In this document: positions 1 to 64,000 of the stretch, piece after piece | Layout of the letters: each line of letters begins with the position of its first letter | How positions within the stretch are numbered: position 1 is the first letter of the stretch | Source: Adineta ricciae | Lineage: Eukaryota > Rotifera > Eurotatoria > Adinetida > Adinetidae | Assembly (NCBI GenBank): GCA_905250025.1 | Contig: CAJNOJ010000373.1 | Span: 24,571 to 88,570, forward strand | Length of the DNA: 64,000 nt | Reading direction: 5' to 3' | The notes under the pieces: model-generated | What the model saw: only the letters and a program-made list of their open reading frames with translations | Told to the model about the DNA's origin: nothing | Database searches by the model: none | Translations under genes and position numbers: made by a program

Positions 1-1
1 C

Positions 2-1785
2 TATTTGATCACATCGCTTATCGATACGGAAATTCGACAAGGAACCTTTTCACTCATTCGTTTCTATGAAAGACGTTGCCGTCGAATCCTTCCAGCATTG
101 TATGTTATCTCACTCGTCACTTGTTACTTTGCCTACCAACGGATGTCGCCAGGTCAATTGAAAGATTTTGGTTATTCTCTCATTTCTATCATAACCTTTT
201 CTTCGAATGTGTTTTTCTGGTGGAAGGACGATCGATACTTTTCGCAATTGAATGAATTGAATCCGGTGGTTCATACATGGAGTTTAGCTGTGGAAGAACA
301 ATTCTATCTCGTTTTTCCTTTGCTATGCTTGTTGTTCGCGAGATGGAGACGAAATTTACTGATTTTCTTGGGATTTGTTGGATCGTTCAGCTTTTTTCTT
401 GCACAATGGGGAGGTAACATTCAGATAATCTCGAAAATGACGTTTTACATGTTTTTCCAACATCCGTGGGCATCGTTTTATATGCCAATTGGACGTATAT
501 GGGAATTGTTACTTGGTGCTTTCGTGGCCTTCTATTCAAGAGCAAATGATTCAATCGTGTATGTATCGATTTTTCTTCAATTAATTTTAAAAGAATTGAA
601 TTTGATAAAACTTGAGATCTTGAGTTTTCCCTGTTTTGCTTACAAGAGATTCTATCTGGCTCAGGTAAAGAGGTTTATTGATAACAAATATCTTTTCTAG
701 GTCGGGCAAATCAATCGGTATGCGGGCACAAGTTGCTTCTGTAATTGGACTATCTTTGGTCATTATATCGATTATGACACTAGACAGTCGTTCGATCCCT
801 CCATTCCCGAATTGCTACACGATGGTGCCTACTTTTGGAGCAACCCTGATTATTATCTATGGAAAACATGATACTTTAGTTGGCCGTTTACTGTCCTTAG
901 AACCAGTTCGTTGGATAGGTTTAATATCCTACAGTGCCTATCTTTGGCACCAACCTTTGCTCGTTTGTCTACGTCTCGGACCAATTTCCCTGATGACTAT
1001 CTCGCATATGAAATCGGTGATCGTTATCATAGTTCTACTTTCTGCAATTACGTATTACTCCATCGAGCAGCCTTTCCGGAATCGGGCTTTGTTTTCTCGG
1101 AGAGTCGTATTTGGCTGCTCAGCTGCAGGAGCATTTGTTATATATTCCGTCGCAGTATTTCTCATTTATACCGCCAATTCTCGGACTACATTCATCGAAA
1201 AAGTAACATATAATCGATCGGTGATTATCGACAGCATCATGCGCAACGGATCTTTGACTCTAAAAGAAGTCGACACATATCTGGCTGATATCGAACCCAT
1301 GGAACTGTCGAACTATGTGACGCGTCGTTTCGACACTCATCTCAAAGCTTATCCAACGTTTTCTGCACAATCAGCGAAGACCAAACGAAGACTTCTACTT
1401 ATCGGTGATAGTTTCGCGCAAGATTTTATGAACATGATTGCCGAAACAAACAGCCTACAAAAGTACGAAATACGCTGTTATTACATTCGATTTCAGTGTC
1501 AGATCTACATGGGTGACGAAGATCGACTGCAATGGATTGCGTCATTTCACCGATCACTTTGTATCAATGATCACAAAATCCAATCAGCTATTCCAATGAT
1601 ACGTGAAGCGGATGTTATCATTCTCGCTGGTTTTTGGCTTCGATGGAGTGCTATACGATTGCCGAGAACCATCGAATTGTTAAATCTAACGAAGAGTCAG
1701 AAACTTCTTGTTCTAGGGTTGAAAAACTTTGGTGTCATCGATTTAAAAAAATACATGAACATGTCGTACGAATTTCGCATTCAGC
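2..1785 (+). CDS. Acyltransferase-3 / SGNH protein, copy 1 (both ends missing)
   Basis: Partial copy of the gene seen complete at 9509-11661. The first exon enters from the window edge (2-558), a GT-AG intron occupies 559-700 and the second exon runs 701-1785, where it stops at an assembly n. The retained part carries the Arg-rich ERRCRR segment and several hydrophobic helices of the OafA/YrhL-type membrane acyltransferase, then the SGNH block I motif GDSFAQD near 1404-1424. Family knowledge: such proteins move acyl groups to extracytoplasmic glycans, with the membrane domain passing acyl to the SGNH domain. The last 174 bases are identical to 54817-54990, which holds the missing C-terminal end, so the gene is probably cut by a wrong join rather than broken in the animal. 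Confidence 0.85.
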
Positions 1786-1786
1786 N
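1786..1786. other. Single-n contig join
   Basis: One n separates the acyltransferase exon from an unrelated gene on the other strand. Both genes stop abruptly here, so the n marks a gap of unknown size or a wrong join. Confidence 0.85.
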
Positions 1787-3056
1787 GAACAACATCGCCA
1801 TCTTCACAACTCCCGAGAATGTCTTTTAATTGTACCGTCACAGACGCGATATATCGCGTTTCTGATCTATTGAATGGAGAACTGATGACGTTTGTCAATC
1901 GAGGATCTTTTCCTATGTCATCAGTTGTAATATGAACTAAAAAGCATCCCGACGCAATCTCAACCTTCTTTTGTGTCATGCGACATCCTGCTAAAAATTG
2001 AATCATAGTCGATTTACCAGATCCAGTTTCACCTAAGAGAAGGAGGATATCTTGATTACGAATTAAATCCGCAGCTTGGTTGGCTTTCAACACTAGTCTT
2101 TGCATTTCTTGAACGTGTAATGGACGAATTCGTGTCAACAGCTTACTCAAACAAGCTACGACAGATGAATCATTACTATTCTCGATGATTATATTCAATT
2201 CTTGAAATCTCGTTTGCGCCCATTCGGAGAAAAATTGCTCTCGTATCATCTGTTCTCTAAGTTTTTGCAACAGTTCAATTTTTGAATCTCTCGTTAATGA
2301 AGAAGCTCCTTCTAACTGTTTTTCGTTGAAGTGTATGAGAAGCTCCAAAATTATTTTCTCAGCGCATGGTGGCATAGAATTACAATCAGTACGAAGGTTT
2401 TCAATATACGAACGTCTCGCACCTCGATCATCAAAACCTTCATTCTGAATTCCTATTTGCAATCCACCTGTATTCTGCAAGTTATGTGATTCCAAATTAT
2501 GTTCTAAGGAATCTAACCGGGGATAAAGTTCGTTTCCGTTACCTTCGTTTGGAATGTTATTTGTTGATGAAGTAATAGACGTCACTGGAGTGATTTTCGA
2601 TAAGTCAACATTGACACCTGCTAATAAGCTTTCAATCGTTATTGCCGCACTATTCATCGCATCATGTTGTTGTGGCAAATCTTTCACCTGCAGAGTGCTC
2701 TCCGAATAAACTTCTTTGAACTGGCTTTGTAATTTGTTTGGTATGGTACCTTTCACTGGATCTGTATATTCAGCTCTGTTGATCGATCCATCTGCATTAA
2801 ATTCCAGTAGGATTCCAGTACAATGGGAGTTCCCAAAATAGTATGGAATAAGTATGATGCGTTCCCCATTATGCTCGTTGCTCTCGTTTTCTAAGGATGA
2901 TTGAAATAGATCCGGGTCATCGTGTCTAACCACCGGTAAAACATGAATGGGTTTGGTACTATCGTCTGGAAAGTGTTTGTGCCACTCTGTGAGTTTGTCC
3001 ACTAGAACTGTTTGAATATCACTGTACTGATATTGTGAAACATTTGACGAAGCCAT
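1787..3056 (-). CDS. Protein with degenerate Ulp1/C48-like protease domain and P-loop NTPase (C-terminus lost)
   Basis: About 423 codons are present; the start is the ATG ending at 3056 and the C-terminal part is cut at the n. Residues about 30-145 resemble the C48/Ulp1-like cysteine protease fold: a His at 78 (motif NSHCTG), an Asp at 99 (EYTDP) and the QQHDAMNSAAITIESLL stretch where active members have a catalytic Cys. Here that position is Ser136, so the domain is probably not a normal cysteine protease. A helical region follows (about 215-335), then a Walker A motif GETGSGKST at 342-350, close to AIG1/dynamin-type GTPases. The G3 and G4 motifs would lie in the missing part. Function unknown; the architecture is a putative pseudo-protease coupled to an NTPase. 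Confidence 0.6.
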
Positions 3057-3560
3057 ACAAATGTTAGTATGCTGTATAATGAGTTTTAGTGTTGTCTATT
3101 TACTAAGTAAAATACGAATGCCGAAATTACAACAGAGTTTAGTTTATGTTGGAAAAAATAAGATGCCTTTCGCTTCGTATCTCAAGACTTTTCATTGATA
3201 ATTTCTCTGTGTTTTATCCCATAAAAAAACTGATAAGTATTTGTCAACTAATGAAATTCTTAGGTTTTGTCACCTTAAGTACACAGTCATACAGAAAATG
3301 AAGTTCGACGAACAAATATATACGATAAAGGCCGAAAACAAGAATGTCGAATGGAGTAAATGGTGAGTAAGAAAATATCAAGAATGAGATTATTAAGTTT
3401 TATTATATAATCCAATGTTATGAACGAATTTGCTGGTTCAAAGAATTAAGACAACAGAAGAATAACGGAAAAGAATTAAAAGAATGCGAGTGGCGGAGTC
3501 TTCATTATAAACACGTCTCATCCACATCTACGGCTACTATACATTCATACCAGCGCAGCC
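3057..3560. other. Intergenic, no gene seen
   Basis: AT-rich spacer between two minus-strand genes. It would hold the promoter of the P-loop gene and the 3' region of the phosphatase gene. I see no RNA gene or repeat. Confidence 0.5.
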
Positions 3561-4169
3561 TCACTTTTCAGCCGCATATTCTTTCAGTTGTCGCACGAAT
3601 CCATCGTTTGGTCGGATGTTCGGACGTGCTCTTTTCACTAGTTGATACGCATCGTCATACGACATTCGCCGTGTGCCTATCAGATAAGCTAAGACAATGC
3701 TCGAACTCCGCGAAACGCCCGCATTACAATGCACCAGTACACATCCATTATCAGCCAGTGCTTGTTCGATGAATTGATTGGTTTGTGCAAATACTTTCGA
3801 AATATTTGTTTCAGGCACATCTAATAATTCAATATTCAAATAATTGTATCGGTCAGGGAAGACATTTTCGATTCCCGTTGCTACATTGAGTATATGTGTG
3901 ATTTTACATTCGTTGAGACCTGGCAGATTCGACGCTGCGTCTTGTGAACCAATGTAAACACCATCTATAACATGATGAAGTTCTTCATCAGGTGAGTTGT
4001 CGATGACCATAAATGCACCATTCGAGTCACTTGACCGACCACGTGTTTCGAATGTTCCTTGATCAGATTTACTCTCATGATGAGTTTGACCTAATGAGTT
4101 GGTAACACGTGTAACGGTCGGACGGAGTTTCAATCGAGAACCGGCCTGAATATCAGAAAGAAAGGACAT
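3561..4169 (-). CDS. Dual-specificity protein phosphatase, DUSP19-like
   Basis: A 202-residue single-exon protein. Residues about 66-202 form an atypical dual-specificity phosphatase domain. The signature HCNAGVSRSS lies at 147-156, giving nucleophile Cys148 and Arg154, and the general acid is probably Asp117 in ELLDVPE. The segment IGSQDAASNL and the following HILNVA are characteristic of the DUSP19/SKRP group, which dephosphorylates components of stress MAP-kinase pathways. The first 65 residues are polar and look disordered. All catalytic residues are present, so it is probably active and cytosolic. The exact orthology within atypical DUSPs is inferred from motif similarity only. Confidence 0.9.
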   Translation of the reverse strand: MSFLSDIQAGSRLKLRPTVTRVTNSLGQTHHESKSDQGTFETRGRSSDSNGAFMVIDNSPDEELHHVIDGVYIGSQDAASNLPGLNECKITHILNVATGIENVFPDRYNYLNIELLDVPETNISKVFAQTNQFIEQALADNGCVLVHCNAGVSRSSSIVLAYLIGTRRMSYDDAYQLVKRARPNIRPNDGFVRQLKEYAAEK

Positions 4170-4321
4170 TTCAACTGTGACCTGCTGTATTACAAATTCC
4201 TACAATCAATCTTTGTTATTCAATGGCCGTGATTATCGACAAATTGTATATTTCTGCAAACGGAGATGTCGCTCTACTCAATGCGCACATCTCCCATTTA
4301 TTGATACAATTAGTAAAAGAA

Positions 4322-4867
4322 TTACAAGAGCCGAACACGATCCGGATACATCGAAAAAATGACGATGAATTTCCATGGCAAAGGACAATTATTTAAATCA
4401 ACTTTCATCGTATCACCTGTCTTTCTTGTTTCATTCTTTATCCGAATAAGTTGTTGATCGCAATCAATGATCAACTCGAGTATATCCCCTGTTTCCGCAC
4501 CTGCCCACTTGTCTTTTGGCACTTTTTTATGTTGACCATTTTCTACAATAGTTGTTTTATCTTCCCAATCGTGAGACGATGTTTCCCACGCATAGGTCGA
4601 AGGTGTCTTGTTAAAATATTGATCTGTAGCAGTGACATTCGCCGAGATAACACCGACGAGGATTATATTCGCTTCTTTATCCCCTCCAATCGGTTCTAGC
4701 TGAAATCGAATGCGATGTTGACCGCTCGAGTACTTCTGTTGACCACGGGCATAATCACCGCCGTACGTAGCGCGGAGTTTTTCAAACACTTGATACTTAT
4801 TGCGTAACGAATGTCCATATCCTTCTGTTTGATCGAATCGTTCGACTGTTTCCATCATGATGAGCAC
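4322..4867 (-). CDS. Stand-alone SPRY/B30.2-like domain protein
   Basis: A 181-residue protein made of one beta-rich domain. The order HRIRFQLE, ILVGVIS, YAWETSS, GDILELIIDCDQQLIRI and a C-terminal PWKFIVIFSMYPDRVRLL follows the SPRY strand pattern, including the usual ending after the VxLL strand. SPRY domains bind protein or peptide partners. There is no RING, B-box or NHL region attached, so the partner domain is either absent or on a different exon that I cannot find. It lies 152 bp upstream of the phosphatase on the same strand, with separate transcription likely. Start ATG at 4865-4867; a second Met three codons on is equally possible. Confidence 0.6.
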   Translation of the reverse strand: MLIMMETVERFDQTEGYGHSLRNKYQVFEKLRATYGGDYARGQQKYSSGQHRIRFQLEPIGGDKEANIILVGVISANVTATDQYFNKTPSTYAWETSSHDWEDKTTIVENGQHKKVPKDKWAGAETGDILELIIDCDQQLIRIKNETRKTGDTMKVDLNNCPLPWKFIVIFSMYPDRVRLL

Positions 4868-5127
4868 AAGATTTGTGATGATTTAGTAATCCGTTTATTT
4901 ATTACTACACACAAAGTAGAAATTACGATTGTATTGTTTGAATGATAATACAAAAATAAGAAAATAAGGCTCGAGAGATACTATCAGTGTATGTGTGTTT
5001 TTTTTCGTATGACGAAGAGAAAAATATGAGTGATTACGTAGAACGACGAAAAAATCTTGCTTGTTTGTTTGTTTTTCACTGGTCACACTAAGCAACAATA
5101 ACTTCAGACAGACAACGCGAATGACAA

Positions 5128-6013
5128 TTACTTAGATTTCGTTTTTCTCGAAAAATCTGCACATAATAACCGATAAAGAAGATAAGGATTCATTATCCAC
5201 AGAGCCGGGAGACAAATATACGCGATATATTTATAATAGTAAACACCAATTCGTTCTCCGTCATGGTATACACCAAGACTAATACATGCTAACATTCCAA
5301 ACCGACAAATAATAAAAGTAATTTGATTGATATACATGTTCAATCGAACAATTTGATTGTGAGGTGAAATGTTGTATAATTCAAATAATCTTCGAATGTG
5401 TAGAAAGATGGAATTGAACTCAGCGAGGAGTGTCAACGTTTGATAACCGACATTCTTTAGACGAACGATATTTGGACCGAAAGTGAAGAGTACCTTTGAA
5501 AAACGAATGAACACTTCGTATTCACTCTACCAAAGATCAATCGAAGACTTACGATCACATGATGCAACACCATTTGCCACATATCAGCTCCCCGACGATT
5601 GGAGATAATATCCATTGAATCATAACAAAAGTAGCCTAAATAGACGAGAAAAGATAACAGATCATTGTTTGAAAATCCGTTCGGATAATATAACCGAAAG
5701 AAAAACAACCAATTAAGTAAGTCAACCAAGTGATGTGTCCGATATAATCGTTGTGAATGTCAGGCGAATAGATCCAAAGACTGTAAATAGCAAGAGTACC
5801 AGTGATTAACGCATGTAGGAAGCTCATCCATATGTTTGTTCGTTTACATCGTTCGACATTGGGATCGGTGAAACAAGTGCGAACGAGCGGCGATGGCGAC
5901 GAATCTTTTTGAGTTGTTGAAGTCATTAACAGATGGCATATGTAACGGCAGACGACGAAGAAGAAAAACGAAAATATGACAAAGGCAAAGCCAATGAGAT
6001 TAGTAATGATCAT
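5128..6013 (-). CDS. TLC-domain (TRAM/LAG1/CLN8) multipass membrane protein, three exons
   Basis: Exons on the minus strand are 6013-5695, 5635-5553 and 5493-5128, joined by two GT-AG introns of exactly 59 bp each; phases agree and give 255 residues. The product has about six to seven hydrophobic helices. The TLC signatures are the segment YFCYDSMDII and the HH pair in MWQMVLHHVIV at the exon 2/3 junction, followed by LLAEFNSIFLHIRRL. TLC proteins act in membrane lipid synthesis or in setting membrane phospholipid composition. Size and the polar SRKTKSK tail fit TLCD1/2-like proteins better than ceramide synthases, which have a longer N-terminus; I cannot assign the subfamily with certainty. 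An alternative donor 5' of the chosen one in intron 1 has the same phase. Confidence 0.75.
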
Positions 6014-6776
6014 GATGTCTCAGGTATTTACTAGATGGAGAGAAATGAAATGACATTGATAGTACTTGTTAGATACATACAGAGCAGAATAATATTTTAT
6101 TTTCTATATGTGCAAGAACAGTTTAGAATCGATCGTTCTGTCACGTGTTGCGAGAAGTAAATGACGATTCAAGGACAAGTGATTCGTAAGCAAATAGAAA
6201 CGAAAACATCTTCGATACATCAAAACGTCACTCGTACTTTATTGTGTTCGGCAACTTCGATTTTGTTTTACATGATCGACTCTCCTAAACACGCGTGTGC
6301 AAAATGAAAAAAAATCGTACTTTTAACTTTGTGTAGTTCAATAGGCGATTAATAGTGTTCGTTTGCATTCATTTGTACAAAACAATCCCATGTCGAGAAA
6401 GAACAGAATGCATGCGTGAGTGTTGCTTCGGTTGACTAAACCGTTTAGACAAGCGAATGTTTTTATTTTTTGTATTAAAAAATAATACGATGTGAATAGA
6501 ATAAGAAGATATATGCGAAAGAACTGTTTTATGCATGTTTTTACTTATCATCATCGATAGACACGCATTCGAATGCTTTATCAGACAGAGCAGAACTTCC
6601 GAAGATTAGAAAAGATTACCGGGAGTCGTGTACGCTCAACCTAACTTTATGAATGACATCAAATCGGTAACCAATGCTCTCCTATAGTGAGCAACGAACA
6701 AGATTATATCAATGTGAATGGAATGAAAAGCATTTTATTGGTGGATTTAAACTATTAATAACTGAATAATTTTTCA
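6014..6776. other. Intergenic, no gene seen
   Basis: AT-rich spacer between the TLC gene and the 3' end of the receptor gene. Short frames here have no recognisable features. Confidence 0.5.
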
Positions 6777-7754
6777 TCAGGAGAGAAGCCCTAGTGAGTT
6801 TTGTTCTTTTCCTAGTTCTGACTGTGTTGTCACGGATCGCGTTCCAATGAGTTTCCATAGTTCGGAGCGAATTTCGCGTCGGAATGATTTCGACATGACT
6901 AAATACCCATAGAATGTTGTTGAATAGCCCATCAGATATAGCAGAAAGGTAATAAAGAAAAAGAACGTCAACGATTCGACTTGTATTCGTCTGGTGCTTT
7001 TATTTTGAATGTCATTGGTCAGTCCCATATAGATCGAAAAAATCGAGTACGGAAGTGTACAGATAAAATTCAGTAGGATTTCCGTATATACAAGTTCAAT
7101 CAAGTTTCGATCTCGTTTTCGAAGGAAACTCTTCGTATAATGTGATCCTGAACGCGTGCGAGATTGACGAATGTTTTTAATTAAGAGCAAAGCAAAGACG
7201 ATCATCAGAACACTTGGAAGGATACCGAAAGAAAGCAGTTGAAAAACGCTGAAGAGAAAGCCGTAGAGACCGTAGAGAAGACACCGATTATTTTCAATAC
7301 GTGGTCCGATGAGTAAATGAAAGCCAGCAGCACTCCAGAACAGAAAAGTTGTGATAATTGCTCGTCGAGCGGTTGAAATCGAAGCAAAAGTTCGAAATGT
7401 TGAGCGAGAACTTGTCAGTGCATAACGATCGATCGTAGCGAGAACGATCATTGAACGGAAAGTCATTGCGCAGATATAACCAATGTATAATCGCAGACGG
7501 CAGAGGATAAGAAATCGACCGAAGGGATCAGGATAATAAGCAGCGTATATGAAAGGAATGAGCGCACAATAGCTGCCTATGATGCTGAAAAGTGCGGCAG
7601 TAAACAAATAAGCTGAACACGAATTGATACGAATGTGTTTCTGAGAGAAAAATCCGAGTAAAATAAAGTTACCGATATTCCCCAGTACCAGTATGATCGG
7701 AACGATATAGCGAAGCATTGCCTGTTGAAATACAATGAGTGATGACAAAGACAT
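6777..7754 (-). CDS. Orphan 7TM receptor, rhodopsin-like (class A)
   Basis: A 325-residue single-exon protein with seven hydrophobic segments. Helix 1 contains GNIGNFILL, the class A GN motif. Helix 3 ends with the DRY motif (Asp109-Arg110-Tyr111 in LATIDRYAL). There is a long basic third intracellular loop (SRTRSGSHYTKSFLRKRDR) and a polar cytoplasmic tail. The helix 7 region (LLYLMGYSTTFYGYLVMS) has lost a clean NPxxY. Such receptors form large lineage-specific families in rotifers and are usually peptide-receptor-like; no ligand can be proposed from sequence. It is not closely similar to the receptor at 11744-12676. Confidence 0.85.
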   Translation of the reverse strand: MSLSSLIVFQQAMLRYIVPIILVLGNIGNFILLGFFSQKHIRINSCSAYLFTAALFSIIGSYCALIPFIYAAYYPDPFGRFLILCRLRLYIGYICAMTFRSMIVLATIDRYALTSSRSTFRTFASISTARRAIITTFLFWSAAGFHLLIGPRIENNRCLLYGLYGFLFSVFQLLSFGILPSVLMIVFALLLIKNIRQSRTRSGSHYTKSFLRKRDRNLIELVYTEILLNFICTLPYSIFSIYMGLTNDIQNKSTRRIQVESLTFFFFITFLLYLMGYSTTFYGYLVMSKSFRREIRSELWKLIGTRSVTTQSELGKEQNSLGLLS

Positions 7755-9508
7755 GACCTTGCGAGTCAGAATCAGCCAGTTTCACAATCTTCCAGTTATT
7801 ATTACCAATAACGCTGTTAACATTCTCTCTGTGTTTCTCTAACTTAATCAATAAAAAAAAGTAACACATATGGGTTCTGCACATTGTCATCTATTACTTC
7901 TTGCAAATAACACAACGAATGGATAAATGCTTTTTGTTGAGGGGTGTTCTAAAAAAAACCTTGACAGTGCTTGACACAAATCATGTGTCTTTCCCGCAAG
8001 ACTGAGACTGAACGTCAGAATAATAAAGTGATAATTTACTCGATAACACTATGCCGCGTTGATGAAAAAGTCATTTCATCTATAAGTAATCACAAAGCAA
8101 TCAAAATCGTTCTATGGAGTAGGTGTTAATTGCCGATAATATCGACTATAGAAAAGGCCACTTATCTGATACTTTTGAATGTCCTTAACATGAGACAATG
8201 AATTTTGGAAGTGTTTTACACTCGTAACTACAATTAGGAATAGAGCATCAAGTACGAGAGCTTTCATTCAAATATCAATATTCATTGAAACTGGACAAAC
8301 ACAGGAAAATTGAAATTAGCATACTTCCATCATATTGCTTTTCAATCGCTTCGATTTCTAATGATCGATCGGCTTCACGAAACTCTATAACGATGTAATA
8401 AAAAGATCGGGATAAAAACACTGCACTACTCACAATGAATCGATTTTCGCAATCACAAGAGTAATTTCCATTGCAAATACAGCATGGCCTTATGATAGTC
8501 AACATGCATTGATCATTCACGTGCTTAATTACATAAGCTGTATTACACGCATTAGCTCTGCATGAGAATATAGTCCGACAATAGCCAAAAATTCGGCCTG
8601 TTTTGTTCTTACTCTCGCTCTACAGTGCTGATAACACGTCTGGGTGGTAATTCAACTTTTACAGTTGCCACATCAACAGCGGTTGGAACAATATTGCGCT
8701 TAACGATTAACTCGATTGTTATTATCAACAATATGCATTACCAATGCTCGGTTATTTGGAGTAGCTATGCTAGTTGTAACAGCTTGACTTCTTTCCTTCA
8801 AAAATGGAAAAAAACCTGTCAATTTTTATCACCGAATATACTAAGTTATATTTCGGTTGCTTCCACGAGTCAGTCAACGCTACAGAAAGCATAATATACT
8901 TTTTATTTTTGCCGATCATTTACGATAATAGAGATTTTCAGTTTGCAATATGAGTCATCTCATCGTGATATTGATATGAGCATTATGTCTTCAAAAGTTT
9001 TCAAAATATTGCGTGTAGATGTCGGTAGTTTAAAAGTAACGATTTTCATGATGACAGTATTTTATAGAGTATAGATTTTGATCTAAATGTCTCTTAGAAA
9101 TGATCAAATACCAAACGTTAATGCTCTTTTTTATGAAGAGAAACTATCGGAGTGACATACAAACAATTCTGTAAAATCATGAATCGATACGAAGGAATGC
9201 ACACTAACCTAAGCGTGTTTGTCTTTTTCAGTCGATCGTTTGTCATAAAAATCTTTAATAAAGTAGACTTTTAAAGCAAACAAACTTTTTCGGTAGCTTT
9301 TCTTTCTTATTCTTCTGAATTCTCTATTGAAAAAAGACGTTTTTTTTCTTTTTTGTTCTTCCTTTCTTCAAGTCTGCGTAAATTTACTCGTTCACTTCGA
9401 TTGTATTTCTACAACATGCCCATCTGATTTCGGCGATGTTCGTCTACTCGAGAGTTTTGCTCAGCTAGCTTGTAAACCGACATTCGATTATAATTGTGAT
9501 TTCACACG
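7755..9508. other. Long intergenic region with weak coding traces
   Basis: Region between divergently transcribed receptor and acyltransferase genes. On the minus strand about 8275-8580 encodes a short Cys-rich stretch (CCICNGNYSCDCENRFIV) that could be one exon of a small secreted protein, but I find no start, signal peptide or second exon. The remainder is AT-rich with no supported gene. The acyltransferase promoter should lie in the last few hundred bases before 9509. Confidence 0.35.
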
Positions 9509-11661
9509 ATGCTTGTCTATCGAAAAGAAATCGATGGACTACGAGCAATCGCTGTTTTACCAGTCATTCTCTACCATGCTGGATATGTCAATATCGTTCC
9601 AGGAGGTTATGTCGGCGTTGATATATTTTTTGTTATTAGTGGTTATTTGATCACATCGCTTATCGATATGGAAATTCGTCAAGGAACCTTTTCACTCATT
9701 CGTTTCTATGAAAGACGTTGCCGTCGAATCCTTCCAGCGTTGTATGTTATCTCACTCGTTACTTGTTACTTTGCCTATCAACGGATGTCGCCAGGTCAAT
9801 TGGAAGATTTCGGTTATTCTCTCATTTCTATCATAACCTTTTCTTCGAATGTGTTTTTCTGGTGGAAGGATGATCGATACTTCTCACAATTGAATGAATT
9901 GAATCCGGTGGTTCATACATGGAGTTTAGCTGTGGAAGAACAATTCTATCTCGTTTTCCCCTTGTTATGCTTGCTGTTTGCTAGATGGCGACGAAATTTA
10001 CTGATTTTCTTGGGATTTGTTGGATTATTCAGCTTCTTTCTTGCACAATGGGGAGGTAACATTCAGATGATCTCGAAAAGGACGTTTTACATGTTTTTCC
10101 AACATTCGTGGGCATCGTTTTATATGCCAATCGGACGTATATGGGAATTATTACTTGGCTCTTTCGTGGCCTTCTATTCAAGAGCAAATGATTCAATCGT
10201 GTATGTATCAATTTTTCTTCCATTGATTTTAAAAGAATTGGATTTGAAAACCTGAGATCTTTAGTTTTCCCTGTTTTGCTTACAACAGATTCTATCCAGT
10301 TCGGACAAAAGGGTTTATTGATAACAAATATCTTTTCTAGGTCGGGCAAATCAATCGGTATGCGAGCACAAGTTGCTTCTGTGATTGGACTATCTTTGAT
10401 TCTTATATCGATTATGACACTAGACAGTCGTTCGATCCCTCCATTCCCAAATTGCTACACGATGGTACCTACTTTTGGAGCATCTCTGATTATTATCTAT
10501 GGAAAACATGATACTTTAATTGGACGTTTACTATCCTTAGAACCAGTTCGTTGGATAGGTTTAATATCGTACAGTGCCTACCTTTGGCACCAACCCTTGT
10601 TAGTTTGTCTACGTCTCGGCCCAATTTCCCTGATGACTATCTCGCATATGAAATCGGTGATCGTTATCATACTTCTACTTTCTGCAATTACGTATTATTC
10701 CATCGAGCAGCCTTTCCGCAATCGGACTTTATTTTCTCGGAGAGTTATATTTGGCTGCTCAGCTGCGGGAGCAGTTGTTTTATATTTCGTCGCAGTATTT
10801 CTCATTCATACCGCCAATTATCGGACCGCATTCATCGAAAAAGTAACAGATAATCGATCAGTGATTATCGACAGCATCATGCGCAACGGATCTTTGACTC
10901 TAAAAGAAGTCGACACATATCTGGCCGATATCGAACCCATGGAACTGTCGAACTATGTGACGCGTCGTTTCGACACTCATCTCAAAGCTTATCCAACGTT
11001 TTCTAAACAATCAGCGAACACAAAACGAAGACTTCTACTTATTGGTGATAGTTTCGCGCAAGACTTTATGAACATGATTGCCGAAACAAACAGCCTACAA
11101 AAGTACGAAATACGCTGTTATTACATTCGATTTCAGTGCCAGATCTACATGGGTGACGAAGATCGACTGCAATGGATTGCGTCATTTCACCGATCACTTT
11201 GCATCAACGATCACAAAATCCAATCGGCTATTCCAATGATACGTGAAGCGGATGTTATCATTCTCGCTGGTTTTTGGCTTCGATGGAGTGCTATACGATT
11301 GCCGAGAACCATCGAATTGTTAAATCTAACGAAGAGTCAGAAACTTCTTGTTCTAGGGTTGAAAAACTTTGGCGTCATCGATTTGAAAAAATACATGAAC
11401 ATGTCGTACGAATTTCGCATTCAGCAATTTCAACAACCCGAAGAAAATGCCACGGAAGTGAATACAATCATGAAACAAAGCTTTAGTCCATCAGTGTATA
11501 TCGATACCATGGGCATGGTCTGTGTTTTCAAGAATAACACCTGCCCTATCTTCACTCCACATGGCAAACTCATCACCTATGATGGCTGGCATACGATGAA
11601 ACACGGTGCGCGTTATGTTGGTGATATTATATTTAGTCACTATCCACTAAATCAGCTCTAA
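9509..11661 (+). CDS. Acyltransferase-3 / SGNH membrane protein (complete, two exons)
   Basis: Exon 1 is 9509-10200, exon 2 is 10341-11661; the 140-bp GT-AG intron splits a Val codon and gives 670 residues. The N-terminus has the family hallmark RKEIDGLRAIAVL, a catalytic-type His22 in LYHAG, then GGYVGVDIFFVISGYLIT and ERRCRRILPAL. About ten membrane helices follow. The C-terminal third is an SGNH hydrolase-like domain: Gly466-Asp467-Ser468 in GDSFAQD (block I) and Asp645/His648 in DGWHTMKH (block V). This OafA/YrhL layout is typical of bacterial O-acetyltransferases that acetylate surface polysaccharides or peptidoglycan. The intron and rotifer neighbours show that it is resident in the host genome. 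It converges on the receptor gene 82 bp downstream. Confidence 0.93.
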
Positions 11662-11743
11662 AACAAAACAAAGCGGTTCGATCGAAGAGCATTCGTTTTA
11701 TTGCGTATAACTAAAACTACAAGGTAATTCGAGAACACTAAAG

Positions 11744-12676
11744 TCAAGAATTTGTACCAGTTCTTGGCTGAACTTGGTTGTTGGTCCCTATAAAAAAGCT
11801 TGAAACGAGCTTTTTAAATTTATTTGTCATGGAAATGCTCATGAGAGCAATAAATATTAAACATGTAGCTGTAACCAATCCGACAATTGCATACGTCCAT
11901 ATAAATAAATATCCATTGCCAATTCCGTAGAATATAAAGGCAATAGTTGGAAAGCGTAGGCTGATTAAAATGAGTACACAGACGATAATTCGTTTAATAG
12001 CAGTAAAATCTCTCAAGTTTCGTTGTTTTTCCGTTGCACGAATGTTTGTTCTGGTTCGAATATATCTCGTTATCCAAATATAAATAACGATCATTGTTAT
12101 TAATGGAATGGAATACAGAACGAGGATTAAATAAAACGAACCAATCAGGTTATCATACGGAATGAGACAATAGCTTTCGCCCGGTAAGTGAATGTACCAT
12201 TTGAGAAATAATGTCGGCAAAAGTAAAATAATAGTTATGAACCATTGAATTAGGATTAAGACTCGATAAAACCTCCAAGATAACAAAAATCGAACTTTGT
12301 AGTAAATTATTCGACACAGACGATAAAACGATTGAAGACAATAACTGTAATATATTGCGCATTCGAATATGTCATAGAATAAGCCAAATATATAACAAAA
12401 GTCGATGTTGCGTAGCAGAAAGGGCTTGAAGACGTTTGAACTAACCATAGCTAAGACGCAGGATGATGTTAAGAATCCCGCTAGACAAGTGTTCATGGTT
12501 AAGTATAAGGAAATATCTTTTTCTCGTTGTTCATTTCGAATTTTCAAAAATAAAATAAATAAGATTAAAAATAGAAATATGCTGATTAAGGTCAAGGACC
12601 AATTGATAATACCAAAGGCCGGAGCACTTGCCATAATTCTATGAAAAGGAATTTGTTTTCTAGAAAGAAAACACAA
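11744..12676 (-). CDS. Orphan 7TM receptor, copy A
   Basis: A 310-residue protein with seven hydrophobic helices, basic intracellular loops (RYIRTRTNIRATEKQRNLRD) and a polar tail. The usual DRY box is replaced by a divergent YRLCRIIYY after helix 3, so assignment to class A is only by overall topology and by comparison with other rotifer receptors. A near-identical gene of exactly the same length sits at 55309-56241, in the same position relative to an acyltransferase gene. Two potential starts exist, Met1 and Met15; the second gives a shorter N-terminal tail. Transcription converges with the acyltransferase. Confidence 0.75.
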   Translation of the reverse strand: MCFLSRKQIPFHRIMASAPAFGIINWSLTLISIFLFLILFILFLKIRNEQREKDISLYLTMNTCLAGFLTSSCVLAMVSSNVFKPFLLRNIDFCYIFGLFYDIFECAIYYSYCLQSFYRLCRIIYYKVRFLLSWRFYRVLILIQWFITIILLLPTLFLKWYIHLPGESYCLIPYDNLIGSFYLILVLYSIPLITMIVIYIWITRYIRTRTNIRATEKQRNLRDFTAIKRIIVCVLILISLRFPTIAFIFYGIGNGYLFIWTYAIVGLVTATCLIFIALMSISMTNKFKKLVSSFFIGTNNQVQPRTGTNS

Positions 12677-14726
12677 TTCAGATGAAAAGTAGAATCACAA
12701 TGTTCAATTTATGATTCTAGATAAAACTAGTTGTTGTACGCTTTAAAAATCGAAATGTTAAACTGTATAGGCTTTTTGAGAAGTATTGTAATTATTAAAA
12801 TCTTAGAATCTAAGAAGCATACAACAACATCTGACATGGAACAAGACTAACAGCGCACTCTTTATACTCAAAGTATCATCCGGTATACTTCTCGTACTTG
12901 CTATCCTCTCTGAAAGCTACGTGAAATATTATTTCAAAATAACCTCATTGAAAACAAAGCTCCATATGACGTGGCTACCTCTTCCGCTAAACACATCAAA
13001 CTACGACATTTTGTGATGTGTCGGAAGCTAATGAAGGTAAAATGTTTCAAACTGATAAAATTATGAATATTAATTAATGGTTTGTGTCTTATATGTTTTT
13101 CTAATGATTAAAACCAGATGGCGGAAGAAAGAAATTTTATAACACTAAAGAAAGTTTGTCTTATTCATAAATAATAAATATATGCCCACGCTGTTTAATG
13201 ATAATAACAGGTTTCTGTTCTAATTCCCGAGAAGTAATTTCATGAAACTGTATAAAGTCGTCATGGTAACAGTCTAGAGTAATCAATGGCGAATTTTGAT
13301 GAAAAGTACTTTCATAGTGCCTACGTATTCCTATTTCTTTTACTAGTCACAATTAGAGTGAGTTTCCTCGTATTATCTACTGTAGAACTTCTATGATGAA
13401 CTGAAACCTCTCAAGTCACTAAGTCCTAATTTGCTCGAGGAGTAAATACACAATAGGATGGCAAAATCTATGCAAGACGGAAGCCATGTCATGCAAAGTT
13501 AATCAGATGTTGGCAATGAGCATTTCTGTGTATAATCAGTTATACGCCCTTAGTAGATGAAGGTTCTTAACATTCAGACTATTCAGAAACTTGCTCACAG
13601 TCAGTTCTTCAACGACATCGATCTCCACAGAATGCAAAGTCTTTTTTTTAAATCTCTCGTACATTAAGGGACTGACGTCAAAAGATTTTTGTTGCTTCTA
13701 GTTACTATCCATTAATTAAAATCTTAATACGACTATATGATGTTTTTCTCTTGACATTAAGACGCGAATAGCTACGTATCTAAGTAGGACACAAACGTAT
13801 TTGACCTCTTAAATGAGAACGTTCGGAGCAGATGTTCATCTTGAAAGTTGAGCTTTTAGAAGTCCTTTACCAAAAAGATTTAGCTTAAGAAAAACAGTTC
13901 GGCATATGTCAGTCACGACACAAATGACGACCGAAATCTTTCTTCAGGTACTCGTGTACATTTAGCTCTTAATTACAATGTAAATAGAGATATATCCAGT
14001 TCTTTTACTCTTCTTCGTCGCTCACATTACTTCCTGCTGAAATTGGAAACGGTACATTGGATCCTCCTCACTGTTATTTCTCCTGATTTCTGCTGTTGAT
14101 TATAATGAGAACTACGTGATCTGTAATTTTATGATCCATTCATACAGAATTAATACAAAGCAGGCAGATTTCTTGTCACGATTATGGCTCCGATGAAGTC
14201 ACGCACAAAAAATTAAATTGCAAAGTGAAATGATGATTGTGCAACAGATAAACTCTAGACATGAAATGACAAAACGCACTTACATTAACTAGAAGGAAAC
14301 ACAGAAGTGGTTAATGTCTAATTTGCCAATAGTATTGACTGAAAAAATGAGGATAAGAAATAAAATACAATAAATTGAAGGTCACATCATTATGAGTTTG
14401 GAACTATGCCACTTCATTTTTAGTTGAATGTGAATGCAGACAGCAATCAAATATATACGCTCATCGCGAGAAACAAGAATATGATCAAAGGACATGTATT
14501 CATTGCTAAGTTTTATTTATTATTCATATGTTATAACAATTATTGTCGAGAAAAGCAGTTGGCTCATATGAAATCAAACTTAACGTCAACTGTGTTCTCA
14601 TTCGATACCAAATTGAATGATGGAACCAATAGAAGAATTCGTATGAGATTCTGTTCTTTTATGCCAAGCGTAGTGAAGGCGCACAAAGTTTCATAATTTT
14701 CATCATACTTTTTCTTTGTATTTTAG
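12677..14726. other. Non-coding / decayed host block, homologous to 56242-58701
   Basis: This stretch aligns along its whole length with 56242-58701 and, from about 14190, with 49690-50601. It carries the remains of the 5' exons of the Cys-rich gene described at 58003-58986; for example 14424-14696 encodes the same CREKQLAHMKSNLTSTVF region. The block ends at a splice acceptor (AG at 14725-14726) shared by all three copies. After about 14740 this copy departs into Bacteroidota-like sequence while the other two continue into the Cys-rich exon. No intact gene is present here. Confidence 0.65.
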
Positions 14727-17700
14727 TGTTGTCTTCAACATATGTTGAGGGATCAACTGAATCTGATTACGAAAGCATTGAAACAATTAGTAATGAATGT
14801 CCCATTTCATAGTTATATCGTGATCTTTATTCTTACGATGTAGGTCCGGGACATCCAAGACCGTATTTATACAGTTATGATGATCCTGTGTATATCTTCG
14901 CGGGCAAGTTTTCAGCAAACGGATTTTTCATCAAATTCAGTCAGTGGTCTGGTGAACCGAACGGTCCCGGATATCATAGTTTTAAAAATCCTAACAGTCT
15001 TCAAAGCAGATATTTCAATTTATACAATACTATAAGTGAAAAGTTATCTGATTTTATCAGTGATCAGGAGCGAGTAGTGTTTGTGTCAAGTATAACTACA
15101 GATTTCAGAGTTTACAAAAGTAATGGAACTTATAGGAACCTTACAGGTTACAGCAACTATGGTGCTTTATATTTTGGATATGATAATGATCAGGAAGGCA
15201 GTCGTAGAGGACCGGGATCTAAAAACTTTATTGTTTCGAGTACTTCTGAAATGACATTATATGGAATGGGTGCATTACGAAACAACTTTATTGATTCTGT
15301 TTGAGACACTCATCTATCCGATCAATGCAGGATATTGAAAAAGAAATCGTAAAATTCATCAAATATACCGGCATCTTCGGAAATACTACTGTCTATGATG
15401 ACACTTCAAATTGCGCAGCCGAATGTTTTACAGCAAATCCTGGAGCTGTTTCAGATTTCGTTGTCGTCGATTGGGCAAAGGCGTCGAACAGTAATATTTT
15501 CACAGGAAAAAATCAAAATGGCAGCGAAGTTGATGGTCTCTACATTCCTGTAAAGAAAGCCTATGAAATGTGATCTAAGGGAGGTGAATTCATGAAAGAT
15601 GACAATGGAAATTTCACTCCTATTCCATCAGGAACACCGAAAGCAGGATTATATCGGGAAGACGAATCAGGACTAATTAAATCTGTAGTTTTGGAAGGAA
15701 CAGGTGAAAATGCTAAAATTAAAATTTTAGTCAATAAGCTTAAAGAAGGAAATGCCATTGTATCCTATCGAGTGAATGATAAAGTTTACTGGACTTGGCA
15801 TGTTTGGGTAACCGATGATCCAACTGTGAATAGTAGTACTTACCATCTAGGTTTTGAAAAAGATAAAAATGGAAATCCTGTTATAGACTGGAAATGGATG
15901 GACAGAAATCCTGGGGCCACAAATGCAAACTTCTTAGGTAACAATTGGCATAAGTCTCAATGGTTACAATATCAATGGGGAAGAAAAGACTCTTTTCCTG
16001 CTCTCATCCATAAAGACGGAACAATGTATGAGATTTCGGGAGAAATTGGTAACATTAGAAGCGTAGGAGCTGTTTATACAACAGGATCAACTTCTGCATT
16101 ACTGGTAAAATACAGAGGAAACTTATAGCCACAAGACAATACAGGATATATCACTTTCAGCAGAAATATTCATTATTCTGTACAGAATCCGATCCACTTG
16201 ATCATTCCGCCACTTTATGCTAGAAAGTACAATGAGATGGTCATTAATAGCGGCGAGGAAATTTTTGTTAAAAACAGTGATAAGTTATGGTATCATCAGA
16301 AACGGACAACATGGTTCTCTAAACAGAAATACAAAAATGGTTTCAACAGCACCGATCCTTCGCAGAATGTTGCATGGGATCTTTGGGGCGACACTCGTGG
16401 TGGCCAGATAAGTGATCTAAATAACCCTCAATTAGTTGAAGAGAATAAGCGCTACGCAATGAAATCTCCTTATGACCCTTGTCCGTGTAAGTGGAGAGTA
16501 CCATCATACTATGACAATGTTGGAAGCCCTAACAATGATAACACTTTTACTTCTAACGTTTCAACATCAAGCACGAGATTCCCCGGAATTAAGATATATC
16601 CCGGTTTAGGATATGATTTTACAGGCGTTGCTAGCCGTAATTTAGGATCAATTCCGATTAATGGGAACTATGAGTATTAACCAAATTATGTTACGATTAC
16701 AAACGTCAATACTTCAAGATTAGTAACACCTAAACTTGTGTATCAAGATGGTTCATTTGATGGCGCATTGGGTTCTTCCAGATCGCGGACCTTGGTATGG
16801 GCCAAGACAACTTGGCTATGTTTCAGATCCAGGAAGTGTTAAAGAAACTGCCAATAACTTTGGGTACTATACTATTAACTCTATTTCACATGACGGAAAC
16901 ACACACGAAACAGTCGGGAGCAAATGTATTAAAGACCCAAATAACGCCTTTATACCAAATGCATTTGAAACTGAATTTATTAGCAGCCAAAATGAAGAAT
17001 ACACAATATCTACTCTTAATAACTGGGCAAAAGATCCAACTAGCTATGTGGAATATACTAACAGCTCAGTGACAACGGCGAAACCGACAGACAAAGACCG
17101 CGTTATTACAGTTCCCTTGCGTAAAGCTTATGCAATGTATAAGTTGCATTTAAGCACAACAGAGGAATATCCTCAGGGAAGTGTCAAATCCAGTTCTGTA
17201 GTATGGACTACCAATACAGGTTTGATCCAAAACATAAAAATAATCGATGGAAGCAATGAAACGACTAAACTTCGAGTTACTTTAAACGAAAATCAATACG
17301 GTAACGCTGTGGTAGCTTTCCACTTAGGGAACTCCAGCCAGTGAGCAAATGGAAAAATGCAGGATCCTATTATTTGGAGTTGGCATATTTGGGCTCCTGA
17401 AGCAATAGTTGGTTCATTAGATTACGAAACTGAAACCTCGGCGAATAGAGGTATTATAAATGTTTCTAATACAGCTTTCATAAATCCCGTGAAAAGTATT
17501 GGCGTTCCATTGAAGACTATTCTCATGGATCGAGATTTGGGAGCTCTGATGATGTTCCTGGAAGAAGCTTCTGCAGGTAGTGCATCATATATTTACAGCT
17601 TCATTCCTCAAATCAGTAAAAGTGGAGGGCTGTATTTTCAATGGGGAAGAAAAGACCCTCTTCCTGTCTTCATCAATGCTGGAGGACATTATGATTTCGG

Positions 17701-18178
17701 AACTGCAGTAGGAAGCCAGGGAAGTATTTATAAGAATATTAACAGATATACAATTCGTACTCAGAGCGGACCAATGAGTAATGGAATAATTCCTTATTCA
17801 GGAACAATTGACAGTACAAGTTATACTACAAATTATGCTAAAGAATTCTCGACCGATTATTCTTCGGCGTTCGTGTCTGCAGATGCTAAGAAGGACAAAA
17901 TAAAGAAAGTATTGATGTATTCTGTGAACAATCCGCTATATTTTTTATATCACAATCCTTCAAATGAAACAAATCAATTTAAAAAAGTTCGTGAGTGGAT
18001 ATTTGATGAAAACGGTCAGTTTACAAACAGATGAGGATACGGTACAGAAAAATCATCTTTTGATCCATGTCCTGAAGGGTGGAGAGTTCCTGATACTTTC
18101 TATGCATCTTGAGGGTGAGAGTAATAGTGTTTCATATTCAACTGCATTTGTAGGTGGCAGAGCCATCTGGGGATAATT
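14727..18178 (+). pseudogene. Decayed Bacteroidota-like surface protein gene (horizontal transfer candidate)
   Basis: Open segments 14888-15304, 15301-15573, 15592-16128, 16198-16680, 16736-17344 and 17357-18034 belong to one long protein broken by in-frame stops and about three frameshifts (near 15300, 16800 and 18110). Two related modules are visible. Module A (about 15520-16510) and module B (about 17100-18090) each have VPxxKAYxM, a W-x-W-H-x-W strand, W/LMDRxxGA, QWGRKDxxP and DPCPxxWRVP in that order. This arrangement is known to me from Bacteroidota (Flavobacteriia, Bacteroides) secreted or lipoprotein-like surface proteins and fimbrial-like paralogs, not from animals. Stops are at 14810, 15571, 16126, 16678, 17342, 18032 and 18110. 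No introns are visible. Host genes flank it in the same contig, which argues against contamination. It cannot make a full protein. Confidence 0.7.
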
Positions 18179-18180
18179 CG

Positions 18181-18724
18181 GACCAAAATGGCAAAGATTG
18201 AAAAGGTTTTGATAAAAAGCAGTTTTTTTATCACAGTTAGAACAAAAAATGCTCTATCTATACTGTGAAAGGATATCGTCCATATCACCTATACAAAATA
18301 ACATCAGTAAAACAACGCTACGAACCCTGTCTACTCACGAAAAATGCTTTAACATCCATGTACTTCCTGTACCAAATAAACTATAATTTGATCTTGATAT
18401 TCATGCGCTTCGCAGTCATACTTTGCGTCGCGACATCTTTAAAAAATAAACGAATAGGAATTTATCGAATACTTTCATATTGAATCATCCATAATGATGC
18501 TCACTCTCATTTACAAAATCATGCAATGGAGAATAATGATTCAGTTTTCATCCTGAAAGTCACTATAGTGCATCACTTCTGAATACCAGACAATGCGAAA
18601 AAGTGACGTCGAGCACAGAACTCATCTGAGACGTGAGGACCAATTTTATTTTTCTTCACCGTCTTCATCTACACCCTTGGGATAGCTTTATCTTTTTACT
18701 TCTTTTGAAAAAAAAAAAGATGAG
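18181..18724. other. Intergenic, no gene seen
   Basis: Spacer between the bacterial-like pseudogene and the 3' end of the F-box gene. No recognisable coding or repeat content. Confidence 0.45.
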
Positions 18725-20592
18725 CTATTGAACTGTACATTTTCTTCGCGTTTGACGATGAGATATCATTTCGGCATTAATCCACAAAATGAACTTTTTG
18801 GTTTGATCATTATAGTTGAATACTTTCGATTCGAATTCATTCATTTCTAATCTTGAATGTTTACTGATCCATGTTGGATTTGGAGCATATTGATTTGGAG
18901 TTAAATGTAAAGTGAGTTTCTCTAGATGAACAAATTCATTGATTAAATAGAGAATCATACTTCGTGATTGATAATTTACTGTTAAATCAGTTAATCGAGG
19001 AAAGAGAAAAATCAAATGATGGAACAGTTCTGTTCTCGTTTTTGACTCGTAATCAGCAAGAATAAGTTTACGAACCGAAGGAAAGCTTAAAGACCATGAG
19101 TTAAATATATCACAAACTTTTGAATCTCGAATACAAAGGTAATAAAGATTAGGCATATTTTCCAATAATCGAATAAATGTATTTGCACTTTCGGCTATTG
19201 ATCCAAAGCTAAAATATTTGACTCGATTCAAATTGACTTGTTCCTGAATTTGATTACAAACATATTCTGATAAATATCCAATCAATACAAGTCGATCCAA
19301 ATTATTAAAGCGTGGTGATCGCCGAGTAGGTTCAGTTATAAATATTTGGTCATTATCTCCATATTCTGATAAATCTATTTGTAAATGATTAATATTTCGA
19401 TAGAAAATATCCCAATTCATAATGTCACCAAGTGAATATGTATTTCGATTATCACACCTAGTCGAAGCAAAATATGGCACAGTTATAAGTAGTTGTTTAT
19501 GATAATCATATTCGATAAACCATTGCTTTTTCTTTAACCACCATTTTGTTCGAAATGTTTTTAAAAGAGAATCTATTCGTTGTTCTGACGTTTTGGATGT
19601 CGGCAATTGAAAATTAAATGTTTTTAAATCAATAAGTGATGTTGTTATATATGATTCCCATACAATTCCATTTAATAAATCATTATCTGCTGTTAATGGT
19701 TGATTTAATATTAAAACTAAATGTTTTAATCTAAACATATTCGAAAAAATATCTTGTAACATGACAAATTGTAGATGAAAGTCAACTAAATCAAAATTTG
19801 AAATATGATGTCAACTGAAAATAATAAATATAACTTACCATTTAAATTGAGATTCAATTGAACTAATTGTCTCCATTGATAATATTGAAATTTGTTAATG
19901 AATTGTTGAATATTCATCGACGTGCATTTTATACCGATTCCTAATGATTTTAATTGATGAATATTAAAACGAATACATTGATCCATATCATCAATCGAAT
20001 TAAAATACATATGTAAAAAAGTTAAATTAGTTGGTATCTTTTTTACTAATTGAAGAAATTGTTTACTAGAACATACAGCAAGATGTGTCAACGATTTCAA
20101 TGAATAATCGAATCGAACAAAGTTCTTGGATGATCGAATACGATCGAATCGAACGGAACTAAGTTGATTGTAATTAACAATTGATGCAAATTTTGAGAGA
20201 AATTGTCGATCAACTTCGATTGTATCGTCAGTCCAAAATGAACGAAGACGAGTTAATATTTGTTGTTTATTGGCAAAAGTCAATAGAAATCGATTAACAA
20301 CATTAAATTCATTTTCACTTAATTTTAATCCAACAATTTGATTTGATCGTAAAAACGAACAAATTAGATGAAATTCTTTTTTCGACATATCCAATTGAGA
20401 TAAATCTAATATATAATGATTGTATCCAATTAACACATTATTCAAATGCATATTAATTGAATAAAATGCTTTTAAAATATAACCTCCAGAAAGATACGAG
20501 AATATTTCATAAAATAATTCAATTGGTAAATATTCGAACAACATTTTATCAACATAAAATCTAGAAAGAAAATTTTGTATAGGAGAATACAT
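18725..20592 (-). CDS. F-box protein with LRR-like C-terminal region (two exons)
   Basis: Exon 1 is 20592-19839 and exon 2 is 19785-18725; a 53-bp intron with a GTAAGT donor splits a Val codon and yields 604 residues. The N-terminal segment MLFEYLPIELFYEIFSYLSG (Met17 onward) is an F-box, which docks to Skp1 in SCF ubiquitin ligases. The rest is rich in regularly spaced Leu and Ile with LRR-like pieces such as LTHLAVCSS and LRHLVL-type strands, the usual substrate-binding shape in this rotifer family. Met1 or Met17 could start the protein; the F-box begins at Met17. Substrate unknown. Confidence 0.8.
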
Positions 20593-20654
20593 AAGAATAT
20601 CTATTTGACATCATGAAAGGTTTTCGGACAGAAAAAGAATGATTACATTTGTTC

Positions 20655-21344
20655 TTAAACGAATTCTTCGATATGACGTTCGCATAAAACATCCATATAA
20701 TGTCTCCATCGAGTATAATACCATGCTTCAATCTTTTCTCCACAAGATTTGGATCGAGTGTCAAAACAATTGTTGAGGATACATGAAACAATCACGAGGA
20801 CGATTGGAAATACACATTGCATGATTATCATACCAAAAACACATTGATAATATCTTTCTGGACAAGACAACAGCATCACAGCTTTCTTATTCTGAAGTGT
20901 TACTCTAATATCATTCATTTCTGCGCCTGTAAAAATAAACAGATCTATGAAAAGATGCCACCCGGGTACACATACATAGGCCACAGCCATTTGTACAATA
21001 TGAAAATATAAAGGCCATTCACGACGTATTAGTTTACGAATAAGAAAAATAAAAATACCTAAAACGAATGGAACATTCATAAACAAAGATGCACGTATCC
21101 ATCCAAGATTTTCATATGTAAGTGGACAGTTGAAACAGGCTAATATGATTTGAGGAATAGAAAATAATAGAAGGCCAAGGATTAGGATAATTTTTATCAA
21201 TCGATCACAATATTTTATGAAACATGGGCTTGAAGTTCTCGATGGTCTTTCATGTGTAACATGATGAATAGAAGTATCGTAAACGCGAGGAGATAAAATT
21301 CCAATCATATCAGCATAAGGTGGTCGATTCAATTTGAAAGACAT
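20655..21344 (-). CDS. Four-helix membrane protein of unknown function
   Basis: A 229-residue protein with a 45-residue polar N-terminus and four hydrophobic segments (about 50-72, 84-105, 113-135 and 171-193), followed by a Cys- and Trp-containing cytoplasmic-type tail. I do not recognise the family. It starts with ATG at 21342-21344 and lies on the same strand as the F-box gene, 62 bp upstream of it. Tetraspan topology is suggested only by hydrophobicity; the CCG motif of tetraspanins is absent. Confidence 0.55.
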   Translation of the reverse strand: MSFKLNRPPYADMIGILSPRVYDTSIHHVTHERPSRTSSPCFIKYCDRLIKIILILGLLLFSIPQIILACFNCPLTYENLGWIRASLFMNVPFVLGIFIFLIRKLIRREWPLYFHIVQMAVAYVCVPGWHLFIDLFIFTGAEMNDIRVTLQNKKAVMLLSCPERYYQCVFGMIIMQCVFPIVLVIVSCILNNCFDTRSKSCGEKIEAWYYTRWRHYMDVLCERHIEEFV

Positions 21345-22165
21345 TACTCTTTTAATAAAAATTTAAAAATATTTTGTTTGAGTATATTTGCTAGGCTATT
21401 TATATATATGAGAATACGATCTATTGTATCACTTTCTTTCGATGATTCATTATCTGTTGATTATCATGGTAAAAGTTCTATTTGTTATAACAGATAACGA
21501 AACACTTTTATCATTTTATATTTCGCAAATATTTGTCCAAGATTCATTTTTTTACCAACGAAAAAGTACATGAGAAAAAAAATCATAAGTCAAATCCGTT
21601 CTGTCTCTCAAACATTCTATGAAGTCATTTCGATTCGGAGAGATATACAAGTACAGAGGGTAAAACGAAGATTTCACGTGTACAGGTCTTATTTAATGGA
21701 GAACTCTTTGGTGTTTCATGCATGAAATATCTGATATTCAGTTTCTATTGAAGATAGTTCGTCTAGTGACGATGCACGGAGAACTATTGGGCTTCATCTA
21801 ACACTACTGACTTTTCTTGTTTACCTTCTGTTGGGTCAAGAGAAAGTAATAAAACTTGTGGATATACTTAGATGATGAAACGATTTTATTCTAATTTTTT
21901 ATATCTACTTCGTCATTCAAAAAGTGTAAGAAACTTTTCGAAAATGAATTTTATTTCATACGACACTTCTATAAACAAGAGAAAGTGACTAACACGCTCT
22001 CTGTATATCAACTAAAGGGAAAAGAATGTCAACTGACTTATGTTTGCTACTTCATACTTAATCATTAGGATAGTTTTATAAACAAGATCATCTATTCGTA
22101 CAGATTGAGAAAAATTCAGATTTTATTTTTCAAGATACGAAATGTGACAGTTTTACATAGAAAGA
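21345..22165. other. Intergenic; right part duplicated
   Basis: No gene seen. From 21652 onward the sequence is repeated at 31588 onward as part of the 2.1-kb duplicate block; the second copy carries an extra segment of about 45 bases near 31780-31830. Confidence 0.5.
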
Positions 22166-24183
22166 TTATTTTTGATATTGATATGCGCAACTGACAAAGT
22201 CTGACGTTTCTTCAAAATATGATTGTGATGTTTTATTTGTACATGCACCTCCACCAGTTTTACCAACATGTGGACAATGAATAGCTGGTGCGATTGCTGC
22301 TAATTGAATATGAATTAATCGACAAACAACATTATTTTGGTCGGCTCGATCATATGATCCAAATGGAGTTTGTGGTTCACTCAAAAATGAGATACATTCA
22401 TTGACATCTGTATATTGTTGATTTGATGAGCCGACAGGACAAGTTATTTGTATTGCTTGGCATAGATTTGAAATCACAAAAGTATGTTCTTCTGGAGCTA
22501 AATCGAATGTTAAACCTGCATTTGGGACCACAGCTTCATATCCACATACTTTGAATTGTTCATCAAAAGCTATCATTGTCGAAAACGTTACTTTTTTGGT
22601 CGATTGTAAATTTATTTGGAGTTTAAAGAAGGTTCGATAATAGTTTGGATCAAATCCCCATTGTAATAAATCTAGGGTATCAATTAAAATTGATCTTGGT
22701 GGTAAATTTGGAATAGCACACAAAAGACCATATAAATATTCTGTTGCCGTGTCAGTTGTTAAAAATGTTCCAACAGGTTGGACACGACCAATTAAATTGG
22801 ATGATATATATTGATTACGAACAGTGGCATTTAGGATCATTTCTACGCAGATCCCTTGTTTGATTGTATTCAGAAATCTTACCGTGGCTTCTTTTAATTT
22901 CTTCTGAACTTTCACAATCGTATTCGAATATGTAGAAGTTGCAACTAAAGTCAGAGCAAATAAAAAGTGAATCAATCACGGGAAATTATGTTACCTGCTG
23001 TCGTGGTTCGTCGTGGTGGTCTATTGTAGAAACGAGATGGTGGATCATAATCATCCTCATCATCATCATTATCTTCACTATCGTTTTCATTTTCATCCAT
23101 CTCAATTGTCGAATGAAGATTTGATGATCGATAGTAATCTTTCGGAATGGATAAAGATTCAAGTTTTGTACGAACACTTCCACGAAAACCACCTTGACCT
23201 GGTCGAAATATTGGAATATTTGGACCAATTACTATGAAATAATATCATACGTATAAGAAAATTCGAGAAGAAAAAATAAGACGAACATGGTGTTGGATTA
23301 AAAAATGGAAGCATATTAATTGGTCCAGTTGGTAAACTTCCGCTGCTGACAAGACTTGCATAACCAGATGCAATGAGTTCTGCGACGGAGAATAATTGAC
23401 CATAGGTGTTCACCAGTGGTGGTAAAATGTAAACTGAACTTCTTAGATAGAACAAATGATTGTCAGTGCAGTGAGACATTTACCTCCTCCTGACACGGAG
23501 AAAATCAATGTTTGTTTGGTTAGTCGATCGGCAAATATTGGCACTCGTGGCATAAAATGGAAAAATGGACCATTTAAAGCTGTAAGAGAAAAAGAAAGGA
23601 ATATGAAATGGCTTTAGCAGTTGAAGAGTCTACGAATTTGTCGACGATTAAAACGAGCAACAGGAAATCGGAATCGTTCTGGTTGACGTCGTCTATCATC
23701 AGCATCTTTGCGAAGAAAAACATTCATATAGCCAATATCATCACGTTCTCGAAATCTCTACTCAGAGGGAAAAGAAAAATTACTCAAAAAACAGTCAAAA
23801 ATACTCACATCTTCCGACGTATATGATCGTAATTGGGGTAACTTTTCATCATTTTCCATATCTATTCATGGATTTTTCTATTTAAATTTCTCTCGAATAT
23901 CATTTTGATTTACCTTTCTCCCTAGTTGAATGGTTCGAAATCCAAACAACCGTAGAAACACCGACAATCGCTAATAGTAAAAACGATATCCATAGGATTT
24001 TCTTTTGAAATAGAAATGAAACATTCATCCATGTTCGTCTAAAACATTGACTCTATATGATTGATTTTATGGTCAAAACAACTTTACCTGTGTTTCATTG
24101 TTTGCGGAGGTGTGGAGTCTGCCATACATTCTAGTTCTAATTGATATTCATCTTCAGTAGCTTTTTCGATAGAGTCGACCATA
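22166..24183 (-). CDS. Multi-exon type II membrane protein with large extracellular domain, copy 1
   Basis: The minus strand starts with ATG at 24181-24183. A short acidic cytoplasmic segment is followed, in the second exon (about 24040-23935), by a single membrane anchor (ILWISFLLLAIVGVSTVVWI). Further exons run around 23878-23810, 23765-23650, 23578-23470, 23440-23285, 23235-22990 and 22935-22166. Extracellular exons include VIGPNIPIFRPGQGGFRG, an acidic run (about 23040-23095) and a C-terminal 250-residue Cys-containing domain with NKTSQSYF. Exon borders are approximate. I do not recognise the family. Topology indicates a cell-surface or secreted-after-cleavage protein. A second copy lies at 31588-33773. 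Confidence 0.6.
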
Positions 24184-25549
24184 TTGATGAATTGTTTTGT
24201 TAAACAATACACAAATATTTATAGTATACGCGTTAAAAACCTGTCTTTTATAGTCACAGAAATCTATATTTCTGATAAATTTATGACTTATTTGAAGATA
24301 GGAGATATTTATCTACTTGAATATCACGTTGTGAAATACGTGCATGAGATAAACATTTCTTTCGGATTGACTACTGAAGTTTTATTAGCTTTTACAAGTA
24401 TCTTTATGAATTCCTAAAAAATCGGAAGACGAAAACTATTGAATCGTTTATGACATTTTCCAGATGTCACATGAATTTTGAGTAGTATCAGACATATGAT
24501 TTATAATACTCATTTTTACTGCCTTTAAGTACCATGTCGTATGATGATAAAACGATTACTTTTACCCATTCGTATCAAAGCTTTGGTCGATTTCATCATA
24601 AAATAGAGATAAGAAAAGAAACCCTTTCATCTACAACTTACATTTCAAAGTAACCGAACGGTCAAAGAGTATCAGAATCCTTGTCATAGATTATTTCGTT
24701 GTTTCGCTAATGTCTGTTCTTGCGCTTCCATCTTGAGGGTCGATGTGTTCTTTTTTATATAGATACAGAAAATCCCTACAATCTACATTTGGACCTTTTT
24801 TAAGGGTCTATTATAGTCAGGTAGGATTTCAGTTCGGCATACAAAATTTTAAAATATTAAATTTCAAGCGATCAAGGGAAAATAGTTTTGTTCAATTGTT
24901 TACATAGTTGGAATCCACAGGTGCGTGAGTATCAATACAAAATGAATGTATACGCATCAACAGATACTATCCTCTACTCCATATAATTTATCATACGCCC
25001 TCAACGAAGATAATAGAAAAGATACAGAGAATTTATAACACATGGGATCGCCAAGGGAGGATGAGGGTGCACCACGACCAAACGCAAAAGTAAAAACGAA
25101 ACATCCGCTAACTTCCGGGGGTTGGTAGGGGTGTCTTCCACCGTAACTCCATTGCTTTCCATAACCGCTACAAGTATTCTAGAATTGATGGGATACATTG
25201 TTATGCACTCACTTATATTTACTGATACGAAGATATGTACTCGTGTTTACGTAGTCCTCATCGCATTTTATCGAGTAAACTTGTGTTTAAAGATTGCAAT
25301 CGCACTAGTTTCTTCGTAGTTCATGAACTTCAGTGACTATCGGCACGGAGCACTTACTTGACTAGATTGTTCTCCTTCAGAAGTCAAACTTGAGAGTTTT
25401 GGCATCTTTAGTGAATTCGATTGAAATTTACAATTCATCCATTCTTTATTTGGGATTATCAATTCGACATTCTTTGAATTCAGTTCAAATCTCAAACAGA
25501 CAATCATAATAGGAGTAGAAGTAGAACAATGGATCGATATTCCACCAGT
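24184..25549. other. Intergenic, no gene seen
   Basis: AT-rich sequence without supported coding, RNA or repeat features. It includes the promoter side of the type II membrane protein gene. Confidence 0.45.
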
Positions 25550-26480
25550 TCAAGTAAAGTTTTAAAATATACGATTTTTCTTCGTTCGAATTTTGCAAAA
25601 TAATTTGACGTTGTTTCTCGTCACAATCTCTAAAAGAAAAACCCAAAACCAATTCCATTTCATTATGATTAAAAAGAAAATGGCATACTTTATCCTTTCT
25701 GGTGGATAATCAATCAAAATCATATCCTTGATCACCAAATTGATGTTCAAGTAATTTAATAACACCATGATTACCCAGCCTATTGACTAAACAAAAGGTC
25801 TCAATTTTGATAGAGGAAAATCTCTGATCGAGTAACTGATTTTTGTTGTCAACAAAGGAATACTTTGTATGTGGTTTTCGTGACAGTAGTTGATGAATCT
25901 GTTGAGCCATTTGTTCATCGAATATCCAGTTACACCCAGTCATTTGAAAAATATTAACGAAACTCGCGCCACTGGAATGATAACAGAATTGTTATAGTGC
26001 TGTTAGGTCTTTTGTAAACTAATAGAATCTTTCACAGAAAAGACCACTTGTTTTGTTTTTTTCTTACATTGGGACATGTTGAAAAGAGCGTAAGAAGAGA
26101 TTTCACAGTTTGATTGTGTCGATACGCTTCGAAAACATATCCAAAATAGGTAGCATAGATTTCTTTCCACGCGGTAAAACTTCTACTTACTGAGAAATGA
26201 TCGCGTAAGAAATATTGCTGTGCATTGTTAACTAAAAGGAAGCCAATGATTACTGACGGTCAACTATTTTACATTTGTTCTTTACGTTTCGCATCAGATA
26301 CATTAAAATCATCGATGTATTTTTAGGATACCAAAGGGTCCAAATGCTCAGGACGTGTTTTCTCCTTGGATTTCCATTTGACTGATTGTTGAGCACATTG
26401 CACGCTATGATTATGAAAACGAGGATGAGCAACATCCGTTTCCACCCAAATTTCTTCACTTTCATCAAACACATTTGGCT
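25550..26480 (-). CDS. Putative type II membrane protein, exon pieces only
   Basis: The minus strand at 26474-26250 encodes a basic N-terminus followed by a hydrophobic anchor (RMLLILVFIIIACNVL), as in Golgi enzymes. Downstream pieces at about 26240-26070 (FGYVFEAYRHNQTVKSLL) and 25943-25710 (MTGCNWIFDEQMAQQIHQLL to EHQFGDQGYDF) read as consecutive exons. I could not fix the splice sites and do not recognise the domain. A Golgi-located transferase is possible from the topology, but that is a guess. It may also be a decayed gene. Confidence 0.3.
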
Positions 26481-26758
26481 TTAATTCGAGCTCCGAATTG
26501 CGAAATATCGTTTATTATTTATTGAATAGAACAGACAGATTATGAGTGATACAATGTGCTCTCTCTGACACAAAATCGACCTGTATTCTTTATCGATGCG
26601 TAAAGAAGAGAACGAGATAAGACGGTTTTATCCAATACTCTTTCTTACGTCAATTCATGATAACAATTACAAGAGAAATCTTTTATTATTTTTTTTTTCA
26701 TTAGTATAAAACACGATGTCATCATACACACAATGTCAAAAATATTGTATCAATCAAC

Positions 26759-26911
26759 ATGGCTAACAAATTCATTCCATCTCTTCATACATTACCAATG
26801 GAATTTGTCTATCGAATTTTTGATTTTCTGAATCCTTATGAAATTCTTATTTCGGTTCAGGATGTTTCTACAAGATTTAATTCAATAGTCCACACATACT
26901 ATCGTTATAAG
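26759..26911 (+). pseudogene. F-box first exon (gene fragment)
   Basis: A 51-codon exon starts at ATG 26759 and ends in phase 0 at a GTAACT donor (26912). It encodes LPMEFVYRIFDFLNPYEIL followed by VSTRFNSIVHTYY, a clear F-box of the kind found at 20592-18725. No matching LRR-like exons are seen downstream before the protease gene, so this looks like a truncated or decayed F-box gene. Confidence 0.55.
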
Positions 26912-27966
26912 GTAACTTTTTTAAAATAAAATTATCTATTCTGCCCTACAAGGAAAAACGGCCGAATTCCACAATACTTTGATATAGTTACATAAGACTT
27001 AGACATCATATTCGGAAAATCAAAGATGTTATAATAAGATTGTCTGTACATGTAGAAATCGAATGTGAAAAGATTCGATGTGTTATTTAGATTTATAATC
27101 ATCTTCGATTACATTACTAGAATCGGTCAATGGTGTATTGTTACATCAAAAGGTCACTAGAGTTGGAAGATGAGACTGATGATTGAACGAGCAAATTATG
27201 AACTTTAAAAAGAGAATTCATATTTCTCAATGACTCGTTTTGTCTTCTTTCTTATGCGCTTGTTGCAGCACATCTAACTTTCGAATGAAATCGGAAGTTT
27301 CCACATTTATTTTTCTCTTTTCTCACTTGTATCGACGTAATCTACTTTGCACTTTTTTCTTTCTCTATTGGACATTTCAAAACATACATTTGCTTAATAG
27401 ATTTCGATCTGTTTCCAGTATACGGTTACAAATCAAAAGTACATGTGATTTAGATATGGAAAGTATTTGAATTGAATGGAAGAAAAAGATCTACAATTAG
27501 CAGAAAAAATATCTTAATCGGTCAAATATTTAGTCATTAAAGCACAAGATTGAATATTAAAATGATCAGGATGTTTAGAATTTAACGAGCGGATTGATTA
27601 GCAGCTGAAGGTCCTATTGAAACTAACTAAAAAAAGCCTTTCTTTTTATCCATACTGTCACGACGAATATTCCTTTCATTTATCGTCCAATGAATGTCAG
27701 CGACATTCATGTTAAGAACAAACAACGATGTTGACATAAGAAGAAAAACAAATGTGCCATGTTGCCAATTGCGCACATAACTAACGAGACTAAAATGAAT
27801 GACTACTTTCAACTTGTGTAGTAGGGGAAAAAATGTTTATTACTATTTCTTTCGTAGCAACCCTTCTACTTTGATAGGCAAATACATCGACTATTGATGT
27901 GATGCATAGAAGTGTATATAATAATGTACTTTTTTGGTTCGTTAGAGTATTTTTAGCAAAAAAACG
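26912..27966. other. Intergenic, no gene seen
   Basis: Contains the intron-like sequence after the F-box exon and the upstream region of the protease gene. No further F-box exons or other features found. Confidence 0.4.
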
Positions 27967-29324
27967 ATGCCTCTCAAGAGATTTTTGGTTCATCGTCAAA
28001 GCGGTAGACAATTTCGTCTCAATGGGATTCATCGATCAAGACGCTTGCCTGGAAAACATCATTTACGACAGAACTTTAGTGATCATGTAAAATATAGTGC
28101 GGATCAACTTCCACCGAGTGTTGATTTTCGACCAAATATGCCACCTGTTGAAGATCAATCACAAATTGGAAGTTGGTAAGAGAAAAGTGATGGTTCTCTC
28201 AGAAATGTAGTCTATCCTGATTTTCCTTAGAGAAAAAATGTTTAAAGCTTTCGTCTAGAGATTTCATCTCTGATTTTTACGATAAGTTTCTTTTTCTCAT
28301 CTAATTCTGTTTTTAATTTAGTACGGCAAACAGTCTTGCTGGTAAATTCGGATCATGTTTTAGCATGTATATTAGATCTTTTTCTTGCCTCAGGTGCATA
28401 CGAATATATCATCAAGAAGTCGGAGGGTAATGACATAGCTGTCAGCCGTCTTTTCATCTATTATAATGAACGTGCTAAGGAAAATCCATCAAATATAACT
28501 GACTCCGGTGCTACACTAACAGATGGCATTGAGACGATAGAAGAATTCGGAGTTTGTCTCGAATCTTTTTGGCCATATGATATTTCACAGGTAAATACAA
28601 AGCCAAGTGATGAAGCTTATCAAGAAGCAGTAGGTCACAAAATCACCAACGCTCTCCAAGTGAATCGCGACCTGAATGAAATGAAATCATGTCTGGCACA
28701 AGGGTTTCCATTTGCCTTCGGATTACAATTGTATCCATCATTTAATAAGGCAACAACGGGAGGTGTTGTACGCATGCCAAGTTCTGATGAACTCAGCGGA
28801 CAACCATTGGGAGGGTTGGTTACTCTGTTTAGTGAAGAGTTATCTATCTTTCTATTTTAGTCATGCACTTCTAGCAGTTGGATATAGTGATCAATCGCAA
28901 TCATTTATTGTTCGAAATTCGTGGGGACAAGACTGGGTAAGAACAGTTGTTTTTATTTGTCATTATCTCAAAAATGACTTTATTGGGTTTTCGTAATGCT
29001 TCCGTAATTCCATTTCAAGTCTGTGACGAGCTATGAGAATGATTGCCGTTGCCTATTGGTATAATTGTCTCTTGATATTGTATCTTTAAAACTATGTTTC
29101 AGGGTGATCAAGGATATTGCTATATTCCATACGATTATATGACCAATACTGAATATTGTTATGATGCATGGACTATTCGTACTTTGAGTACCGATGATTT
29201 TGGTCAAGATGAATGGAATAATGACGATTCAGTCGATTATCGGCAGTCTAACGACAATGATGATGACAATGATGATGATAATGACAATCCAATCGAAGAG
29301 CACAGTTCAGACGATGGCAACTAA
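27967..29324 (+). CDS. Papain-like (C1 family) cysteine protease, five exons
   Basis: Exons 27967-28175, 28322-28341, 28394-28814, 28861-28936 and 29103-29324 join in consistent phase to give 315 residues. Catalytic residues are all present: Gln64 in VEDQSQIGSC, Cys70, His218 in HALLAVGY and Asn236 in VRNSWG. The Cys70 codon is split TG|T by the first intron, and exon 2 is only 20 nt. The layout (DFRPNMPPVEDQ directly before the active site, no long inhibitory prodomain, no signal peptide) matches the compact C1 peptidases common in bacteria and protists rather than animal cathepsins. The tail is a long Asp/Asn run (DNDDDNDDDND), unusual for the family. The donor of intron 3 (GTTGGT) is weak but is the only one that keeps frame into the His motif. 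Confidence 0.85.
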
Positions 29325-29921
29325 CGCCATGCTATGCAGTCCGCCATTTGGCACATCCTACATCAGACATTGAAAACTTTACCTGTAGTTATACCAGTGT
29401 AGGAGCCTGCGTCTTAGTATTGCATGAGAGTGAAAAAGACTCAAATAAATTATTAATCTCCAGAGTGATTATATTTAAAGTTCATCTCATGTTCACACCC
29501 TTGTGTCTATCTTAGAAGTATCGACACTAATTAGTACATTCATATCATCTAAACGTTTGTCTAGAAAAAAGAAAAATGCATAAATGTGATAACTTCGAAC
29601 CACTGTACATCTTTGAACATATATTCGTATCTAACGTTTTTGTTTCTATCAATCTTTAAGTAGAAAAAATTTCAACAGATGAATATGAAGGAAAACGCAA
29701 TCTTTACGTCTATTTTGATACGTTGATTGAATACCACGAGTTCTTGTCGTTTTCGATGCGTTGGCAAAATACCAATGTGTAGAATGAAACTGTTCTGCTC
29801 GAAATGCTCTTCGAGTAACATTGGAACAACATCAAGTCTGTTCGACTTTAAATAAATCATCGAACGTTAAGATTTGATAAAAGATTGAAAATGAATAGTC
29901 CGCAATGTTAATAAGTATGTT
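29325..29921. other. Region between convergent genes, no clear gene
   Basis: Lies between the protease and the 3' end of the glycosyltransferase-like piece. A short minus-strand frame at 29672-29860 might be one more transferase exon but I cannot support it. Confidence 0.35.
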
Positions 29922-30383
29922 TCATTGCTTGCCTAGAGATAACAATGACATTGTTTGACTTTTGTTAGAAGTGTGTCGAACAGGAAATGGTTGCCAATAT
30001 GCAAACATATGATGAAGAGAAATTAAACAATTAATGCCACTTTGAAGATAACCACGTAGCTCACCTTGATGATCAACTTGATGGAAATGTGGATTTTGTG
30101 TTTGATTTAAATGAAGATATTCAGTGACACAACGTCCAATCATCTCGTCGCCACCAAACGATGTTAAATATTTCTTTTGACATTGATCGATCCATGGCAA
30201 CAGATATGCAACTAATGTACGACTAAGAAGAATACCTCCACCACCGTAAGCAAAATAATCTCCATGCGTAATGATTGATTGTTGTCGATCAGAAATATTG
30301 CCTAAATAGATCAGTTGCGATCTTGAGGGTGTGGGTGAGGGTGTCGATCCTTGAAATTGTTCAAGTTTTCGCACATTACACAT
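29922..30383 (-). CDS. GT31/fringe-like glycosyltransferase, C-terminal part
   Basis: A 153-residue piece. The segment FAYGGGGILLSRTLV followed about 25 residues later by FGGDEMIGRCV is the conserved core of fringe-like and core-1-type beta-1,3-glycosyltransferases, where the GGAG-type loop and the GD(E/D)-x-x-x-GxC stretch shape the acceptor and donor site. ISLHHMFAYW near the end matches the terminal region of such enzymes. The N-terminal half with the DxD motif and the membrane anchor is not found upstream, so this is either the last exon of a gene with distant 5' exons or a truncated copy. Golgi lumen if functional. Confidence 0.5.
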   Translation of the reverse strand: MCNVRKLEQFQGSTPSPTPSRSQLIYLGNISDRQQSIITHGDYFAYGGGGILLSRTLVAYLLPWIDQCQKKYLTSFGGDEMIGRCVTEYLHLNQTQNPHFHQVDHQGELRGYLQSGINCLISLHHMFAYWQPFPVRHTSNKSQTMSLLSLGKQ

Positions 30384-31586
30384 TGAATGAAAATTTGATT
30401 TTAGCGAAGTTTCAAAGATGAAGACAATTACTTCTTCTCATACGTAGTTCGTGACGAATATTGCTGATGAGAACTATTTCTATACCATCATATGAATAAA
30501 TAAAGTTCGTCGCATGTGACTCGCTTGACCCTCGACTGAAGAAAAGTAACCAAAGTCAAGGGATTTCAATCATTCTCTGCAGTGTATCAGTATTAGTTTC
30601 AGAAGTTTTGTCGCTCCCAATAGTAATTGAGGTTCAATCTTCATTAATAAGACGTCATACTCTGTTTCAAAAGAGAAATAGAATATATTTTCATCTCCCC
30701 TTTTTTCTTTCCTAAAATATTGTGCTGAACAGCTAATCATTCGTTCGTGTCCTACCGGCGCGACTCACGGCTAGCCACTCCTACCTGATCGCCTTTCCTA
30801 TTTCAGAATATTCCATCTCTATTCCAGCACTATACTTTGGAAAAAGTTCTCTGTAAGTGTGGGCTATCTTCAACTTGACAACATTTTCTGATCGAAAAAG
30901 TAGATTGATCTTCGATAGCATTATCTATATCATTATCAAATTTTGATCGATCGATCGATTGATTTGTCCCGATCGCTCATTAGTAACCTCTCAACCATCA
31001 AAACTCTTCGCTTAGACTTCGGATTAGTCACCGTATAATTTCATTATCTTTTGAAATCTCGCTTCTCATTGGTCTATCTTCGATAAGTCACCACCAGTCC
31101 GTGGATTTTCACCTCTGATCTTTCACCTGTGTCCCGCAACAGACAGATATACATACATACACACGAATTTCCGTTTTTTTCGTACACATGTTCCTTTCAG
31201 TTCAGGGAGCAATAATATAAATACTGGAAAATATATCAAAGAAGAAGAAAAAGGAAAAGATAGATCAATGGCACGTTCTATTAACCCCCCCTTCATGTCT
31301 CTTATACAGTTGTGTACAATAAAGAATGGCGAACATAATCCATGGTTGTAACGATAATGATATCGTTCATCTCTTTCTATTCTTTATTCTCTCACCTCTA
31401 TATCATATTATCTCCGGGTCATATCTCTCTTTCCTCTTCTCTATATAAGTGCGTGTCGTACTGTGAAAGAGATACATTCTGGTCATGTAGAGTAGTCAAT
31501 AAACATCGATACCGTGAGAAGCGGTCAGCTACTCAACCAGTTTGTCGTTACAATGGTGTCATACAATAGGTGATTATCCAAACCAT
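30384..31586. other. Intergenic, no gene seen
   Basis: AT-rich sequence with a short GATC-rich tract near 30940-30975 and pyrimidine-rich stretches after 31130. It ends at the assembly n at 31587. No gene supported. Confidence 0.45.
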
Positions 31587-31587
31587 N
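31587..31587. other. Single-n contig join
   Basis: The sequence right after this n is the start of a block that duplicates 21652-23793, so the n marks the edge of an inserted contig. Confidence 0.8.
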
Positions 31588-33773
31588 TACAGAGGGTAAA
31601 ACGAAGATTTCACGTGTACAGGTCTTATTTGATGGAGAACTCTTTGGTGTTTCATGCATAAAATATCTGATATTCAGTTTCAATTGAAGATAGTTCGTCC
31701 AGTGACGATGCACGGAGAGCTATTGGGCTTCATCTAACACTACTGACTTTTCTTGTTTACCTTCTGTTCGGTCAAGAGAATAACTTCACGGTATAAGAAA
31801 ACCATCGGAGCATCTAGAGATAAGTCAAGAGAAAGTAATAAAAACTTGTGGATACACTTAGATGATGAAACGATTTTATTCTAATTTTTTATCTCTACTT
31901 CGTCATTCAAAAAGTGTAAGAAACTTTTAGAAAATGAGTTTTATTTCTTACGACACTTCTATAAACAAGAGAAAGTGACTAACATGCTCTCTGTATATCA
32001 ACTAAAGGGAAAAGAATGTCAACTGACTGTTTGCTTCTTCATACTTAATCATTAGAATAGTTTTATAAACAAGATCATCTATTCGTACAGACTGAGAAAA
32101 ATTCAGATTTTATTTTTCAAGATACGAAATGTGACAGTTTTACATAGAAAGATTATTTTTGAGATTGATATGCGCAGCTGACAAAGTCTGACATTCCTTC
32201 AAAATATGATTGTGATGTTTTATTTGTACATGCACCTCCACCAGTTTTACCAACATGTGGACAATGAATAGCTGGTGCGATTGCTGCTAACTGAATATGA
32301 ATTAATCGACAAACAACATTATTTTGATCGGCTCGATCATATGATCCAAATGGAGTTTGTGGTTCACTCAAAAATGAAATACATTCATTGACATCTGTAT
32401 ATTGTTGATTTGATGAGCCGACAGGACAAGTTATTTGTATTGCTTGGCATAGATTTGAAATCACAAAACTATATTCTTCTGGAGCAAAATCTAATGTTAA
32501 ACCTGCATTTGGGACCACAGCTTCATATCCACATACTTTGAATTGTTCATCAAAAGCTATCATTGTCAAAAGGGTTATTTTTTTGGTCGATTGTAAATTT
32601 ATTTGGAGTTTAAAGAAGGTTCGATAGTAGTTTGGATCAAATCCCCATTGTAATAAATCTAGGGTATCAATTAAAATTGATTTTAATGGTAAATTTGGTA
32701 TAGCACACAAAAGACCATATAAATATTCTGTTGCCGTGTCAGTTGTTAAAAATGTTCCAACAGGTTGAACACGACCAATTAAATTGGATGATATATATTG
32801 ATTACGAACAGTGGCATTTAGGATCATTTCTACGCAAATCCCTTGTTTGATTGTATTCAGAAATCTTACCGTGGCTTCTTTTAATTTCTTCTGAACTTTC
32901 GCAATCGTATTCGAATATGTAGAAGTTGCAACTAAAGTTAGAGCAAATACAAAGTGAATCAATCACGGGAAATTATGTTACCTGCTGTCGTGGTTCGTCG
33001 TGGAGGTCTATTGTAGGAACGAGATGGTGGCTCATAATCATCCTCATCACCATCATTATCTTCACTATCATTTTCATCCATCTCAATTGTCGAATGAAGA
33101 TTTGATGATCGATAGTAATCTTTCGGAATGGATAAAGATTCAAGTTTTGTACGAATACTTCCACGAAAACCACTTTGACCTGGTCGAAATATTGGAATAT
33201 TTGGACCAATTACTATGAAATAATATCATACGTATAAGAAAATTCAAGAAAAAAAATAAGACGAACATGGTGTGGGATTAAAAAATGGAAGCATATTAAT
33301 TGGTCCAGTTGGTAAACTTCCGCTGCTGACAAGACTTGCATAACCAGATGCAATAAGTTCTGCGACGGAGAATAATTGACCATAGGTGTTCACCAGTGGT
33401 GGTAAAATGTAAACTAAACTTCTTAGATAGAACAAATGATTGTCAGTGCAGTGAGACATTTACCTCCTCCTGACACGGAGAAAATCAATGTTTGTTTGGT
33501 TAGTCGATCGGCAAATATTGGCACTTGTGGCATAAAATGGAAAAATGGACCATTTAAAGCTGTAAGAGAAAAAGAAAGGAATATGAAATGGCTTCAGCAG
33601 TTGAAGAATCTACGAATTTGTCGACGATTAAAACGAGCAACAGGAAATCGGAATCGTTCTGGTTGACGTCGTCTATCATCAGCATCTTTGCGAAGAAAAA
33701 CATTCATATAGCCAATATCATCACGTTCTCGAAATCTCTACTCAGAGGGAAAAGAAAAATTACTCAAAAAACA
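31588..33773 (-). CDS. Type II membrane protein gene, copy 2 (5' exons missing)
   Basis: Near-identical to 21652-23793. It holds the C-terminal exon (32922-32153) and the upstream extracellular exons to about 33745, but lacks the exons for the cytoplasmic tail and membrane anchor because the contig ends at the n at 33774. Compared with copy 1 the last exon has only scattered substitutions, the acidic run is a few codons shorter (about 33030-33080), and all splice sites checked are kept. Both copies look functional in the shared part. The block is bounded by an n on both sides, so it is more likely the second haplotype of the same locus than a real 10-kb tandem duplication. Confidence 0.65.
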
Positions 33774-33774
33774 N

Positions 33775-33917
33775 TTTTCTTTTCTCTCCATTCTCTCGTG
33801 TTGACCTCGTGTTGAAACAGACTCGACGAGGAGAGAGCGAGCAATAAACGAGAAAGGTGCCCGCTCATCGACTTCTAGACTTTCTTTTCGGTTTCTGGAC
33901 GAATACGGATCCTAACA
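33775..33917 (+). repeat. 5' LTR (left end truncated)
   Basis: At least 143 bp. The last 121 bp equal the right LTR and end in TAACA, matching the CA terminus expected of LTRs. It contains an AATAAA-like string near 33842, a candidate polyadenylation signal. Confidence 0.8.
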
Positions 33918-33918
33918 A

Positions 33919-33934
33919 TGGTGCACTGGCCGGT
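33919..33934 (+). promoter_or_regulatory. Candidate tRNA primer-binding site
   Basis: Begins with TGG one base after the LTR end, as expected for pairing with the CCA end of a tRNA. I cannot name the tRNA. Confidence 0.5.
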
Positions 33935-34026
33935 TTTTTTTTTCGTTTTTATCTGTTTCGTCATTATCACCTTATTAATAAAAAAATAAAAATTTATCCG
34001 CGTGGCAAGCTGAGCAATATTTAGCA

Positions 34027-35349
34027 ATGACTGAAAAAAAAACTCGTTCCGTTCTTGACTTTTCAAAAATCAAGATCGATAACCTTCAATATGTTCCACC
34101 GCCTAGATCACAAGTTGGCCGAAGCACATCAGAATCACAAGTATCAGAGGAATTATTAAGAGAACAAGCTGAAGTTAATGAATGCAAGGGACAAACCGAT
34201 GTGATCAGGGTGGATGGTCATGAATTAAATGATCAATCCACACATTCACGAGGTACACATCAAGAGTTCATCGAAGAAGGATTACAAGCGTTTCAAAAAT
34301 TTACAGGCACTGGTGATGCTGAACAATGGTTAACAGGGTTGTTAGAAAAATTCGAGTTATTGAAAGTGGAAATGGCAGAACGCATCAAATGGGTAGGAAA
34401 TGTATTGACAGGTGAGGCCATCATTTGGTATATACAACACGAGGAACAGATGCCGACCTTTTTGTCATTTATGAGACTATTCTTACAACGTTTTCAGGCA
34501 AATAAAGATGATGATAAAATTACGTTGCACAACCATGTTTTACAACAGCAACAAGGCCAGATGTTGAACGATAAGCAAGACGGTATTTTTGGTTCACTAC
34601 GAAATCAATTATTATTAGGTCACATCGAAAAATTACCAAAATTTACAGGAAGGTCAAAACAAAATGTTTCAAAGTGGTTACGGGAGGTTAATCAAACAAT
34701 GCACCTGTTGAAATTGTCCGACACCGAGAAATTATTTTACATTCCATCTTGTTTGGAATCGGATGCTAAAGATTGGTTTTTTGATAATCATCATGCAATA
34801 TCGTCATGGTCGTCATTTGTACGCAAACTACTAGACACGTTTGAATCTTCTAGTAAAGCGGATATCGCGTTTAATCGTCTACGACAATACCAACAAGGAT
34901 TAAATCAAGATGTGCGACAATATTACTTTGAAATCATGAAGTTGTGTAAGGAAGCAAATCCAAAAATGGACGAAGCCTCAAAGCTGCAATATTTAAAAGA
35001 CGGATTGAAATCTTCTTTACGCTTTGATATTCGTTTAAAAAATCCAACAACTACAGAAGCTTTTCTGGAATATGCACAGAAGATTGAAGAATTGAAGTCA
35101 CTTGATGATGAAGAAGCTAGCGAAACACCGTCGCAGAAACCAACTGAAAGTTCCATGCCAGCACGACAATCAAAGCAACCAGCAGATTATTTGAACAGTA
35201 CGCAAAATAGCAACCACGGAGCAAAAGCCTCAAATTATCTGTCAAAGCAAAAGTACAACAACAATCGTACACCGAAACCACCATATCGATGTTATAGATG
35301 TGATGGAACTGATCATTTTATTAGTCAGTGTCCACATTTCCAACAGTAG
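34027..35349 (+). CDS. Retrotransposon Gag with CCHC zinc knuckle
   Basis: A 440-residue protein. The middle (about residues 200-350) is a retrotransposon Gag domain, with the usual pattern of W and L residues (WLREVNQTMHLL, WFFDNHHAISSWSSFVRKLL, YLKDGLKSSLRF). The C-terminus has one zinc knuckle, CYRCDGTDHFISQC, with C-x2-C-x4-H-x4-C spacing. An N-terminal half-repeat (about 85-160, FTGTGDAEQWLTGLLEKF) looks like a second, divergent Gag-like copy. It forms the particle that packages element RNA. The frame is intact. Confidence 0.85.
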   Translation: MTEKKTRSVLDFSKIKIDNLQYVPPPRSQVGRSTSESQVSEELLREQAEVNECKGQTDVIRVDGHELNDQSTHSRGTHQEFIEEGLQAFQKFTGTGDAEQWLTGLLEKFELLKVEMAERIKWVGNVLTGEAIIWYIQHEEQMPTFLSFMRLFLQRFQANKDDDKITLHNHVLQQQQGQMLNDKQDGIFGSLRNQLLLGHIEKLPKFTGRSKQNVSKWLREVNQTMHLLKLSDTEKLFYIPSCLESDAKDWFFDNHHAISSWSSFVRKLLDTFESSSKADIAFNRLRQYQQGLNQDVRQYYFEIMKLCKEANPKMDEASKLQYLKDGLKSSLRFDIRLKNPTTTEAFLEYAQKIEELKSLDDEEASETPSQKPTESSMPARQSKQPADYLNSTQNSNHGAKASNYLSKQKYNNNRTPKPPYRCYRCDGTDHFISQCPHFQQ

Positions 35350-35498
35350 GATCATCGTTCGATGGTGATGATCCTACGAAATCGCTACTAAACCCATCAC
35401 CCATTTTTATAACAACAAAAATAAACCAAATTCCGACAAAAATTATGTTTGATACCGGTTCGTCAAAATCTTTTATCAAAAGATCCACTCTTGATCAA
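35343..35498 (+). CDS. Start of retroelement aspartic protease, -1 frame
   Basis: Overlaps the end of gag in the -1 frame and stays open to the n. It contains the aspartic protease active-site motif MFDTGSSKSF. Placement suggests expression by -1 frameshifting from gag, as in many Ty3/Gypsy elements, but I see no definite slippery site. The rest of pol is missing. Confidence 0.65.
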
Positions 35499-35499
35499 N

Positions 35500-35620
35500 C
35501 GTGTTGACCTCGTGTTGAAACAGACTCGACGAGGAGAGAGCGAGCAATAAACGAGAAAGGTGCCCGCTCATCGACTTCTAGACTTTCTTTTCGGTTTCTG
35601 GACGAATACGGATCCTAACA
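35500..35620 (+). repeat. 3' LTR (left part missing)
   Basis: 121 bp identical to 33797-33917 and ending at the same TAACA. It is followed by unrelated flanking DNA (CATTGTATTT). Confidence 0.85.
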
Positions 35621-38144
35621 CATTGTATTTTCGATGTAAATCGCCTCCGAGAAAATCATCCGATATTTTCGTTTAGTTTCGATTGATCCAAATGAATAGA
35701 TGTTCAGGATAATGATCGTTACCATAAGCAGTAGTGAGATCGAAATCAAGTTTTTCTAATTTTCCTTTTATTAAAAGTCTTTGATCATGTTGGAAAATCC
35801 CAACTATATGAAAAAGGAAAGCAGTTGACTAGTTCCTATTTAAAAGAATTAGTCGATATTCTATCTAAGAATTATTTGCTTGAGATAAAGAGAGAAAAAG
35901 AGCTGTTTGTTTTGCGTACTTTATTGACTAGTTTCTGTCAAGTTTCGACTTAACTTCATCAGAACTACTGTACAAAAAACTCTAATTATACTTAAGTACA
36001 ATGAACAACTTGGAATCAAAGATTTTTCGAAATGAACTATGTCAGGGCTTGAAGCGCCCGTAGTAGTGAAAAACTAGGGCTAGATGAGCCCTTAGTTATG
36101 TTAAAAATGTTTACTGTATCTTCTTCTTCTTCTTAAGGTTGTGAGGGTGTATAGAGGGTGTGGGATGTGTATGTATAAGTAAAACTCAATCTATTTCTAT
36201 TTCTATGGGTGCTAGGAATTGGTCACTCATATTATAGGTCGAATTAGGAAGCTACTCAAATTCAGAGTGAGTATCAAGTGTTTGTGTACAGTAGTTTAAT
36301 ATAACTCTTGCTTTAGATTCAATGAAAAAGCGCGATCGACGACTCCGCACAGATGTTGAACTATGTGAGGATACTTGGCAAGTGGTCAAAGAATCTGTTC
36401 GGCAGTTAAGACACGAGAATAAACGAAATGTGATTTGGAAAAACTTTCGAAACGGTGAACATGTCGATAACATTTTACCTCAATCTCAGGCTAATGATGG
36501 CAATCCTTCGTCGCGCGTCATCGCGGAAAATGATGAAAAAACATGTAAACATGAGGAATGGACGCCTGTCGTAGCTTTATTGATGATTATTTTTATAGAT
36601 CTTTCGGTACACATGGGTGGCCAATTGTCGTAGACGTATAGTTACGGTCCGAAATAAAAACATTGTCTCGAGAATGATTAGTCGATAATTTAGCATTTTC
36701 ACATCGTAAATCGTATTGAGCACCATTTTCTATATTCTTGGTTTTCATGCGCTGAACTGTCTAGCTCTTGTGATTCTCATGCATTCCGCATATTACATGT
36801 AATTTATCTGTGCATGACTGATGCAAGCGTTCAAGTGCTTCTCAATGGAAAGAAACTCAAGAGATCATGACACATCTTGAGATCTGTTTGGCTCAAGAAT
36901 GAGAAAAAAAGTTCGCCTAGGGTACTCTTAAGAAGCTTTTTTGATAAATTCATGAAAAAACTGTAAATTTATTGTAAATATTTTTCTTTTGTCTCCTTTC
37001 ATTCAGTCGGTGATTAGGAATGAAAAAAGAAATAGCATACCATTGGAAATAAGAGAAAATTTTCTTTTCAAGAAGATATAAGAGTCAACATTTTCTACGA
37101 CCTTTTTATAAAAAAAGTGCGAAATGTTTTCGAAGACACACTTCGTTTTTGCCATATTGTTTCATTTATGGACATGATAAAAACAATAAATTGTACACAA
37201 TCCGAAAGAGCAGAAGAAACTCTATCTTTTAGTGAAAAACTTTTCCTTTCAGAACTATGTGTGTGAAAAATTCAAAGGACGAGATTTTGTCAAATTACTT
37301 TTGCATCTTATGTTATATTACTTAATGATAAGTTTGACTTTTGTGTTTCTTTCTAATAAAATGAAATTTCATTGCAAATAAATTGTAAATGAATGAACAA
37401 CATATCAACTGACTACTTGGTGATAATAATAATAACGTCTCATAGGCTTTCGCCCGCGGTATCTGCACTCTCTTCCGTCCAACGTACTGACTAAGCGTGT
37501 AGCCAGTATGAATGACTCATGTGGAATGAGTCATATTTTAGACAACTTAGTCGTTAGTGACTTGTTTAGGGTCATTTCATGGATGATGTTACTGAGGTTT
37601 GAACACAGTACCTTGTAGCTATACGTGTCGAACAGCTTATAAAAATCGAGTTTTCTGATTTCGAGAAAAAAGCTTTCAGCGCAATCGCTTGGGGGATTAA
37701 AAATGTGAAACACGATGAAACTGTTGAATTTTGATAGTTGCGATTTTTGGTTAAGATTTATCTGATACTTCGAAACAGGAGCTGTGAGAAATATTATGTA
37801 TGAGTATCATTTAAACTTAGGAATCTAAACGCAACATTTTTGGCTATATGTTTTTCACAAGCTGTTGTGTAATATTTGGTTTTCATTAGAAGATAGAAGT
37901 GCTTTGCATTACGTTTTTTGTGCAACATACGATACAAAACCTAGATGTTCTTATATTTGAGTTCAGCATTTGTCGTGTCTGTCACGTCTGTGATACAGTG
38001 TTGCCACCGTCCGTAACGTCTGTGATGGATGGTTTGTCTTGTTATGTATGCCGGAATGCTAAGGAATTGTATCCCTGTCTGTGACGTCTGTGGGGGGGGG
38101 GGGGAGTAGGGGGGGAAGGGGGGTATCGGACTGCGTGTGTGACC
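35621..38144. other. Long stretch without a supported gene
   Basis: Mostly AT-rich. A plus-strand frame at 36322-36633 (103 codons) starts with a very basic region and ends in a hydrophobic segment (VVALLMIIFIDLSVHM), but nothing else supports it. A short GGGCT/AGCCC hairpin lies near 36080-36095. Near 37976-38090 the string ACGTCTGTG occurs three times, before a G-rich run that ends at the gap. Confidence 0.4.
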
Positions 38145-38244
38145 NNNNNNNNNNNNNNNNNNNNNNNNNNNNNNNNNNNNNNNNNNNNNNNNNNNNNNNN
38201 NNNNNNNNNNNNNNNNNNNNNNNNNNNNNNNNNNNNNNNNNNNN
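38145..38244. other. 100-base scaffold gap with G-rich edges
   Basis: Exactly 100 n, a placeholder gap. Both edges (about 38088-38130 and 38245-38325) are G-rich on the plus strand, unlike anything else in the window, and include TGTGGG several times on the right. They may be hard-to-sequence repeat or low-quality read ends. Confidence 0.9.
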
Positions 38245-38330
38245 CTGTGGGCGTCCGCAGCCGTTGTGGGTGGCGGGGTGTGGGGCCGGGTGGGGGGGGC
38301 GGGCGCGGGGGGTTTTGCGTGCGAATTTCT

Positions 38331-39129
38331 GCCGTTAAACACTTCAACACTCTCTTTCAGATCGTATTTCACAAAATTCTGATTTTCAACTAGGGGTACA
38401 CATAGTTCAGTTCATCAGCTCTATGCTATGAAAACAGGTTATCCAGTGGCGGTACGACCGAGAGGGAGGCTGGGAAGAGCGAACCCTACTCTGCTTTTAC
38501 CTTTCCGCGCCAGTACTGACCTTATTTCATCGAATGTAACGCGTTGAAACAGTTCAGTTCAGTGAACTGAACTATGTATACTCCTATTTTCAACTTTTTG
38601 ATCTGGGCTACCCTAACAATAATACAGATATTCTCTTTCTCATAGAGCAGAATTTAGTAAAAAAATAAAAAGAATATGAAATTTTCAGGAATGAAGAAAA
38701 ATATACAAAATATATGAACAAATAGAATTATTATAATGACGCATATTTCTTTCTTTCGTTGTTGGAAGAAAATGTTTGTGTATTTTATAAGACGTGATTT
38801 TTAAATATAAGTACAAAATTTCATAAGCAATCAAATATAAGATGCAATGATTTTCGTTTCAAGAATAAAAAGTACATGGAAACTTTCCTTTCTCGAGTAG
38901 CTTTGTTTCTATTTTTGATTTTAAAAAAAGGAAGTTTTAAGAAATCGTCTGTCTAATACATGATTTTACTTATTTCGAAAACAGTACAAACAATTCGATG
39001 TAAAATGTTTTCTTTCTTCTCTACTAGACGTCTAAATATTTCTGCGAACAAGCATTTTCTCTTCTCAAATTATTGTCATACGTGATTCATACACTAAGCT
39101 GTACTATTTAAAAGGAGATTTCTCCATTG
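38331..39129. other. Intergenic, no gene seen
   Basis: AT-rich spacer upstream of the extracellular protein gene. A GTTCAGTT/CAGTGAACTGAACT near-palindrome lies near 38550-38575. Confidence 0.4.
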
Positions 39130-41095
39130 TTACTCAAATAGAAAATGGCAATAAATGGTTTCTTCTGATCTTTCAAGCGATTTCTGTATCAATTGTACAT
39201 GCTGCTCTTTTCCGTGGTGGTATGATTACATGGTTGGTAAGATGCGAACATTTTTTCTTCTATTCTTTATTGAATAATTTATCTTATTAGGTTTCCTTTG
39301 AACAATACACTTGGATTATGGATTATTCAGGATGCAGATGTAATGATACGACAATAGCCATGAGAAGTTATATTTGCGGTGCTAGTAATATGTTTTGTGC
39401 ATCTGGTAGCAATTGTACCGGTTGGAATAATATGTCTATATTAACAATCTGTACTGATTATAGTACTACACTTAATATTAGTTCTGGTGAATACTATGGA
39501 AATCAAACAGTATCCTTACGCAATTCATTTAGTATTACATTCATTGATAGTCAATGGTTCGGAAACCTATATGTTGGAAATAATACTTTGTTTTACCTTA
39601 CTGCTCAAATCAATATTAATATTCGACCAGATGGGTATATTAATAATAGTCCCTTTGCTATAACTCTTCTAATTGTTTACAAACAAATTAATATTCAACA
39701 TGTTCATGTTGTTAGTATTAGTGATTTTGATGCATCTGATTTGATAAGATGTCGATGGGCGAATACATCAGGTAATATTAATTCTGCTAATGAATGTGGA
39801 AGTGTATGCCAAGGTGTTCCTAATGCTACTCTTTTCGGTGATAATTGTACAATTGTATTTACATTATCAGTGCCATATCAATATGCGGTAGTAGCATTAC
39901 AGATTGAAGACTATTATAACTCTGCTTCAACAATACCAATTAGTTCTACTCCACTTCAATTCCTTTTTTATGGTTATCCTCCACCTGCTGGTTGTAATAA
40001 TCCACCACAAATCATTGGTAGTCGACGTAAGAGAAAATTTATTGAAAGATTTTTCAAATAATTCTCATTATTTAATCTATTTGCAGGTTGTATTGGTGCA
40101 CCTATTGGTTTGAACGTTACTGAATTTATAACCGCAAAAGTATTTTGTCCTGAAAAGAATATTATTGAATTTATTTCAAATTCACCAATCGGTATGGAAA
40201 AGGTATTATTACAAATCCAACCTTTGGTCAGTACATGCTATATCACTCAGTTGATAGTTCTTGTATATATTTTTTGTAGGTATCTATCAAATTCTTTCAA
40301 GTTGGGTGCGCAATGCTGATCAATACGGTGCACAAGGTTTTTCTGTTAATGCTATTGATAACACTGGTGTTCAATCGAATCGAATCGATGGTCCATCACT
40401 TTCTTAGTTGGTTTTAACTCACCGAGTATTATTCGGCCAACTACTGTTCAAAGTTCAGTATCACCAATTGGTACTATTTTTCAAAGTCATACTCAATTCT
40501 CTATTCAAAGTAATAATATCGAAAGATTTTAGCAAATTTAAGACGTTAGTTTCTATATATTTTTAGCGACAGTATCTGTTTCTCGTCCAGTGAAGTGAAT
40601 GTTGACACTAATATAACGTTCTGGGATTCTACTAATAATTCAGTTGCTGCATCATTCAATTGTAGGATTGCATCTGAAGTAACATATATTGGTTTTACAA
40701 TTTCCATACGTTTTCCAGTTGCACCATGGATTGAAGGACATTCTTATTATGTTACTTTTGATAGTGGTATGTTGAAGTTCTTTTTTCTTTCGTTATATAA
40801 TCTATCTTTTGCTTTTTACTACAGATGCCGCTAGTGGACTTGAACTTTGTGGTAAATAAATAAATATATATTCTATTCGTTTATTAATTGTTATAATCTA
40901 AAATGAAAAATGATCTTGTAGGTCCTCAATCACAAGCAATTACTGATCCAACATTTTGGGTGTTTAATATATGGAAATCACCCGTTTTAACAACTAATAT
41001 TACTTCATCAACACCAATAACTCTTTCAACTTCGACAACTTCTATTTTAGTACGTTTACTGAAGTCCTTCTCTTGTGAATACCTTAGTTAGTCAT
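39130..41095 (+). pseudogene. Multi-exon extracellular (adhesion-like) protein, frameshifted and 3'-truncated
   Basis: A first exon ending at 39236 encodes a signal-like helix (KWFLLIFQAISVSIVHAALF) then RGGMITW; exon 2 starts at 39291. Later exons are 39291-40026, 40087-40200, 40280-about 40530, 40566-40770 and 40919-about 41090, with short introns (60 bp for 40027-40086). Segments such as DLIRCRWAN, CGSVCQGVP, YAVVALQIEDY, SPIGMEK, ADQYGAQGF, YYVTFDSG and ITDPTFWVFNIW follow a family of large, Cys-containing surface proteins that I know from rotifer and other invertebrate genomes without a settled name. A 5-bp slip in an AATCG run (about 40372-40387) shifts the frame, and the 3' side is lost before a repeat at 41222. 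No initiating ATG is found in frame. Confidence 0.55.
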
Positions 41096-41221
41096 ATACG
41101 ACGACAACAATGGCTACCATTACAACTTCAACTAGTAAGAAAACATTTACTTATGATACAAGAGAATTTTTCATAAAGCCTTTATAACTTATATAACAAA
41201 ATCTTTAACGCAGTATTAACA

Positions 41222-41812
41222 ACAAGTAACGCTCATCCTTTGGATTCGCTGACCCTTTTCTGAAAGACTTCTCCGAATACTCAAAACATTCAGAGACTTC
41301 GAAAGAGAAAAAACGCACTGCGATTGCTACTAGTGCTCAACTGAATCATGGCACTATGTCACACACACTAGAATGAATAGGATGCAAAAGTCTTTTTAGG
41401 GATCAGACCGATTAGCCATTTGTCGGTGGATAATTCTTCAGCACTAACTATATTGACTGAAAAATTCATCGCTCAACGGCTAGTCAGACGGCCACTCACG
41501 GCCAACCATTGACTTTCGTTGAGACAGTAATGAATCTCACCCTTCGGCCAACCCTTATAAGAAGGAATGTTTTTTGCAAAAAAGCGAACCGTTGTCGCAA
41601 AAACAGGACAGATAGTTTTTACGGAAAAACTAATACCGGATTCGTGACCCTTGACCTTGATTACCTCAGGCGAATCATTTCCGCATGGTGATCTCTAAGG
41701 TTTGATTGGTTTATAAAAAGCTGCAACCTGATTGGATTGGACAAACTCACACCCTTTTAGCTTTTGAGCCACCGATTTTAGAACGCTATAACCCTTTCTT
41801 TCAGAAAAGGGA
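41222..41812. repeat. Dispersed non-autonomous element with inverted repeats
   Basis: The left 120 bases recur at 63880-64000. The right end recurs in diverged form at about 48866-49035 (GCTATAACCCTTTCTTTC and AAAAGGGA). Inside are 14-bp perfect inverted repeats, CCCTTTTCTGAAAG at 41253-41266 and its complement at 41798-41811. No long coding frame. A MITE-like DNA element is the likely class; no target-site duplication could be identified. Confidence 0.55.
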
Positions 41813-42178
41813 ACAATACAATTAAGTAGTTTTGAATGATTTTTAATGATGTATTCCTAGTGATGATCTTTCTAATATATTAGGCAAACTTTGACTTTAT
41901 TAAATGTTTATTTCTACAGCGCTTTCATTACGAGGATGTGAATGTGACATGGAAGATACTGCTTGATTTTTTAACTTTTATGTACTTAAAACTACTTGAG
42001 AGGTAATTTAAGTCATTTGATTGATACTTAGACAATACTTTTGAGGTCTTTCCTAAGTATTTTGATGATACGTATTTATATATAAGTTTGTTGATAATAT
42101 ACCCACGATAATGCAGCAATAAATACATCGATTTAAAATTGTTAAAGGATCCTTCGTTAACACTGGATGAATCGAATA

Positions 42179-42883
42179 GTTATTTTAAATTATACTTCAG
42201 ATAACATCAGGATATTAAAGTATCTATAAGACTTGTTCTGGTCAGCTACGTGACGGTTGTACTGATATCAGTTTTGAAAAAATACGAGATAGTATTTTTT
42301 TTGAATAACTTTTAATCGTAGCAAGATAGAGATCTGCAGTTTTCAATATTGGAGCGTTAAAATGAAGGCGCACTGAATTATATATTTTGAGCTTTTCTGA
42401 GTTTTTTTGTGAAGTTTACGATTCATGGTTTGCAGACGGCCATGTCTAGTAAATAGTAGACAATGAGTTTTCAATTGCTAAGCATGATAAAATTCAGATC
42501 ATTAATCGAAGATCCACGAAATATGAAAGTTACAGATCTATAATATACTTTTTAGCTGAGCACATACTATGATTTTCCAGTAAAACTGATGAAAAAAACA
42601 CAGTTTTGTTTCTGAATTTTTTATAAAAGAGCTGTCTCTTCACTAGTCAGAAAACTGAATGTAGTCTTCAAGAAATCGCATTAGGAAAAGCTGTAACCTA
42701 CGGTTCGGTGTGTCCTCGCCTAATCTTTCTAATATAGGAAAAACCGTGGCTCTCTATCCAGTTTCCATCGAAAGTTATTCAAAAAATACTTATCGATATT
42801 CATATAACCAGCACATAGCCGACCAGAATAAGTCTTATAGATACTTTAATATCATGATGTTATATGAAGTATAATCAAATAAC
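42179..42883. repeat. Foldback element with long inverted arms
   Basis: The left arm starting near 42179 and the right arm ending near 42883 are reverse complements over at least 55 bases with few mismatches (for example ATTAAAGTATCTATAAGACTT on the left against its complement at about 42834-42854). Weaker pairing extends to roughly 150 bases on each side. No coding frame. A non-autonomous DNA transposon or foldback element is likely. Confidence 0.6.
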
Positions 42884-44653
42884 GTTGAAAGATAGAGCTT
42901 CTTTTTCTCTATCAGACTGTATAGAAAAGCAACTTTTAGAAGACCACCATGTAGTATAAAAGTGTCACTGCCACTACTTTTGGTATGCCCTAAGTAGTAA
43001 TAGTAGCATATGAAGATAATTTAAATCAAGCTTCATATACTATTAATCTTGATGAATCATTTATTTCTTTTCATTGTGGAAACAATTATACTTCTCCACT
43101 CATTATTATCTGATTCAATTATTTCATATGATCTCCGGTTTCGTCTAAGTTAAGTGACCAGAAAAAGAACATCCTTTTTTGATCAGTAATCACAAGCTTA
43201 TTCATCAAATAGAAATTAAAAAAAAAACTTTTCACGTATATGTCGTCCGCTGAAATGTTCGCTGCGGTGATAACACGCGCGGAAATGCTGTGGAACCGGA
43301 TATTGTATTTAATAGAAATGTGTCCAATTTAAAATGCATTAAGAAATACGTAATTACATGAATAAAGAAGTTTTCAGGTCGTGCATTTTTGCGTTGCAAT
43401 TGTTCTCCAAATTGTTTCCTACATTAGAGAAATACCGGCTATATGGTAAAAGTAAGTTTTCATCAATTTCCGATAGAATAATTACTACTTGAGTATCATA
43501 AACAGTGGATAATTATTATCGTTGTATCTTTATTCGATTTCATCTGTAGTAATGAACTTATTGTTTTATACTTTTAGTTTTCTATTAGTATCTAAAAAAT
43601 ATTTCTCTGATTAACTTCAACATTATATTGTGTATTTCCAGATATATCAAAACTATAACTTAGTATTATTTACACATGCAACTGACACCAACTACGTAAG
43701 TCTTTATGTGATTTGAATTTCATAGATTTTTGATAGTGGACAAACTTTTACACTTCGAATGCTAGTATTTTTGCCTGTGGAGATGGTACATCTTCCGGTG
43801 GATCGTCAGATGAAAATAGGGTCAGAAGGATACAAAAACTTTCTTACAAATGTCCAGTAGTGTCAAACTCGAAACTTGAATTCAACTATTATACTTGAAT
43901 AGTTGAAAAGTTCAACTATTCAATTATTCGAGTATTCTAGAATCCGATCTTTTGGTGCCCGCACACCCAGCTACTGGCGAGCGTGCGACTCACTTTATCC
44001 GCAACAAAGTACACGTCAAGCTTCCGATGTGTTAAAGGAACTGTCGATGGACACTTGACGACGATAGCTATTACAAGCACTAAACGCGAAGCCAACAAAC
44101 AAACAAACTTTCTTTTCTATGCATCTATATAGAACAAGAAGGCAGCGAAACTCATCGCGCCTCTGCATCTGACATTACCGTTTCTATCAAAACACGTTCT
44201 TCCACCCGACATAAAAGCAACTCAGCTTTCCCCGGAAAATGTCCCAAAATACTTCTCCCTAATATTCTCATCTTAGTTTTCCACGAAAACCCAGGCCACC
44301 CACCACTACCAACAACCTCAACGCTCATCTCACACCCTCACTTTTCCTTGCCCCCTCAACACCCACCCCTAGTTCAAGTTTTGCTAATGAGTATGGTCCC
44401 TTTATCCACGGACTCCTGAACTTCTTTATTTCAATCTCTCAGGCATGTCTTGTTACGAACATCCTGTTTAGTTAGTCCAATTTTGTCATTCCGACATACG
44501 TGACGAAAATTTTGAATAATATTTTTGTTAGAAGTTTAGAATGACTTTGTTAACGTTAATCGATAGAAAGATGATTTGGATGAAATTCACCCAGACCGCG
44601 CACACTCACCCTCATCCTTTTCAAATTAATTCAATAATTCTTCTGTTTTAAAG
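42884..44653. other. Intergenic block, partly repeated at 51527-53063
   Basis: No gene seen. 43146-43857 aligns with 51528-52189 and about 44390-44653 with 52676-53063. The piece between (43858-44390) differs completely from its counterpart (52190-52675), so the two copies carry different insertions. The upstream exon with the epimerase start codon should lie in or before this block but I could not identify it. Confidence 0.45.
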
Positions 44654-45713
44654 AAAACTCAAATGTCTTGTTGGCGGTGGTGCTGGTTTTATCGGAAGTC
44701 ACTTAGCACGACGATTGAAATCAGAAGGTCATTATGTAGTTGTAGCAGATTGGGCACGAAATGAATATTTTACTGAAGATGAATTTTGTAATGAATTTCT
44801 TCATATTGATTTACGTGTGCTTGACAATTGTCTTAAAGCATCAGTTGGATGTGATTGGGTATTTAATTTAGCTGCCGATATGGGTGGAATGGGTTTTATC
44901 GAGTCGAATCATTCTGTCATTTTGTGGAACAATACTATGATCTCATTTAATATGCTCGAAGCTGCTCGTCGTAACGGTTGTAAACGTTTCTTCTACTCTT
45001 CTACCGCTTGTATTTATCCTGAATGTATTCAGATGACAGAAGATGCGAAAAGTTTACGTGAAGATGATGCGTGGCTTGGAAAACCACAAGGTGCATATGG
45101 TCTGGAGAAACTCGTTTCCGAAGAAATTGCCATGCATTATGGTCATGATTTTTCACTAGAAATTCGTATTGCTCGATTTCATAATATTTATGGGCCCCAA
45201 GGTACATGGAAAGGAGGTCGAGAGAAAGCACCGGCAGCTTTTTGTCGCAAAGTGCTTGTCGCACACGAAGGAAATAATAACGGTGAAGTGCAAATATGGG
45301 GTGATGGGAAACAAACACGCTCATTCTGTTATATTGATGATTGTATCGAAGGTGTTCTACGAATAATGATGAGTAACTATACTCAACCTTTAAATTTAGG
45401 TAGTGATGAAATGTTTTCAATCAATGAAATATGTGATATAGTAGCTGAAGTTGGAGGCGTTTCAATTCATAAGAAATATATTTCTGGACCTGAAGGTGTT
45501 CGTGGTCGTAATAGCGACAATACACGTATCCAATCGATACTTAGTTGGGCGCCACATATAACTCTTAAAGAAGGTATTCGAAAAACGTATGCTTGGATTC
45601 AAGGTGAACTCGACAAAGAACGATCATCGATAAATATCGCTCAGTATGCAGATTCAATCATCATTATGGAAGCCAATAATAGTTTGCAACATATTGGGCA
45701 AGTTAAAAACTAA
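44654..45713 (+). CDS. GDP-mannose 3,5-epimerase-like, copy 1
   Basis: About 353 residues after a splice acceptor at 44652-44653; the first codons lie in an upstream exon not found. It is an extended short-chain dehydrogenase with the Rossmann motif GGGAGFIGSH. It shares distinctive stretches with plant GDP-mannose 3,5-epimerase: NLAADMGGMGF, YSSTACIYPE (with the catalytic-type Cys), the Tyr-Lys pair in YGLEK, GTWKGGREKAPAAFCRK (with the second catalytic Lys) and GPEGVRGRNSDN. The enzyme converts GDP-D-mannose to GDP-L-galactose, the route to plant ascorbate and to L-galactose in glycans. All active-site residues that I can place are kept. In animals this enzyme is uncommon, so a plant- or alga-like transfer is possible. 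A glycosyltransferase gene follows on the same strand. Confidence 0.88.
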
Positions 45714-46511
45714 TATTTTCTTTTTTTTCTGGTCTCATCGATTTTTCATATTGATCTCACGATGATCCATTTTTTTCACCCAGTAGCCAAAAATTAAACA
45801 AAAAGATCAAGAAAGTTAGAGACAATAGTTTTTCAATTATCCCTTCTTATTCACACATTTGTTTTTTCCTCCTTGTAATTTATACTTGTTTCATTTAGCG
45901 AGCATAGACTGGAGTTGCATAAGTATAGAATACTGGATTACATTTAGAATTAGAAGTGTATCTCAAGAACAATTTCTACTCATCTACTCTTATGTTCAAT
46001 CTCATTCAATGTTATACTTATGTCTCTCTTCTATTCTTTCACGAACTAATTATATCGTTCCATGTTCTCTCTCTTTCTTTCTTTCTTTCTACTACATTAA
46101 CTTGTGCTGAATGTAAATTAGTTGCATTTACATGTAGATTATAGGCAAATAAATATCATGTTGTAAAATGCACACACAAAATTATGTCTTTTCTTTTGCC
46201 AATAGCGAATCAAGAATGAACTAGCTTAACTAACATCGTTACTGTGTAATACAATAGAGCTAGATACATACAATTATACTATGGTATTCAGTTCATTTCT
46301 TTTCTTGTTATTCGATCATACTTATTTTAAAATTCGCCACAAAATGCACCTCTTTGAACGAACAGTATTCATTTTCTTCCCGTGGAAGTACCGAAAACAA
46401 AGTGTTGACACTATCTTGTTGTCGTCTTCATTTCAAAAGATCTCTAAATGTATGTATTTCTATATTTCAGATGCTTCTATTTTTTTGGCTAATCATTGAC
46501 GATTTGTAGGC
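45714..46511. other. Spacer between epimerase and glycosyltransferase
   Basis: 798 bp with no supported gene, with a CT/TTTC microsatellite near 46068-46090. It is closely matched by 53471-54269, so the spacing of the gene pair is conserved in both copies. Confidence 0.6.
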
Positions 46512-47561
46512 ATGTCATGGTACAAACTGATACAATTTTGTTTGGTTCTGTTAATAATATTGTCTATAATTATCACACAATTTTTTTTTATCGTATTACA
46601 GAAGAACAAAGATGATTTTGCTTTCGTATCGAAAGATAGCCCGCACAAAAAAGTTCTTCCTCATCATCCCTCGATATGTATGTTGTTACCAGTTTCAAGC
46701 CGTGGTGTTAATCAAATGAAACTTGATAATCTTCGTCTTTCCGATCTTCCTCTAGTTCATACATTCATACCATCTTTTCTCAATACTATAGAACTTCATT
46801 ATGCTTATCAATTATATATTGGTTATGATTGTGATGATCCATGGTATGATAATGAACAAAATTGGAGTGATCTAATTAATTTTATCCATAGTTACATAAG
46901 AAATACTAGTTCATCCGATTTTCGCGTAGACATAAAAGTAAATGTACTCTATGGAATCGATCAGAGAATTACTGCTATTTGGAATACATTAGCAGCTATT
47001 GCCTATAAGGATGATTGTGATTACTATTATCCAGCAAATGATGATCTACAATTACGAACGAAAGGATGGACAAGTGCAGCAATTGAATTACTACAAAGCT
47101 GTGCTGTTGCTAGCAATTTTGGTATTGTCGCTTTTCGTGATATTAGTGCATGTGAATATCCGACGTTTCATCTTACACATAGAAAACATTTAGACTTACA
47201 TGATGGAATATATTATCCGTTACCATCGCATGGTGCTCATCAAGATACGTGGATCTTTAGTATGTATCGTGCTTGGAATTGTTCCTTTTTTTTGCCACAA
47301 TATCAGTTGAGAAATCATGTTGGTCTTTCTGTCAAGGCACGTTATGATTATGGTGACGATAGTAAGATTACTTTTTGGGTTCGACGCTCTCGAAAATATT
47401 TATACAATCGTCTAATGAATTTTTCAACAATGGATTATAATCAATCTTTAATTAATCTTTCCCATATTAACTCTCATGTTGAATTAAAAGTACCTTGTTC
47501 AATTGAAGATAAAGAGAAAATAGATGCTTCTTTATTAGCTGATGCAAACAAAATAAATTAA
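46512..47561 (+). CDS. Type II membrane glycosyltransferase, GT-A-like, copy 1
   Basis: A 349-residue protein. Residues about 7-29 form a signal anchor (LIQFCLVLLIILSIIITQFFFIVL), followed by a luminal domain. SICMLLPVSSRG begins the Rossmann-like part. ITAIWNTLAAIAYKDDCDYYYPANDDLQL has the layout of a GT-A nucleotide-sugar site, with NDD in the place of DxD; GWTSAAIELL and GAHQDTWIFS follow. Acceptor and donor are unknown. Because the GDP-mannose epimerase lies just upstream in both copies, a GDP-L-galactose or GDP-mannose donor is a reasonable hypothesis, nothing more. No intron is needed. Confidence 0.65.
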   Translation: MSWYKLIQFCLVLLIILSIIITQFFFIVLQKNKDDFAFVSKDSPHKKVLPHHPSICMLLPVSSRGVNQMKLDNLRLSDLPLVHTFIPSFLNTIELHYAYQLYIGYDCDDPWYDNEQNWSDLINFIHSYIRNTSSSDFRVDIKVNVLYGIDQRITAIWNTLAAIAYKDDCDYYYPANDDLQLRTKGWTSAAIELLQSCAVASNFGIVAFRDISACEYPTFHLTHRKHLDLHDGIYYPLPSHGAHQDTWIFSMYRAWNCSFFLPQYQLRNHVGLSVKARYDYGDDSKITFWVRRSRKYLYNRLMNFSTMDYNQSLINLSHINSHVELKVPCSIEDKEKIDASLLADANKIN

Positions 47562-49246
47562 TCCTTCGTGATTGTTGTGGAATCTGCGTAGATCTATTCC
47601 AAAGATTTGAATTCAAAAGTACATTAAAAGCTGCTGTGTCCGACCAATCCCTTTATCTCATCTCTAGTCTTATGCTGGTCCATATCATCCTTATCTGAAA
47701 TCATAGATATGTCTAATAGATCAAAATAACGGCGTTAAGGATTCAACCAGATCCAAAGATAATTTTGCTTATTTACAATTATTTTTTGAAATACGTTCTT
47801 TGATTAAGGATTCTTAACATTCCTCAAAAGTAAAACTTGATGTATGTCTTATTCCTACAATCAAAACTACATTTACTGCTTGTAATCTATTTAAAAGTAT
47901 TCCTTTTCACAAAAATGTAAGACAATTTAAATAAATACGTTTTTGAATCTTTTATATTTGTATACTACAGAATATTGATTTTCTTATGAAAAATAATCAC
48001 CTAATTAAAATAAAACCTGTGTTATTAAATGTTCTTATCGTCGCAAATGTCCTAATGTGCGTCTACCTGCTTTCTTGTACTTGAGGTGTTACTTTACTTT
48101 TCATCTTAAATCTGAAGTAGTTTAGTGGATTTTATATTTTTTAAGAAAGATATTGGAGAAATATATTGAACTAGAGGGAGTACCCGCTGCAAATAAAAAA
48201 TATCTGTCGAACATCTCACGTGTTAAAGAACTATAACGGTTTAGTGGAAAATCGACAATAGGAATTTGGACAACGGAATTTGGACAATCTTGCAGATTTG
48301 AAAAACTACATAGGCTTTCCTAGGAGTATTTCAGTACAAATTTTCATGTAGTATCCTACTGCCCAGACCTATCCAGACCCTCACATCCTCATCTGCACCC
48401 TCACTGTATCTCTAGGCAGGTTTTTTAAATCCGGCAATATTGTCCAAATTCCGTTGTCCGAATCCCTATTGTCGATTTTACGTTTTACCGATGTATACAA
48501 CCTACAAACCAAAGATGATACTAAGCTCATATCACTTTTTCGGATTTCTTCGATTAGAAACATCATTCCGTACAATGCATTAGATCTTTTCGTGTAAGTT
48601 CTTGAGCTACTATCTTTGTATGCATGACGCCCATGAATAGCGTTCAGCTCACCATCTTCTACAAAAGATTTTAGAACAGATAAAGAAAAATATCTCCTTC
48701 GTAAAGAGGAAGGAATAAGCCCAAGCTCAGCGAATAAGACGAAATTCACCCTCAAATTCGAATTTCCCGACGTCAGCAACCTTTCGGTCTACTCAGACAA
48801 TGGATGTTAATAAGTCATGGCTAGTTAACGAAAAACTAATAATTAATTAATCAACACTAACCTCAGATTCGTGATCCTCGACCCCGATTACCTGTCATCA
48901 GTCATTTTCTAATGAGGTTGGTTAAGTTTTCATTGATTTATGAAATGCTGCAATCTGATTGGATTATGCAAACAAACTTATTGCATTTTACTGGCCTGAT
49001 TTATGACGCTATAACCCTTTCTTTCGGAAAAGGGAATTAATAAAAACTTAGTCAATTTTCAATATTTTCTCGTTCTCTCCGCCGAATTTCGATAAACGAG
49101 AAGGATCCAGTAAATCTCGACTATGTAAAAGCAAAAATTAGGAGAAACTGATAAAAATCAGCTCCTGAAATCAGGAGTTTTTTAGTCAGAGAAAATTGAC
49201 AAAACCAGTAGACTCCTGACCAAATCAGGAGGTTTGGTATAGCTGA
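47562..49246. other. Long stretch with repeat remnants, no gene
   Basis: A minus-strand frame at 48381-48779 has no recognisable features. The sequence 48866-49035 is a diverged copy of the right half of the element at 41222-41812. Two short hairpins built on CTCCTGA/TCAGGAG occur at about 49161-49178 and 49211-49231, next to the endonuclease fragment. Confidence 0.45.
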
Positions 49247-49536
49247 TCTTCTCTCGCACAATATGCCAAAGACACAGGACATCATACTGATTGGACTGGT
49301 TTTCGTGTCATATGGAGAGATGACAACCCTAATCGGCTGCTAATCAAAGAATCTTTACTGATTCAAGCATTCAAGCCAGAACTGAATCGAACAACACACT
49401 CAGTACCACTTATTGTGTTTCCAGATGGCTTACTAAGAGATATGTTACCTGACCCCAAACGGCTAAATTCGTCCTTCTCTCAGTTATTGTTAATTTTAAT
49501 CGTTTTTGATTTCCGTTGTTTCAAGTCATTTCTCTA
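49247..49536 (+). pseudogene. GIY-YIG endonuclease fragment of a Penelope-like retroelement
   Basis: About 95 codons in frame. AKDTGHHTDW, then RLLIKESLLIQAFKPELNR and a closing PLIVFPDGL, follow the C-terminal half of the GIY-YIG nuclease attached to Penelope-like reverse transcriptases: a His-x-x-Asp-Trp region, a Glu in the KES helix and an LNR motif. Penelope-like elements are abundant in rotifers. No reverse transcriptase is found upstream, so this is a 5'-truncated remnant, as is usual for target-primed insertion. Confidence 0.5.
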
Positions 49537-49922
49537 GTAGTTTCTCTTCTATCTTGATAATGATGTCTTAGATCATCGAAATGTCGATTCTTCTTTTATT
49601 TTATTTCAATAGACATAAGTTCGTTATGTTATTTCAAAGTCGCTGTTATTTACACATTTCTTTTGAAATTATTGTCTTTATCAACTTCTAATGTTTACAC
49701 GCAAGAAATTAAATTGCAAAGTGAAATGATGATTGTGCAACAAATAAACTCTAGACACGAAATGATAAAAAGCACTTACATTAACTAGAAGGAAACGCGG
49801 AAGTGGTTAATGCATAATTTGCCAATAGTATTGACTGAGAAAAAAAACGAGGATGAGAAATAAAACACAATAGATTGAATATCACATTATTATGGGCTTG
49901 GAACAATACCACTTCATTTTTA

Positions 49923-50886
49923 GTTAAATGTGAATGCAGACAGCAATCAAGTATATGCTCTTCGGTCGTTCGATCTTGACTGTGCTTTGTTTCGGTTTAT
50001 TAGTTATGTATATGAATACAAAGTCGATGAGTCTCTCGAAGAATTACATGAAGAATGGTAGGGTAAATGTTGCATTCAGCATACTCTTGTTTATATAAAA
50101 AAATAGATGCCATTCGGGTGGTGTTCACTACTGATTTCATCAGTGATGATGGTGCGATTCCCATCGATATGAATTCGTTATTGCGACAGGTAAACTTGAC
50201 TGTTAGTTTACTGTTAAACATCCAATATGACTATCACAAACATACAGATCAATTATCAAAGCAACGAATACGGTTCGTCAAAGTTTTTTCGCATGTTTAT
50301 TCTGATTCTTATAATTCTTTACTTCTGATATAGAAATGGCGTATCATGCGATATAAATATCATCGCGAGAAACAAGAATATGATCAAAGGACATGTATTC
50401 ATATGTGATGACAATTATTGTCCAGAAAAGCAGTTGGCTCATATGAAATCAAACTTAACGTCAACTGTGTTCTCATTCGATACCAAATTGAATCATGCAA
50501 CCAATAGAAGAATTCGTATGAGGCTCTGTTCTTTTATTCCAAGTGTAGTGAAAGCGTACAAAGTTTCATAATTTCCAGTCTACCTTTTCTTTGTATTTTA
50601 GTGTTATCTTCTACCAAGGACGAAACTAATCTTGAGCGAGACGACAACATTTGCCCAGAAAAAACGTGCTCTCAACCAACGTTGTATGACAAATACCGAT
50701 TGTGCCAATGGCAACTGTCATATTCTACTCAAAACATGTCAAAGTATGGGTAGTCTGGAAATTTTTCCTCACAACGGTACTCTTCTTCTAGCACCTTCGT
50801 GTACAGATGGTAACAAAAATCAAGATGAACTAGCTATTGATTGTGGAGGCGCAACTTGTTTAACTGCATGCAGCGAACTACAATGA
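49923..50886 (+). pseudogene. Cys-rich secreted/membrane protein gene, copy in central contig
   Basis: Matches 58003-58986. The 5' exon region encodes a short hydrophobic anchor (SILTVLCFGLLVMYMNT, about 49950-50020), with middle exons at 50067-50333 and 50380-50571. The last exon begins after the acceptor at 50601. It carries RCMTNTDCANGNCHILLKTC and SCTDGNKNQDELAIDCGG, a Cys pattern used in extracellular repeats of bacteria and rotifers (DGxxNxxExxxDCGG). Frames in the middle exons are interrupted relative to the other copy, so it is probably degenerate or has exon borders I could not set. Confidence 0.45.
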
Positions 50887-50935
50887 CGATTTGCAAACGA
50901 AATCATTTTATTCAAACGAAAAACATCAATCTTCG

Positions 50936-51038
50936 ATTAAAAGTGCATAACACTACAATTTGGATCTGTTATCACGTGTGGACAATACTCCGGCACATCA
51001 AATATACCTTTTGGCAATAAATTTCGATCTTCCGAATA
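50936..51038 (-). pseudogene. C-terminal remnant of small secreted protein gene
   Basis: About 100 bases equal to the end of the gene at 59034-59671 (KGIFDVPEYCPHVITDPN). The match stops sharply at 51038, just before a minisatellite, so the rest of the gene is missing in this copy. Confidence 0.7.
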
Positions 51039-51060
51039 CCCATGTAACCCTGAAACGCAG

Positions 51061-51407
51061 AAAAAACGCGTTTGGACGCGTTTGGTGTTTCACATAGTGT
51101 AGTGCCGCGTCTAGACGCATCCTATGAACGCGTCCGAACGCGACAGAATTATCAAACGTGGTCAGACGCATCCTATACACGCATTTGAACGCGGTAGAAC
51201 CTAAGAACAGCGGCCAGACACATTCTATAAACGCGCCCGAACGCGATACAACTAAGAAATGCGTCTAGACGCATCCTATAAACGCATCCGAACGCGATAG
51301 AATTAAGAAACGCGTCTAGACGCATCCTATAAGCGCGTCTGAACGCAATAGATCCTAAGAAACGCGGCCAGGCGCATCATATAAACGCGTCCAGACGCGT
51401 TTATGTG
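51061..51407. repeat. 51-52-bp minisatellite with ACGCGT-rich units
   Basis: About 6.5 units. The anchor AGACGCATCCTAT or its variants starts at 51113, 51164, 51216, 51267, 51318 and 51370, giving periods of 51, 52, 51, 51 and 52. Some units contain the perfect 12-bp palindrome GCGTCTAGACGC. The base composition (CpG-rich) is unlike the surroundings. It runs into the n at 51408, so the full length is unknown. Confidence 0.85.
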
Positions 51408-51408
51408 N
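51408..51408. other. Single-n contig join
   Basis: Lies at the end of the minisatellite, where short-read assembly would be expected to stop. Confidence 0.8.
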
Positions 51409-53063
51409 ACAGAAGACATAAGGGAACGAATCCTCTTGAAGTTTTTCATACCTTATAGAGGTCTATCTATTGCCAAAAGATGAGCCATAAAGGCCTTTAT
51501 CATCTCGAGAGGTTTCCTCGTAAGTTAAGTGACCAGAGAAAACATCCTTCTCTGATCAGTAATCGCAAGCTTATTCATTAAATAGAATTAAAACAGAAAC
51601 TTTTCGGGTACATGTCGTCTGTTGAAATGTCGTACGCGGTAATAACACGCGCAAAAATGTCGTGGAATCCGATTACATATTTAATAGAAATGTGTGCAAT
51701 TTAAAAAGTATTAAGAAATATGTAGTCATACGAATAAAGAAGCTTTCAAGATCTGTATTTTAGCGTTACAGTTGTTCTTATATCTAATTTCTACATTGGA
51801 GAAATAACGGCTATATAGTAGAAGTCAGTTTTCATTAATTTTCGGTAGAATAGTTACTATTTAAGTATCATAAACAGTGGAAAATTATTACCGTTGGATC
51901 TTTATTCAATTTCATCTATAGTAATGAACTTATTGTTTTATACTTTTAGCTTTCTACTAGTATCTAGAAATTATTTCTGTGACCAACTTCAACATTATAT
52001 TGTGTATTTACACATGCAATTGACACCAACTACGTAAGTCTTTATGTGATTTGAATTTCATAAATTTTTGATAGCGCACAAACTTTTACACTTCGAATGC
52101 CAGTATTTTTGCCAGTGGGGATGGTACATCTTCCGGTGGATTGTCAGATGAAAATAGGATCAAACGCATACAAAAGCTTTCTTACAAATGTCTTAAGTAC
52201 GACATTAAAATTTTGCTACACCTCTTAGTACTAGATTCATTCGAAAAGAAATGCGGAAAATTCAAATTTTATCCGAAAGTTACATGTACTGCAAGAGATG
52301 TATCAAAGTAGAAGGTTTCAAAGCTGTCACCAGCAGCATTTTGTTGATACTTTGACGATTGAGAGAAAGAAATAGTTAGAAATTTTAAAACATTATTTAA
52401 GAAGATAAATATCATGAATTTGATTGATACAAGAAAGGATACGACGGAAATGAAGAAGAGAATTAGAAAGGAGAGAGAAAGTTGAAAGACAAATTTCAAG
52501 TCGCGTTGGGTTTCGTATTAAATATTATTTTAAAAAAGCGTAAATATGTTAATGATTATGAATACAATTATCATGAAAAACCAAAACCAATCAGCATTAA
52601 AATCTGTATAAAAAGAACGATCTAAATAATCTTAAAGATGAATGAATGTGGATTGTGTAGTTTAAATTTTGGAAATGAGTATAGTTCGTTTATCCACGAA
52701 CTCCTGAACTTTTTTTATTTCAATCTGCCAAGCATATCTTGTTATAGACATCCTGTTTAGTTAGTTCAATTTTGTCATTCCGACATCCGTGACGAAAAAT
52801 TTTGGATAATTTTTTCGTTAGAAGTTTGGAATGATGAGATGAGACGAAACATCGTTTTCTCACTTTGACTATGCTCAACTCGAATCCCCAATTTAGTAAA
52901 TGGTGTTTTTGAACGAGTCTCTACATTTTACGTTATTCAGCATGTTCAGAATGATTTTGTTAACGTTAATCGATAGAAAGATGATTTGGATGAAATTCAC
53001 CCAGATCACTCACACTCAGCCTCACTCTTTTCAAATTATTTCAAATTTTTTTTTGTTTTAAAG
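51409..53063. other. Intergenic block, second copy of 43146-44653 with differences
   Basis: No gene. Aligns with 43146-43857 and 44390-44653; 52190-52675 is unique to this copy. About 52838-52950 is an extra segment of roughly 120 bases beside the motif TTAGAAGTTTGGAATGA, not present in the other copy. Confidence 0.5.
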
Positions 53064-53426
53064 AAAACTCAAATGTCTTGTTGGCGGTGGTGCTGGTTTC
53101 ATCGGCAGTCACTTAGCACGACGATTGAAATTAGAAGGTCATTATGTAGTTGTAGCAGATTGGGCACGAAATGAATATTTTACTGAAGATGAATTTTGTA
53201 ATGAATTTCTTCATATTGATTTACGTGTACTTGATAATTGTCTTAAAGCATCAGCTGGATGTGATTGGGTATTTAATTTAGCTGCCGATATGGGTGGAAT
53301 GGGCTTTATCGAATCGAATCATTCTGTCATTTTGTGGAACAATACTATGATCTCATTTAATATGCTCGAAGCTGCTCGTCGCAATGGTTGTAAACGTTTC
53401 TTCTACTCTTCAACCGCTTGTATTTA
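53064..53426 (+). CDS. GDP-mannose 3,5-epimerase-like, copy 2, N-terminal part
   Basis: Same acceptor and frame as copy 1, with only scattered silent or conservative changes (for example Val to Ala in KASAGCDW). It stops at the n at 53427 just after STACIY. The tail of the same copy resumes after the n. Confidence 0.85.
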
Positions 53427-53427
53427 N
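53427..53427. other. Single-n join hiding about 650 bp
   Basis: Compared with copy 1, the bases equivalent to about 45017-45670 are missing here. The n is a gap of that approximate size, not one base. Confidence 0.85.
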
Positions 53428-53470
53428 AGCCAATAATAGTTTGCAACATATTGGGCAAGTTAAAAACTAA
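53428..53470 (+). CDS. Epimerase copy 2, last 13 codons
   Basis: Identical to the end of copy 1 (ANNSLQHIGQVKN and stop), followed by the same spacer. Confidence 0.8.
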
Positions 53471-54269
53471 TATTTTCTTTTTTTTTCTGGCCTCATCGAT
53501 TTTTCATATTGATCTCACGATGGTCCATTTTTTTTCACACAGTAGCCAAAAATTAAACAAAAAAATCAAGAAAGTTAGAGACAATAATTATTCAATTATC
53601 CCTTCATATTCACACATTTGTTTCTTCCTCCTTGCAATTTATACTTGGTTCATTTAGCGAGCATAGACTGGAGTTGCATAAGTATAGAATACTGGATTAC
53701 ATTTGGAATTAGAAGTGTATCTCAAGAACAATTTCTACTCATCTACTCTTATGTTCAATCTCATTCAATGTTATACTTATGTCTCTTTTCTATTCTTTCA
53801 TGAACTAATTATATCGTTCCATGTTCTCTCTCTCTCTCTTTCTTTCTACTATATCAACCTGTGCTGAATGTAGATTGTTTGCATTTACATGCAGATCATA
53901 GGCAAATAAATATCATGTTGTAAGATGCACACACAAAATGATGTCTTTTCATTTGCCAATAGCGAATCAAGAATGAACTAGCTTAACTAACATCGTTACT
54001 GTGTAATACAATAGAGCTAGATACATACAATTATACTATGGTATTCAGTTCATTTCTTTTCTTGCTATTCGATCATACTTATTTTAAAATTCGTCACAAA
54101 ATGCACCTCTTTGAACGAACAGTATTCATTTTCTTCCCGTGGAAGTACCGAGAACAAATTGTTGACACTATCTTGTTGTCATCTTCATTTCAAAAAATCT
54201 CTAAATGTATATATTTCTATATTTCAGATGCTTCTATTTTTTTTAGCTAATCATTGACGATTTGTAGAC

Positions 54270-54815
54270 ATGTCACGGTACAAACTGATACAATTTTGTT
54301 TGGTTCTGTTAATAATATTGTCTATAATTTTCACACAACTTTTCTTTATTGTATCACAGAAGAAAAAAGATGATTTTGCTTTCGTATCGAAAGATAGCCC
54401 GCACAAAAAAGTTCTTCCTCATCATCCCTCGATATGTATATTGTTACCAGTTTCAAGCCGTGGTGTTAATCAAATGAAACTTGATAGTCTTCGTCTTTCC
54501 GATCTTCCTCTAGTTCATACATTTATACCATCTTTTCTCAATACTATAGAACTTCATTATGCTTATCAATTATATATTGGTTATGATTGTGATAATCCAT
54601 GGTATGATAATGAACAAAATTGGAGTGATCTAATTAATTTTATCCATAGTTACATAAGAAATACTAGTTCATCCGATTTTCGCGTAGACATAAAAGTAAA
54701 TGTACTCTATGGAATGGATCAGAGAATTACTGCTATTTGGAATACATTAGCAGCTATTGCCTATAAGGATGATTGTGATTACTTTTATCCAGCAAATGAT
54801 GATCTACAATTACGA
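54270..54815 (+). CDS. Type II glycosyltransferase, copy 2 (C-terminus lost)
   Basis: The first 182 codons match 46512-47057 with few changes. It ends at the n right after the NDDLQL motif. The bases that follow the n belong to an acyltransferase gene, so the continuous reading frame across the n is artificial. Confidence 0.8.
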
Positions 54816-54816
54816 N
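54816..54816. other. Single-n join creating a false gene fusion
   Basis: Left side is the glycosyltransferase, right side the acyltransferase SGNH domain. The 174 bases on the right equal the 174 bases before the n at 1786. Confidence 0.85.
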
Positions 54817-55226
54817 ATGTTATCATTCTCGCTGGTTTTTGGCTTCGATGGAGTGCTATACGATTGCCGAGAACCATCGAATTGTTAAATCTAACGAAGA
54901 GTCAGAAACTTCTTGTTCTAGGGTTGAAAAACTTTGGTGTCATCGATTTAAAAAAATACATGAACATGTCGTACGAATTTCGCATTCAGCAGTTTCAACA
55001 ACCCGAAGAAAATGCTACAGAAGTGAATACAATCATGAAACGAAGCTTCAGTCCATCAGTGTATATCGATACCATAGGCATGGTCTGTGTTTTCCAGAAT
55101 AACACGTGTCCTATCTTTACTCCGCATGGTAAACTCATCACCTATGATGGCTGGCATACGATGAAACACGGCGCGCGTTATGTCGGTGAAATTATCTTTA
55201 GTCAATATCCACTAAATCAGCTGTGA
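54817..55226 (+). CDS. Acyltransferase-3 / SGNH protein, C-terminal part (continues copy 1)
   Basis: Encodes the end of the SGNH domain, including the block V motif DGWHTMKHGARYVG, then a normal stop. Its first 174 bases are identical to 1612-1785, while the complete copy at 9509-11661 differs from both at two positions in that stretch. It is therefore the missing end of copy 1. Confidence 0.88.
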
Positions 55227-55308
55227 AACAAAACAAAGCTGTTCGATCGAAGAGCATTCATTTTATTGCGTATAACTAAAACTACAAGGTAATTCGAGGA
55301 CACTGAAG

Positions 55309-56241
55309 TCAAGAATTTGTACCATTCCGTGGCTGAACTTGGTTGTTGGTTCCATTAAAAAAACTTAAAACGACCTTTTTAAATTTGTTTGTCATGGAAA
55401 TGCTCATCAGCGCAATAAATATTAAACATGTAGCTGTAACCAGTCCAACAATTGCATACGTCCATATAAATAAATGTCCATTACCTATTCCGTAGAATAT
55501 AAAGGCAATAGTTGGAAAACGTAGACTGATTAAAATGAGTACACAGATGATAATTCGTTTAATAGCGGTAAAATCTCTCAAGTTTCGTTGTTTTTCCGTT
55601 GCACGAATGTTTGTTCTCGTTCGAATATATCTCGTTATCCAAATATAAATGACGATCATTGTTATTAATGGAATAGAATACAGAACGAGGATTAAATAAA
55701 ATGAACCAATCAGGTTATCGTACGGAATGAGACAATAGCTTTCGCCTGGTAAATGAATGTACCATTTGAGAAATAATGTTGGCAAAAGTAAAATAATAGT
55801 TATAAGCCATTGAATTAGGATTAAAATTCGATAAAACTTCCAGGATAATAAAAATCGAGTTTTGTAGTAAATTATTCGACACAAACGATAAAATGATTGA
55901 AGACAATAACTATAATATATTGCACATTCGAATATGTCATAGAATAAGCCAAATACATAACAAAAGTCGATGTTGCGTAGCAGAAAGGGCTCGAAAACGT
56001 TTGAACTGACCATGACTAAGACGGAGAATGATGTTAAGAATCCCGCTAGACAGGTGTTCATGGTTAAGTATAAGGAAATATCTATTTCTCGTTGTTCATT
56101 TCGAATTTTTAAAAATAAAATAAATAAGATTAAGAATAGAAATATGCTGACTAAGGTCAAGGACCAATTGAGAATACCAAAGGCCGAAGCACTTGCCATA
56201 ATTCTATGAAAAGGAATTTGTTTTCTGGAACGAAAACGCAA
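55309..56241 (-). CDS. Orphan 7TM receptor, copy B
   Basis: A 310-residue allele or paralog of 11744-12676 with the same length, helices and neighbours. Differences are scattered (for example RSRKQ for LSRKQ at the start, SFFNGTNNQVQ for SFFIGTNNQVQ at the end), and all seven helices are kept. The frame is intact, so both copies look functional. It converges with the acyltransferase at the same spacing as copy A. Confidence 0.75.
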   Translation of the reverse strand: MRFRSRKQIPFHRIMASASAFGILNWSLTLVSIFLFLILFILFLKIRNEQREIDISLYLTMNTCLAGFLTSFSVLVMVSSNVFEPFLLRNIDFCYVFGLFYDIFECAIYYSYCLQSFYRLCRIIYYKTRFLLSWKFYRILILIQWLITIILLLPTLFLKWYIHLPGESYCLIPYDNLIGSFYLILVLYSIPLITMIVIYIWITRYIRTRTNIRATEKQRNLRDFTAIKRIIICVLILISLRFPTIAFIFYGIGNGHLFIWTYAIVGLVTATCLIFIALMSISMTNKFKKVVLSFFNGTNNQVQPRNGTNS

Positions 56242-57990
56242 TTCAGATGAAAAGTAGAATTATAATGTTCAATTTATGATTGTTGATAAAATAGTTGTCG
56301 TATGCTTTAAAAATCGAAGTGTTAAACTGTATAGGCCTTTTTGAGAAGTATTGTACTTATTAAAATCTTAGAATCTAAGAAGCGCACGATAACATCTGAT
56401 ATGGAGCAAGACTAACAATGCACTCTTTATACTCAAAGTATCATCTGGTATACTTCTCGTACTTGTTATCCTCTGTGAAAGCTACGTGAAATACAGGAAG
56501 AGTGAAGCGTTTGATGCACTCACATACATCTTTTCATTGTGATCTGAAAAGAAAGCTCCAGATAACGTGGCGATCTCTTCCGCTAAACATATCAAACTAC
56601 GACATATTGTGATGTGTCAGAAGCTAATGAAGCTAAAATGTTTCAAACTGATTAAATTGTAAATATTAATTAATGGATTATGTCTCTTACATTTTTCTAA
56701 TAATTAAAACCAGACAGTAGAAGAAGGGAATTTTATGATGCTAAAGAAAGTCTTTTTTTTATAAATAATAAATATATGCCCACACTGTTTAATGATAATA
56801 ACAGATTTCTATTCTATTTCCCGAGAAGTAATTTCATAAAACTGTATAAAGTAGTCATAGTAACAGTCTAGAGTAATCAATGGGAAATTTTGATGAAAAG
56901 TACTCCATAGTTCCTACGTATTCCTATTTCTTTTATTAGTCAAAACTGACGTGATTTCTCTCGTGTTATCTACTATAATACATCTATAGTAAACTGAAAA
57001 CTCTCAAGTCACTAAATCATAATTTGCTCGAGGAATGAATTCACAACAGGATGGCAAAGCCTATGCAAGAGGAAAGCGATGTCATGCGAAGTTAATCAGA
57101 TGATGGAAACGAGCATTTCTATGTATAATCAGTTATATGCCCTTAGTAGATGAAGGTTCTTAACAATCAGACTGTTCAGAAGCTGGCTCACAGTCAGTTC
57201 TTGAACGTCATCGATCTCCACAAAATACAAAGCCCTTTTTTACATCTGCTGTATGTCAAAAGATTGACGTCGAAAGATTCCTGTTTCTTCTAGTTATTAT
57301 CTATTAATTAAAACTTTAATATGAATATCTGATGTTTTTCTTTTGACGTTATGACAAGAATATCCATCTACCTAAGTAGGACACGAACGTATTCGACCTC
57401 TTTAATGAGAACATTTGGAGCAGATACTCCTCTTCAAAGTTGAGTTTTTATAAGTCCTTTGCTAAAAAGATTTAGCTTAAGAACAACAATTTGGCATATG
57501 TCAATCACGGCACAAATAACGACCGAAGTCTCTCTTCTGGTACTCGTGTACGTATAGTTTTGAATTACAATGTAAATAGAGATATAACCAGTTCTTTCAC
57601 TCTTCTTCATCGCTCACATTACTTTCTACTGAAATTGGAAACAATCCATTGGATCCTCCTCACTGTTATATCTTCTGGTTTTTGCTGTTGATTATAATGA
57701 CATCCACCTGATCTGTCATTTTATGATCCATTCACACAGAATTAATACAAAGCAGGCAGATTTCTTGTCACGATTATGGCTTCGATGAAGTCACGCACAA
57801 GAAATTAAATTGCAAAGTGAAATGATGATTGTGCAACAAATAAACTCTAGACACGAAATGATAAAAGGCACTTACATTAACTAGAAGGAAACGCGGAAGT
57901 GGTTAATGCATAATTTGCCAATACTATTGACTGAAAAAAAAACAATAGATTGAATATCACATCATTATGGGCTTGGAACAATACCACTTC
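56242..57990. other. Intergenic block, homologous to 12677-14420
   Basis: No supported gene. A 66-codon plus-strand frame at 57491-57691 ends in a hydrophobic stretch; the matching place in the other copy is not open, so it is probably not coding. Confidence 0.45.
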
Positions 57991-58002
57991 ATTTTTAGTT
58001 GA

Positions 58003-58986
58003 ATGCGAATGCAGACAGCAATCAAGTATATGCGCTTCGGTCGTTCGATCTTGACTGTGCTTTGTTTCGGTTTATTGGTTATGTATATGAATACAAAGCC
58101 GATGAGTCTCTCGAAGAATTACATGAAGAATGGTAGGGTAAATGTTGCATTCAGCATACTCTTTCATACATATAAAAATAGATGTCATTCGGGTGGTGTT
58201 CACTACTGATTTCATTTATGTTGATGGTACGATTTCCATCGATATGAATTCGTTATTGCGACAGGTAAACTTGACTGTTAGTTTGCTGTTAAACATCCAA
58301 TATGAGTATCACAAACATACAGGTCAATTATTGAAGCAACGAATACGGTTCGTCAAAATTTTTTCGCATGTTTATCCTGATTCTTATAATTCTTTACTTC
58401 TGAATATAGAAATGGCGTATCGTGTGATACAAATATCATTGCGAGAAACAAGAATACGATCAAAGGACATATATTCATTGTCGAGTTTTATCTATCACCC
58501 ATATATGATAACAATTATTGTCGAGAAAAGCAGTTGACTCATATAAAATCAAGCTTAATGTCAACTGCGTTCTCATTCGATATCAAACTGAACGATGGAA
58601 CTAACAGAACAATTCGTATGAGGCTCTGTTCTTTTATTCCAAATGTAGTGAAAGCGTACAAAGTTTCATAATTTCCAGTCTACCTTTTCTTTGTATTTTA
58701 GTATTATCTTCTACCAAGGACGAAACTAATCTTGAGCGAGACGACAACATTTGCCCAGAAAAAACGTGCTCTCAACCAATGTTGTATGACAAATACCGAT
58801 TGTGCCAATGGCAACTGTCATATTCTACTCAAAACATGTCAAAGTATGGGTAGTCTCGAAATTTTTCCCCACAGCGATACTCTTCCTCTAGCACCTTCGT
58901 GTACAGATGGTAACAAAAATCAAGATGAACTAGCTATTGATTGTGGAGGCGCAACTTGTTTAACTGCATGCAGCAAACTACAATGA
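58003..58986 (+). CDS. Cys-rich protein with N-terminal membrane anchor
   Basis: Exon 1 starts at ATG 58003 and has a signal anchor (SILTVLCFGLLVMYMNT), ending at a GTAGGG donor near 58134. Exon 2 begins near 58183 (DVIRVVFTTDFIYVDG) and remains open to 58537. The last exon follows the acceptor at 58701 and ends at 58986, with CCMTNTDCANGNCHILLKTC and SCTDGNKNQDELAIDCGGATC. The Cys pattern and the DGxxNxxExxxDCGG motif mark an extracellular module. The splice between exons 2 and 3 is not resolved. Function unknown. The locus is present three times in the window, and the copy at 14.7 kb has lost this last exon. Confidence 0.45.
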
Positions 58987-59033
58987 CTTGCAATCGAAAT
59001 CATTTTATTTAAGCGAAAAACATCAAACTTCGA

Positions 59034-59671
59034 TTAAAAGTGCATAATACTACAATTTGGATCTGTTATCACGTGTGGACAATACTCCGGTACATCAAAT
59101 ATACCTTTTGGCAATAAATTTCGATCTTCCGAATAGTATGAGAAATCAGCGTGCATGGCATTTAACCATCCGAGACGACATGGTACACCAGTAGCAACTG
59201 ATGTCAGCCACGAGAATGTCGCCACATCTGGTACATTTTTTGTCCAGGAATGACATGCGTGTTCCATGACTGTAACAATTCCATCGTATGTCGTATCATT
59301 ACCGATTTGTAGCCAGTCTAAATAGAGAGTAAAATGTGATACAGAGGAAAAAACTGTTTGTTTTTACCAGGTCTTGGTGGTGTGACACCTGTTTGTTGTG
59401 GATCGATGCAACATGACCGATTGGCACGTTCTAATCGCCAAACTGTTGTTCCATTGTGCATGATTGTATATGTATAAGAATCTTCTCTCATTAAATTCAT
59501 CACCTGTGCCGGTCGAGTCCAGTCATAATAGATTTGTGCGGATACGGTTTGATTATTGAATAAATAATGCGCACTTCCAGTTGACATCCAAACTGAAGGC
59601 CATCGTGGCGGCGACGGCGTTACAGATGAAGCTGTTGCAATGAATAAAGCGAGTAACACTTCACGAAGCAT
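59034..59671 (-). CDS. Small secreted protein, ependymin/LVN1.2-like in shape (two exons)
   Basis: Exon 1 is 59671-59368 and exon 2 is 59317-59034; a 50-bp GT-AG intron splits an Asp codon, giving 195 residues. Residues 1-17 are a signal peptide (LREVLLALFIATASSV). The mature part has conserved-looking Cys pairs (SCCIDP, HACHSW, GVPCRLGW, EYCPHVITDPNC) and Tyr/Trp-rich strands (SAQIYYDWTRP, TYTIMHNGTTVWRLE). The arrangement reminds me of small beta-barrel lipid-binding secreted proteins of the ependymin/LVN1.2 type, but the resemblance is weak. A broken C-terminal copy lies at 50936-51038. Confidence 0.6.
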
Positions 59672-59932
59672 ACTGATTTATGTAAAAAAGAACATCTGAA
59701 AAGAATGCGTCTTAAATACCTTTTCGGTTGCCATCCTTACAGCAACAAAGAAAAAACAAAATAAAATGATTAAGCATATATGACACATGAATTTATCTTT
59801 TTAGATTAGGGCGTGAGAAACTATATTTGCACCTTATCATCGTTTCTTTTTATTCATAAGAATTGTTAACAAAGCTTTTTGCAAGGCTATAAAACACATG
59901 CATCCTCTGGAAATGAAATTAATCGAAACGAA

Positions 59933-62671
59933 TCAAGCTTTTCTTTTCGCACGAGCCAAATTATCTTTGTATACTTGAAGATTCTCTTGTTTGATACACG
60001 GTGAATGTTCCGCAACCCGCAGAGCACGCTCGTAGAATAAACGTGCTTTGGTATAGTCACGCATGGTTTCGTATACTGAAGCAATATTAGTGTAAGAGCA
60101 GGCTATGTCAGGATGATTCGGCGGGAACGATTGCTGACGAATGGCCAAGGCTTTCTCATGAGACAGCAACGCTTTATCGTGCTTACCCATACTACAATAG
60201 ACGTTGCCAATATTGTTATGAGAAGAAGCTAAATCAGGGTGATTGGGCAAAAGTGATTGCTCGATAATGAGCAAAGCTTTCTGATAATATGACAACGCTT
60301 TTTGGAAATCGCCGATACTGCGAAACACATTACCAATATAGTTGTAACACGATGCAAAATCAGGATGATCAGCATTGAGCGCTTGTTCGTAAATTTTCAA
60401 AGCCCTTTCGTGATATGTAAGCGCTATTGTGTACTCGCCCATATGGCGATGGACACTGCCGATGTTATTGAGCGACTTTGCTAGATCGGGATGGTTAGAT
60501 GATAAGGACTGCTGGCAAATAGCAAGATCTTTTTCGTAGTAGGAAAGTGCTTTGGCATAATCTCCCATACTTTGATGAGCGCTTCCAATATTATTGTACG
60601 TCGAGGCCAAGTCAGGATGATTAGGTGGCAATGACTGTTGGCAAATGCTGAGGTCTTTTTCATAGTAGGCGAGTGCTTTTTCGAATTCGCCCATACTCTG
60701 GTATACACTACCGATGTTATTGTATGTGGAAGCTAAATCTGGATGATTCGACGGAAGTAATTCTTCATTGATCTCTACGGCTTTCTGATGCGATTGAAGA
60801 GCTTTGGCGTACTCACTCATGTTATAGAGTGCCATACCAATATTATTGTACGATTTAGCGATTTCCGGATGAGATGAGCCAATTGCCTGTTTGAGAATTC
60901 GTAAAGCATCCTGATGAACTTTGAGAGCATTGGAGTAGTTTCCTATACGAAGATACGCACTGCCCATTCGGTTATACAGATTAGCCAAACTGACAGATTC
61001 CGCAGAGGAATTCTTCTGATAAATCGAGATCAACTTCTTACAGATTTCGATTGTATCTTGATATTTTCCTTGCCCATATTTAGCCAAGCTGAGTCGATCG
61101 TAGATGGATGCTTTTTCATTATCGTCGGACTTTTGCTTCAACAGATCTTCATAGATTTCTTCCGCCTTTTCGGCTTGACCCATTCGTAGAAGCAACGCTC
61201 CCAATCGATACCATGGTTCATTGCCGGGAAGACTTTCTCGACGAATGTAACATGCCAATTCGAACAATTCTGGATCGTTGTCACTCGTGAGACTCAAATG
61301 AACTTCATACAAATGACTGTCGTCCGACATTTCTTGTATGTCTTTGATACGAAAGACTGCGTTCATCGAGAATAAAACTTCGTCTTCTTTAGCATGAGCA
61401 CTAACACTGGCGATCGATGCAAATGGCGTGTTGGATCGTACCGGATTAATTTCCATAACAAACAGAATTCCTACCTTTCCTGAACTAGTCCGGACTGAAG
61501 GTGCAAAGTTAATCGCCGTTTCTCGATTGTAACTAGTAGATAGGAAATTATTAAATGAAATCAAGCCGCCTTTGCTTTGTAGCATCTGTTCAAAGTCAAC
61601 CTGCGAAATGCCTTGTCCACGAAAGACAGTAAATGTTTTCGGCGACGTTTGATAAACGAACTGGTCCAGATAAAGCTGCTCGATTTGCTGATGAAGATCT
61701 TTAATGAAAAATCCCATCTTGATAATCATATCACCATCCATCGCTTGCAAAGCCTTGTTCAGCATCGGATATAGAAAACACTGGTACGTGTACCACCATA
61801 CAGCTTTCTCCTTTTTGTACGTGCGTTCAAATTCGTTAACGCATGAAGATTCAGCTTTATTCCCGGTGAAAATCTCTCGGCAAAACTCTATATAATTTCG
61901 CCGATAAGTCGAATCGAATTCAATAGTGAGAATGATTTCCTTAATAATCTGGATGTACATGAAAGTTGGATTCAATTGATCCAAGCGTTTGTCACTCGAC
62001 ACGAAACTCATCGACATGGCATTGTGTTCAACTTGTTGAGCAATTTGTTTGATCATTTTAGAGATCAGCACGATATCGGCACAAATACCTTTTATTTTTG
62101 GCCACTGTTCAGCCCAATGTTTAAGTCGTTTCTGGTCATCCGAAAAGATGAAGATCGAATCGACTTGAGTCAAATCGTGTACTTGAGATACGACGTGTTG
62201 ACTGAGTGTGCCTTCGATGATCATGCATGCTTTGCTGTTTTCAAGACCTTGAAGAAACTCGATGCAAAGATTGTCACTTTTAAATGTCTCGACGTCGTTC
62301 ACCACCAGCTGCAATCGGGTAACAGTATTTTCATACTCTAAACTATCCTCGTCGATATGGTTATCCAACCAGATGAGAACAGTATTTTGTGCTCGTCGAA
62401 TATTGATCCGTTGAAGGACGGCTGGATCCGTTGGAGGTGCATGAGTATTTTCTGTTATTCGAGGTCTGATATGACCTATTAGGTCTGCACTGATCAACGG
62501 ATCGCTGTTCGATGGCGTCGATTTAGTACCATTCATTGTTTTGCGCTCGAAAAATAGTAATCGAATGTTTTCAGTACAGTTGACAATGAAAGAGTGAACA
62601 GAAATAGCACATTTTAAAATGTTTACCTTCACTTTCTTCAAACAGTTTTCTCCTTTCGTTCTGTCTTCCAT
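59933..62671 (-). CDS. ADP-ribosyltransferase / kinesin-light-chain-type TPR protein
   Basis: An intronless 912-residue protein. Residues about 90-260 are a conserved but unnamed N-terminal region. Residues about 300-455 form an arginine-specific-type ADP-ribosyltransferase domain with the R-S-E signature: Arg351 in VFRGQG, Ser-Thr-Ser in FNNFLSTSYN (about 374-380) and Glu-Asp-Glu in KEDEVLF (429-431). From about 480 to 895 there are roughly ten TPR repeats of the 42-residue kinesin-light-chain type, each with NNIGxVYxSMGxxxKAL and an HPDLA linker. The TPRs should bind partner proteins and the transferase would modify Arg side chains using NAD. No signal peptide, so probably cytosolic. The combination is a known rotifer speciality. 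Met46 is an alternative start. Confidence 0.9.
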   Translation of the reverse strand: MEDRTKGENCLKKVKVNILKCAISVHSFIVNCTENIRLLFFERKTMNGTKSTPSNSDPLISADLIGHIRPRITENTHAPPTDPAVLQRINIRRAQNTVLIWLDNHIDEDSLEYENTVTRLQLVVNDVETFKSDNLCIEFLQGLENSKACMIIEGTLSQHVVSQVHDLTQVDSIFIFSDDQKRLKHWAEQWPKIKGICADIVLISKMIKQIAQQVEHNAMSMSFVSSDKRLDQLNPTFMYIQIIKEIILTIEFDSTYRRNYIEFCREIFTGNKAESSCVNEFERTYKKEKAVWWYTYQCFLYPMLNKALQAMDGDMIIKMGFFIKDLHQQIEQLYLDQFVYQTSPKTFTVFRGQGISQVDFEQMLQSKGGLISFNNFLSTSYNRETAINFAPSVRTSSGKVGILFVMEINPVRSNTPFASIASVSAHAKEDEVLFSMNAVFRIKDIQEMSDDSHLYEVHLSLTSDNDPELFELACYIRRESLPGNEPWYRLGALLLRMGQAEKAEEIYEDLLKQKSDDNEKASIYDRLSLAKYGQGKYQDTIEICKKLISIYQKNSSAESVSLANLYNRMGSAYLRIGNYSNALKVHQDALRILKQAIGSSHPEIAKSYNNIGMALYNMSEYAKALQSHQKAVEINEELLPSNHPDLASTYNNIGSVYQSMGEFEKALAYYEKDLSICQQSLPPNHPDLASTYNNIGSAHQSMGDYAKALSYYEKDLAICQQSLSSNHPDLAKSLNNIGSVHRHMGEYTIALTYHERALKIYEQALNADHPDFASCYNYIGNVFRSIGDFQKALSYYQKALLIIEQSLLPNHPDLASSHNNIGNVYCSMGKHDKALLSHEKALAIRQQSFPPNHPDIACSYTNIASVYETMRDYTKARLFYERALRVAEHSPCIKQENLQVYKDNLARAKRKA

Positions 62672-63457
62672 GACTTGAGAAAAAATCAGAAACGGCAGTG
62701 CGACTGATCACATTTGAAAAAATTCACAGGGCAAATCGTTGCTACTTGCAGAATGATGTGACCGATAGAGAAAAATAGTTTTTTTATTTCGATTCCGTTG
62801 GATCGTCATATAATCGCGTGTCGCCCCTTCTTCAGTACGAAACCATCGTAACGAATGTTCGTAAACGTGGCAAACAACAGCCTATGCGTGCAAAGAAATC
62901 AAGCTGATGATTATTACTGTATAAGTTCGGTAGATAATGAAATGATAAAGGATTGATTCAATAGACTCTTTGTGCACGTATTTGAGAATGTTGATCGAAA
63001 TAAACCCGAGGGCATTTCCTTTTGTTTGTCGATAGAAAAGCAAACATATGATTTTCTCGTTTATGTGGAAGAACGAGTTAGTTTACAGAGCAACGAGTCG
63101 ATTAAAAAAGAAGATGTTTTTGAAAAGAGAAAGTGTTCTGTAGAAGTTGGCATACTTATTCTGAGATTTCATTGTACTTATTAAAGTACAAATAACTTTC
63201 TCGAAAGGAAAATCATCGCTTTTGCTCTTTATGAACGTGGTACTGATTTAAAAAATCTTAAATTCAATGTTTACTGATTTTCATATAAAAACCTATGCCT
63301 GAATGAGAAAATTTTTTATTCTTCAATGTTCTTTTACCATAACTTTCATTTATTGACTTTTCTGCTCTTTACAAAAGGAGTTTCAGGTAAATTTGCTTGA
63401 TAAGTATAATATGATGAGAACTCTTTTGTAAATGAAGGTTATTCATATAATCGACCA
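62672..63457. other. Intergenic, no gene seen
   Basis: Separates the ART/TPR gene from the NHL fragment, which is on the other strand. No features recognised. Confidence 0.45.
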
Positions 63458-63763
63458 ATGCTTTTTTCTAATCCAACGTGGAATCCGAATGGTACAACAA
63501 TTGCGAATGGAGCTCTAATCGGATCAAACCCAGTCGACATATTTATTAATCAGAATAACACAATCTATATTCCAAATAAAAGCAATGGAAGAATTCTCAC
63601 TTTTCTTCAAGGAAACTTAAGTTTGATCAAATATATTTCTGATAATTTAACAAATTCATCAAGTTTATTTGTCACAACACAAGATGATATTTATGTTGAT
63701 TATGTAAAAGAATTCCTACGACCATACGGTTTCGACCTTTTTCAAGGGTCAATCCTCAGGTAG
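63458..63763 (+). pseudogene. NHL-repeat beta-propeller fragment
   Basis: About 75 codons match the first blade and a half of rotifer NHL-type propellers: WNPNGTTIANG, GSNPVDIFINQNNTIYIPN and SSSLFVTTQDDIYVD. After IYVD the reading departs from the repeat pattern and stops at 63761-63763; no further blades follow before the dispersed repeat at 63880. It is a truncated gene or the visible end of one whose other exons lie outside. Confidence 0.55.
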
Positions 63764-63879
63764 GACTAAATACTGCATAGAAAAATTCAAACTGAAATTT
63801 GAAATGATTATAAAAATCTTCCAAAATATCAAAATGAATCTTCAAGAAGCAGTAGAAGCAATTCAATACATAGTAAGAG

Positions 63880-64000
63880 ACAAGTAACGCTCATCCTTTG
63901 GATTCGCTGACCCTTTTCTGAAAGATTTTTCCTAATGCTGAACACATTCAGAGACTTTGAAGGAGAAAAAACACACTGCGATTGCTACTAGTGCTCAACT
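63880..64000. repeat. Second copy of the dispersed element (runs off window)
   Basis: Matches 41223-41342 with few differences, including the CCCTTTTCTGAAAG inverted-repeat arm. It continues beyond the window. Confidence 0.75.

Follow-up and report, generated by a model that had tools for sequence, protein, structure and literature searches.

A decayed, end-truncated copy of a Chryseobacterium-type surface-protein gene, and its relatives on other contigs, in the genome of the rotifer Adineta ricciae

Results

The gene remnant and its surroundings

The window is the whole stretch of 64,000 nucleotides that was analysed, and lies on contig C373. With the protein of contig C950 (P0001) as the tblastn query, the remnant of a foreign gene with both ends missing was located on its + strand (Table 1). 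Identity to P0001 in the three aligned stretches was 77.4-77.6% (E of 8e-69 or less), so the set of motifs is not due to chance. The remnant covered codons 268-1376 of the 1564 codons in C950, and codons 1-267 and 1377-1564 had no counterpart. At the DNA level, homology was limited to 14826 to 18105; the span of 14727-18178 in a preliminary description, made from the sequence alone, thus contained a real gene within bounds about 100 and 70 bases too wide. The six open segments mentioned in that description were all present in the window ORF list, and the ten motifs of its two ordered modules occurred once each on the + strand of the window.

Table 1. Features of the decayed gene copy and its flanks, in window positions.
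Feature	Position	Strand	Basis
Decayed, end-truncated copy of a Chryseobacterium-type T9SS surface-protein gene	14834..18109	+	tblastn with P0001, DNA homology limits
Aligned stretch 1, C950 codons 268-422; part of predicted lectin-like jelly roll	14834..15301	+	tblastn, structure model
Aligned stretch 2, C950 codons 421-929; module 1	15298..16779	+	tblastn, motifs
Aligned stretch 3, C950 codons 939-1376; module 2	16787..18109	+	tblastn, motifs
In-frame stops, stretch 2	15571 (TGA), 16126 (TAG), 16678 (TAA)	+	
In-frame stops, stretch 3	17342 (TGA), 18032 (TGA)	+	
Frame change, stretch 1 to stretch 2, near 15300	15298..15304	+	
Frame change, stretch 2 to stretch 3, near 16780; C950 codons 930-938 without counterpart	16779..16787	+	
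TGA immediately following the final homologous codon; limit on the right	18110..18112	+	
Left junction: similarity to other places on the contig stops at 14739, gene homology from 14826-14834	14740..14833	.	
Open segments (six)	14813-15304, 15295-15573, 15574-16128, 16129-16680, 16727-17344, 17345-18034	+	
Module 1 motifs	IPVKKAYEM 15544-15570, WTWHVW 15790-15807, MDRNPGA 15898-15918	+	
Module 1 motifs, continued	QWGRKDSFP 15973-15999, DPCPCKWRVP 16474-16503	+	
Module 2 motifs	VPLRKAYAM 17111-17137, WSWHIW 17375-17392, MDRDLGA 17525-17545	+	
Module 2 motifs, continued	QWGRKDPLP 17639-17665, DPCPEGWRVP 18062-18091	+	
Left flank, 85-89% similar to 54817-58714 and partly to 49702-50614	11252..14739	.	
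Right-flank ORFs (F-box in the preliminary description), no Pfam match at E<=0.01	18725..20610	-	

The window copy was broken throughout, as had been described, with five in-frame stops, two frame changes and the loss of both ends; it is a pseudogene, carrying disabling lesions while the related frame in C950 is open. Three of the five stops were TGA at sites that are Trp in C950 and C259. Recoding of TGA as Trp was rejected, and decay is the simpler reading, because TAG and TAA stops (both at Tyr sites) and two lost ends accompany the TGA stops. A TLDc match on stretch 1 (E 0.047) was below the cut-off and was dropped.

No N occurred in 1787-31586, so the description of one uninterrupted contig is right for the surroundings of the gene; elsewhere in the window there were single Ns (1786, 31587, 33774, 35499, 51408, 53427 and 54816) and a 100-N gap (38145-38244). 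The window contained animal genes, identified by profile matches to 7tm_1, dual-specificity phosphatase and ADP-ribosyltransferase/TPR, and gap-free linkage of the gene copies to animal genes was found in 1787-31586 of the window, in C950 (1-13816) and in the C259 stretch. None of the repeats of the left flank contained the foreign gene. To the right, 18110-20700 was unique in the genome except for one 52-base match elsewhere, and the ORFs that had been taken for an F-box gene (18725-19810 and 19786-20610) gave no profile match to justify that name. Duplication of a whole block as the source of the window copy was rejected, since similarity to C259, C950 and C690 was limited to the gene. Single Ns lay at the edges of several repeats of 89-96% similarity (1786, 31587, 33774, 53427 and 54816), for which reason some of the local duplications in the window, left flank included, may be joined alleles.

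Other features of the window were recorded. An acyltransferase-3 plus SGNH gene in two frames (PF01757, PF19040) occupied 9500-11661, with similar stretches at 2-1785 and, in part, at 54817-55226; this arrangement is frequent in bacteria, and the gene is perhaps another foreign one. A NAD-dependent epimerase gene (PF01370; 44652-45713, with a partial repeat at 53062-53436) is also possibly foreign. An ADP-ribosyltransferase domain was fused to TPR repeats at 59933-62707 (- strand). Two overlapping one-mismatch matches to a bdelloid telomere-like repeat lay at 30324-30341, and two were obtained in 0 of 100 shuffles.

Copies elsewhere in the genome

The search with P0001 covered the whole assembly (130 Mb, 1033 contigs) and returned 11 matches on five contigs (C950, C259, C373, C690 and C206). 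The long animal copies were 79-83% alike. In C950 the gene was a single stop-free frame of 1564 codons, in which the first in-frame ATG was codon 48, leaving 1517 codons; with no in-frame ATG ahead of it, the signal-like stretch is not obviously translated. The C950 contig (13.8 kb) was free of N over its length and contained a protein kinase gene. The C259 copy was near-complete with one frame change, its frames of 191 and 1390 codons overlapping in different registers at an A run, and its neighbour, with no intervening N, was a secreted phospholipase A2 gene. The C690 copy was partial and consisted of the N-terminal part (approximately 500 codons) with a bacterial-type signal peptide, and C206 held a broken C-terminal fragment. 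No animal copy was thus intact by the letter, considering the start in C950, the frame change in C259 and the partial or broken state of C690, C206 and the window copy.

An additional C-terminal "tandem" fragment in C259 begins at a single N (L004:3464), and a retroelement adjoining the C690 copy lies past a single N (L049:6641); nothing was inferred from either, both being at or beyond a single N. A formate/nitrite transporter frame (PF01226, E 6.7e-53; L049:1806-2357), possibly foreign, shared a gap-free piece of contig C690 with the gene copy. A secreted-looking DUF6055 protein (E 1.2e-26; L053:2668-3906), possibly foreign as well, was encoded some 7 kb away from the C259 copy, the two being separated by an N.

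A 17-base stretch upstream of the C690 copy, on its coding (minus) strand from L049:5597 downwards and 116 bases ahead of the start codon, agreed at 16 positions with the core of the bdelloid spliced leader; this was the best such match in the 151 kb of animal DNA searched. The 23-base leader did not occur exactly; one mismatch gave 41 places, and allowing up to three gave 46 (reversed control, 0). By these matches and a general likeness, the host is probably a bdelloid. According to the available part of PMC1925144, two bdelloids of different families have one 23-base leader in common, and a monogonont is without it. A longer 21-base leader pattern had no match with up to three mismatches in L049 or the window, and the 162 bases surrounding the leader-like core had no other match in the genome. 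The core is a lead, which might represent a retrocopied trans-spliced message, a relic of a leader gene, or chance. Acceptor-like sites preceded the C259 start by 24 bases and also occurred within the C950 frame, immediately ahead of the signal-like stretch; the C690 start was preceded by none (background, 1.54 sites per kb and strand).

Bacterial homologues and trees

Bacterial loci were collected by a pattern-seeded scan with one genome per species. All 30 confirmed loci (28 Chryseobacterium and 2 Epilithonimonas by title) were homologous over the whole length, and frames of >1300 codons were recovered in 27 of them; the full-length homologues had approximately 1520-1710 aa and a type IX secretion tail. 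At least 164 of 173 Chryseobacterium genomes had a match, with a best identity of 69% among the matches listed, and many of the genus matches were shorter paralogues near 40% identity. Most Chryseobacterium genomes held such an additional, shorter relative of approximately 1150 codons (near 40% identity, among the matches listed). The Bacteroidota origin proposed for the gene is upheld.

In the whole-gene tree (26 rows, 4 animal and 22 selected bacterial), the animal copies formed one clade (100/100), sister to C. carnipullorum plus C. shigense (99/96); the bootstrap of this tree was unsettled (0.980), and its root was a single Epilithonimonas row with long-branch warnings. Segment trees, from which near-duplicate rows were left out, also grouped the animal copies in one clade, with support of 100/98 for residues 56-300 (3 animal of 32 rows), 100/100 for 56-420 (4 of 33), 96/99 for 561-1000 (3 of 27) and 100/97 for 1001-1376 (3 of 27). 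The animal clade lay inside Chryseobacterium in the whole-gene and the segment trees, which points to Chryseobacterium as the donor lineage. Linkage to animal genes and this nesting agree with the horizontal acquisition into an animal contig that had been proposed.

The nearest bacterial loci changed along the gene: the N-terminus was closest to L027, the middle to L064 together with L008 and L009, and the end to L008 and L009. Their order was alike for the animal copies present in each segment, and this common mosaic was absent from the sampled bacteria, a pattern that speaks for the transfer of one allele from an unsampled strain. Together with the single clade, it suggests that a single allele was probably transferred and later duplicated. 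In the N-terminal 130 residues (56-185), C950 had 75.2% identity to L027 vs 74.4% to C259. None of 11 neighbours of the bacterial gene matched the animal loci examined. Distant matches at the module level came from Bacteroidales, namely a protein of Bacteroides finegoldii and a DUF4906 protein of Parabacteroides, and one phage record and two plasmid records matched distantly and in part.

Domains and export tail

The bacterial homologues end in a type IX secretion (T9SS) sorting domain, detected with PF18962 in L008 (E 1.7e-10) and L023 (E 8.1e-12) and with TIGR04183 in L008, L023 and L025, that is, in 3 of 3 tested among the 27 long frames; the tails of all 27 were alike by eye. The animal copies had no PF18962 or TIGR04183 match. 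C950 ended ahead of the tail, C259 kept a recognisable tail start behind stop codons, and so did C206, with a different stop. The export tail was therefore gone or stopped in every animal copy with a 3' end. Animal cells are not known to have a T9SS. The loss in C206 may be plain decay, and, as this copy is broken elsewhere too, the informative tail losses are those of C950 and C259.

At E<=1, the open copy matched no family in Pfam or NCBIfam and no sequence in PDB. FISUMP (TIGR02145) scored 19.3 and 14.9 bits in L023 and L025 vs a cut-off of 41.65, with no match in L008 or the animal copies. No Pfam or NCBIfam profile match to DUF4906 was obtained for P0001 or P0002, the relation consisting of a tblastn match to a DUF4906-annotated protein only. 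A structure model (pLDDT 80) predicted a jelly roll in the animal protein, which may be lectin-like (concanavalin A-like).

Selection, age and decay

Nei-Gojobori dN/dS was 0.155 between C950 and C259 (1552 codons), 0.161 between C950 and the window copy (1079 codons) and 0.142 between C259 and the window copy (1083 codons); pairs with C690 gave 0.139, 0.241 and 0.179 over 512, 501 and 248 codons. By branch in the trio (limits from 300 resamples), dN/dS was 0.152 (0.116-0.207) for C950, 0.106 (0.073-0.147) for C259 and 0.170 (0.129-0.227) for the window copy; a trio including C690 was too loose for use (C690 0.309, limits 0.143-9). Five stops were seen on the window branch vs 51 expected had it been dead throughout. 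Assuming a constraint of 0.11-0.15 before death, the dead phase took up approximately 2-7% of the window branch, for which 1-4 stops are predicted. The values of 0.14-0.16 among the long copies and 0.17 on the window branch suggest that constraint came before death and that death was late. The earlier proposal that the acquisition never became functional does not agree with these ratios, with the open C950 frame or with the near-complete C259 copy; its alternative, that the gene is no longer functional, fits the dead window copy.

Synonymous divergence (dS) between C950 and C259 was 1.3 or saturated in the first 450 compared codons and 0.45-0.74 (two to three times lower) afterwards, which is at odds with one simple duplication; gene conversion between the copies or separate transfers may account for it. 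The CpG content was 0.69 in C950, 0.79 in the window copy, 0.68 in the bacterial gene and 1.12 in the window, and the codon usage of the animal copies was intermediate. Long residence is thus not evident in C950 or the window copy, and composition, a weak means of dating, does not favour a very long one.

Discussion

The probable account of these results is that a gene was acquired from Chryseobacterium, duplicated, and held by purifying selection, with the window copy a dead, end-truncated duplicate. The insertion first noticed would accordingly be horizontally acquired, as supposed; it would not be a lone one, having relatives on other contigs. The bacterial gene would encode a large surface protein made up of a signal peptide, a beta-sandwich domain, a lectin-like jelly roll, two repeated modules and the C-terminal T9SS tail. 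One mosaic allele would have entered the animal genome and been duplicated to at least five places; the protein body would then have been long under purifying selection, and the tail, useless without its machine, lost. Most likely, the better copies make or made a protein exported via the animal's own secretory route and binding glycans or surfaces. The window copy would have been cut at both ends and then have decayed recently. The single clade with a single mosaic favours the animal, over the donor, as the place where constraint acted. A more specific version is tentative, with somewhat less than an even chance: C950 and C259 would be a domesticated giant bacterial adhesin, expressed (perhaps leader-spliced) and host-secreted, with its binding domains under selection and the T9SS tail shed; C690 may derive from a trans-spliced message, and the window copy would be a late casualty.

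The uneven dS along the gene, an N-terminal similarity to bacteria equal to that between copies, the bacteria-like CpG content and the presence of some defect in every copy would also be expected if the gene had been transferred several times, from unsampled but related strains of Chryseobacterium, and each copy had decayed once it had arrived. In that case the low dN/dS would date from the bacteria and be uninformative on use in the animal. This is unlikely, though to be taken seriously, considering that the animal copies formed a single clade in the whole-gene tree and in each of the four segment trees, that multiple donors would need the same mosaic, and that the best identity to bacteria was 69% among the matches listed (173 genus genomes) vs 79-83% between the long animal copies. 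A gene acquired once and never used, with neutral decay of all copies since arrival, would agree with a window copy broken throughout and with no copy being proven intact; a stop-free frame of 1564 codons, dN/dS of 0.14-0.16 and about 5 instead of 51 stops on the window branch make it very improbable, and it holds only if the divergence arose in bacteria.

Bacterial contamination or misassembly is the least probable origin, with hardly any weight left to it. Single-N joins do exist in these contigs, and the available part of PMC5709863 gives Chryseobacterium as a contaminant of a nematode culture. Against this, stops and frame changes occurred within an otherwise bacterial gene, copies were present on five contigs, no N separated the copies from animal genes in the window, C950 and C259, bacterial neighbour genes were absent from the animal loci examined, and divergence from the sampled bacteria was at least 31% among the matches listed.

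On the preferred reading of acquisition, duplication and constraint, a multi-domain bacterial surface protein of approximately 1500 residues was apparently kept and multiplied in an animal and lost its bacteria-only export tag. With copies at several stages (open, with one lesion, partial, dead, and a fragment) present in a single genome, it becomes possible to test what happens to an acquired gene: the part that selection acted on, the duration of that selection, and the way in which copies die. A broken foreign gene can also lead to a family that is better preserved at other places in the genome.

Comparison with known systems

In a literature search covering few subscription journals, no published case of a rotifer carrying a Chryseobacterium or T9SS protein gene came up. 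Publications joining bdelloids, horizontal gene transfer and Chryseobacterium dealt with pcnB in bacteria and with contamination of a nematode assembly, neither of which is this case. For an ecological link, no Bacteroidota terms were found in PMC12650600 and PMC11258130.

Likeness to type V (Mfa/Fim) fimbrial accessory and DUF4906 proteins was at the level of modules, with a query coverage of only 11% and 38%: a protein of Bacteroides finegoldii, whose gene follows those of Mfa1 and FimB/Mfa2, had 37.9% identity over residues 503-678, and the Parabacteroides DUF4906 protein had 24.3% in two pieces. Unlike in Mfa/Fim systems, the animal protein had no Pfam match and no fimbrial genes were seen around L008 (ORF list, by eye). 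The Chryseobacterium T9SS type A surface proteins (e.g., the 1633-aa frame of C. carnipullorum, L008:6007-10908) were homologous over nearly the whole length, with 65-69% identity to the animal copies and the same domain order; they differ in ending in PF18962/TIGR04183, which in the animal copies with a 3' end is absent or behind a stop.

Transfer into bdelloids is a known phenomenon, and the Chryseobacterium surface-protein case is a new, informative member of it. In the available parts of the sources, foreign candidates amount to 11.7-14.5% in four bdelloids (PMC5916493), and a eubacterial origin was assigned to 40.7% of foreign transcripts (PMC4632278). The compendium of PMC13342648, in the part available, excludes pseudogenes. 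The horizontally acquired bdelloid genes described in those parts (PMC5916493, PMC4632278) are, like the present ones, linked to metazoan genes, nested among bacteria and present in several copies. The foreign genes described in PMC4632278, as far as its available text goes, are mainly enzymes, whereas the present gene encodes a large non-enzymatic surface protein and its window copy is dead.
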